From: Pseudomonas chlororaphis subsp. piscium
GTDB lineage: Bacteria; Pseudomonadota; Gammaproteobacteria; Pseudomonadales; Pseudomonadaceae
Length of the DNA: 64,000 nt
Reading direction: 5' to 3'
Assembly (NCBI RefSeq): GCF_003850345.1
Contig: NZ_CP027707.1
Span: 6,129,001-6,193,000 of the forward strand
Shown: positions 1 to 64,000 of the stretch, one piece after another
How positions within the stretch are numbered: position 1 is the first letter of the stretch
Layout of the letters: every line of letters begins with the position of its first letter
The notes under the pieces: generated by a model
The model's database searches: none
Told to the model about the DNA's origin: nothing
The model's input: only the letters and a program-made list of their open reading frames with translations
Position numbers and translations under genes: made by a program

Positions 1-468
1 CTGCGGCCCAACCACCGGCCCCAGGTGGCGGCACCGGACCACGAACAGACGCGGCAGATCCTGCACGCCCGCCGCCTGACGGAAATCACCCTGGTCAGGC
101 TCGCCTGCCAGCAACCGGCACCGCGCAACCTCAAGCGCCTGCGGGAATTGATCGCCGGTGAGCGCGACTGCATCGACCGCGGCTTGCGTGGCCCGGCGAT
201 CCGCCTGTCCGGCGAGTTCCACCTGCAATTGGCCGAAGTGGCCGGCAACGCGCCGCTGGCGCATTTCCTCGGCAGCCTGGTGCCGCTGACGTCACTGGCG
301 ATTGCCCACCATGAAAGCCGCACCTGCAGCCATTGCGCCTGGCAGGAGCACGCGGCGATTGTCGATGCCATTGAAGACGGTGACGTAAAGGCCGCGGTCG
401 CCTTGATGACCGGGCACCTGGATCACCTGGAGGAAAGGTTGCTCAAGGCCAGCGCGGCCTCACAGTAA
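1..468 (+). CDS. GntR/FadR-family transcriptional regulator, C-terminal part (cut by window start)
   Basis: The reading frame is open from base 1, so the N-terminal winged helix lies outside the window. The visible 155 residues form an all-helical FCD ligand-binding domain of the FadR subfamily of GntR regulators. Seen: a central EFHLQLAE segment, a later HHESR segment, and the typical final helices with HAAIVDAIEDGD. In this family the conserved histidines usually bind a metal and the domain senses a small organic acid. The ligand cannot be told, because the gene's partners lie upstream. The stop at 468 is followed by a REP palindrome, with the yjiA end on the other strand. The family call is firm; the specific role is unknown. 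Confidence 0.85.
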   Translation: MRPNHRPQVAAPDHEQTRQILHARRLTEITLVRLACQQPAPRNLKRLRELIAGERDCIDRGLRGPAIRLSGEFHLQLAEVAGNAPLAHFLGSLVPLTSLAIAHHESRTCSHCAWQEHAAIVDAIEDGDVKAAVALMTGHLDHLEERLLKASAASQ

Positions 469-480
469 TCTGCGTTTCAC

Positions 481-525
481 GAGCACGCTCGCTCCTGCAG
501 ACCGGAGCGAGCTTGCTCGCGATGA
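481..525. repeat. REP palindrome, family 1
   Basis: Imperfect inverted repeat with CGCTCGCTCC facing GGAGCGAGC and the GCTTGCTCGCGATGA end. It lies between two converging genes. The same motif recurs at least seven more times in this window, which fits the extragenic REP elements of fluorescent pseudomonads. Confidence 0.75.
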
Positions 526-549
526 CCTCACAACAAAGCTGTAACGAAA

Positions 550-1536
550 CTACTGCGCCGCCATCCGAGCGAACCCGGCACGGATCTTCTCTTCCGGCAG
601 ATCGTCGGCAATAAACACAATCACACTCTCCCGTGCCTCGCCTTCGGCCCACTCGGTATCCCAGTCGAAACCGTACAGTTTGAGCACACCCTGGAACACC
701 AGGCGCCGCGGCTCACCGGCAATATTCAGCACGCCCTTGTAGCGCAGCAGCTGCTTGCCATGCTCTTCCAGCAGTTCGTTCATGAACTCGCTGAGCCTGT
801 CGATATCCAGCGGCGCGTCGGTACGCAGCACCAGGCTGGAAATACGATCGATGGAAGGCGCCTTGCTCACCGGGCGCAGGCTGACACCGCCCCCCAGGTC
901 GGCATTCAGGTTGAAGCCGCGCACATCCAGCAGCTCGGCCAGGTCGATGCGGCCATGCTCGACCACACGGATCGGCGCACGGCGGTTGATCCGGGTCAGG
1001 CGCTCACTCAGCGCGTTGAAGGTCGGCTCGTCCACCAGGTCGCGCTTGCTCACCAGCAGGCGGTCGGCGAAGCCGATCTGGGCCTGGGCGATGGTCTGGG
1101 TCAGGTGGTGCTCGGCATGCTTGGCGTCCACCAGGGTGATGATGCCGTCGAGGATGTAACGCTCACGCAGCTCTTCGTCGATGAAAAAGGTCTGGGCCAC
1201 GGGCGCGGGATCGGCCAGCCCGGTGCATTCGATCACCAGACGGTCGAAGGCAATTTCGCCGCTGTCCAACCGCTCGAGCAGCAGGTACAGCGCCTTGGTC
1301 AGATCTGTGTGAATGGTGCAGCAGACGCAGCCATTGGACAGCGTCATCACTTGCACCGGCTCGTCGCCCAGCAACTGGGTGTCGATGCCGGCATCGCTGA
1401 ATTCGTTTTCGATCACGGCGATTTTCAGGCCGTGCTCGGCCTTGAGCAGATGGCGCAGCAAGGTGGTCTTGCCGGCGCCGAGGAAGCCGCTGAGAACGGT
1501 GACGGGGATTGGGGCTAACAAAACGAAATCTCCCAT
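550..1536 (-). CDS. yjiA: YjiA-type P-loop GTPase (COG0523/CobW family metallochaperone)
   Basis: A 328-residue G3E-family GTPase. Walker A is GFLGAGKT at about residues 17-24, followed by the metal-binding CxCC motif (C70, C72, C73), and a CobW C-terminal domain fills the last third. Family members bind Zn, Co or Ni and GTP and are thought to insert metal into, or supply it to, client proteins. It is the last gene of the operon cstA-ybdD-yjiA, the same order as E. coli yjiY-yjiX-yjiA. The ATG at 1536 is kept because it precedes the core fold by few residues. The client protein is unknown; the conserved linkage to a pyruvate transporter is unexplained. Confidence 0.92.
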   Translation of the reverse strand: MGDFVLLAPIPVTVLSGFLGAGKTTLLRHLLKAEHGLKIAVIENEFSDAGIDTQLLGDEPVQVMTLSNGCVCCTIHTDLTKALYLLLERLDSGEIAFDRLVIECTGLADPAPVAQTFFIDEELRERYILDGIITLVDAKHAEHHLTQTIAQAQIGFADRLLVSKRDLVDEPTFNALSERLTRINRRAPIRVVEHGRIDLAELLDVRGFNLNADLGGGVSLRPVSKAPSIDRISSLVLRTDAPLDIDRLSEFMNELLEEHGKQLLRYKGVLNIAGEPRRLVFQGVLKLYGFDWDTEWAEGEARESVIVFIADDLPEEKIRAGFARMAAQ

Positions 1537-1549
1537 GGGCAGAAAAGAC

Positions 1550-1618
1550 TGTAGGAGCCAAGCCAGTCGGCGATAGCGTCCTGAAGATCGCTATCGCCGG
1601 CAAGCCGGGCTCCTACAG
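1550..1618. repeat. REP-like long inverted repeat
   Basis: CTGTAGGAGCC and its complement GGCTCCTACAG flank an inner palindrome with CGATAGCG and CGCTATCG. It sits between ybdD and yjiA inside one operon, so it could act as an mRNA stem that reduces downstream expression. It is a divergent member of the family-1 repeats. Confidence 0.65.
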
Positions 1619-1643
1619 TGGGGTGTTGCTCAATGGTCGTGCT

Positions 1644-1841
1644 TCAACAGCATTTCGGCCCGGCTTTGCCGCCGTACCGCGCTTCCTGGCGTTCCCGGAA
1701 GAACGCCTCGTACGACATCACCGGTTTGTCCGGGTGCTTGGTCTGCATATGCTCGACGTAGTTGTCGTAGTCGGGCATGCCGACCATCAGGCGCGCGGCC
1801 TGACCGAGGTATTTACCGAGGCGACTCAGGTCATTGAACAC
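1644..1841 (-). CDS. YbdD/YjiX family small protein
   Basis: A 65-residue soluble protein of the YbdD/YjiX (DUF466) family. It starts [14 protein letters not shown], carries the family signature [14 protein letters not shown] at about residues 19-32, and ends in a GPKCC tail. Members are almost always encoded directly downstream of CstA/BtsT transporters. Here the gene follows cstA with only 15 bases between. The biochemical function is not known; a role in assembly or regulation of the transporter is a guess from linkage. Confidence 0.92.
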
Positions 1842-1856
1842 GATTGCAATCCTCGA

Positions 1857-3923
1857 TTACGCATCCGGCAGTGCATGGAATGGCGATTCTTTATCCGTGC
1901 GTTCTTTTTTACCCCAGGCGGAGATACCCACCTTGAGTGCGTAGAACAGGATGCTGAATACCACCAACAGGAACAGCACCGTCAGCGTGGCGTTGGTGTA
2001 GGCGTTGAAGATCACGTGCTGCATCTGCGTGATGTCCTTGGCCGGTGCAAGGATCTGACCATTGGCCAGGGCATCGCTGTACTTCTTGGCCAGGGCCAGG
2101 AAACCGACTGCCGGGTTGGCGTCGAACAGCTTGATGAGGCCCGCGGTGGTAGTACAGATCAGCAGCCAGGCGGCTGGCAGCAAGGTTACCCAGATGTAGC
2201 GCTGACGCTTCATCTTGATCAGCACCACGGTGCCGAGCATCAACGCGATACCCGCCAGCATCTGGTTGGAGATGCCGAACAGCGGCCACAGGGTGTTGAT
2301 GCCGCCCAGCGGATCGATCACGCCCTGGTACAGCAGGTAACCCCAGAGGGCCACGCAACCGGCGGTGGCGATCAGGTTGGCGGTCCAGGACTCGGTGCGT
2401 TTCAGGGCTGGCACGAAGGAGCCCAGCAGGTCCTGCAGCATGAAACGACCGGCACGGGTACCGGCATCCACCGCGGTCAGGATGAACAGCGCTTCGAACA
2501 GGATCGCGAAGTGGTACCAGAACGCCATGGTGTTCTCGCCCGGCAGCACATGGTGGAGGATCTGCGCAATACCGACCGCCAGGGTCGGCGCACCGCCGGC
2601 ACGGGCCAGGATGGTGGTTTCACCGATGTCCTTGGCCACCGCTTGCAGGGCGTCCGGGGTAATGGCGAAGCCCCAGCTGCTGACGGTCTGCGCCACAGCC
2701 ACCACGTCACCGCCGACGATAGCCGCCGGGCTGTTCATGGCGAAGTACACGCCAGGCTCGATCACCGAAGCGGCAACCATCGCCATGATGGCCACGAAGG
2801 ACTCCATCAGCATGCCGCCGTAACCGATGTAGCGGGCGTTGGTTTCGTTATCCAGCAGCTTCGGCGTGGTCCCGGAAGAGATCAGCGCGTGGAAGCCGGA
2901 CACCGCGCCACAGGCGATGGTGATGAACAGGAACGGGAACAGGCCGCCTTTCCAGACCGGGCCGGTGCCGTCGGTGAACTGGGTCAGCGCCGGCATTTTC
3001 AGCTCCGGCATGGTGATCAGGATGCCGATCGCCAGGGCGATGATGGTACCGATCTTGAGGAAGGTCGACAGGTAGTCGCGAGGCGCCAGGATCAGCCAGA
3101 CCGGCAGCACCGCGGCGACGAAACCGTAGCCGATCAGCATCCAGGTGATCTGCACGCCGGTGAAGGTGAAGGCCTTGGACCACACGGGGTCCGCAGCAAT
3201 CTGGCCCCCCAGCCAGATCGAGCCCAGCAGCAGAAGCACGCCGACGATGGAGATTTCACCGATGCGGCCCGGGCGGATGTAGCGCATGTAGACGCCCATG
3301 AACATCGCGATCGGGATGGTCGCCATCACCGTGAAGATGCCCCACGGGCTCTCGGCCAGGGCCTTGACCACGATCAGCGCCAGCACCGCGAGGATGATGA
3401 TCATGATCAGGAAGCAGCCGAACAGTGCGATGGTCCCCGGGATCCGGCCCATTTCCTCGCGGACCATGTCACCCAGGGAACGGCCGTTGCGCCGGGTGGA
3501 CATGAACAGGACCATGAAGTCCTGCACCGCCCCCGCCAGGACCACCCCGGCAATCAGCCAGAGCGTGCCAGGCAGATAGCCCATCTGTGCCGCCAGTACC
3601 GGCCCCACCAACGGGCCCGCGCCGGCGATGGCCGCGAAGTGGTGACCGAAGAGAATGTGTTTGTTGGTCGGAACATAGTCCAGACCGTCGTTGTTGAGCA
3701 CGGCGGGGGTGGCCCGGCGCGCATCGAGCTGCATCACGTTGTTAGCGATGAACAGGCTGTAGTAACGGTATGCGACCAGATAGATGGCCACGGCAGCGAC
3801 CACGATCCACAAGGCGTTGATCGCCTCGCCGCGGCGCAATGCCACTACGCCGAGGGCGCACGCTCCTACGATTGCCAGCACCAGCCAGGGTAAGTGGCGT
3901 AGCGGGCTATTATTATTTTTCAT
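1857..3923 (-). CDS. cstA: CstA/BtsT family pyruvate (carbon starvation) transporter
   Basis: A 688-residue polytopic inner-membrane protein of the CstA family, which takes up pyruvate and has also been linked to peptide use during starvation. It has many hydrophobic segments, and the early loops carry the conserved GHHFAAIAGAGPLVGP and QDFMVLF signatures. The open frame runs upstream to about 4166, but the start is placed at 3923 (MKNNNS) because family members begin there and the upstream part is not membrane-like. A GGA about 10 bases before this ATG can serve as ribosome site. It is the first gene of cstA-ybdD-yjiA. In P. aeruginosa, from memory, the same trio neighbours mapZ and radA. 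Confidence 0.95.
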   Translation of the reverse strand: MKNNNSPLRHLPWLVLAIVGACALGVVALRRGEAINALWIVVAAVAIYLVAYRYYSLFIANNVMQLDARRATPAVLNNDGLDYVPTNKHILFGHHFAAIAGAGPLVGPVLAAQMGYLPGTLWLIAGVVLAGAVQDFMVLFMSTRRNGRSLGDMVREEMGRIPGTIALFGCFLIMIIILAVLALIVVKALAESPWGIFTVMATIPIAMFMGVYMRYIRPGRIGEISIVGVLLLLGSIWLGGQIAADPVWSKAFTFTGVQITWMLIGYGFVAAVLPVWLILAPRDYLSTFLKIGTIIALAIGILITMPELKMPALTQFTDGTGPVWKGGLFPFLFITIACGAVSGFHALISSGTTPKLLDNETNARYIGYGGMLMESFVAIMAMVAASVIEPGVYFAMNSPAAIVGGDVVAVAQTVSSWGFAITPDALQAVAKDIGETTILARAGGAPTLAVGIAQILHHVLPGENTMAFWYHFAILFEALFILTAVDAGTRAGRFMLQDLLGSFVPALKRTESWTANLIATAGCVALWGYLLYQGVIDPLGGINTLWPLFGISNQMLAGIALMLGTVVLIKMKRQRYIWVTLLPAAWLLICTTTAGLIKLFDANPAVGFLALAKKYSDALANGQILAPAKDITQMQHVIFNAYTNATLTVLFLLVVFSILFYALKVGISAWGKKERTDKESPFHALPDA

Positions 3924-4132
3924 TTTATTATTCCAGCCAGGGTGGACAAGAAAGACAGCCACCCGGAGTTTAGCGCTACTGGCCTCAAAGACCACCCCCC
4001 ACGTTGGTCTAGAGCGTCCTTTTGAGTTTTTTCCTAGGTTTTGCACCGCCTCGGTGCAACCGCTCCTGTAGCACTGAACCACCCGGGCGAAAAAGCGGTC
4101 GCACCTGTAAGGACTCGTCGTCTGGAGTGCCC

Positions 4133-4594
4133 ATGTCCAAGCCGCCCGATGGACCGCTGCTGTCACCGCCGCTGCTGTATCTGCTGTTCCTGGTGGTGGC
4201 GCTGCTGCTTGCCGACGCTATGCCCTTGCCGGTCCCGGTCAACGGCTGGTTGCGCACCCTGGCCCTGCTGTTGATTATCGGCGGCCAGGGCTTGTCGTTC
4301 TGGGCGATGTGGCGTCTCAGGCAACGGCACACCACCAGCAGCAATCTCGGCGAACCCCGGCGCCTGCTGTGCGACGGCCCATTCGCGATCTCGCGCAACC
4401 CCATCAATCTCGGCGACACCCTGGGTTACTGCGCCATCGCCCTGTTGCTGGGCAGCCTGTGGCCGTGGCTGCTGTTGCCGCTGCTGATTTACCTGATGAA
4501 CCTGACGGTGATCCGGCCGGACGAGATCCGCCTGCTGGAGTTGTTCGGCGACCGCTACCGTGACTATTGCCGCAAGGTGCGCCGCTGGCTGTAG
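4133..4594 (+). CDS. PEMT/ICMT-like integral membrane methyltransferase family protein
   Basis: A 153-residue protein with about four hydrophobic segments. The C-terminal half resembles isoprenylcysteine carboxyl / phospholipid methyltransferases: GPFAISRNPINLGDTL, then the acidic FGDRYRDYCRKVRRW tail that binds S-adenosylmethionine in the family. The ATG at 4133 is chosen over an upstream in-frame start because GGAG lies 7 bases ahead. It is divergent from cstA and followed by mapZ 58 bases later. The substrate cannot be read from sequence; a small lipid or thiol compound is likely for this family. Confidence 0.75.
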   Translation: MSKPPDGPLLSPPLLYLLFLVVALLLADAMPLPVPVNGWLRTLALLLIIGGQGLSFWAMWRLRQRHTTSSNLGEPRRLLCDGPFAISRNPINLGDTLGYCAIALLLGSLWPWLLLPLLIYLMNLTVIRPDEIRLLELFGDRYRDYCRKVRRWL

Positions 4595-4652
4595 CGGTGG
4601 GAGCGCACCCGGGTCTGGTCTATAGTCATTTCACCACGCAGAGGGGCTGCTC

Positions 4653-5021
4653 ATGAGCGAACACCATTCCGATCGTCGTCGTTTCAAACGCATCGCCTTC
4701 GATGCCCGCACCGAACTGAGCCAGGGCCCTCATCGCTGGTCCGTGCAGTTGGTCGATCTCTCGCTCAAGGGCATGCTGATCCAGCGGCCCGATCCCTGGC
4801 TGGGGGACGAAAGCCAGCCGTTCGAGGCCGATATCCATTTGAGCGATGACGCCGAAGTGCGCATGGACGTACAGCTGGCGCACGACGATCACGGCCAGCT
4901 GGGCTTCGTCTGCCTGCATATAGACCTGGAATCGATCGAACACCTGCGCCGGCTGATCGAACTCAACCTCGCCGACCCGCAGGAGCTGGAGCGCGAGCTG
5001 GGGGCGCTGCTGGAGGTTTGA
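4653..5021 (+). CDS. mapZ: PilZ-domain c-di-GMP adaptor MapZ
   Basis: A 122-residue single PilZ domain. The c-di-GMP motifs are visible: RRRFKRI near the N terminus (RxxxR) and DLSLKGML (DxSxxG) near residue 37. The C terminus HLRRLIELNLADPQELEREL matches, from memory, P. aeruginosa PA4608. That protein (MapZ) binds c-di-GMP and inhibits the chemotaxis methyltransferase CheR1, so linking second messenger to receptor methylation. Position next to radA is also the same as in P. aeruginosa. The start at 4653 is supported by an AGGGG stretch upstream. Assignment is by remembered similarity plus synteny. Confidence 0.85.
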   Translation: MSEHHSDRRRFKRIAFDARTELSQGPHRWSVQLVDLSLKGMLIQRPDPWLGDESQPFEADIHLSDDAEVRMDVQLAHDDHGQLGFVCLHIDLESIEHLRRLIELNLADPQELERELGALLEV

Positions 5022-5046
5022 GCGCCCGCCGCTTCCCGCCAGCCGC

Positions 5047-5775
5047 TCAGGGGAACGCCGAGGGCTCGGGGAATTCGCTTTCCATATCCCAATAACCGGG
5101 CTGTTGCCGACTGGCGGCGGCCCACTGCCCGTCCACCCAGCGATAGATCCGGTAGGTGGTCACAAAATCGTCACCCTCGCTGGCAGGCGCCGAAGACACC
5201 TGGGCAATCGCCTCGGTAGCGCCCGCCGCCGCTGGAAGGATCTGCCAGGCCGCCTTGCCGGTCTGGGCCAACCCCAGCGGGCGCTGCTCCCCGCCTTCGT
5301 CCCGATACTGGACCGGCTCCAGCCGGCTTTGCGTCGGCGCCAGGAGCTGCGTGGCCGGGCCGCTGTAGCTGCCCAGCGGAGCTGTCTGATCGACGGTGAG
5401 GAAAAACGCCGGGTATGGCAGGCCGCTGAGCGGCGCCTTTTCCACCTTCGCCAGCGGATAGCCCAGGGACTGCTCGGCAAGCACTTCGCCAACCTCCGAG
5501 ACCAGGCGTACCCGGGCCTCCAGCTGTGGCTGATGCTCGCTGTCCGTCGACTCGTCGAAGGTTTCTTCGTCCAGGCCGTTGCCCCAACTCTGCGCGTGCA
5601 ATTGCGCAGTGATGCGCCGGTCTTCCAGCACCTCGAGCACCGTGCCGTCGCCGACCAGCAACTCCTGGGCGATCCGATAACCGTGCGGCGCATCCTCCTG
5701 GCTGGCTACAGCCAGGCCACTGCCCCACAACAATGCAAAACCGAGGGCACCCAGGCCCGCTCCTGTCATCCGCAT
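5047..5775 (-). CDS. Conserved periplasmic hypothetical protein
   Basis: A 242-residue protein starting MRMTGAGLGALGFALLWG, with a signal peptide that probably ends after VAS around residue 25. The rest is soluble, acidic and without a motif I recognise. The start at 5775 is preferred over the ATG nine bases upstream because AAAGGA then sits 8 bases away. It follows radA by 28 bases on the same strand and is probably cotranscribed. In P. aeruginosa the equivalent position (PA4610) also holds an uncharacterised gene. No function is claimed. Confidence 0.75.
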   Translation of the reverse strand: MRMTGAGLGALGFALLWGSGLAVASQEDAPHGYRIAQELLVGDGTVLEVLEDRRITAQLHAQSWGNGLDEETFDESTDSEHQPQLEARVRLVSEVGEVLAEQSLGYPLAKVEKAPLSGLPYPAFFLTVDQTAPLGSYSGPATQLLAPTQSRLEPVQYRDEGGEQRPLGLAQTGKAAWQILPAAAGATEAIAQVSSAPASEGDDFVTTYRIYRWVDGQWAAASRQQPGYWDMESEFPEPSAFP

Positions 5776-5803
5776 GAACTGCATCCTTTCAGTGGCACAA
5801 GGG

Positions 5804-7171
5804 TTATTCGAACAGCGCATCCAGCGCCTGCTCCAGACGCGTTACCGCAATGATCCGCAGGCCCTGTGGCGGCTCTTTCGGGGCATTGCCCTTGGGCACG
5901 ATGGCCCGTTTGAAACCATGCTTGGCCGCTTCCTTGAGGCGCTCCTGGCCGCTCGGCACCGGGCGCACTTCGCCGGACAGGCCGACTTCGCCGAACACCA
6001 GCAAGTCGTGGGGCAAGGGCCGGTTGCGCAGGCTGGACATCACCGCCGCCATCAGCGCCAGGTCGGACGCGGTTTCCAGCACCTTGACCCCGCCGACCAC
6101 GTTGAGGAACACGTCCTGATCGTGGGTCGGGATGCCGCCATGGCGATGCAGCACCGCCAGCAGCATCGCCAGGCGATTCTGGTCCAGACCCAAGGTCACC
6201 CGCCGCGGGTTGGCCAAGTGGCTGTCATCCACCAGCGCCTGGACTTCCACCAGCATCGGCCGGGTGCCTTCCCAGGTGGCCATGACCACACTGCCCGGGA
6301 CTTCTTCCTGGGCACGGGTGAGAAAGATCGCCGAAGGGTTGGAAACTTCTTTCAGGCCGCGGTCGGTCATGCCGAACACGCCCAGCTCGTTGACTGCACC
6401 GAAGCGGTTCTTCACCGCCCGCAGCAAGCGCAGGCGGCCATCGGATTCACCTTCGAAATACAGCACGGTGTCGACCATGTGTTCGAGGACCCGCGGCCCG
6501 GCCAGCGCGCCCTCCTTGGTCACGTGGCCCACCAGGAAGATTGCCGTGCCGCTCTGCTTGGCATAGCGCACCAGCAGCGCCGCGCTTTCGCGCACCTGGG
6601 AAACACCGCCGGGGGCCGATTGCAGTTGCTCGGTGAAGATGGTCTGGATCGAGTCGATCACCATGACCTTGGGCTTCTCCAGCCGGGCCGTGGCGATGAT
6701 GGTTTCGATACAGGTTTCGGTCATCACCCGCAGTTGGTCCTGGGGCAGGCCCAGGCGCCGGGCGCGCATCGCCACCTGTTGCTGCGATTCTTCGCCGGTG
6801 ACGTAGAGCGCCGGCATGCGGGTAGCGATGTTGCACAGGGTCTGCAACAGAATGGTCGACTTACCGATCCCCGGGTCGCCGCCGATCAGCACCACCGAAC
6901 CGTCGACCAGGCCGCCGCCGAGCACCCGGTCCAGTTCGCCGGAAGCCGTGGAAAAGCGCGGGATCTCCTCGACGCTGACCTCGGCCAGGGTCTTGATCTG
7001 CGCCTGCTGGCCGGCCCAGCCGGTGCGACCGCTGGGGGCCGCGGCGCCGCCGCTTTCCACCATGGTTTCGGTCAGGGTGTTCCAGGCTCCGCATTCACCG
7101 CACTGGCCGGCCCACTTGGGAAAGGTTGCGCCGCACTCGGTGCAGCCGTACATGCGCTTGGCCTTGGCCAT
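5804..7171 (-). CDS. radA: DNA repair ATPase RadA
   Basis: A 455-residue branch-migration ATPase that processes recombination intermediates with RecA. Order of domains: N-terminal C4 zinc finger (CTEC and CGEC), a RecA-like core with Walker A GGDPGIGKST and the RadA-specific KNRFG motif, then a Lon-protease-like C-terminal domain. Length is normal for the family. The start at 7171 (MAKAKRMYGC) has GGGGGAT 4 bases before it; an in-frame TTG five codons upstream is less likely. It is followed by the periplasmic hypothetical gene. Confidence 0.97.
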   Translation of the reverse strand: MAKAKRMYGCTECGATFPKWAGQCGECGAWNTLTETMVESGGAAAPSGRTGWAGQQAQIKTLAEVSVEEIPRFSTASGELDRVLGGGLVDGSVVLIGGDPGIGKSTILLQTLCNIATRMPALYVTGEESQQQVAMRARRLGLPQDQLRVMTETCIETIIATARLEKPKVMVIDSIQTIFTEQLQSAPGGVSQVRESAALLVRYAKQSGTAIFLVGHVTKEGALAGPRVLEHMVDTVLYFEGESDGRLRLLRAVKNRFGAVNELGVFGMTDRGLKEVSNPSAIFLTRAQEEVPGSVVMATWEGTRPMLVEVQALVDDSHLANPRRVTLGLDQNRLAMLLAVLHRHGGIPTHDQDVFLNVVGGVKVLETASDLALMAAVMSSLRNRPLPHDLLVFGEVGLSGEVRPVPSGQERLKEAAKHGFKRAIVPKGNAPKEPPQGLRIIAVTRLEQALDALFE

Positions 7172-7216
7172 CTGATCCCCCGGCAAAAACCGCGATGATA
7201 GCTCAGCTGGAGCGGA

Positions 7217-7765
7217 TCAGCGCGGCGCGGCCGTGTGGATTTCACCGTCGGCCAGACGCGCGGCGCTATTGCCCAGCGGATCTTCGGCATTCAGGTCGGC
7301 GCCCTTGGTCGCCAGGGCATCGAGCAACTCCACCCGCTTGAACAGCCCGGCGTACATCGCCGCGGTCTGGCCGGCGCCGTTGCGCTGGTCGGGGTTGCAG
7401 TCGGTGGCCAGCAGGCGCCGGGCGATCTTCACTTCACCCTTGAAAATGGCCCCCATCAGCGCCGTGTTGCCTCTTTTATCCTGGGTACAGGCATCGGCAC
7501 CGGCGGCCAGCAAACGCTCCACCGCCGGCCCCTGGCCGTGATACGCCGCAAGGATCAGGGCGGTGTAGCCCTTCTCGTCCTGGGTATCGAGGGAATAACC
7601 GGCCTCGATAAAGGTATTGAGCATCTCGACGTCGCCGCGACGGGCCGCATCGAAGTAGTAATTCTGTAACTGGGCTTTGACTGCCGCCGGGTCCGTGGGG
7701 ACCGGTTGCTCCGCATAAGCGCCCAGCGAGCAGGCGGCCAGCAGCAGCGAAATGAACAAGCGCAT
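7217..7765 (-). CDS. ankB: Periplasmic ankyrin-repeat protein AnkB
   Basis: A 182-residue protein with a signal peptide (MRLFISLLLAACSLGAYA) followed by about four ankyrin repeats, for example EKGYTALILAAYHGQ and KRGNTALMGAIFKGE. In P. aeruginosa the ankB product is needed for full activity of the catalase KatB encoded just upstream, perhaps by protecting it in the periplasm. Here the gene follows katB on the same strand after 181 bases that hold a REP pair. The start at 7765 has GGGAG at good distance. The role is inferred from the conserved pairing. Confidence 0.9.
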   Translation of the reverse strand: MRLFISLLLAACSLGAYAEQPVPTDPAAVKAQLQNYYFDAARRGDVEMLNTFIEAGYSLDTQDEKGYTALILAAYHGQGPAVERLLAAGADACTQDKRGNTALMGAIFKGEVKIARRLLATDCNPDQRNGAGQTAAMYAGLFKRVELLDALATKGADLNAEDPLGNSAARLADGEIHTAAPR

Positions 7766-7791
7766 GGTGCGACTCCCTTGCCTTACAAAAC

Positions 7792-7906
7792 CTGTAGGAG
7801 CGAGGCTTGCCCGCGATGACTTTGGCCCGACGTTCGTCAGGTAGAACCCAGTCACCGGTATAGGGGCCGCTGCGCGGCCCATCGCGGGCAAGCCTCGCTC
7901 CTACAG
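7792..7906. repeat. REP pair (BIME), family 1
   Basis: CTGTAGGAGCGAGGCTTGCC at 7792 and the inverse copy ending CTCGCTCCTACAG at 7906 face each other across about 60 bases. It lies between katB and ankB within one transcription unit and may set relative mRNA stability. Confidence 0.8.
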
Positions 7907-7946
7907 AAGAGGAAGCGTCACGCCTGGGCGTGACGCTGGTTGAGCG

Positions 7947-9488
7947 TTAATCCGACAACTTGGCGGCCAGGGCCTTGACCCGGGCCAGGTCGCCCTTGGC
8001 CACCTTGGTCACGCCGGTGCCGTACTCAGGATCGGCCTTGTAGAGGAACGACAGCATGATGTGCTTGCTCTCGTCATCGGTGGTCGCCAGGGAGCCGCCG
8101 AAGTTCTCGATCAGGTCCTGACGCTCCTTCTTGCTCAGCGAGCGATACAGATCGCCGGCCTGCTTGAAGTTCTGCTCGCGCTGGATCTTCGCCTGCTGGG
8201 TGCTGCCACTCAGCGCCAGCTGGCTGTAACGCGCGCTTTGCGGCTCTTCACGCGGCATCAGGCGGCTCGGCTGGTAGTTCACGCCGGTGCTGGTGCTGCC
8301 GCTGTTCATCGCGCCGTCCTGGTTGCCGTTGTTCACCGCGACTTTCGGCGCGTTGATCGGCAATTGCAGGGCGTTGGCGCCCAGGCGGTACAGCTGGGTA
8401 TCGGCATAGGAGAACACCCGGCCTTGCAGCAGGCGGTCTTCCGACGGCTCGATGCCCGGCACCAGGTTGGCCGGGGCCATGGCCACCTGTTCGGTTTCCT
8501 GGAACACGTTGGCCGGGTTGCGGTTGAGCACCATCTGCCCGACCTTGCGCTCAGGCACGCCCGGCCAGATCTTGGTGGCATCCAGCGGGTCGAAATCGAA
8601 CTTGGCCAGATCTTCCGGCTTCAGTACCTGGACATACAGGTCCCATTTAGGGAAATCGCCCTTGTTGATATGGGTGACCAGGTCATTGGTCATATGGCTG
8701 TAATCACGCCCCTGCACCTCGACCACTTGTTTGGGATCGAGGTTGTTGATGCCCTGCAAACTCTTCCAGTGAAACTTCACGTAATGCACTTCGCCCTTGG
8801 CATTGATCAACTTGTAGGCGTGCACGCCATTACCGTCCATTTCCCGGTAACTGGCCGGAGTACCGGAATTGGAATACAGCTCGGTCAGAGTCCGGGTGGC
8901 TTCCGGAACATGGGAGAAGAAATCGAAGCGACGGGAATCGTCATCCAGGTTGGTGCGCGGATCAGGTTTGAACGCATGAACCATGTCCGGGAATTTGATC
9001 GCGTCACGAATAAAGAAAGTCGGGAAGTTGTTGCCGACCAGATCCCAGTTACCGTCGGCGGTATAGAACTTGGTGGCAAAACCGCGCGGGTCACGCAGGG
9101 TTTCCGGCGAATGATTGCCGTGCACTACCGCGGAGAAACGCACGAATACCGGCGTTACCTGGCCGGCGGCGAATACCTTGGCCTTGGTCAGGTCGCTCAG
9201 GCTGTCGGTCACGGTGAAGGAACCATGGGCACCGGTGCCACGGGCATGCACCACCCGCTCTGGAATGCGCTCGCGATCGAAGCGCTGGAGCTTCTGGATC
9301 AACTGCACGTCCTGCAGCAATACCGGTCCGGTAGCGCCTGCGGTCTGCGAGTTCTGGTTATCGCCTACCGCGGCCCCGTTATCGCGGGTCAGAGTGGCGG
9401 CCTGTACGGAAAGAGAAAGCATACTGGCGGCGAGTACGCCCACTATGCGTCGTTGGGAAAAAGTCCCAAGGCCAATGATCATGGTCAT
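7947..9488 (-). CDS. katB: Periplasmic catalase KatB
   Basis: A 513-residue monofunctional heme catalase. An N-terminal signal peptide ends near VQAATLTRDNGA. The catalytic histidine lies in RVVHARGTGAHG and the proximal tyrosine in FSYADTQLYRLG. From memory it closely follows P. aeruginosa KatB, the peroxide-induced catalase. The start at 9488 has AGAGGA 8 bases upstream. The gene is paired with ankB. OxyR control is expected for katB, but I could not find a convincing OxyR site by eye in the 286 bases before mscL. Confidence 0.96.
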   Translation of the reverse strand: MTMIIGLGTFSQRRIVGVLAASMLSLSVQAATLTRDNGAAVGDNQNSQTAGATGPVLLQDVQLIQKLQRFDRERIPERVVHARGTGAHGSFTVTDSLSDLTKAKVFAAGQVTPVFVRFSAVVHGNHSPETLRDPRGFATKFYTADGNWDLVGNNFPTFFIRDAIKFPDMVHAFKPDPRTNLDDDSRRFDFFSHVPEATRTLTELYSNSGTPASYREMDGNGVHAYKLINAKGEVHYVKFHWKSLQGINNLDPKQVVEVQGRDYSHMTNDLVTHINKGDFPKWDLYVQVLKPEDLAKFDFDPLDATKIWPGVPERKVGQMVLNRNPANVFQETEQVAMAPANLVPGIEPSEDRLLQGRVFSYADTQLYRLGANALQLPINAPKVAVNNGNQDGAMNSGSTSTGVNYQPSRLMPREEPQSARYSQLALSGSTQQAKIQREQNFKQAGDLYRSLSKKERQDLIENFGGSLATTDDESKHIMLSFLYKADPEYGTGVTKVAKGDLARVKALAAKLSD

Positions 9489-9774
9489 GTTTTATTCCTC
9501 TGGTTTTAATCAAACGCATCCAGGTGCGCCTGTCAGAGGCTAGTGACCAAAGAGTCGAAATCTAAATAGAAAGGTCGCAACAGTCCGATTGAAAAAATAT
9601 TCTGGTATGTAAGAGCAAGCGCGGGTATTTCGCGCGCGATTGATGGCACTTTGTAAACTATTTGCCGTTAACTCGGTCGATAACTCCGAACGCTGTAATC
9701 CGTTGTTTCAAGCAAGATGCCTTTTGCTGAATTACACTGCGTTCACCAACCTCATCTGTAACAAGGAATAACCT

Positions 9775-10179
9775 ATGGGCGTGCTAAGTGAGTTCAAGGC
9801 CTTCGCGGTCAAAGGTAATGTGGTCGACATGGCCGTCGGTATTATCATCGGCGCCGCATTCGGCAAGATCGTTTCGTCGTTTGTTGGCGATGTGGTGATG
9901 CCGCCAATCGGCTTGCTGATCGGTGGGGTGGACTTCAGTGATCTGGCGATCACGCTCAAGGACGCAGTCGGCGAGACGCCGGCCGTGGTGCTGGCCTACG
10001 GCAAATTCATCCAGAGCCTGATCGACTTCATCATCGTTGCCTTCGCCATCTTCATGGGCGTGAAGGTGATCAACCGCCTGAAGCGCGAAGAGGCCGTGGC
10101 ACCGGCCGCTCCTAGCAAGGAAGAAGCGCTGCTGGGCGAGATCCGCGACCTGCTCAAGGCGCAGAACAACAAGCCCTGA
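9775..10179 (+). CDS. mscL: Large-conductance mechanosensitive channel MscL
   Basis: A 134-residue inner-membrane channel opening under membrane tension to release solutes on osmotic downshift. The N-terminal amphipathic helix [15 protein letters not shown], first membrane helix [18 protein letters not shown], second helix [18 protein letters not shown] and the C-terminal bundle [12 protein letters not shown] are all present. Length is usual. AAGGA precedes the ATG. It converges with fprB on a shared bidirectional terminator. Confidence 0.98.
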
Positions 10180-10194
10180 GGCTGCTGCCGCAAC

Positions 10195-10239
10195 AAAAAC
10201 GGCGCCCCTGCTGGTATTGCAGGCGGCGCCGTTTTTTTT
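10195..10239. terminator. Bidirectional rho-independent terminator between mscL and fprB
   Basis: AAAAACGGCGCC at 10195-10206 pairs with GGCGCCGTTTTT at 10225-10236, with an inner CCTGC/GCAGG extension. T-runs on both strands make it work in both directions; its end overlaps the fprB stop codon. Confidence 0.92.
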
Positions 10240-11014
10240 ACCAGTAGTTTTCCACCGCCACCTGCCCGGGCCGCCGGGTCAGGCTCAGGTGCATGTCGCG
10301 CTGCTTGAGCAGGGCGCGGGTGTCGTCGATCATCTGCGGGTTGCCGCAGAGCATCACTCGCGAGTGCTCGGCGCTCAGCGGCACGCCGGCGACGCGCTCC
10401 AGCTCGCCGTTCTCGATCAAATGGGTGATCCGCCCATTGAGGCTGCCCGGATGCAATTCCCGGGTCACAGTGGTGATGACTTGCAGCTTGTGCGCAACTT
10501 CCGCCAGATAATCGCGCTGTTTCAGCTCGGCCAGCAATTGCTGATAAGCCAGCTCCTTGGCCTCGCGCACGCTGTAGACCAGGATGATCCGCTCGAATTT
10601 CTCCCAGACTTCGAAGTCCTGCAGGATCGAGACAAAAGGTGCGATCCCGGTGCCGGTGGACAGCAGCCAGAGGTCGCGGCCATCGACGAAACGGTCGAGG
10701 GTCAGATAGCCGAACGCCTGCCGGTCCACCATCAGGGTATCGCCCTCCCCCAGCCGACTCAGTTCGCTGGTGAACTCTCCGCCGGGCACGACGATGGAGA
10801 AAAACTCGAGAAACTCGTCGAAGGGCGAAGACACCATGGAGTACGCGCGCCACACCGTGCTGCCATCGGCCTTGGTCACGCCCAGGCGGGCGAATTGCCC
10901 GGCACGAAAGCGAAAGCCCGCATCCCGCGTGGCGCGCAGGGTAAACAGGCTGGGAGTCAGGGGCTGGACGTCGAGCAAGGTCTGGCGCGTGTATTTTTCT
11001 GCACTGGCAGTCAT
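10238..11014 (-). CDS. fprB: Ferredoxin--NADP+ reductase, FprB type
   Basis: A 258-residue two-domain flavoenzyme that moves electrons between NADPH and ferredoxin or flavodoxin. The FAD-binding motif is RAYSMVSSP and the NADP domain carries LLSTGTGIAPF; the protein ends in VENYW, the C-terminal aromatic stacking over FAD seen in bacterial subclass I enzymes. The sequence differs from the SoxR-linked Fpr and fits the second Pseudomonas paralogue beside mscL (PA4615 by synteny). The start at 11014 (MTASAEKY) is chosen because the upstream extension has no homology feel. The symbol is by synteny. Confidence 0.85.
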   Translation of the reverse strand: MTASAEKYTRQTLLDVQPLTPSLFTLRATRDAGFRFRAGQFARLGVTKADGSTVWRAYSMVSSPFDEFLEFFSIVVPGGEFTSELSRLGEGDTLMVDRQAFGYLTLDRFVDGRDLWLLSTGTGIAPFVSILQDFEVWEKFERIILVYSVREAKELAYQQLLAELKQRDYLAEVAHKLQVITTVTRELHPGSLNGRITHLIENGELERVAGVPLSAEHSRVMLCGNPQMIDDTRALLKQRDMHLSLTRRPGQVAVENYW

Positions 11015-11242
11015 GGCAGGCTCCAATAAGCGAATGCCCTTAGTGTCCCGCAAAGCGCGCGACAGAAACACCGGCGGTTTGTAATGGCATAGAGCGCGGG
11101 CAATCGGGCGCAAAAAAAAGTACCATTGGCCCCCTCTTTGGGCAGCTGCCACGCGGCCTGCGCGCCACCTGCCCGAACGGTCCAGCCCGCATCGCGCCCC
11201 TCCCGCCGGCAGGACATTCACCGATTACCAAGAGTCCGCCCC

Positions 11243-12367
11243 ATGCCCCTGCTCGAAAGCCCCTTCGCCCAGCTCGACCTGATCCGCCAGCCCGAACAAC
11301 AGAACGAGCCCCTGCAAGCTTTCGACGCGGCGGACGAATACCTGCTCAATCATCTGGCCGAACAGCAGCCGACGGCGGACACCCGGGTGCTGGTCCTCAA
11401 CGACAGCTTCGGCGCGCTGGCGGCCAGCCTGGTCGGACGGATGCAGGTGCACAGCAGCGGCGACTCGTTTCTCGGCGCGCTGGCGCTGGAGAAAAACCTG
11501 GTGCGCAATGGCCGGCCATTCGACGCCGTCACCCTGGTGCCGGCCAGCGAGCCAGTGACCGGGCCCTTCGACCGCGTACTGATCCGCGTGCCCAAGACCC
11601 TGGCCCTGCTGGAAGAACAGCTGATTCGCCTGCAAGGCCAACTGGCCCCGGGCGCCCAGGTGGTGGCGGCGGCGATGGTCAAGCACCTGCCGCGGGCCGC
11701 CGGCGACCTGCTGGAACGCTATATCGGCCCGGTACAGGCTTCGCTGGCGGTGAAAAAAGCCCGCTTGCTGATCGCCACGCCGGAGGCGAAAACCCCGGCG
11801 GTTTCGCCCTACCCGACCCGCTACACACTCGACGAGCCCGCCATCGAGCTGCTCAACCACGCCAACGTGTTCTGCCGCGAAGGCCTGGACATCGGCACCC
11901 GCGCCTTCCTCCCGCACCTGCCGAAAAACCTCGGCAAGGCCCGGGTCGCGGACCTGGGTTGCGGCAACGGCGTGCTGGCCATCGCCAGCGCCCTGCACAA
12001 CCCCGATGCCCACTACACCCTGGTGGACGAGTCCTTCATGGCCGTGCAATCGGCCCTGGAGAACTGGCGCGCGACCCTGGGCGAGCGTGAAGTGACCGTG
12101 CGCGCCGGCGACGGCCTGGCCGGGCAGGAGCCGCAGTCGCTGGACGTGGTGCTGTGCAACCCGCCCTTCCACCAGCAGCAGGTGGTCGGCGACTTCCTTG
12201 CCTGGCGCATGTTCCAGCAGGCCCGCGAAGCCCTGGTGGTGGGCGGTGCGCTGTACATAGTCGGCAATCGCCACCTGGGCTATCACAGCAAGCTGGCGCG
12301 GCTGTTCCGCGGCGTCGAACAAGTGGCCGCCACGCCCAAGTTCGTGATCCTCAAGGCGCGCAAATAG
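11243..12367 (+). CDS. rlmG: 23S rRNA (guanine-1835-N2)-methyltransferase RlmG
   Basis: A 374-residue class I methyltransferase with a degenerate N-terminal copy and an active C-terminal copy. The C-terminal half shows the SAM motif VADLGCGNGVLAIAS and the catalytic NPPFH tetrad-like motif of N2-guanine methyltransferases. It modifies G1835 of 23S rRNA. The open frame begins further upstream, but the ATG at 11243 (MPLLESPFAQLDL) matches the family's start. It is monocistronic, followed by a REP pair. Confidence 0.93.
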   Translation: MPLLESPFAQLDLIRQPEQQNEPLQAFDAADEYLLNHLAEQQPTADTRVLVLNDSFGALAASLVGRMQVHSSGDSFLGALALEKNLVRNGRPFDAVTLVPASEPVTGPFDRVLIRVPKTLALLEEQLIRLQGQLAPGAQVVAAAMVKHLPRAAGDLLERYIGPVQASLAVKKARLLIATPEAKTPAVSPYPTRYTLDEPAIELLNHANVFCREGLDIGTRAFLPHLPKNLGKARVADLGCGNGVLAIASALHNPDAHYTLVDESFMAVQSALENWRATLGEREVTVRAGDGLAGQEPQSLDVVLCNPPFHQQQVVGDFLAWRMFQQAREALVVGGALYIVGNRHLGYHSKLARLFRGVEQVAATPKFVILKARK

Positions 12368-12382
12368 CACCACCCTGCCCCT

Positions 12383-12487
12383 CTGTAGGAGCGAAGCTTG
12401 CTCGCGATGAAGACCCATGTGGTGTGCCAGGCATAACGCGTCGTGGCTGATCGCGAGCAATCGAGCGTCGACCGGCTGCTCCTACGG
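12383..12487. repeat. REP pair, family 1 (second arm decayed)
   Basis: TGTAGGAGCGAAGCTTGCTC starts near 12384. The inverse arm from about 12449 to 12487 keeps GATCGCGAGCAA and GCTCCTACGG but has insertions. It follows rlmG. Confidence 0.7.
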
Positions 12488-12512
12488 AAGAAAAAAGTGG
12501 CAACCCCAGGCC

Positions 12513-12537
12513 AAAAAAAACCCTCCAGAGGAGGGTT
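12513..12537 (-). terminator. Rho-independent terminator of the cio operon
   Basis: On the minus strand AACCCTCC and GGAGGGTT form an 8-base stem with a 3-base loop, followed by eight T residues. It lies 49 bases past the stop of the DUF2474 gene. Confidence 0.9.
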
Positions 12538-12585
12538 ATAAAACCGTGCCGCAAGGCAACGGGATGGGATGAGCGGTGGTGAAAA

Positions 12586-12756
12586 TCAGTGCGTGGTCAG
12601 GCCTGCGGCGTTCATGAACATGCGCATCAGGCTGGCGACGATAAACAGCGCCAGCACGCTGCCGACCCAGATCCCGGCGAGCCAGCCCAGACGCTGCCAG
12701 AGCGGTTTCTTCTCGGCTTCTTCGATTTCCTGCAATGTGGGTTTGCCAGCCATCAT
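12586..12756 (-). CDS. DUF2474 small membrane protein, CydX-like partner of the oxidase
   Basis: A 56-residue reading frame found by direct translation. It begins MMAGKPTLQEIEEAEKKPLW and has one hydrophobic helix (GWLAGIWVGSVLALFIVASL) and a short C-terminal tail. GAGGAG lies 6 bases before the first of two adjacent ATGs. It fits DUF2474 proteins, which are encoded after cydB/cioB genes and resemble the single-helix CydX/CydH subunits that stabilise the oxidase hemes. Here it lies 87 bases after cioB, across a REP arm, and before the operon terminator. The subunit role is inferred from context. Confidence 0.88.
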   Translation of the reverse strand: MMAGKPTLQEIEEAEKKPLWQRLGWLAGIWVGSVLALFIVASLMRMFMNAAGLTTH

Positions 12757-12802
12757 CGAATACTCCTCTCGGAATGGGGACTATGGCGCCGCCCGGGGCG
12801 CC

Positions 12803-12827
12803 ATCGCGAGCAAGCTTCGCTCCTACA
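12803..12827. repeat. Single REP arm, family 1
   Basis: ATCGCGAGCAAGCTTCGCTC ending CCTACAC, in the short gap between cioB and the DUF2474 gene. Confidence 0.65.
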
Positions 12828-12843
12828 CAGGAGCGCGCATTGA

Positions 12844-13851
12844 CTAGTGGTAGCCGTCTTCGTGGGTGACCTTGCCGCGGAACACGTAGTAGCTCCAGAA
12901 GGTGTAACCCAGGATGAACGGGATGATGAACAGCGTGCCCACCAGCATGAAGCCCTGGCTTTGCGGCGGCGCGGCGGCGTCCCAGATCGAGATCGACGGC
13001 GGCACGATGTTCGGCCACAGGCTGATGCCCAGGCCGCTGTAGCCGAGGAAAATCAGCACCAGGGTCAGCAGGAACGGCGTGTAGTGAGCATTGCGGGCCA
13101 CGGCGCGCAGCAAGCCGTACATGGTCACCAGCACCAGGATCGGCACCGGCAGGAACCAGAACAGATTCGGCAGGGTGAACCAGCGCGAAGCGATTTCCGG
13201 GTGGGCCAGCGGCGTCCAGATACTGACGACACCGATCACCGCCAGCAGCACGAAGGCCAACGGCCGCGCCAGGTCATGCATCTGCTCCTGCAGCTTGCCT
13301 TCGGTCTTCATGATCAGCCAGGTGCAGCCGAGCAAGGCATAGGCCACCACCAGCGCGACGCCGCAGAACAGGGTGAACGGCGTGAACCAGTCCAGCGAAC
13401 CGCCGGCGTACTGGCGGTCGACCACCGGCAGGCCATCGATGAAGGCACCCAGCGCCAGGCCCTGGAAGAAGGTTGCCGCCAGTGAACCGCCGATGAACGC
13501 CTTGTCCCAGATGTGGCGCTTGGCTTCCTTGGCCTTGAAGCGGAACTCGAAGGCCACGCCGCGGAAGATCAGGCCGATGAGCATCAGGATCAGCGGCATG
13601 TACAGCGCCGAGAGCACCACCGAATAAGCCAGCGGGAAGGCGCCGAACAACGCAGCACCGCCCAGGACCAGCCAGGTTTCGTTACCGTCCCAGACCGGGG
13701 CGACGGTGTTCATCATCACGTCACGGTCGCGGGAGTCCTTGACGAACGGGAAGAGAATCCCGATCCCCAGGTCGAACCCGTCCATGACCACGTACATCAT
13801 GATGCCGAAGATGATGATCACGGCCCAGATCAGCGGAAGATCAATACCCAT
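12844..13851 (-). CDS. cioB: Cytochrome bd-type (cyanide-insensitive) ubiquinol oxidase subunit II
   Basis: A 335-residue membrane protein of the CydB/CioB family. The N terminus MGIDLPLIWAVIIIF and the VMDGFDLGIGIL and WDGNETWLV signatures are clear, with about eight to nine membrane helices. It forms the heterodimer with CioA, which oxidises ubiquinol and reduces oxygen without pumping protons. It starts 3 bases after the cioA stop, so the two are translationally coupled. Confidence 0.96.
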   Translation of the reverse strand: MGIDLPLIWAVIIIFGIMMYVVMDGFDLGIGILFPFVKDSRDRDVMMNTVAPVWDGNETWLVLGGAALFGAFPLAYSVVLSALYMPLILMLIGLIFRGVAFEFRFKAKEAKRHIWDKAFIGGSLAATFFQGLALGAFIDGLPVVDRQYAGGSLDWFTPFTLFCGVALVVAYALLGCTWLIMKTEGKLQEQMHDLARPLAFVLLAVIGVVSIWTPLAHPEIASRWFTLPNLFWFLPVPILVLVTMYGLLRAVARNAHYTPFLLTLVLIFLGYSGLGISLWPNIVPPSISIWDAAAPPQSQGFMLVGTLFIIPFILGYTFWSYYVFRGKVTHEDGYH

Positions 13852-13854
13852 GAC

Positions 13855-15291
13855 TCAATTCCCCTTGTTCAGGCTGGTGCCGTTGTCGTCAGCATCGTCG
13901 TCGGCGGCCGACAGCGGACGGGCCGGCGTGCGTTTCTGGCCAGGACCACCGTGGCTGACTTCCGCGCCTTCGTTGGTCTTCGGCCCTTTGCGCACCAGGC
14001 GCATCATGTAGCCGATACCGACACCGAACAGCGAGAAATACACCACGACAAACAGCGCCAGGGTGATGCTCATCTGCATCAGGCTGTGCCCGGACGAAGC
14101 GTCCGCGGTGCGCATCAGCCCGTAGACCACCCACGGCTGGCGGCCGATCTCGGTGGTGAACCAGCCGGCGAGGATCGCGATCAGGCCGGATGGCCCCATC
14201 CACAACGCCAGGTAGAGGAACGCACGATTCTCGTAGATGCGGTCACGCTTGCGCAGCCACAGGCTCCACAGGCCGGTGAGGATCATCAGCATGCCCAGGC
14301 CGACCATGATCCGGAACGACCAGAACACGATGGTCGAATTCGGCCGGTCTTCCGGCGGGAATTCCTTGAGCGCCGGCACCTGTTTGTCCAGCGAGTGAGT
14401 GAGGATGAGGCTGCCCAGATACGGGATCTCGACGGCGAACTTGGTCTTTTCTTCCTTCATGTCCGGCCAGCCGAACAGGATCAGCGGGGTCGGCTCGTTA
14501 CCGACGTTTTCCCAGTGACCTTCGATCGCGGCGATTTTCGCCGGCTGGTGCTTGAGGGTATTGAGACCGTGGAAGTCGCCGATCACGGCCTGGATCGGCG
14601 CGACGATCAGGGCCATCCACATCGCCATCGACAGCATGCGGCGGATTGCCGGGTTATCGCGGCCGCGCAGCAGGTGCCAGGCGGCGGACGAACCCACGAA
14701 GAACGCGGTAGCGACAAAGGCGGCCGTGGCCATGTGCGCCAAGCGGTACGGGAACGACGGGTTGAAGACAATGGCGAACCAGTCGACCGGGATCACTCGG
14801 CCGTCGACGATTTCAAAGCCCTGGGGCGTCTGCATCCAGCTGTTGGACGAGAGGATCCAGAAGGTCGAAATCAAGGTACCGATGGCCACCATCACGGTGG
14901 CGAAGAAGTGCAGCTTGCGCCCGACCCGGTTCCAGCCGAACAGCATCACACCGAGGAAGCCAGCTTCGAGGAAGAATGCCGTGAGCACTTCATAGGTCAG
15001 CAGCGGCCCGGTAACGGAACCGGCAAAGTCGGAGAACCGGCTCCAGTTGGTGCCGAACTGGTAGGCCATGACCAGGCCCGAGACCACCCCCATACCGAAG
15101 TTGACGGCGAAGATCTTCGACCAGAAGTGATACAGGTCACGGTAGGTATCGTCGCGCGTCTTGAGCCACAAACCTTCGAGCACCGCCAGGTAGCTCGCCA
15201 GACCAATAGTGATGGCGGGGAACAGGATGTGGAACGAGATGGTGAACGCGAACTGAATTCGGGCGAGATCTAGTGCCTCCAAACCGAACAT
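13855..15291 (-). CDS. cioA: Cytochrome bd-type (cyanide-insensitive) ubiquinol oxidase subunit I
   Basis: A 478-residue subunit I with a heme ligand at H21 in SFHILFPAITIG and the quinol-site region FPPEDRP. It is shorter than E. coli CydA because the Q-loop is short, the mark of the CIO branch. The start at 15291 (MFGLEALDLAR) has AGAGGA six bases ahead; the 16-residue upstream extension is not family-like. It heads the operon cioA-cioB-DUF2474. A perfect ANR/FNR box lies 160 bases upstream, so oxygen-dependent control by Anr is likely. Confidence 0.96.
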   Translation of the reverse strand: MFGLEALDLARIQFAFTISFHILFPAITIGLASYLAVLEGLWLKTRDDTYRDLYHFWSKIFAVNFGMGVVSGLVMAYQFGTNWSRFSDFAGSVTGPLLTYEVLTAFFLEAGFLGVMLFGWNRVGRKLHFFATVMVAIGTLISTFWILSSNSWMQTPQGFEIVDGRVIPVDWFAIVFNPSFPYRLAHMATAAFVATAFFVGSSAAWHLLRGRDNPAIRRMLSMAMWMALIVAPIQAVIGDFHGLNTLKHQPAKIAAIEGHWENVGNEPTPLILFGWPDMKEEKTKFAVEIPYLGSLILTHSLDKQVPALKEFPPEDRPNSTIVFWSFRIMVGLGMLMILTGLWSLWLRKRDRIYENRAFLYLALWMGPSGLIAILAGWFTTEIGRQPWVVYGLMRTADASSGHSLMQMSITLALFVVVYFSLFGVGIGYMMRLVRKGPKTNEGAEVSHGGPGQKRTPARPLSAADDDADDNGTSLNKGN

Positions 15292-15451
15292 AAGCTTTCC
15301 TCTGTCAGGTAATACCGGCTGCCGGCTGGAGGCCTGCACCCACTGCCCCCACGGATCTGGAGTGTGGCGAATTCGAATTCGTTCTTTTTAAACCCATCGC
15401 AACGCAGGGAGTCTGGCCATCTGGCCGCCAGACCTAACCCTGGAAAAGGTT

Positions 15452-15465
15452 TTGATCTGGATCAA
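15452..15465 (-). promoter_or_regulatory. ANR/FNR box upstream of cioA
   Basis: TTGATCTGGATCAA is a perfect match to the TTGAT-N4-ATCAA dyad. In P. aeruginosa Anr represses cioAB at low oxygen; the same sign here is assumed, not shown. Confidence 0.85.
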
Positions 15466-15576
15466 TCAACGCTGAAAGAGTAGTCCTATTTTCGCCGTTG
15501 GTTTGTGTGGTCTTTTGTCGCGTGACAGCTTGCCTCACCACGTCAAGAACGGGGTTTTCTCGAAGTTTTGCCGCAC

Positions 15577-15681
15577 CTGTAGCCGCTGCCAAAGGCTGCG
15601 ATAAGGTCCGCAGGACCTTCAGGGATTTTGAGAAAGCCCCGGCCGTTCCGGCCGATCGCAGCCTGCGGCAGCGGCTACAGG
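15577..15681. repeat. REP pair, family 2
   Basis: CTGTAGCCGCTGCC at the left and GGCAGCGGCTACAG at the right enclose GGCTGCGATAAGG and CCGATCGCAGCC inner arms. This second family (core TAGCCGCTGCCGCAGGCTGCGA) differs from the TGTAGGAGCGAG family and recurs at four other places. Confidence 0.8.
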
Positions 15682-15792
15682 GATTGGGTTATTTCGAATA
15701 AACGGGATAGGTGCAGGGCTAACGATTCCGCAACTATTGGTTACATCTTGGTGATAACCTCGCCCTACTCCACGCCCAGACCTGCCTTTCAG

Positions 15793-17031
15793 ATGCCCAG
15801 CCAAGACCCTCTGCTGCTTCGCCATCACCGTCCGTTCATTGCTTTCTGGCTGGCGCGGATCTTCACCGCCAGCGGCTTCCAGATGCTCACCGTGGCCATC
15901 GGCTGGAACCTCTACCAACTGACCGGCAACGTGCTCGACCTGGGCCTGGTCGGGCTGGTGGAGTTCGCGCCGCGGGTACTGTTCATGCTGCACACCGGGC
16001 ATGTGGCGGACCGCTATGACCGGCGCAAGGTGGCGGCCATCTGCCAGTCGCTGCAGGCGCTGATCGCCCTGTCCCTGGCCATCGGCAGCGCCACCCACCA
16101 CGTCACGCGCGAGATGATCTTCATCCTCGCCTTCCTGCTGGGTGCCGCCCGCTCCTTCGAGATGCCGACCACCCAGGCGCTGCTGCCGAGCATCGTGCCC
16201 AGCGCACTGTTCCCGCGCGCCGTGGCAGCCGCGCAGTCCGCCCAGCAATCGGCGACCATCGTCGCGCCAGCCCTCGGCGGGCTGCTCTACGCCTTTGGCA
16301 GCGTGTGGGTCTATGGCCCGACCGTGCTGCTGTATGTGATCGCCTGCTGCCTGATGCTCAACCTGCCCGCGCGGCAGACGCCGCTGAACAAAGGCAAGGC
16401 CACCCTGGATTCGCTGCTGGCCGGGGTGCGCTTCATTCGCAGCCGGCCGGACATTCTCGGGGCGATCTCCCTGGACCTGTTCGCCGTACTGCTGGGCGGC
16501 GCCACCGCCCTACTGCCGGTGTTCGCCAAGGACATCCTGCTCACCGGCGCCTGGGGCCTGGGCCTGCTGCGCTCGGCGCCGGCGGTGGGGGCCTTGCTGA
16601 TGTCGCTGTGGTTGGCGCGCTTTGCCGTCGACCGCCATGTCGGCCGAGTGATGTTCACCGCCGTCGGCGTATTCGGCGTCGCTACTATCGCCTTCGGCCT
16701 GTCGACCTCGTTCTGGTTCTCGCTCTTGGTGCTGGTGGTGCTGGGCGCGGCGGACATGATCAGCATGGTGATCCGCGCCTCCTTCGTGCAGCTGGAAACC
16801 CCGGACGAAATGCGTGGCCGGGTCAGCGCCGTGAACGGCCTGTTCATCGGCGCCTCCAACCAGCTCGGCGAGTTCGAGTCCGGGCTCACCGCCCACTGGT
16901 TCGGCACCGTGCCGGCGGTGGTCCTGGGCGGAGTCGGCACCCTGCTGGTGACCGGGGTGTGGATAAAACTGTTCCCGACCCTGGCCCGGCGCGATCGCAT
17001 GCATGGGCCGGTGGAAGAAGCCAAGGCCTGA
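15793..17031 (+). CDS. MFS efflux transporter, EntS/MFS_3-like
   Basis: A 412-residue transporter with twelve hydrophobic segments. The loop between helices 2 and 3 has HTGHVADRYDRRKV, the MFS motif A. It resembles the EntS/TetA-like drug and siderophore exporters, for example RGRVSAVNGLFIGASNQLGEFESG near the C terminus. The start at 15793 lacks a clear ribosome site; the open frame continues upstream into REP sequence, so that is not used. A GGTTA/TAACC inverted repeat at 15739-15759 may be an operator. The substrate is unknown. Confidence 0.8.
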   Translation: MPSQDPLLLRHHRPFIAFWLARIFTASGFQMLTVAIGWNLYQLTGNVLDLGLVGLVEFAPRVLFMLHTGHVADRYDRRKVAAICQSLQALIALSLAIGSATHHVTREMIFILAFLLGAARSFEMPTTQALLPSIVPSALFPRAVAAAQSAQQSATIVAPALGGLLYAFGSVWVYGPTVLLYVIACCLMLNLPARQTPLNKGKATLDSLLAGVRFIRSRPDILGAISLDLFAVLLGGATALLPVFAKDILLTGAWGLGLLRSAPAVGALLMSLWLARFAVDRHVGRVMFTAVGVFGVATIAFGLSTSFWFSLLVLVVLGAADMISMVIRASFVQLETPDEMRGRVSAVNGLFIGASNQLGEFESGLTAHWFGTVPAVVLGGVGTLLVTGVWIKLFPTLARRDRMHGPVEEAKA

Positions 17032-17110
17032 TTCGGGGCAGATAACAGCCGCGTGGAACGTCGCCGTTGATCGTCCGGTTCACGCGCTGCAATACATGTC
17101 CGCTGTGAAG

Positions 17111-17133
17111 AGTGTAAGGTATCGCCTTACACT
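17111..17133. promoter_or_regulatory. Palindromic operator of higBA
   Basis: AGTGTAAGG and CCTTACACT are perfect 9-base arms around TATCG, ending 6 bases before the higB start. Antitoxin HigA typically binds such a dyad to repress its own operon. Confidence 0.75.
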
Positions 17134-17139
17134 CGCCGC

Positions 17140-17418
17140 ATGATCACATCCTTTCAGCACAAAGGCCTCAAGGCCTTCTATGAAACGGGATCGACTCGAG
17201 GGATCCGGGCCGATCATGCGAGGCGCCTGGCGCGCATGCTGCCTTTCATGGATCACGCGACAGAGCCTGACGATCTCGACCTCCCGGGATGGCGGTTGCA
17301 TCCGCTCAAGGGTGAGCGTCGCGAATACTGGTCACTGACCGTATCGGGCAATTGGCGAGTGATTTTTCGTTTTACGGGTTCGGATATCGAGTTGGTCGAC
17401 TATCTGGATTACCACTGA
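17140..17418 (+). CDS. higB: HigB-type toxin (RelE superfamily mRNA interferase)
   Basis: A 92-residue RelE-fold toxin. Family features seen: LKAFYETGST at the N terminus, HPLKGERREYWSLTVSGNWR in the middle and FRFTGSDIELVDYLDYH at the end, including the final conserved DYH. HigB cleaves mRNA on the ribosome. The toxin precedes its antitoxin, the usual higBA order, with 15 bases between. No good ribosome site is visible between the palindrome and the ATG, so translation may be weak. Confidence 0.93.
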   Translation: MITSFQHKGLKAFYETGSTRGIRADHARRLARMLPFMDHATEPDDLDLPGWRLHPLKGERREYWSLTVSGNWRVIFRFTGSDIELVDYLDYH

Positions 17419-17433
17419 ACAGGAGGCAGGATC

Positions 17434-17724
17434 ATGCCCATGCACAACCCGCCACACCCCGGTGAAACACTGCGTGTGGATGTATTGCCCGAGTTGGGAA
17501 TCAGCGTGACTGAACTGGCCAGGCGTCTTGGCTACGCCCGCCCCCATCTCTCCAAGGTGCTGAACGGCCACGCGCCGATCCGGCCGGAACTGGCGGTAAG
17601 GCTGGAACGCGCCGGAATAGGTAAAGCCAAGGTCTGGCTGGCGGTACAGGCTGACTACGATATCTGGCAGACCGAACAAGACTTGTTACCGCGCATCGAG
17701 CCTATTGCCGCTCATGTCTGCTGA
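17434..17724 (+). CDS. higA: HigA-type antitoxin (XRE helix-turn-helix)
   Basis: A 96-residue protein with a Xre-type DNA-binding domain: HPGETLRVDVLPELGIS, then LARRLGYARPHLSKVLNG as helix-turn-helix, then LAVRLERAGIGKAKVWLAVQ. It neutralises HigB and represses the operon. AGGAGG precedes the ATG, stronger than the signal before higB, so antitoxin should be made in excess. Confidence 0.94.
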   Translation: MPMHNPPHPGETLRVDVLPELGISVTELARRLGYARPHLSKVLNGHAPIRPELAVRLERAGIGKAKVWLAVQADYDIWQTEQDLLPRIEPIAAHVC

Positions 17725-17727
17725 TCG

Positions 17728-18279
17728 CTAAACCAGCAACTCCCCCTCCACCACCGTCCGCCGGCCCCTGCCGCACAGTTGCTCCACCAGGATCAGGGCA
17801 AAACTCAGGGCCGCCCCCGAGCCTTGCGCGGTGATGCAGTTGCCATCCACCACCACCGGCTGGTCGACGAAGTTGCAGCCCGACAGCTGATGGCTGGCGC
17901 TGGGCAGGCAGGTCATGCGCCGCTGGCGCAGCACGCCGTAATTCTGCAACGCCAGGGCCGGCGCTTCGGCGATGCCGGCGAACAGGCGCCCGGCGGCGGC
18001 CTGGTCCTTGACCAATTGCATCAGCGGTTGATGGGCCGCCAGGTGCTGCGCGCCGACGGCGCCACCGGGCAGCACGATCAGGTCGAAGTTCTGGGCCAGC
18101 ACATCCACCAGCATGCCGTCGGCGGTCATCCGGGTGCCGCGGGCGCAGGTGAGCATGCGCCGCCCTTCGATACTGGCCACCAGCACTTCGACTTCAGCGC
18201 GGCGCAGCACATCGATCAGGGTCACGCTTTGCAGGTCGTCGACACCCTCGGCGAGGGGAATCAGGGCTCTAAAGGTCAT
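17728..18279 (-). CDS. DJ-1/PfpI superfamily protein lacking the catalytic cysteine
   Basis: A 183-residue flavodoxin-like DJ-1/YajL-type domain: LIVLPGGAVGAQHL and the later TAQGSGAALSFAL are the family hallmarks. The nucleophile elbow, normally AAICAAP, reads AGIAEAP, so the reactive cysteine is alanine (about residue 104). The conserved glutamate that lowers its pKa aligns with glutamine 17. Protein deglycase or glyoxalase activity by the usual mechanism is therefore unlikely. I recall similar sequences in other Pseudomonas, so this is probably a lineage feature rather than a local mutation. Function unknown. Confidence 0.85.
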   Translation of the reverse strand: MTFRALIPLAEGVDDLQSVTLIDVLRRAEVEVLVASIEGRRMLTCARGTRMTADGMLVDVLAQNFDLIVLPGGAVGAQHLAAHQPLMQLVKDQAAAGRLFAGIAEAPALALQNYGVLRQRRMTCLPSASHQLSGCNFVDQPVVVDGNCITAQGSGAALSFALILVEQLCGRGRRTVVEGELLV

Positions 18280-18300
18280 GGGCTGTGTCCGCGGTAGGGT

Positions 18301-18325
18301 CTTTAAAGCTTAGTCAGCTTTAAAG
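18301..18325. repeat. Perfect 10-base inverted repeat before the DJ-1-like gene
   Basis: CTTTAAAGCT and AGCTTTAAAG flank TAGTC. It lies 21 bases upstream of the DJ-1-like start on the minus strand. No T-run follows on that strand, so it may be an operator rather than a terminator. Confidence 0.7.
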
Positions 18326-18348
18326 CCCTCCGCGTTCGGACACTGCCA

Positions 18349-18798
18349 TCACTTGATGTAGATCTGCGCGCTCATGCTGTTGCCCGGCGCATTCAGCGAG
18401 GTGTTGCTGAAGGTGAAGGTGCCTTCCTGCTTGCCGGCCAGGTCGAAGGTATAGATGTAACCGACGGTGATCCCGGAGTTACCGCACGGCACCAGGCTGG
18501 AGCCTTCTTCGCAGACTGCCGCGCGCGTGCCGTTGACTTCGAAGCCGTCCAGCGCCACCCGGGGCTGACGGCCATAGCCGATTTCCAGCACATACACCTT
18601 GATATTCGGGCCCTGATGATCGCAGGCGGTCTTGTCACGCCCGTCCGACACATCCTCCAGGCCGCAGGACGGCGACTCGACCTTGAGGATTTCCACCTGG
18701 CTCAAGGGCGGCGCGGAACGGGCCATGGCCGGCGCGGCTCCCAACCACAGGCTGCTGGCCACTACCGCCAAGGTCATCGCTTTTATCGTGCTGTGCAT
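18349..18798 (-). CDS. Secreted DUF4879-like protein
   Basis: A 149-residue protein with a signal peptide (MHSTIKAMTLAVVASSLWLG, cleavage near AMA) and a small beta-rich domain starting LSQVEILKVESPSCG. Four or more cysteines in the mature part suggest disulfides. I associate the pattern with DUF4879 (YolA-like) proteins, with moderate certainty. The start at 18798 has GGGGGAC upstream. It is on the same strand as the DJ-1-like gene but separated by the palindrome at 18301. No function known. Confidence 0.7.
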   Translation of the reverse strand: MHSTIKAMTLAVVASSLWLGAAPAMARSAPPLSQVEILKVESPSCGLEDVSDGRDKTACDHQGPNIKVYVLEIGYGRQPRVALDGFEVNGTRAAVCEEGSSLVPCGNSGITVGYIYTFDLAGKQEGTFTFSNTSLNAPGNSMSAQIYIK

Positions 18799-18885
18799 AA
18801 GTCCCCCCAAAACGTCGGCGCAGTATGCCCCAGTCGCCACTCGGGCAAAACATCGCCGACGATCGCAGCCATAGCCTTACGCTGC

Positions 18886-18894
18886 TGGTATGAT
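18886..18894 (+). promoter_or_regulatory. Extended -10 promoter element of the purine permease operon
   Basis: TGGTATGAT matches the extended -10 (TG-N-TATAAT) pattern with no obvious -35. A transcript starting near 18901 would have a leader of about 100 bases. Confidence 0.5.
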
Positions 18895-18907
18895 GCGCGG
18901 CTTTTTC

Positions 18908-18964
18908 CGACCCGCACAAAATCCCCGGACGCTTTTTACGGTCTGTGCTTTGCTGTCTGGGTCG
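18908..18964 (+). other. Structured 5' leader RNA candidate
   Basis: CGACCCGCACA at 18908-18918 can pair in two blocks: GCACA with TGTGC at 18944-18948, and CGACCC with GGGTCG at 18959-18964, leaving a 10-base asymmetric bulge. An inner CCG/CGG pair is possible. It precedes a purine permease gene. Confidence 0.45.
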
Positions 18965-19002
18965 ATACATTCACGGCGCCCTGCGCGCCACGGGGAGCAG
19001 AC

Positions 19003-20298
19003 ATGCTGGAAAGGCTGTTTCAACTCAAGGCACACAACACCAACGTGCGGACCGAGATTCTTGCGGGCCTCACGACCTTCCTGGCCATGGCCTACATTCT
19101 CTTCGTCAACCCGAGCATCCTCGGCGAGACCGGCATGGACAAGGGTGCGGTGTTCGTCGCCACCTGCCTGGCCGCCGCCATCGGCTCGACCGTGATGGGC
19201 CTGATCGCCAACTACCCGATCGCCCTGGCTCCGGGCATGGGCCTGAACGCCTTCTTCACCTACACCGTGGTCCTGCACATGGGCCATACCTGGCAAGTGG
19301 CGCTGGGCGCGGTGTTCATTTCGGCGGTGCTGTTCTTCCTGCTGTCGATCTTCAAGATCCGCGAATGGATCATCAACAGCATCCCGCTGCCGCTGCGCTC
19401 GGCGATCGCCGCCGGTATCGGCCTGTTCCTGGCGCTGATCGCCCTGCACAACGCCGGCATCGTGGTCAGCAACCCGGCGACCATGGTCGGCCTCGGTGAT
19501 CTGAAGCAACCAGCCCCGATCCTCGCGACCCTGGGCTTCGCCCTGATCGTCGCCCTGGAAGCCCTGAAAGTCCGTGGCGCGGTACTGATCGGCATCCTGT
19601 CGGTGACCATCGTCTCCATCGGCCTGGGCTTCACCCCGTTCGGTGGCGTGACCTCGATGCCGCCTTCGCTGGCCCCGACCTTCCTGCAACTGGACATCAA
19701 GGGCGCGCTGGACATCGGCCTGGTCAGCGTGATCTTCGCCTTCCTGTTCGTCGACCTGTTCGACAACTCCGGCACCCTGATCGGCGTCGCCAAGCGCGCC
19801 GGCCTGATGGGCAAGGACGGCCACATGCCGAAAATGGGCCGGGCGCTGATCGCCGACAGCACCGCGGCCATGGCCGGTTCCCTGCTGGGCACCTCGACCA
19901 CCACCAGCTACATCGAATCCGCGGCCGGCGTCAGCGCCGGTGGCCGCACCGGCCTGACCGCCATCGTCGTGGCGATCCTGTTCCTCCTGGCGCTGTTCTT
20001 CTCGCCACTGGCGGCCAGCGTCCCGGCCTTCGCCACCGCGCCTGCCCTGCTGTTCGTCGCGGTGCTGATGACTTCGGGCCTGGCGGAAATAGACTGGGAC
20101 GACATCACCGTTGCCGCGCCCGTGGTAGTCACCGCCCTGGCCATGCCGTTCACCTACTCCATCGCCAACGGCATCGCCTTCGGCTTCATTGCCTGGACCG
20201 CGATCAAGCTGCTGTCGGGCCGCGCCCGTGAACTGAACGCGCCGCTGGTGATCCTGTCGGTACTGTTTGTGATCAAGTTGGGTTGGTTCAACGCATGA
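19003..20298 (+). CDS. NCS2 family nucleobase permease (AzgA/GhxP-like)
   Basis: A 431-residue transporter of the NCS2/AzgA branch, which imports hypoxanthine, guanine or adenine with protons. Family motifs seen: [14 protein letters not shown] near residue 25, [25 protein letters not shown] and [21 protein letters not shown]. The start at 19003 (MLERLFQL) has GGGGAGCAGAC upstream. It overlaps trmA by an ATGA, so the two genes form one unit. From memory the same pair is PA4719-PA4720. Confidence 0.92.
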
Positions 20299-21374
20299 CT
20301 TTCGATTCCCAGGCTTACGCCACCCAGCTCGCCGACAAGGTCGCGCGCCTGCGTGAACTGCTGGCGCCGTTCGCTGCCCCCGAGCCACAGGTCTTCGACT
20401 CGCCGCTGCAGAACTTCCGCCTGCGCGCGGAGTTCCGCCTGTGGCGCGAAGCCGGCGAACGTCATTACGCGATGTTTTCCCAGGAAGACAAACGCACGCC
20501 GATCCTGATCGAGGAATTCCCGATCGCCAGCCAGCGCATCAATCAGCTGATGCCGCAACTCAAGGCCGCCTGGCAAGCCAGCAGCGCCTTGAGCCACAAG
20601 CTGTTCCAGGTCGAGTTCCTCACCACCCTGGCCGGCGACGCGATGATCACCCTGTGTTATCACCGCCCGCTGGACGAGCACTGGCACGCCGCGGCGAGCA
20701 AGCTGGCGACCGAGCTGGACGTCAGCGTCATCGGCCGCTCCAAGGGCAAGCGCGAAGTGATCGGCCACGATTACGTGGTGGAGAAACTCGAAGTCGGCGG
20801 GCGCACCTTCAGCTACCGCCAACCGGAAGGCGCCTTCACCCAGCCCAACGGCACGGTCAACCAGAAGATGCTCAACTGGGCCTACGACGCCCTGGGCGAT
20901 CGTCCGGACGACCTGCTGGAGCTGTACTGCGGCAACGGCAACTTCACCCTGCCCCTGGCCACCCGGGTGCGCAAGGTGCTGGCCACCGAGATCAGCAAGA
21001 CCTCGGTCAACGCTGCCCTGAGCAACCTCAGCGAAAACGCGGTGGAGAACGTCACCCTGGTGCGTCTGTCCGCCGAAGAGCTGACCGAAGCCCTGAACGA
21101 AGTGCGTCCGTTCCGCCGCCTGCAGGGCGTTGACCTGAAGAGCTACGAGTTCGGCAGCGTGTTCGTCGACCCGCCGCGCGCCGGCATGGACCCGGACACC
21201 TGCGAGCTGACCCGGCGCTTCGACAACATCCTGTACATCTCGTGCAACCCGCAAACCCTGGCGGCCAACATCGCCCAGTTGCACGACACCCACCGCATCA
21301 CCCGCTGTGCGATGTTCGACCAGTTCCCGTGGACCCACCACATGGAATCCGGGGTCTTGCTGACCCGGCGTTGA
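20295..21374 (+). CDS. trmA: tRNA (uracil-5-)-methyltransferase TrmA
   Basis: A 359-residue SAM-dependent enzyme making ribothymidine at position 54 of tRNA. The SAM site is [14 protein letters not shown], the catalytic loop is VDPPRAGMD, and the nucleophilic cysteine lies in [12 protein letters not shown]. No TRAM domain is present, as expected for TrmA. The ATG at 20295 overlaps the permease stop. Confidence 0.97.
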
Positions 21375-21393
21375 ACCCGCCCCGCACCACCCG

Positions 21394-21419
21394 AACAGCC
21401 GTCCTCGTGACGGCTGTTT
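21394..21419 (+). terminator. Terminator after trmA
   Basis: AACAGCCGTC and GACGGCTGTT form a perfect 10-base stem with loop CTCGT, followed by a short T stretch. Confidence 0.75.
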
Positions 21420-21437
21420 GCATTCCACGCTTCCCTG

Positions 21438-21539
21438 GAGCCGCTGCAGCAGGCTGCGATCGGCCGGAACGGCCGAGGCGATCTTGAAATCGCTGAAGAT
21501 CCTGCGGACCTTATCGCAGCCTGCGGCAGCGGCTACAGA
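21438..21539. repeat. REP pair, family 2
   Basis: GAGCCGCTGCAGCAGGCTGC at the left and CCTGCGGCAGCGGCTACAG at the right, facing each other between trmA and hasF. The middle contains GGCGATCTTGAAATCGCTGAAG. Confidence 0.8.
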
Positions 21540-21545
21540 GGAGTG

Positions 21546-22889
21546 TCAGCTGACGGGGCGAAAGTAGCCGGCCAGCTGCTGCAAGTCCTGTTCATTGAGC
21601 AGGCCGGCGTAGAACCTGAGCTGGATCCGCGCCAGCAGGTAGGCATGCCGCGCATCGGCCAGGTCGCGCCGGGCGCCGAACAGCTGCTGCTCGGCATCCA
21701 GCACGTCGAGGTTGACCCGCTCGCCGCCGCGCACGCTTTTCAGGGTGGCCTGGACCAGGGCTTCGGCCGACTCGACCGCCATCTCATAGGCGCGGACCCG
21801 AGCCGCGCCACTGGTGTTGAGGTTGAACTGCTTGCGCAGCTCGATCAGCACGTTGGCGGTCTGCGCATCCAGCTCGTATTGCGCCTGGGACAGCTGGCTG
21901 GCCGCCTGGCGGGTCGACGCCGAAACCGAGCCGCCGGCGAACAGCGGTAGGCTGACCTGGATGCCGACGCTGTTGGTGTCGTATTTCTGGTTGTAGGTGC
22001 TTTCCGAATCCGAACTGGTCTGGCGGCTGCTGGCGTAGAGGCTGACCTTGGGCAGATGCCCGGCGCGCTTGCGTTCCACTTCATATTCCGCGGCCTGCAA
22101 CGCGTGCTGCTGGGAAGCCAGTTCCGGGTTGTTGGCGATGGCTAGGTCGCGCCAGCTCTCGAAGCGGTTGGGCTGCACCGGCTGGATAGCGAATCGGCGG
22201 GCCAGCGGGTCGAGTTCGTCGACCCGCAACGGCTGGCCGACTATCGCTTCCAGCTCGCGCAGGGCGCTGTCCTGCAGGTCGCGGGCCTCGATCTCCTCGG
22301 CCAGGGCCAGGCTCAACCGCGCCTGGGTTTCCAGCACGTCGGTGCGGGTGCCTTCTCCGCCCTTGAGCAAACGCTGATTCAGTTGCAGGCGCTCGGCATA
22401 GGCGCGCCGCTGGGCCTGGCTCAGTTCGATACGCTCCTGGGCCAGCAGGGCCTGGCTGTAGGCGCCCAATAGCCGCACCGCCAGTTCCTGACTCTTGCTG
22501 CGAAAACGCTCGTCGGCGAACAGCGCCTGGGCCGCGCCCTGGCGAAAGCGCGCATAGGCTTCGTAATCCAGCAGCGGCTGCTGCAGGGTCAGGGTCGAGG
22601 CGTAGCTGCGGTAGTCGCGATCGGTGGAGGAGTCGCCCAGGGGCGTGGTCTGGGTCACCTCGGATTGGTTGCGCGAGTTGTTGTAGTTCCACGACAGGGT
22701 CGGCAGCAGGGCGGCGCGGCCCAGCGCGCGGTTCTCCTCGCCGGCGTCGCGTTCCTGGATCGCCGCCTGGAAGGTCGGGTCGTTGCGTACCGCCAGCGCG
22801 TAGGCGTCCAGCAGCCCCAGGGCGTGGGCCGCCGGGGTGCACAGGCCACACAGGCTGGCCAGCAGCCAGGGGATAAAACGCCGGTTCAT
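21546..22889 (-). CDS. hasF: TolC-family outer membrane protein of the Has type I exporter
   Basis: A 447-residue outer-membrane channel. A signal peptide (ending near PAAHA) is followed by two TolC repeats rich in Ala, Gln and Leu, for example ALLAQERIELSQAQRRAYAE. Mature length fits the TolC/PrtF family. It completes the tripartite exporter with HasD and HasE. Its start overlaps the hasE stop by an ATGA. The exporter carries HasA across both membranes in one step. Confidence 0.92.
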   Translation of the reverse strand: MNRRFIPWLLASLCGLCTPAAHALGLLDAYALAVRNDPTFQAAIQERDAGEENRALGRAALLPTLSWNYNNSRNQSEVTQTTPLGDSSTDRDYRSYASTLTLQQPLLDYEAYARFRQGAAQALFADERFRSKSQELAVRLLGAYSQALLAQERIELSQAQRRAYAERLQLNQRLLKGGEGTRTDVLETQARLSLALAEEIEARDLQDSALRELEAIVGQPLRVDELDPLARRFAIQPVQPNRFESWRDLAIANNPELASQQHALQAAEYEVERKRAGHLPKVSLYASSRQTSSDSESTYNQKYDTNSVGIQVSLPLFAGGSVSASTRQAASQLSQAQYELDAQTANVLIELRKQFNLNTSGAARVRAYEMAVESAEALVQATLKSVRGGERVNLDVLDAEQQLFGARRDLADARHAYLLARIQLRFYAGLLNEQDLQQLAGYFRPVS

Positions 22890-24241
22890 TCTTCCACCAG
22901 TGCCATGTGCGTGCGGTCCAGCAACGGCTTGAACAGGTAATTGAGCATCGAGCGTTCGCCGGTGCGCACAAAGGCTTCCACCGGCATGCCCGGACGGATC
23001 TGCAAGCCGCGCAGCTGCTGCATGCCATCGGCGCTGACCTCGGCGCGCAAGGTGTAGTAGGGCTCGTCGGTGCGCTCGTCCACCTGCCTGTCGGCCGACA
23101 CCAGGGTCACCTGCCCGGCGACCCGCGGCGTGGTGCTCTGGCTGAAGGCCGAGAACATCAACTCCACCGGCAGCCCGGGGTGCACCTTGTCGATCATCTG
23201 CACCGGCACCCGCGCCTCCACCAGCAGCGGCTCGCCCTGGGGCACGATCTCCATCAGCGCCTGTCCCGGCTTGACCACCCCGCCTTCGGTGAACACCTCC
23301 AGGCCCACCACCACCCCGGCCGCCGGTGCGCGCACCAGGCTGTTGGCCAGCTCGAACTCGGCCGAGGCCAGGCGGTTGCGCAGGTCTTCGCTGCGGGTAC
23401 GGGTTTCGGCCAGCTGGCTGCGCAGCTCTTTCTGGAACTCCTCGGCCAGTTGGCGGATACGCAAGCGCATCTCGAGGATCTGCCGCTGCAACTGGCCGAT
23501 GCGCCCGAAATCCTCGGAGATCGAGCCGTCGATCTGCGCATACAGGCGCTCGCTGTCCAGCAGCCGGTTGCGCGGGATATAACCGTCGCGCGCGAGTTCG
23601 CGCAGCCCTTGCAGTTGTTCGTTCAAGGCACTGCGCTGGAGCACCTTGCTCGCCTGGGAATCGCGGGTGCCGCGCAGTTGGGCCTCGGAACCGGCGATGC
23701 TTTCGGCGATGCCCTGCTGCTCCATGGCCAGGGCCTGGGCGCGGCTGCTGAACAGCTGGCGTTGCAGGGCCATGGTGGCGGCCACTTCCGGGTCATCGGC
23801 CTGGGCCAGCAGTTCCGGGGCGAAGGCCAGGACCTGGCTGCCATCACGCTCGGCGTTCAGGCGGGCCTCGCTGGCCAGGGAGCCGAGAAACTGCGTGCGC
23901 AGCGACTGCACCTGGGTGCGCAGCGGCAACTCCTTGAGGCGAATCAACACCTGGCCGGCACTGACCACTTCGCCGTCGCGCACCTCGATGCGTTCGATGA
24001 TGCCACCGCTGGGGTGCTGCACCGCCTTGCGATGCCCGGAGACCATGACCTTGCCGGCCACCGCCACGCCCTTGTCCAGGGGCGCCAGAGCGGCCCAGCC
24101 GAGGAAGCCCGCAAAGCCGCCAAGCACCAGCAGCCAGCCCAGGCGCGAGTATTTCTTCTCGTCCAGGGCCAGCAGGTTGCCCGGGGCGCGATTGTTGCTG
24201 TCGGCGGTCGGCAGGCGACCTAGGGGTTGTGCTTGGCTCAT
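22886..24241 (-). CDS. hasE: HlyD-family membrane fusion protein of the Has exporter
   Basis: A 451-residue periplasmic adaptor: cytosolic N-tail, one membrane helix near residues 35-55, the lipoyl half [20 protein letters not shown], a long coiled-coil hairpin and the C-terminal beta-barrel ending in [15 protein letters not shown], the HlyD signature. It bridges HasD and HasF. It overlaps both neighbours by 4 bases, so the three genes are translationally coupled. Confidence 0.94.
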
Positions 24242-26019
24242 GCTTTTTTTCCTTCGCCAGTGGCGGCCACGCCCAGGCGATAACTGACATTCATGCTGGC
24301 CGCCGGGGTGCTCGCCGGGGCCACTGGAGCCGCCTTGGGCTTGTGCATGCCTTCCAGGACCCGCGTCGTCGGCCCGAAAGCCTGCAACTGGCCCTCGCGC
24401 AGGATCATCAGCTGGTCGGTCAGGCTCAGCACATTGGGCTTGTGGGTGATCAGCACCAGGGTGCGGCGCTGCTGCTTGAGCTGGGCAATCGCCTGCAACA
24501 GCGCCTGCTCGCCGGCCTCATCGAGGTTGGCGTTGGGCTCGTCGAGCACGATCAGCGCCGGCAGGCCATACAGCGCGCGGGCCAGGGCGATGCGCTGCTT
24601 CTGCCCCCCGGACAGTCCGGCCCCGCCCTCCCCCAGGCGGGTGTCATAGCCTTGCGGCAATTGCAGGATCAGCTGATGCACCCCGGCCATCTGCGCCGCC
24701 GCCAAAACCTGATCGGCATTCACCTCGCCGAAGCGCGCGATGTTCTCGGCGATGCTGCCGGCGAACAGCTGGATATCCTGGGGCAGGTAACCGATGTGCG
24801 GGCCGAGTTGCTGGCGGTCCCACTGGCTCAGCTCCGCGCCGTCGAGGCGGACCTTGCCCGCCAGCGGCGTCCAGGCTCCCACCAACAGCCGCGCCAGGGT
24901 CGACTTGCCACAACCGGAGGGGCCGATGACCCCCAGCACCTGCCCGGCCGGCAGGGTGAAACCCAGGTTGGCCAGGGCCGGCCGGCGACTGCCCGGGGCG
25001 CAGGCGCTCAACTGCTCGACGCTCAACTCGCCCTTGGGCGTGGGCAGGCTCATACGCGCCGGGCGTGGCGGATTGGCCTGCAGCATCTCTGACAACCGCG
25101 CATAGGCCAGGCGCGCCGAGCTCCACTGTTTCCACACGGCGATCAGCTGGTCGATGGGGCTGAGCACCCGGCCCATCAGGATCGAGCCGGCGATCATCAT
25201 CCCCGGGGTGATTTCCCCCTGCACCGCCAGTAGAGCGCCGAGGCCCAGCACCAAGGATTGCAGGGCCAGGCGCACGCCCTTGGACCAGGCGCTGATCAGC
25301 GCGGTCTTTTCACTGGCCAGGTTCTGCTGGGCCAGGAACGCCTGGTGCCCGCCGAACCAGCGCTCACGCAGCGCGGCGAGCATGCCCATGGCTTCGATGG
25401 CGTCGGCGTTGCGCAGGTTGGCCGTGGCCTGCTGGCTGGTGCCGATGGACAGCTGGCTGGCCTCGGCCAGCGGCGCCTGGCAGATGTGCTGGTTGATCCA
25501 GGCCAGGGCCACCAGCAGCAGCGCGCCGCCCAGGGCCAGCAGGCCGAGCCAGGGATGGAACAGGAAGATCACCAGCAGGTAGACCGGAAACCACGGCGCA
25601 TCGAAAAACGCGAACAGCGCATTGCCGGTGGCGAACTGGCGCAGGGCCGTCAGGTCATTCAGGGCCTGGCCGGCGGCTTGCGGGCTGCCCTTGAGCTGGG
25701 CCTCGAAGGCCGCGTCGTAGACCCGCTGGTTCAGGCGCATGTCCATCTGCGTGCCCAGGCGGATCACCACCTGGCTGCGTACCCACTCCAGGGCGCCCAT
25801 CAGGCCGAACAGACCGACGATCATCAGCGTCAGCATCAACAGGGTCATCTGGTTGCCGGACGCCAGCACCCGGTCGTACACCTGCAGCATGTACAGTGCG
25901 GGCGCCAGCATCAGCAGGTTGATCACCGCCGAAAACAGGCCGATGTTGAAGAAGCCGCTCTTATAGGCGGCCAGGGCCGCCAGCGTCTCGGAACCGGCAA
26001 GTGGGTTCGGCCTGCTCAT
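24238..26019 (-). CDS. hasD: Type I secretion ABC transporter (permease fused to ATPase)
   Basis: A 593-residue fused ABC exporter of the PrtD/HasD class. The N-terminal half has about six membrane helices ([20 protein letters not shown] is the family hallmark). The ATPase has Walker [10 protein letters not shown], signature [15 protein letters not shown] and Walker [10 protein letters not shown]. It recognises the C-terminal signal of HasA. The start at 26019 (MSRPNPLAG) has AGGA eight bases ahead; the in-frame extension to 26082 is discarded. Confidence 0.95.
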
Positions 26020-26186
26020 CGAGGTGTCCTGTTGGGAGTCGAGAAATACACCGTCACCCGTTCCGGCGGAGCGGGTCGGCAAGAGGCGTGCCGCGTGCGT
26101 TGACAGCCATCGCGGCGCTCCCCAGAATTTGCCACCGCCGCCGCCCTGGCCTTCGAAAACTCGGGCGACGGGGGTGATTCAAGCGA

Positions 26187-26214
26187 ACGAATGGAAGAGC
26201 GATCTTTCATTCGT
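26187..26214. other. Intercistronic hairpin between hasA and hasD
   Basis: ACGAATG at 26187-26193 pairs with CATTCGT at 26208-26214, and the stem continues as GAAGA/TCTT around GCGA with one mismatch. A T-run follows only on the plus strand, where no gene ends. On the has transcript it is a stable stem after hasA. Confidence 0.75.
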
Positions 26215-26237
26215 TTTTTTATGCCTCAAGCGGCCAT

Positions 26238-26858
26238 TCAGGCTGCCAGCGCCCAGTCCTGGGCCACGTCCTGCACACCCACCAGGCCGATGTCGGCCGC
26301 GGCGGCGGATGCCGGGGCGACGTGGGCGACACCGGCCGCGGCCAGGTCGTCGAACGTCGAGTTGATCGACAGGTTCGGGCTGATCGCCTTGAGCAGGGCA
26401 TCGATCTCGCCGGCCAGCGCCGAGCTGTCGCCGCTCATCAGGCCATAGACCACCTTGTGCACCTCACCGGCACGGCCTTCGTCGCGCAGGCTGTTGAGGC
26501 CCAGGTTGGTGAAACTGACTTCCTGGCTGACCAGGTCATAGCCACCGGCGCTCGGGCCACCGGTCAGGGTGTCGCCCAGCGAGACGCTGTTCAGGTTGCC
26601 CCACAGGGTGTGGCTCGGGCTCTCGAACAGGGTGTAGTTCAGGTTGCCTTCGGCCACGAACGCGGCGTCGCTGTTGGTGCTCTTCAGGGCGTACTCGGTC
26701 CCCGAGAACGGGCCCGGGTTGAAGCCGCCGGTGTTGGTGCCATCGACCACCTGGCCCGGGCGATGGTTGACGTCGCCAAAGTAGGCCGACCAGTCATTGA
26801 GGTAGTTCGAAACGCTGACGCCGCCGTAGGTAGCGCTGTAGGAAATGGAAATGCTCAT
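26238..26858 (-). CDS. hasA: Secreted hemophore HasA
   Basis: A 206-residue extracellular heme scavenger with no N-terminal signal peptide. The heme ligands of characterised HasA align exactly: H32 (VNHRPG), Y75 (NLNYTLF) and the supporting H83. The C-terminal tail GLVGVQDVAQDWALAA is the type I secretion signal, cleaved or kept outside the fold. HasA takes heme from host hemoproteins and hands it to HasR. It lies between hasR and hasD, with RNA hairpins on both sides. Confidence 0.97.
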   Translation of the reverse strand: MSISISYSATYGGVSVSNYLNDWSAYFGDVNHRPGQVVDGTNTGGFNPGPFSGTEYALKSTNSDAAFVAEGNLNYTLFESPSHTLWGNLNSVSLGDTLTGGPSAGGYDLVSQEVSFTNLGLNSLRDEGRAGEVHKVVYGLMSGDSSALAGEIDALLKAISPNLSINSTFDDLAAAGVAHVAPASAAAADIGLVGVQDVAQDWALAA

Positions 26859-26887
26859 GCAAAACTCCAGTACATAGGTTGGTCACT

Positions 26888-26935
26888 CCGCAGCGGGCCG
26901 ATGCCCGCTGCGGTTTTGCCCTTCTCTGGGCAAAA
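26888..26935. other. Two adjoining hairpins between hasR and hasA
   Basis: CCGCAGCGGGC/GCCCGCTGCGG (26888-26913, loop CGAT) is directly followed by TTTTGCCC/GGGCAAAA (26914-26935). On the has transcript they come after hasR and before the hasA ribosome site. Confidence 0.8.
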
Positions 26936-26939
26936 GCGG

Positions 26940-29624
26940 TCAGAACTGATATTCGAGGGTGCCCTGCAAGGTGCGGCCACGCCCCAGGGTGAAGGCCAGC
27001 ACGTCGCCCATGGGCACCAGGTAGGCGCGGTCGGTGACGTTCTCCATCGCCAGGCGCAGGGTCAGTTCTTCGGTGGCGCGGTAGCTGCCGTACAGGTCGT
27101 AAACGGTGTAGGACTTCCAGTCCGCGGGGTAGACGCTGGTGGTGGTGCGGGTGTTGCTGCCGCCTTCCGAGTAGCCCGCGCTGTAGCGGGCCCGGGCGCC
27201 GATATCCAGCTTGCGCTCGAAGAAGCGCGCGCCCAGGGTCAAGGTGCCACGGTCCATCGGCATGTGCTCGGCCGAGCCGAGGATCGCGCTGCAATGGCTG
27301 GCGCTGTTGGCCTGCTCGTCCGGGCGCATGCCGACCACCGGGGCGCGGCCGGCCGTGCTGTTCTTCACGGTCTGGGTCACCCCGCCCAGCCACGCGGTCT
27401 TCGAGCAGAAGTCGTTGCTGCCGATCATGTGGGTGTAGGCCAACTGCCCGTAGGCACGCCCGGCGTCGTAGTCGAGCTGGTACTCCACGCCCTTGAAGCG
27501 GGTGTCCTGCAGGTTGTTGACGTAGGCGCTGTTGCCGATCCCGGCCATGCCGTAGCCGGGGGGCTGCATGCCCATGTTCATGAAGATGAAGTCTTCGACG
27601 CGGGTGTCGAAGTAGGCGACCTTGATCCCCAGCCGGTCATCGTCGAACCACAGGTTTTCCTTGAACAGGTTGACCCCGGCTTCCCAGGTGGTGGAACGCT
27701 CCGGGCGCAGGAAGGGGTTCGGGTACATGCTCTCGGCACCACCGCCGTGGGGGCGGCCGGTGATCAGGGTCTCGGTGATCGCCGGCGGACGCCAGCCCTT
27801 GCCGTAGCTGGCGAACAGTTGCAGCCATTCCACGCCGGGCTTGATCGACAGGCCGAAGGTCGGCGAGAAACGCCCTTCCTCGGTGTCCACGTCATAATTG
27901 ACCGGCACCGTGGTTTGCCGGGTGGTGCCGAGAATGAAGGTGCGGGTATTGATCCCGGTATCGCCGCGCAACCGGTAACGGTCGTAGCGCAACCCGGCGT
28001 TCAGGTTCAGCCAGCCGTCGTAGTCGTAGTCCAGGCGGGCGAACAGGCTGCCGAGCGCGCGATCGCCCTTGGGCGTCATGCCTTCCGAGGCCGGGGCGTT
28101 CACCGCCGAACCGCTCGCCACCGGCTGGCTGGAGTCCGGGCGCACCTTGTCGTAGAAGAACTCCAGGCCGTAGTTGGCCTTGAGCGTCGACAGCTCGCCG
28201 AGGGCGAAGGTCGAGGTGTTCTGCGCCTGGGCGCCGTAGGTGTCGGTCTGGTAGGTGATCGAATAACCGGGGGTGATGCCCCGTTGCAGGGTGCTCTGGT
28301 CGTTGCGGTTGTCGACGTAATAGAGCTTGGCCTTGAAGTCCACCAGCGGGTTGTCCGGGGTGTAGCTGTAGTCGAGGGCGAAGTTCTGCGAGCGCACATC
28401 GCTGCTGCCCAGCTTCTCCCACAGCTGGTCCTTCTCGGTGTTGAGCATGTTGGCGTCGTCGTAGGACACCTGGGTGGTCAGGTAGCTGAACTGCAGGCGC
28501 TGGTCCTGGGGCAGGTTCAGCCCGAGCTTGGCCAGGCGCGAGCGCATCACCGAACCGGAGTAGGCCACCGGCGAGTTCTTTACCCGGTCGTTGATCGAAG
28601 GGTCCCGCCAGCCACCAGTACGCAGTTCGCCGATGCTGCCGCGGGTCCCCGGATCGTAGTCGCCCAGGTGCCGCTCGCTGGCGGCGACCAGCATGTCCCA
28701 GACTTCGGTGCCGATGGCGAAGGCTGAACTGCCGATAAAGTGCGTGCCGTTGCTGCGCCCGCCCAGGCCGCTGGTCAGACGAATGCGCCCGCCCATTTCC
28801 TCGCCCGGATTGATCAGGTCGCGGGCTTCCAGGGTACGAAAATTGGCGATCCCGCCGATCACCCCGGCACCGCCCATGCTGGAGGTCGCACCCTTCTCGA
28901 TCACCACCTCGGAAAGCAGCTCGGGGTCGACATACAGGGTGCCGTTGCGTTGCTGGTGGCCGCTCTGCTGGTAGTTCTGGCGCATGCCGTCGACCGACAT
29001 GTTGACCCGGCCGTAATCCTGGATGCCGCGGATGTTCACCGACAGGCCGGGGTCCTGCTGGCTGACCGCCGAATACACGCCGCTGGTTTCTTCCAGCATG
29101 TCCGCCGCGTGCCGGGGCGGGTTGCGGTCGATCTGCTCACGGCTGACGACGCTCATCGAACGCGGCGCGCTGTAGACCCAGTCGCTTTTTCGCCCTTCGA
29201 GATTGCCGGACACAGTGGTGGTGGCCAGAGCCAAAGCGCCCTGGTGCTCGGCCGCGACACGGTTCAGGGTGACCTGACTGTCGCCGGTGAAGCGGTATTC
29301 CACCGGCGCATTGCCCAGCAGCCGCGCCAGGCCTTCCTGGACGCTGTAGCTGCCCTTGAGCGGCGAGCTGTGCAGGCCCTTGAGGCGCTGGCTGTCGAAC
29401 AGCACTTGCAGCCCGGCCTGTTCGGCGAAGGCCAGCACGGCGCTGTCCAGGGCTTGCGCAGGAATGTCGAACATCAGGCGGCTTGGCTGCTCGGCGCCGG
29501 CAACCGCGGCACTCGGCGCCGCGTGCACCAGGCCGGCATCGAGCAGCAGCCCCGCGGCGCCCAGGTGAATGGCCAGGGCCAAGCGGCTTGCGGCGTGAAC
29601 TCCAGTGCGACTGCTTACCCTCAT
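26940..29624 (-). CDS. hasR: TonB-dependent heme/HasA receptor with signalling domain
   Basis: An 894-residue outer-membrane receptor. Order: signal peptide, N-terminal STN signalling domain (about 50-105, FDIPAQALDSAVLAFAEQAG), plug domain (INIRGIQDYGR-like segment), 22-strand barrel ending LEYQF. The heme-receptor loop is recognisable: WRPPAI in place of FRAP, a histidine in GRPHGG, then NPFLRPE in place of NPNL. HasR takes heme from HasA and signals through its STN domain to HasS. The start has AGGAAT upstream. No TonB paralogue (hasB) is in the operon, so the general TonB must serve. Confidence 0.96.
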   Translation of the reverse strand: MRVSSRTGVHAASRLALAIHLGAAGLLLDAGLVHAAPSAAVAGAEQPSRLMFDIPAQALDSAVLAFAEQAGLQVLFDSQRLKGLHSSPLKGSYSVQEGLARLLGNAPVEYRFTGDSQVTLNRVAAEHQGALALATTTVSGNLEGRKSDWVYSAPRSMSVVSREQIDRNPPRHAADMLEETSGVYSAVSQQDPGLSVNIRGIQDYGRVNMSVDGMRQNYQQSGHQQRNGTLYVDPELLSEVVIEKGATSSMGGAGVIGGIANFRTLEARDLINPGEEMGGRIRLTSGLGGRSNGTHFIGSSAFAIGTEVWDMLVAASERHLGDYDPGTRGSIGELRTGGWRDPSINDRVKNSPVAYSGSVMRSRLAKLGLNLPQDQRLQFSYLTTQVSYDDANMLNTEKDQLWEKLGSSDVRSQNFALDYSYTPDNPLVDFKAKLYYVDNRNDQSTLQRGITPGYSITYQTDTYGAQAQNTSTFALGELSTLKANYGLEFFYDKVRPDSSQPVASGSAVNAPASEGMTPKGDRALGSLFARLDYDYDGWLNLNAGLRYDRYRLRGDTGINTRTFILGTTRQTTVPVNYDVDTEEGRFSPTFGLSIKPGVEWLQLFASYGKGWRPPAITETLITGRPHGGGAESMYPNPFLRPERSTTWEAGVNLFKENLWFDDDRLGIKVAYFDTRVEDFIFMNMGMQPPGYGMAGIGNSAYVNNLQDTRFKGVEYQLDYDAGRAYGQLAYTHMIGSNDFCSKTAWLGGVTQTVKNSTAGRAPVVGMRPDEQANSASHCSAILGSAEHMPMDRGTLTLGARFFERKLDIGARARYSAGYSEGGSNTRTTTSVYPADWKSYTVYDLYGSYRATEELTLRLAMENVTDRAYLVPMGDVLAFTLGRGRTLQGTLEYQF

Positions 29625-29754
29625 ACTCGTATTCCTGCGCTGGCTGTTTTATTTATGCGAATGCATCTCAGTTAGCTAGACGTGCCAGGCAGGAAAACTC
29701 AGTAAGGTTTTTTCCAATTATTTTTCACGGGGAGGAAACAGGCGGCGCCAGGCC

Positions 29755-30759
29755 TCAGTAAATCAGGCTGACGCCGGCCAGATCGAAGTGCCGCACCTGC
29801 AGTTCCCGGGTCAGGGTGGCCAGGGCGGTGTCGAGCATGTCCAGGCGGAACACGCCGCTGACCTGACGCTGGGCCAGGGCATCGTTGCCCAGCAGCACCC
29901 GGCCGGGGCGATAACGATTGAGCTGTTCGATCACCAGCGCCAACGGCTGGCGATCGAACACCAGCACGCCACGACGCCAGCCGGTTGCCCGTTGCAGATC
30001 GACAGCCTCCAGGGCGACCACCCCCGACAGCGGGTTGTAGCGCGCGCTCTGCCCTTCCTGCAGCACCCGTTCGGAAGCGCCCTGTTGCGCCGGCGTATCC
30101 AGGCTCACGGCAACACTGTGTTGCAGCACGCCGACCCAGGCCTGCCGGTCGCTCTCACGCCCCACCACGAAGCGCGTGCCCAGGGCGCGGGTCTGCCCGC
30201 CGGCACTCTCGACCACAAAAGGGCGGCTCTCCTCGCCGTCCATGGGCGCCACGTCGAACACCGCGGAGCCGGCAAGCAAGTGCACCTGGCGCTGGGTCTG
30301 GTTGAAATCGAGGCGAATGGCGCTGGACGAATCCAGCTCCACGGTACTGCCATCGGCCAACTGCACGGTGCGTACTTCGCCTTTGCCGGTAAGGTAGTCG
30401 GCCTGCATGTGCAGCAAGGCTTGCGGCCCTTGCCACCCGCCGAGCGCGACGGCCAGCACCAGCACCGCGGCGCTGGCCGCCCGCGGCAGGAAACGCCGAC
30501 GGCGCGGTCGGTGAACCGCCGTGGCCCTGGCGGCGGGCGCCCGACGCGGTTGCGCCAGTTGCGGCTCCAGGCGCAGCTCGCCCAGCGCGTCCCAGGTCTG
30601 CCGGGCAAACGCCAGCGCCTGGGCATGGCGCGGGTCCCGCGCCTGCCATTGCTCCAGCTCGGCCTGCTCGGCGGCGCTCAGTCCACCGACGTGCAAACGC
30701 ACCGCCCAGTCGGCGGCGGCCTCAGTGATACTGCGCTCTTGCGGACCCTGGCTATTCAC
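29755..30759 (-). CDS. hasS: FecR-family anti-sigma factor HasS
   Basis: A 334-residue transmembrane regulator. The N-terminal cytosolic anti-sigma region (to about residue 90, ending in an RPRRRRF cluster) is followed by one membrane helix (93-109) and a periplasmic FecR domain with VQLADGSTVELDSSSAIRL. The C-terminal region ends RELQVRHFDLAGVSLIY. It receives the heme signal from HasR and controls HasI. The start is GTG at 30759 with a weak ribosome site; 63 bases separate it from hasI. Confidence 0.92.
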   Translation of the reverse strand: MNSQGPQERSITEAAADWAVRLHVGGLSAAEQAELEQWQARDPRHAQALAFARQTWDALGELRLEPQLAQPRRAPAARATAVHRPRRRRFLPRAASAAVLVLAVALGGWQGPQALLHMQADYLTGKGEVRTVQLADGSTVELDSSSAIRLDFNQTQRQVHLLAGSAVFDVAPMDGEESRPFVVESAGGQTRALGTRFVVGRESDRQAWVGVLQHSVAVSLDTPAQQGASERVLQEGQSARYNPLSGVVALEAVDLQRATGWRRGVLVFDRQPLALVIEQLNRYRPGRVLLGNDALAQRQVSGVFRLDMLDTALATLTRELQVRHFDLAGVSLIY

Positions 30760-30822
30760 GTGTGAATCTCGATTTCTCGTTATATATAAGCAGTGACGAC
30801 TGACCCCGGTTTTTACCGTAAC

Positions 30823-31341
30823 TCACTCGTCGGCCGCCCGACCGCCGGTAGCCAGGCGCTGCATCACATGGGCCAGGGCCCTGGACAGGTGTTTCTGCAC
30901 CGAGCTGTCGGAAATCTCCAGATGCCTGGCCACTTCGGCGTGGGTCATGCCTTCGATCCGGTTCAAGCGGAAAATCTCCTGAGTGCGCGGCGGCAACTCC
31001 AGAATGGCCTGCTTCAATGCCTTGCGCTGTTGCTGCGCCATCGCCTGAGCCTCCAGACCGGCCTGCTCATCCTCGATCTCGGCCAGGGCCTCATGGGGCA
31101 CGGTGTCGGTCTTGCGCCGCGCTTCCTGACGGACATGGTCGATCAGCAGATTGTTCGCCGTTCGGTAGAGATAACCCTGGGAATTGTCGATGCGCTCGCC
31201 GCGCGTCTGTTCGGCCAGCCGCAGGAAACTCTCCTGCACCAGATCAGCGGCCAACTGCGGGTCCCGTACCTTGCGCGCCAGATACCCACGCAAGGTAGCG
31301 GCATGCTTGAGAAACAGCCCCTTGAGATCCACGTCCGACAA
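30823..31341 (-). CDS. hasI: ECF sigma factor HasI
   Basis: A 172-residue iron-starvation ECF sigma factor. Region 2 contains DLVQESFLRLAEQ and YLYRTANNLLIDHVR; region 4 contains LPPRTQEIFRLNRIEGMTHAEVARHLEIS. The start is a TTG at 31341 with GGGAG five bases before; the next candidate (GTG three codons on) would be 14 bases from that site. HasI directs transcription of hasR and downstream genes when heme-loaded HasA is outside. A Fur-like box lies 50 bases upstream. Confidence 0.93.
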   Translation of the reverse strand: MSDVDLKGLFLKHAATLRGYLARKVRDPQLAADLVQESFLRLAEQTRGERIDNSQGYLYRTANNLLIDHVRQEARRKTDTVPHEALAEIEDEQAGLEAQAMAQQQRKALKQAILELPPRTQEIFRLNRIEGMTHAEVARHLEISDSSVQKHLSRALAHVMQRLATGGRAADE

Positions 31342-31390
31342 ACCGACTCCCTGGAACTTGAAGGAAATTGGCCGGCATCTTACGGCTTAC

Positions 31391-31405
31391 TAAGAATTAT
31401 TTTCA
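31391..31405 (-). promoter_or_regulatory. Putative Fur box of hasI
   Basis: On the hasI strand TGAAAATAATTCTTA matches the 7-1-7 Fur model TGATAAT-N-ATTATCA at 11 of 14 defined positions. Iron repression of has systems is established in P. aeruginosa. Confidence 0.6.
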
Positions 31406-31468
31406 ATTGATATGAATACGCATCTTCTGCCGAGAAGGTGAAAGAACTTCTCCACTCATCCGGGTAGT

Positions 31469-31483
31469 GTTCGATTATCGAAC
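31469..31483. promoter_or_regulatory. PcaR-type palindrome upstream of aroQ
   Basis: GTTCGATTATCGAAC is a perfect dyad, 114 bases before aroQ. It matches the motif GTTCGATAATCGCAC that I recall for IclR-family regulator PcaR. A near-identical copy precedes quiC1. Confidence 0.65.
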
Positions 31484-31522
31484 CACTATTTCGGGGCCGT
31501 CCCCCGACTTATTGACCAAATT

Positions 31523-31535
31523 AACCAGTTAGTAC
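31523..31535. promoter_or_regulatory. Candidate TetR operator upstream of aroQ
   Basis: AACCAGTTAGTAC contains the AAC-N2-GTT core; the 11-base AACCAGTTAGT recurs exactly before quiC1 (38646-38656), next to the local TetR gene's operon. Confidence 0.5.
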
Positions 31536-31597
31536 AATTTAGCTGCAGCCGCTGGCCGCTCAAGCCGCGCCCACAATAACAACGGAGAATTCCCCTC

Positions 31598-32047
31598 ATG
31601 CGCCCTATCGTTCTGGTGCTCAACGGCCCGAACCTGAACCTGCTCGGCACCCGCGAACCCGCCACTTACGGTCACGAGACCCTGGCCGACATTTCCGCCC
31701 AGTGCGGGCGTGCCGCCGAGGAGTTCGGCCTGACCGTGGAGTTTCGCCAGACCAACCACGAAGGCGAACTGCTGGACTGGATTCACGGCGCTCGTGGCCG
31801 TTGCGCCGGGATCCTGATCAACCCGGCGGCCTGGACCCACACCTCGGTGGCGATCCGCGATGCCCTGGTGGCCAGCGAACTGCCGGTGATCGAAGTGCAC
31901 CTGTCGAACGTCCACGCCCGCGAACCCTTCCGCCATCACTCCTTTGTCTCGGGCATCGCCCTGGCGGTCATGTGCGGCTTCGGCAGCCATGGCTATCGCC
32001 TGGCACTGGCGCACTTCAGCCAGCGTTTTCAAGGAGCCCAGGCATGA
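31598..32047 (+). CDS. aroQ: Type II 3-dehydroquinate dehydratase, catabolic copy
   Basis: A 149-residue type II enzyme that interconverts 3-dehydroquinate and 3-dehydroshikimate. NGPNLNLLG, the catalytic tyrosine loop GTREPATYG (Y24) and [11 protein letters not shown] are diagnostic. It overlaps the next gene, an AroE-like dehydrogenase, by an ATGA. The neighbours (quiC1, MFS, pcaGH) indicate quinate/shikimate breakdown rather than aromatic amino acid synthesis; from memory the match is PA0245 (aroQ2). Two candidate operators lie in the 256 bases between it and hasI. Confidence 0.95.
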
Positions 32048-32898
32048 CCCAGCAGAACACAGTACTGGCCGGACTGATCGGCGCCGGCATCCAGGCCTCG
32101 CGCACCCCGGCACTGCATGAGCACGAAGGCGACGCCCAGGGCCTGCGCTACCTGTACCGGCTGATCGACCTGGACCAGCTGCAACTCGACAGCAACGCCC
32201 TGCCCGACCTGCTACTGGCCGCCGAGCGCATGAACTTCACCGGGTTGAACATCACCTTTCCCTGCAAGCAGAGCATCATCCCGTTGCTCGATGAGCTGTC
32301 GCCCGAGGCCCGCGGCATCGGCGCGGTGAACACAGTGGTGCTCAAGGACGGCAAGCGCGTCGGCCACAACACCGACTGCCTGGGTTTTGCCGAAGGTTTC
32401 CGCCGCGGCTTGCAGGGCGTGGCCCTGGAGCGTGTGGTGCAGATGGGCGCCGGCGGCGCCGGTGCGGCGGTGGCCCATGCGCTGCTCAGCGAAGGCGTGC
32501 AGCAGCTGAGCATCTTCGATGTGGAAAGCGCCCGCGCCCAGAGCCTGGCAGATAACCTCAACCAGCATTTCGGCCCCGGCCGGGCCAAGGCCGGCGTCGA
32601 CCTGCCCACCACCCTGGCCGCCGCCGACGGCCTGGTGAACACCACACCGATGGGCATGGCCAAGCTGCCGGGCATGCCGGTGCCGGTCGAGTTGCTGCGC
32701 CCTGAGCTGTGGGTCGCGGAGATCGTCTACTTCCCCTTGGAAACCGAGTTGCTGCGCAATGCCCGCGCCCTCGGTTGCCGCACCCTGGACGGCGGCAACA
32801 TGGCGGTATTTCAGGCGGTGAAGGCGTTCGAGCTGTTCAGCGGCGTGGCGCCGGATGCCCAGCGCATGCTCGCGCATTTCCAGAGCATGAATGGCTGA
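32044..32898 (+). CDS. Shikimate/quinate dehydrogenase, AroE family
   Basis: A 284-residue NAD(P)-dependent dehydrogenase. The substrate lysine is in NITFPCKQ, followed by NTDCLGF and the dinucleotide motif [15 protein letters not shown]. Absence of the basic NRT-type residues of NADP-specific AroE hints at NAD use and so at catabolism of shikimate or quinate, which fits its coupling to aroQ. The start at 32044 overlaps the aroQ stop. Which of the two substrates it prefers cannot be told by eye. Confidence 0.9.
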
Positions 32899-32996
32899 CC
32901 GTGCATGACCGGGTCGGTGCGGGGCCGTGATCAGCCCCGCTCTCGACAGGTGCCCGCCGTACGGTGAGGTACCCCATTGCAATACCCCCCTTGCGA

Positions 32997-34196
32997 CTAC
33001 GCACGTTCCTGACGACCGGCTGGCCGCAGCCGGCCGTGCATCACGCCGTGCGCCAGCAACCCCGCCAGCAACCCCCAGAATGCGCCGCCCAAACCGAACA
33101 AGGTGATATTGGCAGCGGTCGCCAGGAAGGTGATCAAGGCGGTTTCCCGGCCATTGGGCTCGACCAGCGCGGTGGCAAGACTCCCGCCGATCGCACCCAA
33201 CAGGGCCAAACCCGCAAGGGTGGTGATAAAGGTCGCCGGCAGGACCACGAACAGCGCCGCCAGGGTGCTGCCGAAAATCCCCACCAGCAGATAGAACACC
33301 CCACAAGCAAGCCCGGCCAGATAACGCTTGGCGGGCTCCTCATGCGCCTCCTTGCCCGTACAGATGGCGGCGGTAATCGCGGCGACGTTGAATGCATGGG
33401 AACCGAACGGCGCCATCAACAAGGAGCCCAGCCCTGTCACCGTAAGAATTGGATTGGCACTGGTCTTGAATCCGTCGTTGCGCAGCACCAGCATGCCGGG
33501 CATGTACTGGCCGGTCAGGGTGATCAGGAACAACGGCAGGGCCACGCTCAACAGCGCATTCAGCGAGAACACCGGCAAGGTCAGCACCGGCACGGCCGGC
33601 TTGAGTTCGAGGCCGGCGAAACTGACTTGCCCCAACCCGAGCAACAGCACGATGCCGATCAGCAATACCCCGACAATCGCATAACGCGCGGTAAAGCGGC
33701 GTAGCAGCACATAGCTGAGCAGCAGCGCGCCCACCAGCAAAGGATCCACCCCCGCCCCGTCGAAAGCGCCAATCCCGAAGCGCAGCAAAATGCCCGCCAG
33801 CAGGCCCGCCGCGATTCCCGGCGGGATCAGCTTCACCACCCGCTCGAAATAACCCGACATCCCCAGCACGACGAAGCCGACAGCCGACAGCATGAAGGCG
33901 CCGATCATTTCCGGGTAAGGCGTGCTCGGCAGTACCGCGATCAGGAAGGCCGCGCCCGGGGTCGACCAGGCGGTAATGATCGGCTCGCGGTAGCGATAGC
34001 TCAGCCAGGCGCCGGTCAGGCCGACGCCGATCGAGATCGACCAGATCCACGAAGCGGTCTGCTCGGGACTCAGCCCCGCCGCCTTGGCCCCCTGGAAAAC
34101 CAGAATGAAGGTTCCCCCGTAATTGACGATGACCGAAATCAGCGCGGCAACGCTCGGATGCAGCAGGTCAGCGATTCTGATGCTGGCGGTTTTCAT
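32997..34196 (-). CDS. benE: BenE-family benzoate/H+ symporter
   Basis: A 399-residue inner-membrane protein with eleven to twelve helices, beginning MKTASIRIADLLHPS. Hallmarks: WSTPGAAFLIAV, FGSHAFNVAAITAAICTG and GAFDGAGVDPLLV. BenE proteins import benzoate with protons. The start at 34196 replaces the longer open frame to 34268. It is divergent from a MocR regulator, which probably controls it, so its true substrate may be something other than benzoate. Confidence 0.88.
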   Translation of the reverse strand: MKTASIRIADLLHPSVAALISVIVNYGGTFILVFQGAKAAGLSPEQTASWIWSISIGVGLTGAWLSYRYREPIITAWSTPGAAFLIAVLPSTPYPEMIGAFMLSAVGFVVLGMSGYFERVVKLIPPGIAAGLLAGILLRFGIGAFDGAGVDPLLVGALLLSYVLLRRFTARYAIVGVLLIGIVLLLGLGQVSFAGLELKPAVPVLTLPVFSLNALLSVALPLFLITLTGQYMPGMLVLRNDGFKTSANPILTVTGLGSLLMAPFGSHAFNVAAITAAICTGKEAHEEPAKRYLAGLACGVFYLLVGIFGSTLAALFVVLPATFITTLAGLALLGAIGGSLATALVEPNGRETALITFLATAANITLFGLGGAFWGLLAGLLAHGVMHGRLRPAGRQERA

Positions 34197-34247
34197 CGGT
34201 GGGCCCCTCTGGATGTGTTGGCGAGGCGAGGGAGTATCCGCAGGTAA

Positions 34248-34290
34248 TGGTCTGTATAAAATATCCACTTTCCATCAATATCCCAGACCA
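34248..34290. promoter_or_regulatory. Candidate MocR operator between benE and its divergent regulator
   Basis: TGGTCTG (34248-34254) and CAGACCA (34284-34290) are inverted, and inside them AATATCC occurs twice as a direct repeat (34260 and 34277). MocR proteins usually bind direct repeats in such a divergent gap. Confidence 0.5.
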
Positions 34291-34333
34291 CTTTTCCAGC
34301 TTGTCGCGCAGTCCAACGATCCACAGGCCCCCG

Positions 34334-35821
34334 ATGAAAACCCGTAAAACCGCCTATCCCATCTGGAACCGTCTGCAACTGGCCAAGGACGGCCACTTGT
34401 CCTTGCGCGAGCAATTGCTGCTGTTCCTGCGCAAAGGCATCGCCGAGGGCAGCGTCAAGGCCGGCATCCGCCTGCCGGCCTCACGTGTGCTGGCGGCCCA
34501 GCTGGGGCTGTCACGCATGACCGTGACCGAGGCCTATGGGCAGTTGATCGCCGAGGGGTTCCTGGAGGCCCGGACAGGTTCGGGCACCTATGTCATGGCC
34601 CGCATCGCCGAACCAACGGCCTCGCCGCCCGCCCGGACAGGGGCCACCATCGGCTCCACCCGGGCCCGGGCGTTGACCGGGAACGACTCGATGTCCGTGG
34701 CCCCCGCCGCCTGGCCGCTGACTCCGGGCCTGCCGGCGCTGGACGCCTTTCCCTATGCCCTGTGGGGGCGCCTGGAAGGTCGGTTCTGGCGACGCCGGCC
34801 ACTTCCCGACCTGTCCTACGGCGACCCACAGGGTTTCCTGCCATTACGCGAAGCCTTGGCGGCTTACCTGGGCGCGGCACGCGGGGTGGTCTGCCAGGCC
34901 AGTCACATCGTGATTACTCCCGGTGCCCAAGCGGCGGTGTCGATTGCGACACTGGCGCTCACCGACCAGGGAGATCGCGTCTGGGTCGAGAACCCCGGCT
35001 ACGATGCGGCCTACCGCAGCGTGTTGCTGGCTGGCGTGCAGGCGGTGGGCGTTCCAGTAGATAAAGAAGGGCTGGATGTGCAGGCCGGCCGCCGGCTCGC
35101 GCCAGACGCCAGGCTCGCGCTGGTATCACCTTCACACCAATATCCCCTGGGGGTCGGCATGAGTCTGGCGCGACGCCTGGCCTTGCTGCAATGGGCCCAC
35201 GATGCCGATGCCTTCATCCTCGAAGACGATTACGACAGCGAGTTCCGTTACGGCGGCGCGCCAACACCGGCGCTCAAGGCCCTGGACGGTCATCAGGGGC
35301 GGGTGATTTATGTGGGGACCTTGAGCAAGCTGCTGGCGCCGGGGCTGCGCCTGGGGTTCCTGGTCGCCCCCGAGGCGGTGGTGGACGTGTTGCGCAAGGT
35401 GCGCAATGGCAGTGGCCACCGCGTACCTTTGTCGCTCCAGACGACGGCGGCGGAGTTCATCGGCAATGGCCACCTCGGTAGCCATATCCGTCGTAGCCAG
35501 GCGGTTTATGCGCAACGTCGCGCAGCCTTGCTGGCGGCCATTCACAACGCCGGCAGCGAGCGCATGAGGGTAGCCAGCAGCGTTACCGGATTGCATCTGC
35601 TCGCCGAACTGCCCGATGGCCTCGACGACCAGGCTATCGCTGCCGCCGCCCATGCCCGGAAAATCGGCGTCGCACCGCTGTCAGGTTTTTTCGTTGGCGC
35701 CCAGGGCCGGCCACGTCCTGGCTTGTTGATGGGCTTTGGCAATACCCGGGCGGAGTCGATGCAGGATGCGGTTGAAACCCTATGCCGCCTGATCGATCGG
35801 CAGCGGGGTTCAACCCTTTAG
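34334..35821 (+). CDS. MocR-type GntR regulator with aminotransferase-like domain
   Basis: A 495-residue protein: N-terminal GntR winged helix (about residues 20-90, with LPASRVLAAQLGLSRMTVTEAY) joined to a fold-type I aminotransferase-like domain. The PLP lysine is probably in YVGTLSKLLAPGLRLGF, and EDDYDSEFRY is the family's acidic motif. Members sense PLP or amino compounds. Divergent from benE. The start at 34334 (MKTRKTAYP) follows AGG; the frame is open further upstream but without family residues. Confidence 0.9.
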   Translation: MKTRKTAYPIWNRLQLAKDGHLSLREQLLLFLRKGIAEGSVKAGIRLPASRVLAAQLGLSRMTVTEAYGQLIAEGFLEARTGSGTYVMARIAEPTASPPARTGATIGSTRARALTGNDSMSVAPAAWPLTPGLPALDAFPYALWGRLEGRFWRRRPLPDLSYGDPQGFLPLREALAAYLGAARGVVCQASHIVITPGAQAAVSIATLALTDQGDRVWVENPGYDAAYRSVLLAGVQAVGVPVDKEGLDVQAGRRLAPDARLALVSPSHQYPLGVGMSLARRLALLQWAHDADAFILEDDYDSEFRYGGAPTPALKALDGHQGRVIYVGTLSKLLAPGLRLGFLVAPEAVVDVLRKVRNGSGHRVPLSLQTTAAEFIGNGHLGSHIRRSQAVYAQRRAALLAAIHNAGSERMRVASSVTGLHLLAELPDGLDDQAIAAAAHARKIGVAPLSGFFVGAQGRPRPGLLMGFGNTRAESMQDAVETLCRLIDRQRGSTL

Positions 35822-35825
35822 GCAA

Positions 35826-36503
35826 TCAGGCCTGCAAGTAACGCAGCACCGACTCGCAGATCATCTCGCGATGACGCTGCTTGATCGTCTCGTCGGGCAG
35901 GTCGATCTGGAAGATCTCACCGAAGGTGTGGCGGTTGGACACGCGGTAGAAGCAGAACGAGCTGATCAGCAAGTGCACATCCAGCGGGTCCAGGCCGGCG
36001 CGGAACACGCCCTCGTCGACCCCGCGCTGCAGGATCTCGCCCAAGGCATGGAGGATGGTGTTGTTCATCGCCTTGATCGTCTCGGAGTGCTTCACGTACT
36101 CGGCGTTGTGAATGTTCTCGATGCTGACGATGCGCACGAAATCGACGTTGCGGTCGTGGTGATCGAAGGTGAACTCCACCAACCGGCGAATCGCATCGCG
36201 CGGCGCCAGTTCCGCCAGGTGCAGGCGGCTCTCGGTGCTGCGGATATCGCCGTAGAGCTTCTCCAGCACCTCGACGTACAGCTGTTCCTTGCTGCCGAAG
36301 TAGTAATAGATCATGCGCTTGGAGGTGTGGATGCGCTCGGCGATGGCATCCACCCGAGCGCCGGACAGGCCCTGCTGCACGAACTCCACAATGGCTTCTT
36401 GAAGAATGTTCTCGCGGGTCTTTTCCGGGTTGTTCTTGCGACTCTTGCGCGGCTCGTTCACGGACTGCTCGGGCACTACGGAGAGTTCTGTGGTCATTGT
36501 CAT
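35826..36503 (-). CDS. TetR-family regulator of the quinate/shikimate genes
   Basis: About 225 residues. The N-terminal helix-turn-helix contains ILQEAIVEFVQQGLSGARVDAIAERIHTSKRMIYYYF (spanning about residues 32-68), the TetR consensus. The C-terminal helical domain should bind the effector. Its place after quiC1 on the same strand matches, from memory, PA0243 next to PA0242. The start is uncertain: 36503 is taken, with 36497 and 36521 as alternatives, none with a strong ribosome site. The AACCAGTTAGT motif before quiC1 and aroQ is its likely operator. Confidence 0.85.
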   Translation of the reverse strand: MTMTTELSVVPEQSVNEPRKSRKNNPEKTRENILQEAIVEFVQQGLSGARVDAIAERIHTSKRMIYYYFGSKEQLYVEVLEKLYGDIRSTESRLHLAELAPRDAIRRLVEFTFDHHDRNVDFVRIVSIENIHNAEYVKHSETIKAMNNTILHALGEILQRGVDEGVFRAGLDPLDVHLLISSFCFYRVSNRHTFGEIFQIDLPDETIKQRHREMICESVLRYLQA

Positions 36504-36607
36504 TCTGGGGCTCACGGCCATCGCTGCACACGCGGGCGATTATGGGCCGCGTCGCGCAGCGAAGGAAAGCAGGACGGCGGCCCTTTGCCTCCGCCGTTAC
36601 GAAACTC

Positions 36608-38518
36608 CTACAACTTGGCGTGCCGCACCGCGCCACTGCGCGACTTGGCCATGGCCGCCAGGCGCACCGCGACGTTCGCCGCGCCATAGCCGACATAGCC
36701 ATTCTTGCGCTGGATGATCTCAAAGAAGAAGCGCCCCTCGAACGGCTCGGTGTAGACGTGGAACAGCTCGCCGCCCTGGGCGTCACGGTCGTAGAGCACG
36801 TTGTAGTAGGCCAGCTCGCTGAGGAACTCGTCGTCGAAATCGAAGCGTGCCGCCAGGTCGTCGTAATAGTTCAGCGGGATGTCCAGCAGCGGTACACCCG
36901 CCTCCTTGGCCCGGCTGACTTCGGCAAAGATGTCGTCGCAATCGAAGGCGATATGATGCACGCCCGAGCCGCCATAGCTGGACAGCGCATGGGAGATCGC
37001 GGTCTTGCGGTTCTCGGAAATGTTCAGCGGCAACCGAATGGTGCTGCAACGGCTGCGCAGCGCCCGGCTCTTCACCAGCCCGTAGGGGTCGGGCAGCACC
37101 ACTTCGTCGTCGGCGGTGAAATCCAGCAGGCTCTTGTAGAACAGCACCCAGCTGTCGAGGTTGTCGGCCGGCAGTGCCATGGCCATGTGGTCGATGCGCT
37201 TGAGGCCGCCCTTGGCCACCACCCCGGGAAGCATATTGAAATCGGTGTCGTACAGGTTCTGCCCGCCCTGCTCCTGATCCACCAGGTAGATCAGGCTGCC
37301 ATCCAGCTCGCGCACGGCGGCCAGTTCCAGTTCGTTGGGGCCCACCAGCCCGCGGTACGGCTGGCCCTTGTAGGCTACCGCGCGCTCCAGCGCCTTGGCG
37401 CTGTCCTTGACCCGGATCGCCGTGGCGCACACCGAAGGGCCGTGAGCTTCGAAGAAGCTGTGGGCGAAGGAATAAGGCTCGGAGTTGAGGATCAGGTTGA
37501 TATCGCCCTGGCGCATCAGGCTGACGTTCTTCGAGCGGTGCTGGCCGGCCTTGGCAAACCCCAGGCGTTCCAGCCAGCCGCCGAGCTTGGCGCCCAGCGC
37601 TTCGTCCACGGCGAACTCGAGAAACTCGGTGCCGCCGTATTCACTGGCCGGCGGCGGCGCGAACAGCGTATCGATATTGGCCACGGGCGTGGCTTCCTGC
37701 GCCAGGCGCTGACGGGTTTTCTCTTCGAGGTACAGCAGCGAACGCAGGCCGTCCGCGGCGTTGGCCCGGGGTGGCGCGGCGCGGAAACCGTCGTTGAAGA
37801 TCTCCAGGGACAAAGGCCCGGTGTAGCCGCTCTTGATGATCGGCGCGAGGAACCCCGGCAGGTCGAAATCGCCCTGCCCCGGGAAGCAGCGAAAATGCCG
37901 GCTCCACTCCAGCACGTCCATGGCCAGGATCGGCGCGTCGGCCATCTGCACGAAGAAGATCTTGTCCCCAGGAATCTCGGCGATCGCCGCCGGGTCGCCC
38001 TTGAGCGACAGGGTGTGGAAGCTGTCGAGCAGCACGCCCAGGCTTGGATGGTCGGCCTCGCGGACGATGTCCCAGACCTGTTGATAAGTATTGACGTGCC
38101 GGCCCCAGGCCAGGGCTTCGTAGCCGATCCGCAGGCCACGGCTGCCAGCGCGCTCGGCCAGCAGGCGCAGGTCGTCCACCAGGATCTGCCGGTCGCCGAC
38201 ACTGTCGGCCGCGGCATTGCTGCACACCAGCACCAGGTCGGTGCCCAGTTCCTGCATCAGGTCGAACTTGCGCTCGGCACGCTCCAGGTTGCGTTGCAAG
38301 CGGTCGCGGCGGCAGCCTTCGAAGTCGCGAAAGGGTTGGAACAGGGTGATGGCGATGCCCAGGTCCGCGCACATCTGGCGGATTTCCCGAGGGCTGCCGT
38401 CGTAGTAGAGCAGGTCGTTCTCGAAAATCTCCACGCCGTCGAAACCGGCGGCGGCGATGGCTTCGAGTTTTTCCGGCAGGGTACCGCTCAAGGAGACGGT
38501 GGCAATGGAACGCTGCAT
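36608..38518 (-). CDS. quiC1: 3-Dehydroshikimate dehydratase QuiC1, fused to an HPPD-like domain
   Basis: A 636-residue two-domain protein. The N-terminal TIM barrel (about 1-290) converts 3-dehydroshikimate to protocatechuate; its metal tetrad E134, D165, Q191 and E239 and H168 are all present. The C-terminal half is a vicinal-oxygen-chelate domain like 4-hydroxyphenylpyruvate dioxygenase, ending FEGRFFFEIIQRKNGY. This fusion is the QuiC1 type known from Pseudomonas; the second domain's activity is unclear. It is divergent from an MFS transporter across 580 bases and is followed by the TetR gene. Confidence 0.95.
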   Translation of the reverse strand: MQRSIATVSLSGTLPEKLEAIAAAGFDGVEIFENDLLYYDGSPREIRQMCADLGIAITLFQPFRDFEGCRRDRLQRNLERAERKFDLMQELGTDLVLVCSNAAADSVGDRQILVDDLRLLAERAGSRGLRIGYEALAWGRHVNTYQQVWDIVREADHPSLGVLLDSFHTLSLKGDPAAIAEIPGDKIFFVQMADAPILAMDVLEWSRHFRCFPGQGDFDLPGFLAPIIKSGYTGPLSLEIFNDGFRAAPPRANAADGLRSLLYLEEKTRQRLAQEATPVANIDTLFAPPPASEYGGTEFLEFAVDEALGAKLGGWLERLGFAKAGQHRSKNVSLMRQGDINLILNSEPYSFAHSFFEAHGPSVCATAIRVKDSAKALERAVAYKGQPYRGLVGPNELELAAVRELDGSLIYLVDQEQGGQNLYDTDFNMLPGVVAKGGLKRIDHMAMALPADNLDSWVLFYKSLLDFTADDEVVLPDPYGLVKSRALRSRCSTIRLPLNISENRKTAISHALSSYGGSGVHHIAFDCDDIFAEVSRAKEAGVPLLDIPLNYYDDLAARFDFDDEFLSELAYYNVLYDRDAQGGELFHVYTEPFEGRFFFEIIQRKNGYVGYGAANVAVRLAAMAKSRSGAVRHAKL

Positions 38519-38645
38519 GTTTCAACTCCCGGTAATGACTACAGATCGGGCGCCGTGCCTGTGGCCGCTGCCGCAGGTACAGGTTTGTTATTGGATGGAG
38601 CGGATTATTGAGCCGGGCATTGCAGACAGCAATTCAAAGTGTACG

Positions 38646-38656
38646 AACCAGTTAGT
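38646..38656. promoter_or_regulatory. Candidate TetR operator upstream of quiC1
   Basis: AACCAGTTAGT, the same 11 bases as before aroQ, preceded here by GTACG so that AC-N-AAC-N2-GTT-N-GT is symmetric. It is 128 bases before the quiC1 start. Confidence 0.5.
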
Positions 38657-38661
38657 TTTTC

Positions 38662-38676
38662 GTGCGATTATCGAAC
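38662..38676. promoter_or_regulatory. PcaR-type site upstream of quiC1
   Basis: GTGCGATTATCGAAC; its complement is GTTCGATAATCGCAC, identical to the PcaR motif as I recall it. It is 143 bases before the quiC1 start. Confidence 0.7.
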
Positions 38677-39099
38677 AAAATGGCCGTTGGCGAATTGACG
38701 ATTTTTCGTCCACTGCGCACCATCGACAGCACATTGAGCCGGCACCGAACCGCTGGCTTCAATCGCCAAAGACCCAGAACACACCATAAAAATTTCAAAA
38801 ATCGGGTACACCCTCATGCTTGCACTCAACGCCACACCTCTCTGCCTGGTCCTCCGGCTCTCACCCGGCCACACCTCCAACCGCCGCCTTCAGACGGACG
38901 CACTACGGCCCCTGGGCTGAACCGTGCTTGCACGCTGACCCGACCGCTTTCAATCGCCGCGCCCGATGCGCGTCGAGCAAAGCACTCAGCCGATCGATCA
39001 TTGCGTTCACCCGCGACCCGTCCGCCCAGCCGACGATCGATCACGCGCCCTTGAGTCCCGACGAGTTGTCCCTCGTCAGTCATTGAACGGATGGCACAC

Positions 39100-40437
39100 A
39101 TGATTCCTTCTCAAAGCTCCCGCATGGCCCCGAGCGTCGGCACCGCCTCCGGCGGCATCGGCGACAAGATCCGCGGCGCCATGGCGGTCGGCAAGACCCG
39201 CTGGGGCATGCTCGCCCTGGTGTTCTTCGCCACCACCCTGAACTACATCGACCGCGCCGCACTGGGTGTGATGCAGCCGATCCTGGCCAAGGAAATGAGC
39301 TGGACGGCGATGGACTACGCCAACATCAACTTCTGGTTCCAGGTCGGCTACGCCATCGGTTTCGTCCTGCAAGGACGGCTGATCGACCGGGTCGGCGTCA
39401 AGCGCGTGTTCTTCTTCGCCGTGCTGCTGTGGAGCCTGGCCACCGGCGCTCACGGCCTGGCCACTTCGGCCGCGGGCTTCATGGTCTGCCGCTTCATCCT
39501 CGGGCTGACCGAGGCCGCCAACTACCCGGCCTGCGTGAAGACCACGCGCCTGTGGTTCCCGGCCGGCGAACGCGCCGTGGCCACCGGCATCTTCAACGCC
39601 GGGACCAACGTCGGCGCCATGTTCACCCCGATGCTGCTGCCGTTGATCCTGCACGCCTGGGGCTGGCAGGCGGCGTTCCTCTGCATGGCCGCGCTGGGCG
39701 CTGTCTGGCTGCTGTTCTGGGGCCTGAAGTACTTCAACCCGGAAGATCACCCGACCGTCAAACAGTCCGAGCTCGAGTACATCCAGAAAGAAGTCGAACC
39801 GGAACAGACCCGCGTGCCCTTCTCGCGCATCCTGCGCATGCGCGGCACCTGGGCCTTCGCCCTGGCCTACTCAATCACCGCGCCGGTGTTCTGGTTCTAT
39901 CTGTACTGGCTGCCACCGTTCCTCAACCAGCAGTACAACCTGGGCATCAACGTGACCCAGATGGGCATCCCGCTGATCATCATCTACCTGACCGCCGACT
40001 TCGGCAGCGTCGGCGGCGGTATCCTCTCGTCGTTCCTGATCGGCCGCGGCGTCAACCCGATCAAGGCGCGCCTGATGTCCATGCTGCTGTTCGCCTGCTG
40101 CATCGTCAGCGTGGTCATGGCCGCCGGCGCCAGCAACCTGTGGATCGCGGTGCTCGCCATCTCCCTGGCCATCGGCGCGCACCAGGCCTGGACCGCCAAC
40201 ATCTGGAGCCTGGTGATGGACTACACGCCCAAGCACATGATGAGCACGGTGTTCGGTTTCGGCGGCATGTGCGCAGCCATCGGCGGCATGTTCATGACCC
40301 AGCTGGTGGGCCACATCCTGACCGTCACCAACAACAACTACACCGTGCTGTTCACCCTGATCCCGGCGATGTACTTCATCGCCCTGACCTGGATGTACTT
40401 CATGGCCCCCCGCAAGATTCCGAAAGTAGAAGACTGA
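39100..40437 (+). CDS. MFS transporter (anion:cation symporter type), probably quinate/shikimate uptake
   Basis: About 445 residues with twelve helices. Motif A variant GRLIDRVGVKRVFF follows helix 2, and TTLNYIDRAALGVMQP opens helix 1, typical of the ExuT/GudP-like anion:cation symporters that carry sugar acids and hydroxy-acids. ATG at 39100 is preferred (AACGGA eight bases ahead) over ATG at 39091. Divergent from quiC1, which suggests import of quinate, shikimate or 3-dehydroshikimate. Followed by a strong terminator. Confidence 0.85.
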   Translation: MIPSQSSRMAPSVGTASGGIGDKIRGAMAVGKTRWGMLALVFFATTLNYIDRAALGVMQPILAKEMSWTAMDYANINFWFQVGYAIGFVLQGRLIDRVGVKRVFFFAVLLWSLATGAHGLATSAAGFMVCRFILGLTEAANYPACVKTTRLWFPAGERAVATGIFNAGTNVGAMFTPMLLPLILHAWGWQAAFLCMAALGAVWLLFWGLKYFNPEDHPTVKQSELEYIQKEVEPEQTRVPFSRILRMRGTWAFALAYSITAPVFWFYLYWLPPFLNQQYNLGINVTQMGIPLIIIYLTADFGSVGGGILSSFLIGRGVNPIKARLMSMLLFACCIVSVVMAAGASNLWIAVLAISLAIGAHQAWTANIWSLVMDYTPKHMMSTVFGFGGMCAAIGGMFMTQLVGHILTVTNNNYTVLFTLIPAMYFIALTWMYFMAPRKIPKVED

Positions 40438-40449
40438 CGCTTTCCTCTC

Positions 40450-40478
40450 GCAGGCCCGGTTCCGGGCCTGCTTTTTTT
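40450..40478 (+). terminator. Terminator after the MFS transporter
   Basis: GCAGGCCCGG and CCGGGCCTGC form the stem, followed by TTTTTTT. Confidence 0.92.
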
Positions 40479-40521
40479 CGTCTCCCCTACCCTGTTCCGT
40501 CCCTACCACAGAGGTCGCTCC

Positions 40522-42144
40522 ATGCCGCTTGGTAACCTGAGCATTGCCCAACGCGCCGTGATCAGCTTCGGGGTCATCGCCCTGCTGGTGCTGTTGCAAG
40601 GGCTGTTTTCCCTCAAGCAGGTGGCCCAGGTGCGTGCCACCGGCCAGCACACCGAGAACGTCTCCCTGCCCAGCACCCGCTACCTGGGCGAAGTGCGCGA
40701 CTACATCCTGAGCATCCGCGTGCTCAGCCTGCGCATGGCCCTCAACCGCGAACCCAAGGTGCTCGAAGCCACCGTCGCCCGCCTGCATCAGGTGGAGGCC
40801 TGGCTGGACCAGAGCCTCGAGAAATTCGCACCGCTGGTGGGTGACTACAATCGCCCGCAGTACGAGGCCTTCGTCGCCACGGTGAACAGCTACCGCCAGG
40901 CGCTGGACCAATACCAGGCGCTGTCGCGGGAGAACCGTAGCGCCGAGATGACCGCCCTGCTCAACGGCAGGATCCAGGAATACTCGACCCTGACTGGCGA
41001 TCAGTTCAGCGAACTGATGAGCCTCACCGTCGCGCAGGTCGACCAGTCGGCCAGCCATGCCGACGCGCTGTACGACCAGGTCAAGGCCACCGTGATCGGC
41101 GCCCTGCTGGCCGTGGCCCTGCTGACCCTGTTGCTGGCCTGGCTGCTGATTCGCAGCATCGTCGTACCGATCCGCCAGGCGGTGCAGGTCGCCGAACAAG
41201 TGGCCCGGGGCGACCTCGGTTCCCCCATCGTCAGCCACGGCAATGATGAAACCGCGCGCCTGCTCAAGGCCCTGGCCAGCATGCAGTACAGCCTGCGCGA
41301 CACCCTGCAACTGATCAGCGGTACCTCGACCAAACTGGCCAGCGCCGCCCAGCAGATGAGCCAGCGCACCGGCCAGGATTCCAGCCGCCTGCAACGCCAG
41401 CACAATGAAATCGAACAGGCCGCCACCGCCGTCAACCAGATGACGGTGGCCGTCGAAGAGGTGGCGCGCAATGCGCTGTCCACCTCCGACACCACCCACC
41501 AGTCAAGCCTCGAAGCCACCCAGGGCCAGGCGCGAGTGATCGAGACCCTGGATTCGATCCAGGTCATGAGCACGGAGGTCGGTACCGCTCTGCAACAGGT
41601 GCAGACCCTGGCCGAGCAGTCCCGGGAAATCGGCAAGGTGCTGGACGTGATTCGCGCCATCGCCGAACAGACCAACCTGCTGGCCCTGAATGCCGCCATC
41701 GAGGCGGCCCGGGCCGGGGAAGCCGGACGCGGATTCGCGGTGGTCGCCGACGAGGTGCGGGCCCTGGCCCATCGCACCCAGCAATCGACCCGGGAAATCG
41801 AGCAGATGATCGCCCGGGTCCGAGGCGACACCGACAGCGTGGTGCTGTCGATGCACGGCAACAGCCAGCGGGTGGCACAGACCCTGTCGGTCGCCGAACA
41901 AGCCGGGCTGGCGCTGGCGGAAATCACCCGGGCCATGGAGCAGATCCACGCGCACAACCTGGTGATCGCCAGCGCCTCGGAGGAACAGGCTCAGGTCGCC
42001 CGCGAGGTGGATCGCAACCTGCTGAACATTCGCGACCTGTCCCTGGAAAGCGCCGATGCCTCGACCCTGACCAACGCCACCAGCCAGGAGCTGTCGCAAC
42101 TGGCGGCGAGCCTGCAGGGCCTGGTGCTGCGCTTTCGCTTCTGA
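40522..42144 (+). CDS. Methyl-accepting chemotaxis protein with a four-helix-bundle sensor
   Basis: A 540-residue receptor: membrane helix about 12-30, periplasmic helical 4HB_MCP-type sensor about 35-185, second membrane helix about 188-210, HAMP, then a signalling domain with the tip [25 protein letters not shown] precedes the ATG. In P. putida the 4HB receptor PcaY binds quinate, shikimate and benzoates. The position beside the quinate transporter makes the same ligands likely here, but that is inference from context. No CheR-binding pentapeptide is seen at the C terminus. Confidence 0.93.
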
Positions 42145-43023
42145 TCAGCCCCGGCGCTGTTGCCAGGCAGCCGCCAGGCCGCTGAGGCAGATCACCGCGA
42201 TACCCAGCTGGGTGATCGGCTGCGGCGTATGGCTGAACAACAGCCAGCCCAGCAGCCCGGCGAAGACGATCTGGCAATAGCCGAACGGCGCCAGCAGGGC
42301 CGGTGCCGCGAGGCGAAATGCCTGGGTCAGGAACAGGTGGGCGGTCATGCCGCAGGCCCCCAGCGCCAGCATCAGCACACCATGGAAAAAACTCGGCACC
42401 TGCCAGAAGAACGGCACCAGCGCGCTCATCACCAGGGTGTTGCACAGGCCGGCGAAGAAGTTGCTGGTGGTCGGGCTGTCGTGCTCGGCGAGCTTGCGGG
42501 TCAGCAGTTGGTAAAAGCAGAAAAACAGCGCCGAGCAGAAAGGCAGCAGCACCGCCGGGGTGAACAGATCGCCGCCCGGGTGAACGATGATCAGCACGCC
42601 GATAAAACCACAGATCACCGCCAGCCACTGGCCCTTCGTGACTCGCTCGCCCAGCAGCGGCACCGACAGCGCGGTGACCAGCACCGGTGCCAGGAAGTTG
42701 ACCGCCGTAGCTTCGGCCAGAGGGATAAACAGCAGCGCCGAGGTGAACAGCAGGCTGGTGCTGAGCAGGCACAAGGCCCGCGCCAGCTGCAGTAACGGCC
42801 GCTTGGTGCGCAACACCCGCAGGCCCGATTGCGGCAGGAAGATCCCAGCCATCAGCAGGGTATGAATCAGGTAGCGAGCCCAGACCACCATCACGATCGG
42901 ATAGAACCCCGAGAGGTATTTCGACAGGGCGTCGTGGCTGGAAAACAGAAAGGTCGCCACGACGACCAGCAGGATGCCCTTGAAGGGCTGGTTGACACCG
43001 GAAAGGGGTGTGCTGAGGGTCAT
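42145..43023 (-). CDS. EamA/DMT-family transporter
   Basis: A 292-residue protein with ten hydrophobic helices in two EamA repeats, for example LLVVVATFLFSSHDALSKYL in the first and PFCSALFFCFYQLLTRKLA at the start of the second. Direction and substrate are unknown. It meets the chemoreceptor gene end to end (stops adjacent) and lies downstream of the barrel and Gfo/Idh genes on the same strand, separated from them by a REP pair. It may be part of that catabolic set. Confidence 0.88.
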   Translation of the reverse strand: MTLSTPLSGVNQPFKGILLVVVATFLFSSHDALSKYLSGFYPIVMVVWARYLIHTLLMAGIFLPQSGLRVLRTKRPLLQLARALCLLSTSLLFTSALLFIPLAEATAVNFLAPVLVTALSVPLLGERVTKGQWLAVICGFIGVLIIVHPGGDLFTPAVLLPFCSALFFCFYQLLTRKLAEHDSPTTSNFFAGLCNTLVMSALVPFFWQVPSFFHGVLMLALGACGMTAHLFLTQAFRLAAPALLAPFGYCQIVFAGLLGWLLFSHTPQPITQLGIAVICLSGLAAAWQQRRG

Positions 43024-43065
43024 CCGCGGGGTCTCTCAAGATAGGTTTTGTTTGTAGAAACAGCT

Positions 43066-43127
43066 TCGCGGGCAAGCCTCGCTCCTACGGTCAACACCGT
43101 CTGTAGGAGCGAGGCTTGCCCGCGATT
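43066..43127. repeat. REP pair, family 1
   Basis: TCGCGGGCAAGCCTCGCTCC from 43066 and the inverse copy TGTAGGAGCGAGGCTTGCCC from 43102, only 13 bases apart, between the EamA and barrel genes. Confidence 0.82.
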
Positions 43128-43147
43128 GGGGTCATACGGACTACCCA

Positions 43148-43963
43148 CTAGAGCCGGGCCAACAACGCCCGGGTCTTGTCCAACGCCATCTGCGCCCGCT
43201 CCAGGGCGCCGACGCCCTGCTCGAGCAATTTCACCGTGGGGATCTCCAGGCTCAACGGCAGGTTGGCCGGCAGACAACGCAAGAGCCCCGCCAGGTCGCA
43301 ATCGCCATCCCCGGGGAAACGCCGCTCGTTACGGGCCTGGCGCAGGATCTCCTGCATGTCGTCCGGTCGCGGGCCGGCCACGTCGCACAGCTGGGCATAA
43401 CGCAGCCGTGACGGCGCGACCTTTGCCAGATCCTCCAGGCGCGAGGCCGAGCGATCGAAGTGGAACGCGTCCACCAGCACCGCGGCGTTGTCGCGACCGG
43501 CGTTCTCCACCACCCGCACCGCCTGCTCCAGGTTGCGCACATCGGTCCAGGGCATGAACTCCAGGTGCGGGTGCAAGCCGTAGATCGACGCCAGGTCGCA
43601 AAGTTCGGCGAAGCGTTCGGTCATGCGCCCCTCGTCGGGGTCGTTGCCGGCCACCAGCAGCTCGCTGGCGCCGAACTCGGCGCCGACCGCCAGCACCGCC
43701 TCGAAATCCGCCACCCGGGTTTGTGGCTTGAGCCGCAGGATCTCCACATCCAGCACACCGACGCCAGTGTCGCGCAGGCGGCTCAGGGTCTGTCGGCGCA
43801 GATCGGCATCGGCCACCAGGGCAAAGTGATGCTCCTCCGGTGTCGCCGGCACCAGGCGCAAACCAACGTGGCTGTAACCGGCGCGGGCCGCGACCTCGAC
43901 CATCTGCGGCGGTGAAATCTCCAGCACCGTGAGGCTGGCCAGGGAAAGAATACGCTCGCTCAT
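43148..43963 (-). CDS. Sugar-phosphate isomerase/epimerase-like TIM barrel, paralogue of the QuiC1 domain
   Basis: A 271-residue AP-endonuclease-2-like barrel. Its likely metal tetrad is E135 (HLEFMPW), D165 (LVDAFHFD), Q191 (AQLCD) and E240 (SLEIPT), almost the same positions as E134, D165, Q191, E239 of QuiC1. RFPGDGDCDLAGLL also mirrors the QuiC1 FPGQGDFDLPGFL. It lacks the HPPD-like half. It may be a dehydratase or isomerase for a cyclitol-like acid. ATG at 43963 has GAGGG six bases before; ATG at 43969 overlaps the preceding gene's stop. Coupled to the Gfo/Idh gene. Confidence 0.88.
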   Translation of the reverse strand: MSERILSLASLTVLEISPPQMVEVAARAGYSHVGLRLVPATPEEHHFALVADADLRRQTLSRLRDTGVGVLDVEILRLKPQTRVADFEAVLAVGAEFGASELLVAGNDPDEGRMTERFAELCDLASIYGLHPHLEFMPWTDVRNLEQAVRVVENAGRDNAAVLVDAFHFDRSASRLEDLAKVAPSRLRYAQLCDVAGPRPDDMQEILRQARNERRFPGDGDCDLAGLLRCLPANLPLSLEIPTVKLLEQGVGALERAQMALDKTRALLARL

Positions 43964-43965
43964 GC

Positions 43966-45021
43966 TCATCCCTCGATCAGCGCCGGGGCACAGGCGCGAC
44001 CGGTCGCTGCCGCTTCGCGGATCGCCTCGATCAGCGCCAGGGTCCGCGCCGCATCGGCCACGCTGACCAGCGGCTCGACCTCGCGCCGCGCCACTTTGAC
44101 GAAATGCTGCAATTGCAGGCGCAGGGCTTCGGCGGCTGTGAAAGGTTCCTCGACCGCCAGCAATGGCTGATGCCAGCCAGCACCAGCCTCGGCGTACTGC
44201 CAGCGCTTGAGTTGCGGAATGCTCAGGGCGCCACCGGTGCCGGCCAGCAAATAGCACGGCTGGTCGGCCTGGCGCGGGTACACCGGGTTCTCGCCGGAAT
44301 CCAGCTCCCAGCTCCAGGGCGCCGCCACCGCGTCGGAACCGGTCAGGCTGCCCAGGGCGCCGTTGGCGAATTGCAGCAGGACGGCGGCGCAATCCTCGTT
44401 GGCGAAACCGCGCACCGCGTTGCTGGTGACGGCCTGCACCTGATGCACCTCACCACACAGGTGACGCAGCAGGTCGAGGTCGTGAATCAGGTTGGTCAGC
44501 AGCATTCCGGCCCCGGGTTCGCGGCGCCAGGGAATCTCGAAATAACTGTCGGGCTTCTGCAATTGCCAGAGCGCGGTGACCGTGGTCAATCGCCCCAGTG
44601 CCCCGCCCTGCACCAGCGCATGAGCGTGGACGATCAGCGGGTTGTGGCGACGATGATGGCCCACCAGCACCGGCACTCCGCTGCTTTTCACGGCGGCGAC
44701 CAGTTCACGGACTTCATCCAGGTGCACGCCGACCGGTTTTTCCAGCAGCACCGGTACCCCGGCCGCCAGGCAATCCAGGGCGGTGCTGACGTGCAGGTTG
44801 TTCGGGTTGGCGACTATCACCGCGTCGGGGCGGGCCTGTTCGAGCATCTGTCGATAGTCGGAGTAATACGCCACCTCCCACTGTGCGGCGATGCCGGCGG
44901 CTTGCGGGCCGGGATCGGCCACGGCGCAGAGCCTGGCTTCGGTCAGGGTCTTGAGGTGCTGGTAATGCTGCTGGCCCATGTTGCCGGCGCCGATCAAGGC
45001 AATGCGCAAAGGTGAGTCCAA
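43966..45021 (-). CDS. Gfo/Idh/MocA-family NAD(P)-dependent oxidoreductase
   Basis: A 351-residue dehydrogenase: Rossmann motif IALIGAGNMGQQHYQ at the N terminus, the catalytic lysine in EKPVG near residue 95, and the HDLDLLRHL segment that binds substrate in inositol dehydrogenase-like enzymes. Such enzymes oxidise a ring hydroxyl of sugars, inositols or related cyclic polyols. It precedes and is coupled to the barrel gene. Two candidate operators (45070-45084 and 45113-45127) lie in its promoter. The substrate is unknown; a quinate-like compound is a hypothesis from context. Confidence 0.9.
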   Translation of the reverse strand: MDSPLRIALIGAGNMGQQHYQHLKTLTEARLCAVADPGPQAAGIAAQWEVAYYSDYRQMLEQARPDAVIVANPNNLHVSTALDCLAAGVPVLLEKPVGVHLDEVRELVAAVKSSGVPVLVGHHRRHNPLIVHAHALVQGGALGRLTTVTALWQLQKPDSYFEIPWRREPGAGMLLTNLIHDLDLLRHLCGEVHQVQAVTSNAVRGFANEDCAAVLLQFANGALGSLTGSDAVAAPWSWELDSGENPVYPRQADQPCYLLAGTGGALSIPQLKRWQYAEAGAGWHQPLLAVEEPFTAAEALRLQLQHFVKVARREVEPLVSVADAARTLALIEAIREAAATGRACAPALIEG

Positions 45022-45069
45022 GGCGGGATCCTCTTGTGATTGTTATCGGAACGCGAGATTTAAAATATT

Positions 45070-45084
45070 TAGAACCTGGTTCCA
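45070..45084. promoter_or_regulatory. Candidate IclR operator before the Gfo/Idh gene
   Basis: TAGAACCTGGTTCCA agrees at 11 of 15 positions with TGGAATCAAGTTCCA, the palindrome before the flavoprotein gene. It lies 48 bases before the start codon. Confidence 0.55.
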
Positions 45085-45112
45085 CTTTCACACAAGAGCA
45101 AAACAAAATAGT

Positions 45113-45127
45113 GTCCGATCAGCGAAC
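45113..45127. promoter_or_regulatory. Weaker PcaR-type site before the Gfo/Idh gene
   Basis: GTCCGATCAGCGAAC differs from GTTCGATTATCGAAC at three of fifteen positions. Confidence 0.4.
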
Positions 45128-45149
45128 AGCTTTAAGGATGACTTGAATG

Positions 45150-45238
45150 TGTAGGAGCGAGGCTTGCCCGCGATCAGGGCAGCGAGGCACGGCAGAAGGT
45201 CGCGTCACGCCTATCGCGGGCAAGCCTCGCTCCTACAC
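45150..45238. repeat. REP pair, family 1
   Basis: TGTAGGAGCGAGGCTTGCCC from 45150 and the inverse GGGCAAGCCTCGCTCCTACA ending 45237. It fills most of the gap between the Gfo/Idh promoter and the end of the IclR gene. Confidence 0.82.
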
Positions 45239-45254
45239 AAAAAGAAAATATGGC

Positions 45255-46031
45255 TCAGCTGAAAAGCTCGGAAGCCTGGCTGGCAGCCGAGAGTTCATCA
45301 GTGAACTTCAACAGCAGTGGCGCCAGTTCATGCAGGCGCGCCAGCGGCATGCGCGCGCTCGGGCCGGCGATGCTCAGCACCCCGACCACCCGGCCATCGA
45401 CCGGGTGACGCACCACCGCGGCCACCGCCGAGGTGCCCACCGCCGAACTTTCCTCGACCCAGGCGTAGCCTTGCTCCCGGGCCAGGCGCAGGCGTTCGAG
45501 CAGCTCGATGTTCGAGCGCGGCGCGTTCGGGCCCAGGTCCGCGGGAATCTCGGCAGCCTGGCGCTCCACCAGCGACAAGGCCTCGGCATCACTCAGGCAG
45601 GCCAGCCAGGCGTGCCCGGAAGCGGTATAGAACAGCGGCGCCTCACGCCCCATGTCGGGGTCGTAGCGCAACCCGGAACGGGCGCCCTGGGACTTGGCGA
45701 TCCAGGTCTGGCGCTCGTCCTCGATCACCCCGAGGCGCACCAGTTCGCCGGTTTCCTGGGCCAGCCGGTCGAGCACCGGCTGGACGATGTCCGCGCCGCT
45801 GCTGGACAGGTAGCGAAAGCCCATGGCCACCAGCTTGGTCGACAGGTGATAACGCAGGTTGTCCGGGTTCTGCCGTACGTAACCCAGGCGGATCAGCTCC
45901 GCCAACAGCCGGTGGGTGGCGCTTTTGGGGATGTCCAGTTGCTCGGCCAGGGTCTGCATCGGCAGGCCGCGGGGGTCACTGGTAAGACTTTCCAGAACGC
46001 TGAAGACGCGCTCGATTTGACTGCCGGCCAT
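45255..46031 (-). CDS. IclR-family transcriptional regulator
   Basis: A 258-residue regulator: N-terminal winged helix with LAEQLDIPKSATHRLLAELIRLGYV (about 29-53) and a C-terminal GAF-like effector domain containing FYTASGHAWLAC and VVGVLSIAGPSARM. The start at 46031 (MAGSQIERVF) is the normal family start; the open frame reaches further up. It sits between the Gfo/Idh promoter and the divergent flavoprotein gene and probably controls both through TGGAA-N5-TTCCA sites. It does not look like PcaR itself. Confidence 0.92.
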   Translation of the reverse strand: MAGSQIERVFSVLESLTSDPRGLPMQTLAEQLDIPKSATHRLLAELIRLGYVRQNPDNLRYHLSTKLVAMGFRYLSSSGADIVQPVLDRLAQETGELVRLGVIEDERQTWIAKSQGARSGLRYDPDMGREAPLFYTASGHAWLACLSDAEALSLVERQAAEIPADLGPNAPRSNIELLERLRLAREQGYAWVEESSAVGTSAVAAVVRHPVDGRVVGVLSIAGPSARMPLARLHELAPLLLKFTDELSAASQASELFS

Positions 46032-46100
46032 GGTCGGGTCCAGACGAAATTTGGCCGATTCTAGTGACAACCGGCGCAATGGGAAACACACCGCGGCATC

Positions 46101-46115
46101 GTTCGATAACCGCCC
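46101..46115. promoter_or_regulatory. PcaR-type site between the IclR and flavoprotein genes
   Basis: GTTCGATAACCGCCC matches GTTCGATAATCGCAC at 13 of 15 positions. It is 69 bases before the IclR gene and 125 bases before the flavoprotein gene. Confidence 0.55.
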
Positions 46116-46183
46116 ATAAAAACCTCGGCATGGCGCAGATGATCCTGCCCTCGCCTTGCTGCCGACTATTCGACTCCGTATAT

Positions 46184-46206
46184 TTTTTGGAATCAAGTTC
46201 CAAAAA
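46184..46206. promoter_or_regulatory. Perfect IclR-type palindrome before the flavoprotein gene
   Basis: TTTTTGGAA and TTCCAAAAA are perfect 9-base arms around TCAAG, 34 bases before the flavoprotein start. The core TGGAA-N5-TTCCA has the layout of known IclR operators. Confidence 0.7.
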
Positions 46207-46240
46207 TAATAACTGTTCGTTTAACGGAGTTGCTTCTTCC

Positions 46241-47968
46241 ATGCCTGCCACCGCCTCCCCGCACCACCCCGATATCGATTGCGACGTGCTGGTCGTCGGC
46301 TCCGGCGCCGCCGGCCTCTCGGCGGCCGTGACCGCGGCCTGGCATGGCCTGAAGGTCATAGTGGTGGAGAAAGACCCGGTGTTCGGCGGCGCCACCGCCT
46401 GGTCCGGCGGCTGGGCCTGGGTGCCGTGCAACCCGCTGGCGCGACGGGCCGGCATAGTCGAGGACGTGGAACTGCCGCGCACCTACCTGAAACACGAACT
46501 GGGCGAACGCTACCAGCCAGCACTGATCGACGCCTTCCTCGAAGCCGGCCCGCGCATGGTGTCGTTCTTCGAGCGCCATACCGCGCTGCAATTCGCCGAC
46601 GGCAACGCCATCGCCGATATCCACGGCGATACGCCGGGCGCCGGCACCGGCGGACGCTCGGTGATCGCCGCGCCCTACGATGGGCGCGAGGTCGGCAAAC
46701 TGCTCAAGCGCCTGCGCAAGACCCTGCGCGAAACCTCGTTCATGGGCATGCCGATCATGGCCGGCGCCGACCTTGCGGCGTTCCTCAACCTGAGCCGTTC
46801 GCTGCCGGCGGCCTGGCATGTGAGCAAGCGCTTCGGCCGCCACCTGCGCGACCTCGTCACTCACCGCCGCGCCCTGCAACTGGTCAATGGCGTGGCATTG
46901 GTGGCGCGCCTGGCCAAGTCGGCGGAGGACCTTGGCGTGCTGCTCTGGGAATCGGCGCCGGTCGCCGAGCTGCTGCGCGACGGCGACGCGGTGACGGGGG
47001 CGATTGTCAGCATCGCCAGCCGGGGCCCCATTCGGATCCGCGCCCGCAAAGCGGTGGTGCTGGCGGCCGGCGGTTTCCCCAACGACATCGAGCGGCGCAA
47101 AGCGCTGTTCCCACGCACGCCCACCGGCCACGAGCATCTGGCCCTGCCACCCTTGGCGGTCTCGGGCGACGGCTTGCGCCTGGGGGAAAGCGTCGGCGCC
47201 CGGGTCGATACCGACATGGCATCGCCCGTGGCCTGGGCCCCGGTTTCCGCGGTGCCTTACAAGGACGGCAGCCGCGGGCATTTCCCGCACATCATCGAGC
47301 GTGGCAAACCGGGGATCATCGGTGTCCTGCGCAACGGCCAGCGCTTCGTCAACGAAGCCGACGGTTACTACGACTATGTGCGGGCGATGGTCGCGGCGGC
47401 CCCCGAGGGCGAAGAAGTGGCGTCGTGGCTGATCTGCAGCCACAGGTTCCAGCGCTTGTATGGCCTGGGCATCTCCCGGCCCTTCCCCGTGCCGCTGGCG
47501 CCCTTTATCCGCAGTGGCTACCTGAAACGCGGCGACAGCATCGAGGCGCTGGCCCAGGCCTGCGGCATCGATGCGGACGGCCTGCGCGCCACCCTGGCGG
47601 AATACAACCGGCATGCCCGACAAGGCCACGACCCGCAGTTCGGCCGAGGCTCGACGCCCTACAACCGCAAGCAGGGTGACCCGCGCCAGCAACCCAACCC
47701 GTGCGTGGCGCCCATCGAGCAGGGGCCGTTCTACGCGGTGAAAGTCCAGCCGGGCTGCTTCGGCACCTTCGCCGGGCTCAAGGTCAATCCCCACGCCCAG
47801 GTGCTCGACGGCCAGGGCCAGGCCATCGCCGGCCTGTACGCCGCCGGTAGCGACATGGCCAGCATCATGGGCGGCCACTACCCCGCCGGCGGTATCAATC
47901 TCGGCCCGGCGCTGACCTTCGGCTATATCGCCGGTCGGCACATCGCCGGGGCCAGCGCTTATGAATAA
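46241..47968 (+). CDS. FAD-dependent dehydrogenase of the 3-ketosteroid-delta1-dehydrogenase/fumarate reductase family
   Basis: A 575-residue flavoprotein. The N terminus has the dinucleotide motif DVLVVGSGAAGLSAAVTA and EKDPVFGGATAWSGG; the C terminus has GGHYPAGGINLGPALTFGYI, which includes the Tyr-x3-Gly pair used for ketone binding in KstD. Such enzymes introduce a double bond next to a ring ketone. ATG at 46241 is used (GGAG eleven bases ahead); the open frame extends upstream through the promoter. Divergent from the IclR gene. I infer it desaturates or aromatises a cyclohexanone-type intermediate. Confidence 0.88.
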   Translation: MPATASPHHPDIDCDVLVVGSGAAGLSAAVTAAWHGLKVIVVEKDPVFGGATAWSGGWAWVPCNPLARRAGIVEDVELPRTYLKHELGERYQPALIDAFLEAGPRMVSFFERHTALQFADGNAIADIHGDTPGAGTGGRSVIAAPYDGREVGKLLKRLRKTLRETSFMGMPIMAGADLAAFLNLSRSLPAAWHVSKRFGRHLRDLVTHRRALQLVNGVALVARLAKSAEDLGVLLWESAPVAELLRDGDAVTGAIVSIASRGPIRIRARKAVVLAAGGFPNDIERRKALFPRTPTGHEHLALPPLAVSGDGLRLGESVGARVDTDMASPVAWAPVSAVPYKDGSRGHFPHIIERGKPGIIGVLRNGQRFVNEADGYYDYVRAMVAAAPEGEEVASWLICSHRFQRLYGLGISRPFPVPLAPFIRSGYLKRGDSIEALAQACGIDADGLRATLAEYNRHARQGHDPQFGRGSTPYNRKQGDPRQQPNPCVAPIEQGPFYAVKVQPGCFGTFAGLKVNPHAQVLDGQGQAIAGLYAAGSDMASIMGGHYPAGGINLGPALTFGYIAGRHIAGASAYE

Positions 47969-48045
47969 GGCGGCAATCAACCTCGAAAAGAGTGTGGTTC
48001 TTGAGATCGCTTGAAGGCCCTTCGACCAGCGTGGCCCGGGCTTAT

Positions 48046-48132
48046 AGCAGGCTGCGCCAGCGGCTACAGGAAGCACGTGGCTCCTGTAGCCGCTGCCGAG
48101 CCCCGCGAGGCTGCGATCGTCTCCGCAGGAGA
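48046..48132. repeat. REP pair, family 2
   Basis: AGCAGGCTGCGCCAGCGGCT at the left and CCTGTAGCCGCTGCCGAGCC at the right, between the converging flavoprotein and pcaG genes. Confidence 0.75.
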
Positions 48133-48167
48133 CGCAAACCTACACCGCGATGTGCCCGGATGGCGGA

Positions 48168-48773
48168 TCAGAAATCGAAGAACACCGTCTCCCCTTCCCC
48201 CTGGATGCGGATATCGAACCGGTACGCCCGCTGCCCGTCCACCTCACAGGGATGGGCCAGCAGGGTGTCGCGCCGTTGCGGCTGCTCGATCAGGTTCAGC
48301 ACCGGGCAGGCGGCGTTGGCTTCGGCTTCGTCGGCGAAATACAGGCGGGTGTGCAGGTGGATGTTGATCCCCCGGGCGAACAGCGCCACGTTGATATGCG
48401 GCGCCATCGGCACCCCGACAGCATTCTTCACCACGCCCGGCTTGATGGTGTGCAGCGTCCACTCGCCGGCATCGAAAGTGGTGGCCGTGCGCCCGAAGCT
48501 GTTGAAGGCTTTCTCCGAATCGAACAACGGGTCGTAGACGCCCTCGTGGTTGGCTTGCCAGAACTCGAGGAACGAGTCGCGCACCAGGTGGCCGTTGCCG
48601 TCATACACGTGGCCGATCAGCAGGATCTTTTCCCCCTGGGCATCGGGTCCGGCCATCCGGTTCCAGATCTCGTCGCTGCGGGTCGGGTTGCCCGCGGCAG
48701 CCAGCGCCAGGCCGATGTGCACGTAAGGGCCGGCCGTTTGCGAGGGGGTTTCAGGCAGCAATTGGATAGGCAT
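48168..48773 (-). CDS. pcaG: Protocatechuate 3,4-dioxygenase alpha subunit
   Basis: A 201-residue intradiol dioxygenase subunit, the exact length I recall for P. putida PcaG. SQTAGPYVHIGLA near the N terminus and IRIQGEGETVFFDF at the C terminus are diagnostic. The alpha subunit builds the (alpha-beta-Fe)12 complex but does not hold iron. It follows pcaH after 10 bases. Confidence 0.97.
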   Translation of the reverse strand: MPIQLLPETPSQTAGPYVHIGLALAAAGNPTRSDEIWNRMAGPDAQGEKILLIGHVYDGNGHLVRDSFLEFWQANHEGVYDPLFDSEKAFNSFGRTATTFDAGEWTLHTIKPGVVKNAVGVPMAPHINVALFARGINIHLHTRLYFADEAEANAACPVLNLIEQPQRRDTLLAHPCEVDGQRAYRFDIRIQGEGETVFFDF

Positions 48774-48783
48774 GGCAGGCTCC

Positions 48784-49503
48784 TCAGCAATTCTCGAAGT
48801 GGGTTTTGCGCTGGCCGCGCAACACGATGTCGAAGCGATAGGCCAGGCAGTCCATCGGGTTGGCGCTGCTCATGTCCAGGCGCGCGATCAGGCTCTGCAC
48901 CGCGTCCGGGTTGGCGATCGACTTGACGATCGGGCACAGCGGAATCAGCGGGTCGCCTTCGAAATACAGCTGGGTGATTAACCGCGTGGCGATCGAGGGC
49001 CCGCTGATGGAGAAATGGATATGCGCCGGGCGCCAGTCGTTCGGGCCGTTGCGCCATGGGTAAGGACCGGGCTTGATGGTGCGGAAGCTGTAGTAGCCGT
49101 CACGGTCGGTCAGGGCCCGGCCGACGCCGCCGAAATTCGGATCCAGGGGCGCCAGGTAGCGGTCGTTCTTGTGCCGGTAGCGACCACCGGCGTTGGCTTG
49201 CCACATCTCCACCAGGGTGTGGGGAATCGGCTGGCCGTACTGATCGCAGACCCGACCGGCAACGATGATTCGCTCGCCCACCGGCAAGCCGCCGTTATTG
49301 AAGTTGAGCAGCAGGTCGTTATCGAAACGCCCGGTCTTCAGATGGGAGAAATCGGGGCCACTGGTCTCGCTCGGCGATTGCGGGATGCTCACCAGCGCCT
49401 GGCGCGGCGAACGGGCCACGGAGGTCTTGTAGTCGGGGGTCAGGGCCTTGGGATGCCAATTACGGTCACGGATAACGAAACGACTGCTGTCTGCATCAGA
49501 CAT
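48784..49503 (-). CDS. pcaH: Protocatechuate 3,4-dioxygenase beta subunit (iron-binding)
   Basis: A 239-residue catalytic subunit that opens protocatechuate to 3-carboxy-cis,cis-muconate. Iron ligands are in place (numbered with Met): Y109 (GRYRHK), Y148 (KPGPYPW), H161 and H163 (PAHIHF). AGGAG lies 6 bases before the ATG at 49503, and the same region is part of a long hairpin. The PcaQ box at 49595-49610 is its likely activator site. The lower ketoadipate genes are not in this window. Confidence 0.97.
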
Positions 49504-49512
49504 GTCGATCTC

Positions 49513-49559
49513 CTGTTGTTTGATTTATGGAGCGCAGCCCACGCAGTTTCAAACAACAG
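49513..49559 (-). other. Long hairpin in the pcaH leader
   Basis: CTGTTGTTTGA (49513-49523) and TCAAACAACAG (49549-49559) are perfect 11-base complements with a 25-base loop. In the mRNA the 3' arm begins to overlap the pcaH ribosome site (CAGGAG). Confidence 0.7.
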
Positions 49560-49594
49560 CAGCCCGACGAATATTGAAAAGGCTTCTCCCATAC

Positions 49595-49610
49595 ATAACC
49601 AAGAGGTTAT
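49595..49610. promoter_or_regulatory. PcaQ operator upstream of pcaHG
   Basis: ATAACCAAGAGGTTAT fits the ATAACC-N4-GGTTA(A/T) motif reported for PcaQ in Sinorhizobium. It overlaps the stop codon of pcaQ and is about 92 bases before the pcaH ATG. Confidence 0.78.
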
Positions 49611-50536
49611 GGATAACGCCCCTCGCGATAGGCTTGCCCAACCTCCCGCAGCACCTCGACGCACCATTGCGCCGCCAGCGACAGCGGCAGGCTGGCATTG
49701 CTGGAGATGCCCACCGAGCCACCCGGCTCGCGCTGCCCGAGGTCGATCTCGCGCAGCTCGCCATTGGCCAGGTCCAGGCGTACCGCATCCAGCGGGGCGA
49801 TCCACAGTGCATCGCTGGACAGCGCATAGCGCCGGCTCAGGGCCACTGAGAGGGTTTCCAGGCGCTGGCGCGACTGGCTGATGCCGCACTGCACGAACAG
49901 GCTGTCGGCGAACTTGCGGATGGTGGTGCCGGCCAGCGGCAGCACCAGCGGGTACTGCTCCAGCGCATGCCGGTTCAATGGCCCGTTCAGCAACGGATGA
50001 TCGGGGCGCGCCACCAGAGTCATGGACTCACTGTACAGATGCTCGAAGCTCAGGCCCTGGATCTGCGGACTGTCCGTCATGCGCCCGACCACCAAGTCGA
50101 CATCGCCGACCCGCAACTGCGACAGCAGATAGGCGCTGGGGCCGGTGACCACACTCACCACCAGCGCCGAATGCCGTTCGTGCAGGCGCCGCACCACCTC
50201 CGGCAGCAGCAGGCTTTCGGCGGTCGAGAGCACACCCAGGCGTACCACACCGGCGGCATATTCACCGCCGCGCAAGGTGTTCACCCCCTCGCGCAGGGCC
50301 TGCACCGAGGGCCCGGCGTAACGCAGAAAAGCCATTCCCGCCTCGGTCAGGCTGAGCCCGGCCTTGCTCCGGGCGAACAGCCGGGTGTCGAGCAGCTCTT
50401 CCAGTTCCTTGAGGGTTTTCGACATCGCCGGCTGGCTCACCGCGAGCACATCCGCCGCCCGCGCCAGGCTGCCCTGACGAGACATTTCAAGAAAACATAC
50501 GAGGTGACGGAATTTGATACGGGTATCGATGTTCAA
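49607..50536 (-). CDS. pcaQ: LysR-family activator PcaQ
   Basis: About 309 residues. The N-terminal helix-turn-helix includes IKFRHLVCFLEMSRQGSLARAA (about 6-27) and VSQPAMSKTLKELEELL; the rest is the LysR co-inducer domain. The IKFRHL start region and position before pcaHG identify PcaQ, which in other bacteria responds to 3-carboxymuconate. The start is taken as TTG at 50536, giving the family N terminus MNIDTRIKF; an ATG at 50596 would add 20 unlike residues. The PcaQ box at its own end supports the identification. Confidence 0.88.
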   Translation of the reverse strand: MNIDTRIKFRHLVCFLEMSRQGSLARAADVLAVSQPAMSKTLKELEELLDTRLFARSKAGLSLTEAGMAFLRYAGPSVQALREGVNTLRGGEYAAGVVRLGVLSTAESLLLPEVVRRLHERHSALVVSVVTGPSAYLLSQLRVGDVDLVVGRMTDSPQIQGLSFEHLYSESMTLVARPDHPLLNGPLNRHALEQYPLVLPLAGTTIRKFADSLFVQCGISQSRQRLETLSVALSRRYALSSDALWIAPLDAVRLDLANGELREIDLGQREPGGSVGISSNASLPLSLAAQWCVEVLREVGQAYREGRYP

Positions 50537-50674
50537 AGGAGGCCCCGGATGTGTCGCAATAGGATCGATGCGGCTGCGGGCAATGGTAGCGTGCATGCAA
50601 ATGGCTGACGACCGGACTGGCGTCAGCTCTACTCACCAGCAACACTGATCAGCAAATAAGACGAGGGTTCACCC

Positions 50675-51571
50675 ATGCTTTGGAAGAAAGGACGGCGCAG
50701 CGACAACGTGGTGGATGCTCGCGATGACAGTGGTGGTGGGGGCGGTGGCGGTCTGCGCTTTGGTGGCGGCAAGGGCCTGAGCCTGACCGCCGTCATCCTG
50801 ATTGTCGGCATCGGCTGGGTCACCGGCCAGGACCCGCTGCAAATCCTCGGGCAACTCGTCGGGCAGATGGATCAGTCCTCGGCGCCCGCCACCACCCAGC
50901 AGACCCGCCAGGCGCCGCCGGCCAACGACGAGCAGGCGGAATTCGTGCGCTCGATCCTGGGCGATACCGAAGACACCTGGGGCCAGATCTTCCAGCAGGC
51001 CGGACGCTCCTACCAGCAACCCAAGCTCATCCTGTTCCGTGGCCGGGTGAATTCCGCCTGCGGCTCGGCGACCTCCGCCACCGGCCCCTTCTATTGCCCG
51101 GCCGACCAGCAGGTGTACCTGGACATGGACTTCTTCCGCGAAATGGACCAGCGCTTCTCGGCCGCCGGTGACTTCGCCCAGGCCTACGTGATCGCCCACG
51201 AAATCGGTCACCACGTACAGACCCTGCTCGGCGTCTCGGCGAAGATCCAGGCCGCCCGCCAACAGGGCCGGCAGATGGAAGGCGACGGCGGCCTGCTGGT
51301 GCGCCAGGAACTGCAAGCCGACTGCCTGGCAGGCGTCTGGGCCAACCATGCGCAGAAACGCCTGAACTGGCTGGAGCCGGGGGATATCGAAGAAGCCCTG
51401 AACGCCGCCAACGCCATCGGTGACGACCGCCTGCAACAGCAAGGCCAGGGCCGCGTGGTACCGGACTCCTTTACCCACGGCAGCTCGGCGCAACGGGTGC
51501 GCTGGTTCAAGGCAGGCTTCACTCAGGGCCAAGTCGGCCAGTGCGATACCTTCGCGGCGAAGAGTCTGTAA
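50675..51571 (+). CDS. ypfJ: YpfJ-family neutral zinc metallopeptidase, membrane-anchored
   Basis: A 298-residue protein. A short glycine-rich cytosolic tail (SGGGGGGGLRFGGG) is followed by one membrane helix (about 36-52) and an outer domain with the zincin motif HEIGHH near residue 175 and a downstream QELQADCLAG segment that supplies a further ligand. GAGGG precedes the ATG. Peptidase activity is assumed from the motif; physiological targets are unknown. It overlaps the next gene by one base. Confidence 0.92.
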   Translation: MLWKKGRRSDNVVDARDDSGGGGGGGLRFGGGKGLSLTAVILIVGIGWVTGQDPLQILGQLVGQMDQSSAPATTQQTRQAPPANDEQAEFVRSILGDTEDTWGQIFQQAGRSYQQPKLILFRGRVNSACGSATSATGPFYCPADQQVYLDMDFFREMDQRFSAAGDFAQAYVIAHEIGHHVQTLLGVSAKIQAARQQGRQMEGDGGLLVRQELQADCLAGVWANHAQKRLNWLEPGDIEEALNAANAIGDDRLQQQGQGRVVPDSFTHGSSAQRVRWFKAGFTQGQVGQCDTFAAKSL

Positions 51572-52548
51572 TGCGCCGGGCACTGGTGCTGCTCACGTTA
51601 TGGATGATCTGCGCCGGCGCGCAGGCAGCAGAAAATGGCGTCAAGACGATCAGCCCCGCGCGGCTGAACCTCAAAGGCGGCGAACTGGCCATCGGCCTGA
51701 GTCAGGATTGGCAGCAGCCGCTGCCTGAGATCCAGCGGGCACTGATCATCGTCCACGGGCGCCTGCGCAACGCCCAGACCTACCTGCACAGCGCCGAACA
51801 GGTCGCCAACCAGGCCGGGCAAAGCGCGGCCACCCTGGTGATCGCCCCGCAGTTTCTCAATCAGAGCGATATCGAGCGCCACCAGCTACCCGACTCGCTG
51901 CTGCGCTGGCAGGGCAATGACTGGATGGCCGGCGAGCCGTCCAGCGGGCCCAAGCCACAAAGCTCTTATGCGGTGCTGGACGCGATCATCACGCGGCTGA
52001 GCGATCGCCAGCAGTTTCCGGCCCTGACCGAGATCGTCATCGCCGGCCACTCCGGTGGCGCCCAGGTAGTGCAGCGTTTTGCCCTGCTCGGCCAGCATCA
52101 TCCGGGCCTGGAGGATGACGGCATCAAACTGCGCTACGTCATCGCCAACCCATCGTCCTATGCCTATTTCGACGAGCAGCGCCCGGTGAAGGTCGACGCC
52201 AGCGCGTGCCCCGGTTTCAACCACTGGAAGTACGGCCTGCTCAAGCTGCCTGCCTACGCCGCCGGCCAGACCGCGCAGCAACTGGAACAGCGCTACGTCA
52301 AACGCGATATCACCTACCTGCTGGGCAAACAGGACACCGACCCGCACCACCCGGCGCTGGACACCAGCTGCGCCGCCGAGGCCCAGGGCGCCTACCGGTT
52401 GATTCGCGGGCACAATTACTTCGACTACCTGAAACAGCGCCATCCGCAAGGACTGCAACAGCAACTGGTCGAAGTGCCCGGGGTCGGGCATGACGGCGAC
52501 AAGATGTTCACCTCGCCCGAGGGGCAGAAGGCGTTGTTCGGCAAGTAG
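51571..52548 (+). CDS. Secreted alpha/beta-hydrolase-like protein
   Basis: A 325-residue protein with a signal peptide (MRRALVLLTLWMICAGAQA). The core has RALIIVHGRLRNAQTY (oxyanion strand), the nucleophile elbow GHSGGAQVV and a late GVGHDGDKMF histidine, consistent with a Ser-Asp-His hydrolase. I do not recognise the subfamily. The start at 51571 shares its A with the ypfJ stop (TAATG), so the two are coupled, suggesting a joint periplasmic role. Confidence 0.82.
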   Translation: MRRALVLLTLWMICAGAQAAENGVKTISPARLNLKGGELAIGLSQDWQQPLPEIQRALIIVHGRLRNAQTYLHSAEQVANQAGQSAATLVIAPQFLNQSDIERHQLPDSLLRWQGNDWMAGEPSSGPKPQSSYAVLDAIITRLSDRQQFPALTEIVIAGHSGGAQVVQRFALLGQHHPGLEDDGIKLRYVIANPSSYAYFDEQRPVKVDASACPGFNHWKYGLLKLPAYAAGQTAQQLEQRYVKRDITYLLGKQDTDPHHPALDTSCAAEAQGAYRLIRGHNYFDYLKQRHPQGLQQQLVEVPGVGHDGDKMFTSPEGQKALFGK

Positions 52549-52572
52549 GCACGGTGAAATCAGCAATGACGC

Positions 52573-52662
52573 TATCGCGGGCAAGCCTCGCTCCTACAGG
52601 TTCGTTGTCGTACCCGGCAGAGGGCTACACCGCAGATCCGTAGGAGCGAGGCTTGCCCGCGA
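52573..52662. repeat. REP pair, family 1
   Basis: CTATCGCGGGCAAGCCTCGC from 52573 and the inverse TAGGAGCGAGGCTTGCCCGC ending near 52662, between the hydrolase gene and the converging HAD gene. Confidence 0.82.
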
Positions 52663-52668
52663 AGCGTT

Positions 52669-53262
52669 TCAAGCCAACACCATCCGCCGTAGAACGCTGC
52701 AATCCTCGGCGTGCCAGTCGGCCAGTTCCGGCCACGGGTTATCCGGCAGGTTCACCAGCACCGTATGGGTGCCCGCCGCGCGACCGCAGTCGAGGTCGAA
52801 GCGGTAGTCGCCGACCATCACCATCTCAGCGGGCGCCACCTCCCAGGCCGCGGCCAGTTTCAGCAAGCCGCCCGGGTGAGGTTTGGGCGGGGCTTCGTCG
52901 CGCCCCAGCACGTCCTCGACGGCAAAGCAGTCGGCCAGGCCGATGGCCTCCAGGGTGACATGGGCCAGCTCCCGCGCATTGCGGGTCAGGATGCCCAGCC
53001 GATAGCCCCGCGCCGCCAGCTCCCGCACCAGTTCCACCGCCCCCGGCGCCGGACGCGAACCCAGGGCCAGGTCGCGCTCGTGTTCCAGCAGCCAGGCGTG
53101 TTTCGCCGCGGCTTCGGCGGCGGGCAAGGCCGCGAGGTGGGTCAGGATGTCGTGCTCCGGTGGAATCCCCAGCGCTTCGCGGATGGCCGCGAAATCATGC
53201 ACGGCCACCGTCAGGGTGCCGTCCATGTCGAACACCCAATGACGCACCTCGGCCAGGCTCAT
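52669..53262 (-). CDS. HAD-IA family hydrolase (phosphatase)
   Basis: A 197-residue HAD enzyme: motif I FDMDGTL (nucleophile Asp), motif II LTRNA, motif III KPHPGG, motif IV VGDYRFDLDCG. It resembles phosphoglycolate phosphatase-like members; the substrate is open. The start at 53262 overlaps the tesB stop (ATGA), so it is the second gene of a tesB operon. Confidence 0.9.
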   Translation of the reverse strand: MSLAEVRHWVFDMDGTLTVAVHDFAAIREALGIPPEHDILTHLAALPAAEAAAKHAWLLEHERDLALGSRPAPGAVELVRELAARGYRLGILTRNARELAHVTLEAIGLADCFAVEDVLGRDEAPPKPHPGGLLKLAAAWEVAPAEMVMVGDYRFDLDCGRAAGTHTVLVNLPDNPWPELADWHAEDCSVLRRMVLA

Positions 53263-54128
53263 GCCCAGTCCTTGCGATGGCGGATCAGGCCTTCCTGGGT
53301 CACCGACGCCACCAACTGGCCGGCGCGGTTGAACACGCTGCCACGGGAGAAACCACGGGAATTGCCGGCCCACGGGCTGTCCATGGCATACAGCAGCCAG
53401 TCGTCGGCGCGCAGGTCGGCATGAAACCACAGCGCATGGTCGAGGCTGGCGACCTGCATGTCCTTCTGCCACACCGATTTGCCGTGGGGCAGCATTGAGG
53501 TGGTCAGCAGGCCGAAGTCCGAGGCGTAGGCCAGCAGGTATTTATGCAGCGCGGGAATGTCCGGCAGCTCGCCGTCGGCGCGGAACCAGACGTATTTGAT
53601 CGGGTCCGCCGGCTGCGGGTTGTAGGGGTCTTTCTCGGTCACCGGGCGCACTTCGATGGGCTTGGGGCACAGCAGTTTTTCGCGCATGTGCTCCGGGATC
53701 AGGTGCGCGCGCTGCTGGGTGATCTCCAGCTCCGACGGCAGGTTTTCCGGGCCGACCACCTGGGGCATGGTGTCCTGGTGCTCGAAGCCTTCCTCGTCGT
53801 ACTGGAACGAAGCGCTGCAGGTGAAGATCGGGTTGCCCTTCTGGATCGCCGTTACCCGGCGGGTGCTGAAGCTGCCGCCATCGCGCACCCGGTCGACCTG
53901 GTACACCACCGGCAACGCCGCATCGCCCGGACGCAGGAAGTAACCGTGCAGCGAATGCACATGGCGCGCCTCTTCGACAGTCTGGCTGGCCGCGGACAGG
54001 GACTGGCCCAACACCTGACCGCCGAACAGCTGGCGGAAGCCCAGGTCCTGGCTACGACCGCGAAACAGGTTTTCCTCGATCGGTTCCAGGGTCAACAGGT
54101 CGACCAGATCATCCAACACGTGGCTCAT
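53259..54128 (-). CDS. tesB: Acyl-CoA thioesterase II
   Basis: A 289-residue double hot-dog thioesterase, close in length to E. coli TesB. FRGRSQDLGFRQLFGGQVLGQ near the N terminus and SLDHALWFH with the catalytic aspartate near residue 225 are typical. It hydrolyses medium and long acyl-CoA and 3-hydroxyacyl-CoA. GAGGAG precedes the ATG. Confidence 0.95.
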   Translation of the reverse strand: MSHVLDDLVDLLTLEPIEENLFRGRSQDLGFRQLFGGQVLGQSLSAASQTVEEARHVHSLHGYFLRPGDAALPVVYQVDRVRDGGSFSTRRVTAIQKGNPIFTCSASFQYDEEGFEHQDTMPQVVGPENLPSELEITQQRAHLIPEHMREKLLCPKPIEVRPVTEKDPYNPQPADPIKYVWFRADGELPDIPALHKYLLAYASDFGLLTTSMLPHGKSVWQKDMQVASLDHALWFHADLRADDWLLYAMDSPWAGNSRGFSRGSVFNRAGQLVASVTQEGLIRHRKDWA

Positions 54129-54229
54129 TCAGACTCTCCTCACACAGAGCAATGCCGCGCAGTCTTGGCTGTCGCGGTCGATTCAATCGGGTTCACACAC
54201 ATGGGCACACTCCAGATGCCCCCGACCTG

Positions 54230-54799
54230 CTATCCATGCAAGGTTTCCAACCATTGTTCGCGGTTGATGCGATACAGCACATGATGACGCAGCGGATGCT
54301 CGCTGCCGAGCTTTGGGTGATCGAAATCGTCGTCCGCATCGTGTTGCATACCGATGGCCTGCATGACTTTCTGCGACGGCAGGTTGCTGGTGGTGGTGAA
54401 GGCGACGATCTCGTTCAGAGCCAGGCGATCGAAGCCGCAACGCAGCGCGGTCCAGGCCGCTTCGCTGGCGTAGCCCAGGCCCCAGTGTTCGCGCGCCAGG
54501 CGCCAGCCGATTTCCACCGCCGGGGTGAACGGCGCCTCGAAGCCCACCACGCCCAGCCCGGTAAAACCGATGAAGGCCCCGGTATCCTTGCGCTCCAGCG
54601 CCCAGGTGCCAAAACCGTGCTCGGCGAAATGCCCACGGATCCGACCGATCAGCGCGGCGCTTTCCAGGCGGCTCAGGGGGGCCGGAAAGTAACGCATGAC
54701 CTGCGGATCGGCGCACATCGCCGCAAACGCTGGCAAATCCTCGTCGCGCCACTGGCGCAACAGCAGTCGAGCACTTTCGAGTTGCAGTATCGGCTCCAT
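54230..54799 (-). CDS. GNAT acetyltransferase, RimJ/RimL-like
   Basis: A 189-residue N-acetyltransferase with LETARLLLR-like opening (LESARLLLRQWRDED), EIGWRLAREHWGLGYASEA as the acetyl-CoA loop region, and NLPSQKVMQAIGM near the end. It belongs to the subgroup acting on protein N termini or small amines. The start at 54799 has GGAGGGG upstream. Divergent from the deacetylase gene by 74 bases. Confidence 0.9.
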   Translation of the reverse strand: MEPILQLESARLLLRQWRDEDLPAFAAMCADPQVMRYFPAPLSRLESAALIGRIRGHFAEHGFGTWALERKDTGAFIGFTGLGVVGFEAPFTPAVEIGWRLAREHWGLGYASEAAWTALRCGFDRLALNEIVAFTTTSNLPSQKVMQAIGMQHDADDDFDHPKLGSEHPLRHHVLYRINREQWLETLHG

Positions 54800-54873
54800 C
54801 GTCCCCTCCATTTCCATGCGTGCCAGTCTACATCGCTGGTAGGATCCTTTTCGGATTCCTACATGAAATTGCC

Positions 54874-55794
54874 ATGCCACTGCCGCTGATCTACCACGAC
54901 GACTACAGCCCCGAGTTCCCGGCGGAGCACCGCTTCCCCATGGACAAGTTCCGCCTGCTGCGCGACCACCTGGTGGACAGCGGCCTGACCCGCGATACCG
55001 ACCTGCTGCGCCCGGAGCTGTGCCCGACGGAGATTCTCGCCCTGGCCCACGACCCTGGGTATATCGAACGTTATATGGCCGGCGAGTTGTCGCGGGAAGA
55101 CCAACGGCGCCTCGGCCTGCCCTGGAACGAAGCCCTGGCCCGGCGCACCGTGCGCGCTGTCGGCGGCTCGCTGCTGGCCGCCGAGCAGGCCCTGGAGCAT
55201 GGCCTGGCCTGTCACCTGGCCGGCGGCACCCATCACGCCCACTACGACCACCCGGCGGGGTTCTGCATCTTCAACGACCTGGCGGTGATCAGCCATTACC
55301 TGCTGGAAGCCGGGCGGGTCGGCCGAGTGCTGATCTTCGACTGCGACGTGCACCAGGGCGACGGCACCGCGCGGATTCTCGAACATACCCCGGACGCCGT
55401 GACCGTCTCGCTGCACTGCGAAAAAAACTTCCCGGCGCGCAAGGCCACCAGCGACTGGGACATCCCCCTGCCCATGGGCATGGGCGACGCCGACTACCTG
55501 AAGGTGGTCGACGATGCCCTCAATTACCTGCTGCCGCTGTACCAGCCAGACCTGGTGCTGTACGACGCCGGGGTGGATGTACACAAGGACGATGCCCTGG
55601 GTTACCTGAAGCTGACCGACCAGGGCGTCGCCGCCCGCGACGAACAGGTGATGCGCCATTGCCTGGGGCGCGACATCCCGGTGCTCGGGGTGATCGGCGG
55701 CGGCTACAGCAAGGATCGCCAGGCTCTGGCGCGGCGCCACGGCATCCTCCACCACAGCGCGCAACGGGTGTGGACGTCATCAGGTTGTCACTGA
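54874..55794 (+). CDS. Histone deacetylase/AcuC/APAH-family deacetylase
   Basis: A 306-residue zinc deacetylase-like protein. Active-site features: GGTHHAHYDHPAGFCIFND (charge-relay histidines), IFDCDVHQGDGTA (zinc Asp and His) and YDAGVDVHKDD (zinc Asp), then GGGYSKD. Bacterial relatives act on acetylpolyamines, acetoin-linked substrates or acetyl-lysine; the substrate here is unknown. The start at 54874 (MPLPLIYHDDYS) has no strong ribosome site. A GNAT gene is divergent, so an acetylation/deacetylation pairing is possible but unproven. Confidence 0.9.
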   Translation: MPLPLIYHDDYSPEFPAEHRFPMDKFRLLRDHLVDSGLTRDTDLLRPELCPTEILALAHDPGYIERYMAGELSREDQRRLGLPWNEALARRTVRAVGGSLLAAEQALEHGLACHLAGGTHHAHYDHPAGFCIFNDLAVISHYLLEAGRVGRVLIFDCDVHQGDGTARILEHTPDAVTVSLHCEKNFPARKATSDWDIPLPMGMGDADYLKVVDDALNYLLPLYQPDLVLYDAGVDVHKDDALGYLKLTDQGVAARDEQVMRHCLGRDIPVLGVIGGGYSKDRQALARRHGILHHSAQRVWTSSGCH

Positions 55795-56238
55795 AAGCTG
55801 GGCGCCTTACCCACAATGGCTGTGGAGCCGTTTGTGGATAACCTGAGTGCAAGCGGCTGCAGGCCATGCTGGCTGTACCTTACAGACAGGCGATCACTTT
55901 TTGACCAAGCCCGGTAAGCACTGCTGAATACTGCGAAGCGGGAGCGCTGATAGTGATGCCAATGGAAGCCCTGCGGATCTTTCGCAGCCTACGGCAGCGG
56001 CGACAAAAGGCTTCATCGGACGGTCATGAAAATGTGAGTGCCTTACCCCCAATCTCTGTGGAGCCGCTTGTGGATAACCTGAGCGCAAGCTTCTGCAGGC
56101 TATGCCATACAAGCCCTGCAGAGCACTGAGCGCTTTTTGATCAGCCCCTGCATAAGCCGCTGCGGGACGCATGAATCATTGGCGACGGGCCTGCCTCGGG
56201 TAGAATGCCTGGCTTATTCCGCCACGCCGCCGCCCGCC
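55795..56238. repeat. Intergenic region with a duplicated repeat bearing DnaA-box sequences
   Basis: No gene is supported. Two copies of a unit begin CCTTACCC at 55805 and 56041; over the first 64 positions they differ at about 8 by my count. Each has TGTGGATAA (55833-55841 and 56069-56077), which is TTATCCACA on the other strand. Similar tails (CTTTTTGA-C-A) end each unit. Between them is a decayed family-2 REP (GCAGCCTACGGCAGCGGC). Confidence 0.75.
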
Positions 56239-57480
56239 ATGACCTTATCCAGCACCACCCTGCCCCATCACGTCGCCATTATCGGTGGCGGCCCCGCCGG
56301 CTTGATGGCGGCCGAGGTGCTGAGCCTGGCGGGCATCCGCGTCGATCTCTACGACGGCATGCCATCGGTGGGCCGCAAATTCCTGCTGGCCGGGGTCGGC
56401 GGCATGAACATCACGCATTCCGAGGCCTACCCGGTCTTCCTCTCGCGTTATGCCGAACGGGCCCCGCAGATTGCCCCGCTGTTGCGCGAGTTCGGCAGCG
56501 AGGCCCTGTGCCAATGGATTCACGGCCTGGGCATCGACACTTTCGTCGGCAGCTCGGGCCGGGTGTTCCCCACCGACATGAAAGCCGCGCCGTTGCTGCG
56601 TGCCTGGCTCAAGCGCCTGCGCGATGCCGGCGTGGTTATCCACACCCGCCATCGCTGGCTCGGCTGGAATGTCGATGGCAGCCTGCGCATCCACAGCCCG
56701 GAAGGCGAAAAGTCGGTTCAGACCGACGCCCTGCTGCTGGCGCTGGGCGGCGGTAGCTGGGCACGCCTGGGTTCGGATGGAGCCTGGATGCTGCCGCTGG
56801 AACAGCGCGGCGTGCAACTGGCGCCCCTGCAACCGAGCAACTGCGGGTTCGAAGTGCAGGACTGGAGCGATCTGCTGCGCAGCAAGTTCGCCGGCGCCCC
56901 GCTGAAGAACGTGGCCATCGGCCTGAACGACGACATCCCCCGCCTCGGCGAATGCGTGATCACCACCACCGGGATCGAGGGCAGCCTGATCTACGCGCTG
57001 TCGGCACCGATTCGGCAAGCCATCAACCGCCACGGCTCGGCCACCGTGCATATCGACCTGCTGCCAGGCAAACCCCATGACCGGATCCAGGCCGCACTGA
57101 GCAAGCCACGGGGCTCACGCTCCATGGCCAAGCACCTGCACAGCCAGCTAGGCATCGACGGGGTGAAGGCCGCGCTCTTGCGTGAACTGACCAGCGCCGA
57201 CTGCTTCGCCGACCCGGCGCTGCTGGCCAAGGCGATCAAGGCCCTGCCGTTGACCCTGGTGAAAACCCGGCCGCTGGACGAAGCCATCAGCAGCGCTGGC
57301 GGCGTGACGTTCGAAGCCATGGACCAACGCTTGATGCTCAAGCAATTGCCGGGTGTGTTCTGCGCCGGAGAAATGCTCGACTGGGAGGCGCCCACCGGCG
57401 GCTACCTGCTCACCGCGTGTTTCGCCAGCGGGCGGGCGGCGGGGTTGGGGATGATCGAGTGGTTGCGGGAAAAGGCCTGA
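56239..57480 (+). CDS. HI0933/YhiN-like flavoprotein (TIGR03862-type)
   Basis: A 413-residue FAD/NAD(P)-binding protein. It starts with HHVAIIGGGPAGLMAAEVL, has the family's VGRKFLLAGVGGMNITHSE at about 45-63, and a C-terminal FCAGEMLDWEAPTGGYLL that binds FAD. Members are poorly characterised reductases. The start at 56239 fits the family; the frame is open upstream through the repeat region without good initiation signals. Followed by REP arms and a strong terminator. Confidence 0.9.
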   Translation: MTLSSTTLPHHVAIIGGGPAGLMAAEVLSLAGIRVDLYDGMPSVGRKFLLAGVGGMNITHSEAYPVFLSRYAERAPQIAPLLREFGSEALCQWIHGLGIDTFVGSSGRVFPTDMKAAPLLRAWLKRLRDAGVVIHTRHRWLGWNVDGSLRIHSPEGEKSVQTDALLLALGGGSWARLGSDGAWMLPLEQRGVQLAPLQPSNCGFEVQDWSDLLRSKFAGAPLKNVAIGLNDDIPRLGECVITTTGIEGSLIYALSAPIRQAINRHGSATVHIDLLPGKPHDRIQAALSKPRGSRSMAKHLHSQLGIDGVKAALLRELTSADCFADPALLAKAIKALPLTLVKTRPLDEAISSAGGVTFEAMDQRLMLKQLPGVFCAGEMLDWEAPTGGYLLTACFASGRAAGLGMIEWLREKA

Positions 57481-57489
57481 GGCCTTTCG

Positions 57490-57636
57490 TGTAGCCGCTG
57501 GCGCAGCCTGAGTTCGGTCCGGGCGACACTCCAACGTAGCGGCGTAAAAGCAAACGCCCCGGTTTTCCAGGAAAACCGGGGCGTTCGTTTTGCGAGGACT
57601 ACGCCCTCGATCGCAGGCTGCGCCAGCGGCTACAGA
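57490..57636. repeat. Family-2 REP arms flanking a terminator
   Basis: TGTAGCCGCTGGCGCAGCCT near 57490 and AGGCTGCGCCAGCGGCTACA near 57616 face each other, with the bidirectional terminator (57553-57590) between. Confidence 0.7.
57553..57590. terminator. Bidirectional terminator between the flavoprotein gene and rhlE
   Basis: AACGCCCCGGTTTTC and GAAAACCGGGGCGTT form a 15-base stem around CAG; T-rich on both outer sides. Confidence 0.9.
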
Positions 57637-57664
57637 AGCGAGCGGTGTTGATCGCTCGCCAGCC

Positions 57665-58999
57665 TTACGGCTTGCGCTTGCGCGGCCCGGTGTTGAACGC
57701 CGGCACCTTGCGCACCGGTTTCACCGCCGGGGCTTCGGCCACTTCGCCGCTGTCCACCCACTTGCCCAGGTTGCGCTTGCCGCCACCGCCGGAAGTCTTG
57801 GGTTTCTTCGGCTTTTTCGGCTTCTTGATCACCTGGCCGCTGGCGTCGGTTTCCGGCACCCGGTGTTCCGGGATGAAGTCCGGCTCGTCATGGCGCTTGA
57901 GGGTCTGGCGGGTCAGCATCTCGATGGCCGACAGCAGGTTCACTTCATCGGCACAGACCAGCGAGATCGCCTCACCGGTGGAGCCGGCGCGGCCGGTACG
58001 GCCGATGCGGTGGATGTAATCCTCGGCGACGATCGGCAGGTCGAAGTTGACCACCAGCGGCAGGTCTTCGATGTCCAGGCCACGGGCCGCCACGTCGGTG
58101 GCCACCAGGATCTGGATCTCGCTGGCCTTGAAACGGTCCAGCGCACGCTGACGAGTAGCCTGGGGCTTGTCACCATGGATGCCGTCGGCATTCACGCCCT
58201 GGCCCTGCAACCTTTCCACCAGCGCGTCCACGCCGTTGCGGGTCTTGGCGAACACCAGCACCTGCTTCCAGCGGTTCTTGCGCAGCAGGTGGCTGAACAG
58301 CTCCGGCTTGCGCTTCTTGTCCACCGTCACCACCCATTGCTTGACGGTGTTGGCGGCGACGTTGCGCGGGCTGACTTCGATGCTCAGCGGGTCATTGAGC
58401 ATCTGCCCGGCCAACAGGCGGATGGCATCGGAGAAGGTCGCGGAGAACAGCAGGGTCTGACGCTTTTTCGGCAGTGCCGCGTAGATGTCCTTCAGTTCTT
58501 CGGAGAAGCCCAGGTCGAGCATGCGGTCGGCTTCGTCCAGCACCAGGGTCTGCAACTGGCTGAACTTCACCGCGTTCTGCCGGTACAGGTCGAGCAAGCG
58601 ACCCGGGGTCGCCACCAGCAGGTCGATGCCTTTGCGCAGCTTCATCATCTGCGGATTGATGCTGACGCCGCCGTATACCGCGTAGGTGCTCAGCGGCAGG
58701 TGCTCGGCGTACTGGCGCACGCTCTCGTGCACCTGTTCGGCCAGCTCGCGGGTCGGCACCAGGATCAGCGCGCGCACCGAGTTGCTGACCACTTTCGGCC
58801 CTTCCATGGTCAGCGATTGCAGGAGCGGCAAGGCGAAGCCGGCGGTCTTGCCGGTGCCGGTCTGGGCCGCGGCCATCAGGTCGCGACCGGCCAGCACCGC
58901 CGGAATGGCTTGCGCCTGCACCGGTGTCGGGGTCTGGTAGCCAAGCGTTTCGAGGGCGCGCAGCAAGGGTTCGATCAGGCCAAGAGTGGCGAATGTCAT
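57665..58999 (-). CDS. rhlE: ATP-dependent DEAD-box RNA helicase RhlE
   Basis: A 444-residue helicase. Q motif GYQTPTPVQAQAIP, motif I AQTGTGKT, motif II VLDEADRMLD, motif III SAT and motif VI HRIGRTGRAG are intact; the basic C-terminal tail (KKPKKPKKPK) likely adds RNA binding. RhlE-type enzymes act in ribosome maturation and RNA decay; in P. aeruginosa a homologue is tied to RNase E. It starts at 58999 with MTFATLGL, the RhlE start. Confidence 0.94.
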   Translation of the reverse strand: MTFATLGLIEPLLRALETLGYQTPTPVQAQAIPAVLAGRDLMAAAQTGTGKTAGFALPLLQSLTMEGPKVVSNSVRALILVPTRELAEQVHESVRQYAEHLPLSTYAVYGGVSINPQMMKLRKGIDLLVATPGRLLDLYRQNAVKFSQLQTLVLDEADRMLDLGFSEELKDIYAALPKKRQTLLFSATFSDAIRLLAGQMLNDPLSIEVSPRNVAANTVKQWVVTVDKKRKPELFSHLLRKNRWKQVLVFAKTRNGVDALVERLQGQGVNADGIHGDKPQATRQRALDRFKASEIQILVATDVAARGLDIEDLPLVVNFDLPIVAEDYIHRIGRTGRAGSTGEAISLVCADEVNLLSAIEMLTRQTLKRHDEPDFIPEHRVPETDASGQVIKKPKKPKKPKTSGGGGKRNLGKWVDSGEVAEAPAVKPVRKVPAFNTGPRKRKP

Positions 59000-59223
59000 G
59001 GGGATACCGTAGGGAAAAAGTCAGCGCAGGTGTGCAATGGGCGGCAGTTTACCCTAATTCAGGCGGGTTTCTTTCGGGCTGACGAGTTGCCTGCATGCCG
59101 CCATTACGGGTCGGCAGGCGGCGAGCACGGATAATGTGAGTGGACGCACCTTGAGGCGCCGGGGGAGAATCCGGCTCCCTTTTGTCCCTATCGCACCTTT
59201 GAAGATTCAGGAGCTTGACCCGT

Positions 59224-59679
59224 ATGGATACCCCCAACCCCTTCCAGACACCGGCCGCCGAGTTGCAGACCCCGGCGGCGACCGCGCCATTGCGCCTGTA
59301 CAGCATCAACGCCGTCGGCCTTGCTACCTTCCTCGGCACTTCCCTGGCGGGGTCCTACATGATCGCCGCCAACCTCAAGGCGCTCGGTCGCGAAAGCGAA
59401 GTGAAGAAGGCCTGGTATGTCGGCATCGGCCTGCTCGTCCTGATGATGGTGCTGGGCGGAGTGTTGCCGGAAAGCGTTCCAGCCATGGTCTTCGTACTGC
59501 CACCGCTCTTTGCAATGAACGCCTACGCGCGCCAGCTCTTCGGTCCGGTTGTCATCGAACACAAACTCAGCAAGGGGCCTTTCTTCTCGTTGTGGCGCGT
59601 TGCCGGGATCAGCCTGCTGTTCATGCTGGCCTTCGTCGTGGCGCTGATACCGCTGGTGATGCTGTTCAACCCGGCCTGA
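59224..59679 (+). CDS. Small inner-membrane protein of unknown function
   Basis: A 151-residue protein with a proline/alanine-rich cytosolic N-tail (DTPNPFQTPAAELQTP) and about four hydrophobic helices, the last at the C terminus. The ATG at 59224 has AGGAG ten bases before; an in-frame TTG at 59215 is too close to it. No known family recognised; the N-tail resembles short RDD- or YckC-like leaders only loosely. Ends in a terminator. Confidence 0.75.
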   Translation: MDTPNPFQTPAAELQTPAATAPLRLYSINAVGLATFLGTSLAGSYMIAANLKALGRESEVKKAWYVGIGLLVLMMVLGGVLPESVPAMVFVLPPLFAMNAYARQLFGPVVIEHKLSKGPFFSLWRVAGISLLFMLAFVVALIPLVMLFNPA

Positions 59680-59700
59680 TCACGACAGGCTGGAACCAAA

Positions 59701-59726
59701 AACGCCGGGCAATGCCCGGCGTTTTC
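59701..59726 (+). terminator. Terminator after the small membrane protein gene
   Basis: AACGCCGGGC and GCCCGGCGTT pair around AAT and are followed by TT. The A-rich left flank may let it act for the converging transporter gene too. Confidence 0.85.
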
Positions 59727-59748
59727 GATCGTGCGCCAACAGGCCACT

Positions 59749-60663
59749 TCAAGCCGTGGCTTCTTCCTGTATCGCGGCGGCTTTTGGCTTGCGCCATTGC
59801 GGCAGGCCGATCAACACCACGGCGCTGATGATCACCACCATCGCCAGCGCCTCCTCCAGGCCAATGGTCTCGCCGACAAACACTATTCCCAGCAGCACCG
59901 CCACCGCCGGGTTGACGTAGGCATAGCTGGTGGCCGCCGCCGGACGCACATGCTTGAGCAGGTACATGTAGGCGTTGAAGGCAATGATCGAGCCGAAGCC
60001 GGTCAGGTACGCCAGGGCTGCCCAGCCTTCGATCGGCGGAACGGCGGCCAGTTGCTCGCCGCTCAACCAGCTGCCGATCAGCAGCACCACGCCGCCCACC
60101 AGCATCTCGACGGCACTGGCCATCGCCCCTTGCGGCAACGGCAGGTGTTTGCTCCACACCGAACCGAAGGCCCAGGCTGCCGCCGCGAACACCAGCAGGG
60201 CCGCGCCGGTCGGGCTCGACTGCAGGTTGGAACCGAGGTTGAGCATAGCGATGCCGATCAGCCCGAGGACGATCCCGGCCCATTCCAGGCGGGTGTTGCG
60301 CGCGCCCCAGAAGTAGCCGCACAGCAGGGTGAACAGCGGCACCGTGGCCACCGCCAGGGCCGCCACTCCGGACGCCACGCCCATATGTTCGGCGACAGTG
60401 ACCGCGCCATTACCGCAGCTCAGCAGCAGGATGCCGATCACCCCTGCCGCCCGCCATTGCGCCCAGGTCGGTGCCGGCGCCCCGCGCCAACGCAGGAAGC
60501 CGTACATCAGGCTGCCGGCGAGGACGAAACGGATGCCGGCGAGCATCAGCGGCGGCCAGTATTCGACCCCGATACGGATCACCAGGTAGGTCGAGCCCCA
60601 GATCACGTACAGCGCAAAAAAGGCGGCAATCAAGGGCAAGGGAAAACGGCGTAGGCCAGGCAT
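59749..60663 (-). CDS. EamA/DMT-family exporter, YedA-like
   Basis: A 304-residue ten-helix transporter: FFALYVIWGSTYLVIRIGVE at helix 1 is the RhtA/YedA type signature, and SYAYVNPAVAVLLGIVFVGE is the second EamA repeat. These often export amino acids or metabolites. The start is ATG at 60663; a TTG seven codons upstream lacks a ribosome site. Divergent from an Lrp/AsnC regulator 161 bases away, a common pairing for amino acid exporters. Confidence 0.9.
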   Translation of the reverse strand: MPGLRRFPLPLIAAFFALYVIWGSTYLVIRIGVEYWPPLMLAGIRFVLAGSLMYGFLRWRGAPAPTWAQWRAAGVIGILLLSCGNGAVTVAEHMGVASGVAALAVATVPLFTLLCGYFWGARNTRLEWAGIVLGLIGIAMLNLGSNLQSSPTGAALLVFAAAAWAFGSVWSKHLPLPQGAMASAVEMLVGGVVLLIGSWLSGEQLAAVPPIEGWAALAYLTGFGSIIAFNAYMYLLKHVRPAAATSYAYVNPAVAVLLGIVFVGETIGLEEALAMVVIISAVVLIGLPQWRKPKAAAIQEEATA

Positions 60664-60824
60664 GGGAAGCTCGAAAACAGGCAAGGGAGAGGGCTTATTC
60701 TAGAAAGCCGGCCGACGGAACTTAAGCTACAAAACCTGTTTAAAGCGGCAGTACACTTTTCAAAACATGGAGATTCTGGCTATAACCCATGCTTTCGAAA
60801 GTCGCTGTGTTTGGAAGCCTTATC

Positions 60825-61277
60825 ATGGACAAATATGACCGCATGCTCCTCGCCGCCCTGCTGGAAAATGGCCGGGCGAGCTACGCCGAGTTGGCGCGCA
60901 AGGTGAACCTCTCCGCCCCGGCCGTGGCCGAACGGGTGGCCAAACTCGAAGCCAGCGGAGTGATCACCGGCTACCAGGCCAAGGTCGACCTGGCCAAGCT
61001 CGGCCTGCCGATCCAGTGCGTGATCGAACTGCGCATGGCCCAGCACGGTAATCAGAAGGCCTACGACGAACTGAGCCGGATCCCGCAACTCACCGAATGC
61101 CAGCGGGTTACCGGCGATCCGTGCGTGATCATGCGCGCCGCCGTCGGCTCGATGCCGGAACTGGAAGAGTTGATCAACCGGGTGGCGAAGTTCGGGTTCA
61201 GCAAGACCTCGATCGTGCTCTCCAGCGCCATCGAACAGCGCGTGCCGCTGGGGCATCTGGAGAGCAACGGCAAGTGA
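60825..61277 (+). CDS. Lrp/AsnC-family transcriptional regulator
   Basis: A 150-residue regulator: helix-turn-helix SYAELARKVNLSAPAVAERVAKLEASGVI (about 18-46), then a RAM ligand-binding domain with CQRVTGDPCVIMRAAVGS. The start at 60825 (MDKYDRMLL) has GGAAG seven bases ahead; the in-frame ATG at 60789 is less likely. It probably senses an amino acid and controls the divergent EamA exporter. Confidence 0.92.
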   Translation: MDKYDRMLLAALLENGRASYAELARKVNLSAPAVAERVAKLEASGVITGYQAKVDLAKLGLPIQCVIELRMAQHGNQKAYDELSRIPQLTECQRVTGDPCVIMRAAVGSMPELEELINRVAKFGFSKTSIVLSSAIEQRVPLGHLESNGK

Positions 61278-61293
61278 GCCCAGCCAGCGCTGA

Positions 61294-61447
61294 TCTGTAG
61301 CCGCTGCCGAGCCGTAGCGAGGCTGCGAACAGCAACGCAGTTGCCGCAAAACCCGCGTCCGCGATCCGCCTGGAGAAACGCCGTGCCCGGTTTTACGACC
61401 GCTGCGCGGTCGTGCGCAGCCTCGCTGTCGCTCGGCAGCGGCTACAG
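61294..61447. repeat. REP pair, family 2
   Basis: CTGTAGCCGCTGCCGAGCCG at the left and CTCGGCAGCGGCTACAG at the right, with CGAGGCTGCG and CGCAGCCTCG inner arms. It occupies the gap between the Lrp gene and the converging exonuclease gene. Confidence 0.8.
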
Positions 61448-61457
61448 GGATTGCGGG

Positions 61458-62069
61458 TCAGGCGCCGCGATGGCGCTTGAGGTGTTCACCGATCTTGGCG
61501 GCCGGCACTTTCTGCAATTTGCACAGGAAGTCGTGGGACAGCTCGCGCAGCCCGTGTTTCTGCCGCAGCTCCAGCGCCAGGTGCGCGGTGAGGTTGGCGG
61601 CCATTTCCGCATCGGCCATGGCCCGGTGAGCCTGGCCGGTATGGGGCAGGCTGGCGAACGTGGTGAGGGTGCCGAGCTTGTGGTTGGGCGCCGCCGGCAT
61701 CAGCCGTCGCGCCAGCAACAGGGAACAGGCGAAGTTCTGCAAGCGGGTGCGCTTGATCCGACCAAGCTCATAGTCCCAGAACTTCTGGTCGAACGCGGCG
61801 TTGTGCGCCAGCAGCGGCGTGGTGCCGACGAACTCGTTGACCTCGTTCATCACCTGCTCGGCCGGCGGCGCGCCGCGCAGCATGGCGTTGCTGATGCCGG
61901 TCAGCTGTTCGATAAAGGCCGGCACCCGCACACCGGCATTCATCAGGCTCTGGTAACGCTCGACGATGCGCCCCTGCTCAAGAATCACCACGGCGATTTC
62001 CGTGGCCCGGCAACTGCTGCTCGGGGAGATCCCGGTGGTTTCAAAGTCGATGACTGCGATGCGTTCCAA
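61458..62069 (-). CDS. DEDDh 3'-5' exonuclease (DnaQ-like)
   Basis: A 203-residue exonuclease domain. Exo I motif VIDFETTG, Exo II LLAHNAAFDQKF and Exo III HRAMADAE supply the D-E-D-D-H set. It resembles the stand-alone DnaQ-like nucleases rather than the polymerase subunit itself, as it lacks the C-terminal region that binds the alpha subunit. It lies 32 bases after the NYN-domain gene on the same strand, likely cotranscribed. Confidence 0.9.
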   Translation of the reverse strand: MERIAVIDFETTGISPSSSCRATEIAVVILEQGRIVERYQSLMNAGVRVPAFIEQLTGISNAMLRGAPPAEQVMNEVNEFVGTTPLLAHNAAFDQKFWDYELGRIKRTRLQNFACSLLLARRLMPAAPNHKLGTLTTFASLPHTGQAHRAMADAEMAANLTAHLALELRQKHGLRELSHDFLCKLQKVPAAKIGEHLKRHRGA

Positions 62070-62101
62070 ACCTGTCCAGCTCCGTACAAAAAATAGTCAG
62101 C

Positions 62102-62581
62102 TCAGCTTTTGAGCAGTAGCGCGCCTTCGATCGGCACGTAGCGCGTGGCCGCGCGAATCAGCGAATTGGCGGTGAGTCCCGGCACGCCATAGGCAACCGC
62201 TTCGACGCCGTGCTTGTTGATGATGCGCTCGAGCAACAGGTCGAAATCGCCGTCGCCGGAGGCCAGCACCACTTCGTCGACATGGGCGGCGGCGTCCATG
62301 ATGTCGATGGTGATGCCCACGTCCCAGTCGCCCTTGGCCGAGCCGTCGCTGCGCTGGATGTAGGGTTTGAGTTTTACCGTGAAGCCCAGGTTGCGCAGGA
62401 TCTGCTGGAACTGCTGCTGCTTGCTGTCGCCCCGGTCGATCGCATAGGCGTAGGCCTCGACTATCTGCCCGCGTTGACTGATATCGGCCCACAGGGCGGC
62501 ATAGTTGAAGTGACAACCATAGGCTTGGCGCACGGTGTAATAGAGATTCTGGACATCGGCGAACACAGCGATTTTTTTCAC
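62102..62581 (-). CDS. NYN/LabA-like PIN-fold protein
   Basis: A 159-residue NYN (DUF88) domain. The acidic residues of a PIN-type nuclease site are visible: FADVQNLYY near the start, DWDVGITIDIMD in the middle and LASGDGDFDLLLERI. Such proteins are candidate RNases. It is paired with a DEDDh exonuclease gene. Substrate not known. Confidence 0.9.
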   Translation of the reverse strand: MKKIAVFADVQNLYYTVRQAYGCHFNYAALWADISQRGQIVEAYAYAIDRGDSKQQQFQQILRNLGFTVKLKPYIQRSDGSAKGDWDVGITIDIMDAAAHVDEVVLASGDGDFDLLLERIINKHGVEAVAYGVPGLTANSLIRAATRYVPIEGALLLKS

Positions 62582-62718
62582 CGCTTATCCTCATGGCGCT
62601 CACGCGCGCGAACTGGGCCGGGACTCAAACCCTGAAAAGTCGCCCAGTATGCCAGCCAGAAGGAAGGTTCCGCGAATAATCGGTCCGGGACGCAACGGCG
62701 TTCCGGACCGATGGCGGA

Positions 62719-63507
62719 TCAGACGAAGGAATCGTCGTCGGAAAAGAACGAGCTGTCGTCGTTGCCGTAGTCGGCATCGCTGAAGCCACCCTGGTCGTTG
62801 TTACCCCAGGAGTCGTTGTTGGCCATGCGCTGCTCGTCATTGCCCCAGCCACCCGCGTTGTCGCTGGCGGGTGCCGGTTCTTCCTTGATCACTTCGACGA
62901 TTTCCTGCGGCTGCTGGTTGCCGTGGAACAGGCTGCTGAGCCCTTGCGCCAGCATCACGCCGCCCGCCACGCCGGCGGCGGTCTTCAGCGCACCGCCGAG
63001 GAAGCTGCTGCCAGCCGCGGCCGGAGCCTGCTGGGGTGGCGCGGCATAGTTTTGCTGGGGATAGCCCTGTTGCGGCGCGCCGAAGTTCTGCTGTGGCTGC
63101 GGGTTGAACGCCGGCCGCGCCGGTTCGCGCCAACCACCGCCGGACGAGGCCGGAGCGCTTTGCGTAGGCGCCGGCTGCGGATCGCGGGAGCCGCTGCCGA
63201 AGATGCTCGAAAGAAACCCGCCACCACTGCTGGGCGCCGGTGCCGCAGCCTGGGATCTGGCCTGCTGCAGTTCGGCCTGCAGTTGCTGGACCTGCTGGGT
63301 GAGTTGCTTGTTCTGCTCGTCGAGGCTCTTGATTGCCGCCTCTTGCACCAGAATCGCCTGGGTCATGAAATACCCGGCGGCAGGCTGCCGGGTCAGATGC
63401 TCCTTGATCCGCGCCTCGGCCTGGGCGTCGCGCGGGGCTGAATCCTTCTCGGCTTGCTGCAACCGTGAAAACAGTCCATCGATCAGGGTTTGCTCTTCGC
63501 TGTTCAT
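62719..63507 (-). CDS. DUF2076 protein with low-complexity linker
   Basis: A 262-residue protein. The N-terminal DUF2076 part (MNSEEQTLIDGLFSRLQQAE, then a coiled coil about 60-85) is followed by a Pro/Gln/Gly-rich linker with QQNFGAPQQGYPQQNY, a short hydrophobic glycine-rich segment (FLGGALKTAAGVAGGVMLAQ) and an acidic tail rich in Asp and Ser. The start at 63507 has AGAGG upstream. Homologues have been called periplasmic, but no signal peptide is seen. Function unknown. Confidence 0.85.
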   Translation of the reverse strand: MNSEEQTLIDGLFSRLQQAEKDSAPRDAQAEARIKEHLTRQPAAGYFMTQAILVQEAAIKSLDEQNKQLTQQVQQLQAELQQARSQAAAPAPSSGGGFLSSIFGSGSRDPQPAPTQSAPASSGGGWREPARPAFNPQPQQNFGAPQQGYPQQNYAAPPQQAPAAAGSSFLGGALKTAAGVAGGVMLAQGLSSLFHGNQQPQEIVEVIKEEPAPASDNAGGWGNDEQRMANNDSWGNNDQGGFSDADYGNDDSSFFSDDDSFV

Positions 63508-63687
63508 GGCGACCTCTTTAGATTGCCGGTAAAAAACTGGGCCTTGCCTGTCATGCACAAGGTGCAACCAGTAATGGGGCTGCCCAGCGGGCTTTCAATA
63601 GCCTTTACCTAAGGTTTACGTTTGCTCGCCCGGGGGTCGCATCGGTTAAAGTGTCCAACCGCTTTTTGTGATCTGCGATAACCATTG

Positions 63688-64000
63688 ATGAATCCATTAA
63701 CCGTTCTGCGCGACTCCCTGTACTTCTGCCAGCGCAACCTGGGGCGCATCGTCCAGCTGTGCCTGCCGCTGGTGGTCCTCGAAGCGCTGCTGCAGCAAGC
63801 GGTCGACAGCTCGCTGGGCCCCGAGGCCTTTCCCGGCTACAGCGTGGTCGTCGGCCTGCTGATCTACCCGCTGTACACCGGGGTGCTGATCCTGTTTCTC
63901 GATGCCCGCAGCCGTGGCGAATCGCCATTGGCCCGCGACCTGTTCGCCGCGACTGTCAGCCTGTGGCCGCGTTTTGCCCTGCTGACCGCCATCAACACCC
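63688..64000 (+). CDS. YciC-like multipass membrane protein, N-terminal part (cut by window end)
   Basis: The ATG at 63688 opens a frame that runs off the window after 104 codons. MNPLTVLRDSLYFCQRNLG is followed by hydrophobic helices (IVQLCLPLVVLEALL and VVVGLLIYPLYTGVLILFL). This resembles the YciC/UPF0259 inner-membrane family. The function of that family is not established. Confidence 0.7.
   Translation, partial: MNPLTVLRDSLYFCQRNLGRIVQLCLPLVVLEALLQQAVDSSLGPEAFPGYSVVVGLLIYPLYTGVLILFLDARSRGESPLARDLFAATVSLWPRFALLTAINT

Follow-up and report, generated by a model that had tools for sequence, protein, structure and literature searches.

A candidate peripheral route from hydroaromatic acids to protocatechuate at a quinate locus of Pseudomonas chlororaphis subsp. 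piscium

In the described breakdown of quinate and shikimate, which involves quinate dehydrogenase, AroQ, an AroE-like enzyme and QuiC1, the C1=C2 bond of the ring is made by dehydration through 3-dehydroquinase. The site of the 3-dehydroshikimate dehydratase QuiC1 comprises R64, L97, E134, L136, D165, H168, Q191, S206, R210 and E239 (PMC7442255), and three genes of this kind, quiC, quiC1 and quiC2, were reported in P. taiwanensis VLB120 (PMC6581684). For the 3-ketosteroid dehydrogenase KstD1, the key residues are Y119, Y318, Y487 and G491 (PMC5348764). The locus described here lies in a 64,000-nucleotide stretch of contig NZ_CP027707.1 (the window) and holds a module whose parts are known separately: a Gfo/Idh-type dehydrogenase (gfo), a QuiC-related barrel (tim), a regulator (iclR) and a KstD-type flavoprotein (kstD). 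No description of this gene combination was found in an open-access library, a scope too narrow to establish absence from print. We believe, with a probability of about 60%, that the module is a peripheral catabolic route leading from a hydroaromatic acid to protocatechuate, partly under common control with the quinate pathway.

Layout of the locus and protein families

The five genes listed by the first-pass annotation were all found at positions 42145..47968 of the window, flanked by quiC, an MFS gene and a chemoreceptor-like gene on one side and by pcaG-pcaH and pcaQ on the other, with aroQ and an aroE-like gene lying farther out (Table 1). These five genes are not one unit, and the core consists of gfo-tim, iclR and kstD. 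In this regard, the EamA transporter, initially counted as a member, adjoins quiC in 14 of 17 loci without the module (L220-L232, L238); since it accompanies quiC in genomes that lack the module, it was rejected as a member of the pathway. The idea of a fixed set of five also had to be given up, because Gfo is absent from several loci that keep the barrel and the flavoprotein. The reading frames of gfo and tim overlap by 4 bp. No hit in the window came from the Rfam and tRNA scans, and scans for sigma-70 promoters and terminators, which gave counts close to those of shuffles, were not used.

Table 1. Genes and putative operator sites of the locus, in window positions
Feature	Position	Strand	Remarks
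PcaR-type box, 1 mismatch	31469-31483	-	upstream of aroQ
aroQ	31598-32047	+	quinate locus; tblastn 87% to the L102 gene, which passes NF003806
aroE-like	32044-32898	+	quinate locus; tblastn 91% to the L102 gene, which passes NF009201
quiC	36608-38518	-	two-domain 3-dehydroshikimate dehydratase; NF042435, 1298 bits (cut-off 1200)
PcaR-type box GTTCGATAATCGCAC, exact	38662-38676	-	between quiC and MFS gene
MFS transporter	39091-40437	+	quinate locus; PF07690; adjoins quiC in most barrel-negative loci
Chemoreceptor-like gene	40522-42144		identity read by eye
EamA transporter	42145-43023	-	general quinate locus, outside module
tim	43148-43969	-	AP_endonuc_2 (TIM) barrel; single domain, PF01261
gfo	43966-45021	-	Gfo/Idh-type dehydrogenase; PF01408/PF02894; first gene of probable gfo-tim operon
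Putative module operator TAGAACCTGGTTCCA	45070-45084	+	upstream of gfo
PcaR-type box, 3 mismatches	45113-45127	-	gfo promoter region
iclR	45255-46031	-	putative local module regulator; PF09339/PF01614
PcaR-type box, 2 mismatches	46101-46115	+	iclR/kstD promoter region
Putative module operator TGGAATCAAGTTCCA	46188-46202	+	between iclR and kstD
kstD	46241-47968	+	PRK06134/KstD-type FAD-dependent flavoprotein; NF004789
pcaG-pcaH	48168-49503	-	protocatechuate 3,4-dioxygenase; TIGR02423 242 bits, TIGR02422 355 bits, both above cut-off
pcaQ	49607-50596

The barrel profile has QuiC1 (5hmq, E=2e-36) as its best PDB match, with further matches to Lmo2234 (6.8e-34) and to IolI, an isomerase (1.2e-23), and hhalign pairs the barrel with the N-domain of QuiC at 99.9%. 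The label of QuiC1-like barrel given to it earlier holds at the profile level, yet the score is far under the cut-off of the QuiC family (NF042435, 32.8 against 1200 bits), and the protein of 273 aa consists of PF01261 only, lacking an HPPD-like C-terminal domain. Seven of the ten QuiC1 site residues are identical, with R64, E134, D165, H168, Q191, R210 and E239 corresponding to R79, E137, D167, H170, Q193, R216 and E242 of the barrel, and the three changes are L97 to V, L136 to M and S206 to A. Among 30 aligned rows E137, D167, R216 and E242 are kept in 30, H170 in 29, Q193 in 26 and R79 in 24, the equivalence of R79 being a gapless reading from the conserved DxG at a point where hhalign has a gap. 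We propose that tim encodes a dehydratase of the 3-dehydroshikimate dehydratase type.

The flavoprotein belongs to the PRK06134 subfamily of FAD-dependent oxidoreductases (NF004789, 988.5 bits, cut-off 747). Among the NCBIfam models naming a reaction, its highest score is with ChcC2, the 4-oxocyclohex-2-ene-1-carboxylate 5-dehydrogenase (NF053677), where its 524.3 bits stay below the cut-off of 900; it also remains under the cut-offs of the ChcC1 model (NF053676, 295 bits) and of the steroid-enzyme models NF009478 (423.5 against 789 bits) and NF005882 (390.6 against 788 bits). Residues Y318, Y487 and G491 of KstD1 are Y376, Y547 and G551 of the flavoprotein and occur in 30 of 30 rows, whereas Tyr119 is not conserved, this variable position being I127 in the flavoprotein and Y in 9 of 30 rows. 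Judged from its sequence, kstD would encode an FAD-dependent alpha,beta-desaturase, forming a ring C=C bond next to a ketone. The product of gfo is a candidate dehydrogenase for the oxidation of a ring hydroxyl, and its relatives at 43-45% identity adjoin aroQ in 5 of 9 loci. The module IclR reaches 108.1 bits with the PcaR/PcaU/PobR model TIGR02431 against a cut-off of 284.75, and the PcaR of the genome (350.2 bits) is encoded elsewhere. Altogether, these family assignments fit the three reaction types put forward by the first-pass annotation.

Distribution and neighbourhoods

A survey of 149 genomes of the same genus, with limits of E<=1e-50 for the barrel and E<=1e-150 for the flavoprotein, found kstD in 46 of 47 barrel-positive genomes and in none of the 102 barrel-negative ones. 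Moreover, all 47 carry both quiC and a pcaH homologue, compared with 76 (quiC) and 79 (pcaH homologue) of the 102, so that the set is not one found mainly without protocatechuate genes; such counts are not phylogenetically independent, many loci coming from related strains and some being duplicates. In 33 of the 47 genomes, barrel and quiC are no more than 10 kb apart. Gfo at >=70% is present in only 37 of them, and in several loci of the genus (L089-L092) it does not stand beside the module.

In the phylum sample, 20 genomes besides that of the window gave 24 barrel matches, and 20 stretches covering 21 of these matches, from 17 of the 20 genomes, were examined. AroE-like genes were present in 13 of the stretches, KstD-type genes in 11 and QuiC-type genes in 7. 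Of the 11 loci with both barrel and KstD-type gene, nine have an AroE-like gene and one has Gfo; outside the genus, AroE-like genes usually occupy the place of Gfo. The barrels of the nine stretches without a KstD-type gene show 32-44% identity, as against 40-66% for the others. In one locus (L205) the module adjoins a PcaR-like gene together with thiolase- and CoA-transferase-like genes, these two read by eye, as were the TetR, chemoreceptor and ABC transporter genes and most pca genes of L262. Of the 80 named loci, just 14 had a called pcaH; the calls come from our own script, which misses some genes and labelled the barrel in 58 of the 80 although tblastn shows it in all.

Operator motifs

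Two kinds of motif were found in the promoter regions of the locus. The palindrome TGGAA-N5-TTCCA occurs mainly at gfo and iclR/kstD. Counting only called genes with >=50% identity and enough upstream sequence, it is present with at most one mismatch upstream of 86 of 98 KSTD, 86 of 107 IclR and 80 of 93 GFO genes, and it is almost absent from quinate promoters (1 of 111 for QuiC), the counts for iclR and kstD, like those for quiC and the MFS gene, not being independent because each pair shares one intergenic region. Some aldo-keto reductase genes (7 of 57) and barrel genes (17 of 93) carry it as well.

The PcaR-type box, present also at pcaR, has 9 window matches with at most 3 mismatches, two sites being counted on both strands, against 1.01 expected, and none of 100 shuffles reaches 9. 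Only the 15-mer comparison pointed to it, the longest words shared between intergenic regions being no longer than in many shuffles. Operators common to the module and the quinate genes, as the first-pass annotation had claimed, are borne out by these boxes at quiC, aroQ, gfo and iclR/kstD. The link holds because the boxes stand at quiC and aroQ and, in weaker form, at gfo and iclR/kstD; those of gfo and kstD are degenerate and recur with at most 3 mismatches in 51 of 93 and 56 of 97 relatives, respectively.

Proposed route, alternatives and known systems

Gene linkage, co-occurrence and operator motifs all speak for a module that would feed protocatechuate, and it probably turns a further plant-type ring acid into this compound. 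The interpretation given by the first-pass annotation has been kept in part: its protocatechuate link agrees with co-occurrence, with neighbourhoods in several families and with the PcaR-type boxes, and its reaction types and common operators were retained, but not EamA or the fixed set of five genes. In the sequence of reactions that we envisage, the Gfo/Idh enzyme (in other loci an AroE-like one) would oxidise a ring hydroxyl and so create a C3 ketone, the QuiC-related barrel would eliminate the C5 hydroxyl as water to give a 4-ene-3-one, and the KstD-type flavoprotein would dehydrogenate C1-C2 next to this ketone, in the way that 3-keto-4-ene steroids are dehydrogenated by KstD. The resulting cross-conjugated dienone would be a tautomer of protocatechuate, and the last two steps could be swapped. 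The most economical substrate would be a 3,4,5-trihydroxycyclohexane-1-carboxylate of the 1-deoxyquinate/dihydroshikimate type, with C7H12O5 - 2H - H2O - 2H equal to protocatechuate; as such an acid lacks the C1 hydroxyl for 3-dehydroquinase, the C1=C2 bond would be supplied by the flavoprotein. Our searches gave no sign of it as a natural growth substrate. Also counting against the proposed route are the loci without Gfo, the nine phylum stretches without a KstD-type gene, the barrel matches to Lmo2234 and IolI, the variable Tyr119 position, the low number of loci with a called pcaH, the degenerate boxes at gfo and kstD, and the palindromes at aldo-keto reductase and barrel genes. IclR may respond to a module-specific effector through its own palindrome, with the PcaR-type boxes connecting the module to the beta-ketoadipate regulon. 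A more specific and more tentative claim, which we hold at somewhat less than even odds, is that of a previously undescribed third protocatechuate entry in proteobacteria, where a KstD-type flavoenzyme replaces 3-dehydroquinase and forms C1=C2 by oxidation of a dihydroshikimate-type (1-deoxy) hydroaromatic acid; this entry would have a dehydratase, a dehydrogenase, a regulator and an operator to itself.

The retained QuiC1 site residues would also suit a barrel acting as a second, single-domain 3-dehydroshikimate dehydratase, with Gfo as an alternative quinate/shikimate dehydrogenase and the flavoprotein serving a side substrate. The three quiC-type genes of P. taiwanensis VLB120, the xwS3 genome of the same species with a single QuiC, the barrel and another, weaker barrel, and the Gfo relatives adjoining aroQ are in line with this reading, which we nevertheless consider unlikely, as the tight co-occurrence and the operator shared with kstD speak for the desaturase as an integral part, and QuiC is already present in each of the 47 barrel genomes. 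The score of the flavoprotein with ChcC2 brings in cyclohexanecarboxylate-type acids without most of the hydroxyls, which, by analogy with the chc pathway, would be converted to 4-hydroxybenzoate or protocatechuate, and in some relatives an AroE-like gene and two additional KstD types do lie alongside. The score is below the family cut-off, though, the search at E<=1e-150 gave no second KstD in the genome of the window, and a QuiC-type dehydratase with a Gfo/AroE dehydrogenase suggests a polyhydroxylated substrate, all of which makes this reading improbable.

Slightly less probable still is a branch of quinate/shikimate breakdown that ends in gallate, in which the flavoprotein would dehydrogenate 3-dehydroshikimate at C4-C5, a reaction chemically conceivable for KstD-type enzymes. 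LigB matches (>195 bits in an open frame of 414+ aa, read by eye, frame length not being gene length) occur in 7 of 47 barrel-positive against 3 of 102 other genomes, and the genome of the window has one LigB match, of 250 bits. Gallate as the product was weakened by this same search, since 23 of the 47 barrel-positive genomes, again by eye, have no LigB match above 190 bits and by this test lack a gallate-dioxygenase-type gene; moreover, those neighbouring genes to which an identity was assigned belong to the quinate and pca sets. Sets of a Gfo dehydrogenase and an IolI-like isomerase are common in sugar loci, and the best curated match of Gfo is iolG, inositol 2-dehydrogenase (TIGR04380, 154.7 bits, under the cut-off of 355), which together with the IolI match of the barrel would fit the degradation of a cyclitol or sugar of the inositol type, without protocatechuate as product. 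We find this very improbable in view of the quiC, aroQ, aroE and pca neighbourhoods in several families and of the PcaR-type boxes, and a KstD-type desaturase is, to our knowledge, out of place in inositol breakdown.

If the route to protocatechuate is correct, it would open an oxidative way for reduced hydroaromatic acids to reach the beta-ketoadipate pathway, assign a role to a flavoprotein group presently annotated after steroid enzymes and make new ring desaturases and dehydratases available for aromatic acid production. Names such as KstD, sugar isomerase and inositol dehydrogenase can mask a single coherent pathway in annotation.

Compared with known systems, the module shares with quinate/shikimate catabolism its locus, the proposed end product, a related barrel and PcaR-type boxes, but has a flavin desaturase, proposed to stand in for the dehydration step, and its own IclR and operator. 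ChcC1 and ChcC2 are likewise KstD-type flavoproteins working on an alicyclic oxo acid, whereas the module flavoprotein, under both cut-offs, is paired with a QuiC-type barrel and a Gfo/AroE dehydrogenase. With the 3-ketosteroid delta1-dehydrogenases (KstD1, 4c3x; 7p18) it has in common the sequence family and three of the four key residues, and it differs from KstD1 in the Y119 equivalent, in its steroid-model scores and in its position beside hydroaromatic genes. Finally, the 3-dehydroshikimate dehydratases QuiC1, QsuB, AsbF and Listeria QuiC2 are the known systems closest to the barrel, which keeps the metal ligands and His of the QuiC1 site and has QuiC1 as its best profile match, but is a single-domain protein far below the QuiC cut-off.

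Layout and occurrence of the module

The host genome of the window comprises 7.07 Mb in one contig, and its hydroaromatic supercluster is listed below in gene order together with the other features located. The gfo and tim genes share a 4-bp overlap and are probably a single operon, and iclR and kstD are divergently oriented. The closest named relatives of the barrel among the matches listed are found in Pseudomonas sp. NFIX28 (95% identity) and P. chlororaphis PCL1601 (91%). P. protegens and P. fluorescens FW300-N2E3 also have the barrel locus.

Features of the supercluster, in order, followed by motifs, repeats and related loci
Feature	Sequence	Coordinates	Remarks
Hydroaromatic supercluster	window	31.6-50.6 kb	
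aroQ	window		
aroE-like gene	window		
TetR-type regulator gene	window		by eye
quiC	window		
MFS transporter gene	window		
Chemoreceptor-like gene	window	40522-42144	by eye; 540 aa
EamA gene	window		
tim (barrel)	window		
gfo (Gfo/Idh)	window		
iclR	window		
kstD (KstD-type flavoprotein)	window		
pcaG, pcaH	window	48168-49503 (region)	one of two pcaH genes of the genome
pcaQ	window		
TGGAA-N5-TTCCA	window	45070	upstream of gfo, one mismatch
TGGAA-N5-TTCCA	window	46188	upstream of kstD, exact
REP-like inverted repeats	window	43066-43125; 45148-45239	flank gfo-tim on both sides; perfect arms, 23-27 bp
Core of REP-like repeats	window	near 7.8 kb and 52.6 kb	
Second pcaH	L262 (same genome)	8925-10197	in pca operon headed by pcaR; PcaH 53% identical to that of the window
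Orphan iclR	L221	13758-14501	84%
Orphan iclR	L229	6637-7419	79%
KstD-rich block	L095	3398-13131	three KstD-type genes, two NIPSNAP-cluster genes, AroE-like gene, SDR

The chemoreceptor-like product, encoded within the quinate locus, possibly directs chemotaxis towards hydroaromatic acids.

Of 149 same-genus genomes, 47 contain the barrel at E ≤ 1e-50 and 46 the flavoprotein at E ≤ 1e-150. A Gfo/Idh match at E ≤ 1e-60 is present in 46, with at least 70% identity in 37 of them and 42-45% in nine. All barrel-positive genomes but one (G146) carry kstD, versus none of the 102 others (Fisher p 7e-38, a value that ignores shared ancestry). The co-occurrence with quiC1 or pcaGH raised by the first-pass annotation was also found, with quiC and a pcaH homologue each present in 47/47 barrel-positive genomes, compared to 76/102 and 79/102 of the others, respectively. 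By our reading of the match list, the sole pcaH in 13 of the 47 is of a type ~52-53% identical to that of the window. Barrel and quiC lie within 10 kb of each other in 33 genomes, farther apart on the same contig in nine and on separate contigs in five. Unlinked kstD genes of the same clade occur in genomes G061 and G071. In two genomes (loci L084 and L086, with L085 and L087) gfo-tim-iclR lacks an adjoining kstD, a same-clade kstD being located elsewhere, and at L084 and L086 an aldo-keto reductase gene occupies the usual position of kstD next to iclR.

The limits of the module were revealed by 17 same-genus stretches around quiC from genomes lacking the barrel, where quiC is accompanied by a TetR-type gene and mostly also by the MFS gene, and where gfo, tim and kstD are absent. 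EamA was called in 14 of these loci (all but L219, L233 and L234) and pcaH in 11. Since EamA and MFS genes accompany quiC in loci without the module, both are part of the quinate locus, and the initial proposal of EamA as a pathway member had to be abandoned. The orphan iclR genes of two module-less loci (L221 and L229) are a possible trace of module loss.

Three layouts recur in the genus, the first being that of the window. In the second (L068, L070-L072, L077 and L079), the gfo-tim-iclR part stands with quiC and EamA, and genes for a tripartite carboxylate transporter and an OprD porin come next (TctB, TctC and OprD identified by Pfam). In the third (L064-L067 and L074), quiC lies outside the locus, at a distance of 66-76 kb in two genomes and on a separate contig in three; here the module is accompanied by a quinate-type MFS gene and by genes for two additional KstD types, a NIPSNAP protein, an AroE-like protein and a regulator of the PcaR/PcaU type. 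In L066 this regulator exceeds its family cut-off (313.6 vs 284.75 bits) and the AroE-like protein falls under the AroE cut-offs. The substrates of this second block (the extra KstDs, NIPSNAP, AroE-like protein and regulator) may be still more reduced ring acids. The SDR of the KstD-rich block in L095 reaches 181 bits against DhbA-type models and 177 bits against the ChcB2 model, for which the cut-off is 350.

Across the phylum sample the barrel occurs in 21 of 398 genomes, the own genome counted. In 20 stretches from 17 of the 20 other barrel-positive genomes, with genes sought within about 10 kb, we found a KstD-type gene in 11, an AroE-like gene in 13, a QuiC-type gene in seven and a Gfo match in seven; barrel identity is 32-44% in the nine stretches without KstD and 40-66% in the remainder. 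As a small control, three window stretches outside 33-52 kb yielded the window's own aroQ and aroE and nothing else. In three loci from a different family of the same order (L199-L201), the flavoprotein (70-72%) and barrel (64-66%) are accompanied by QuiC, aroE, aroQ and transporter genes. Because nine of the 11 KstD loci have an AroE-like gene and only one (L209) a Gfo match, the dehydrogenase is the exchangeable part of the module, Gfo being the genus variant.

Two operator motifs

The candidate IclR operator of the module is TGGAATCAAGTTCCA. Across the whole window, its palindrome TGGAA-N5-TTCCA shows no excess at up to two mismatches (20 matches vs 15.96 expected), and its weight rests on conserved placing instead of number. 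In relatives, it lies with at most one mismatch upstream of GFO (80/93), KSTD (86/98) and IclR (86/107), and to a lesser extent TIM (17/93) and the aldo-keto reductase gene (7/57), compared to 73/3000 random stretches. On the quinate side it is found upstream of QuiC in 1/111, MFS 0/104, EamA 5/107, TetR 0/105 and pcaH 0/35. This placing marks the module as a single regulon, most simply under its own IclR.

A second motif, GTTCGATAATCGCAC, which we take to be the P. putida PcaR site, occurs in the window exactly before quiC and with one mismatch before aroQ, two before kstD/iclR and three before gfo, with nine matches at up to three mismatches vs 1.01 expected. Genome-wide, five sites occur at up to one mismatch: two flank pcaR (TIGR02431, 350 bits), quiC and aroQ are each preceded by one, and the fifth lies at the junction between two genes that by reading encode parts of ABC transporters. 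With the pattern reversed as a control, the whole genome gave zero sites. In relatives, the box is found at up to three mismatches upstream of QuiC (109/111), aroQ (75/84), IclR (79/107), MFS (64/104), KSTD (56/97) and GFO (51/93), compared with TIM 6/93, EamA 5/107, TetR 0/105, pcaH 0/35 and 102/2000 random stretches. All 17 quiC promoters of barrel-negative loci keep it at up to two mismatches. From these sequence matches we infer that PcaR binds the boxes. The early suggestion that shared operators link the module to the quinate genes was thus borne out through the weaker PcaR-type box at gfo and iclR/kstD.

Enzymes and proposed route

The flavoprotein belongs to the PRK06134 subfamily, and its closest solved relative is the 3-oxosteroid 1-dehydrogenase 7p18. 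Key residues of KstD1 named in PMC5348764 map to Y376, Y547 and G551, conserved in 30/30 aligned sequences, and Y119, also named there, maps to I127, a variable position; for chain 4c3x this mapping assumes an offset of 20 tag residues, an assumption that the YPxxG match supports. For the barrel, a single-sequence search placed Lmo2234 closest, whereas a 30-row profile favoured QuiC1 (2e-36), followed by Lmo2234 and IolI, and seven of the 10 QuiC1 site residues given in PMC7442255 are identical in the window protein. In the flavoprotein tree, the window protein belongs to a 15-member clade (support 100/99) that also includes the L199, L200, L209 and L212 proteins, with L202 and L205 outside.

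The Gfo/Idh profile best matches the oxidoreductase 3q2k, with inositol dehydrogenases also among the matches, as well as 7wzd (9.8e-22), an entry named 4,5-dihydroxyphthalate dehydrogenase and an instance of this family acting on a ring carboxylate. The 42-45% relatives adjoin aroQ in five of nine loci (L094, L098, L101, L245 and L247), L093 has barrel and flavoprotein, and three stand alone. The Gfo genes beside this type II 3-dehydroquinase gene, at 43-45% identity to that of the window, possibly encode an NAD-dependent, Gfo-type quinate dehydrogenase.

In quinate breakdown, the C1 hydroxyl is eliminated by 3-dehydroquinase to form C1=C2, so that a substrate without this hydroxyl would need an oxidative step to acquire the bond. 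Enzymes of the KstD type dehydrogenate the two carbons next to a ketone. As judged from chemistry and family knowledge, C3 oxidation, C5 hydroxyl loss and C1-C2 dehydrogenation would convert a trihydroxycyclohexanecarboxylate into exactly protocatechuate, and an AroE-like enzyme could stand in for Gfo. Gallate is a less likely product: by-eye counts of LigB matches >195 bits in frames of at least 414 aa are higher in barrel genomes (7/47 vs 3/102), but 23 of the 47, also counted by eye, have no LigB match >190 bits.

Relation to known systems

No description of the module's gene combination was recognised in the open-access literature searched; quinate breakdown and ChcC-type desaturases are each already known, separately. 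In PMC6581684 and PMC6882275, three 3-dehydroshikimate dehydratase genes are reported for P. taiwanensis VLB120, whose quiC2 is PVLB_13075. Alongside QuiC, a P. taiwanensis xwS3 genome encodes the barrel together with a single weaker one. The barrel itself may therefore already be recorded as a quiC gene, in which case the barrel part would not be new but its proposed role would be supported.
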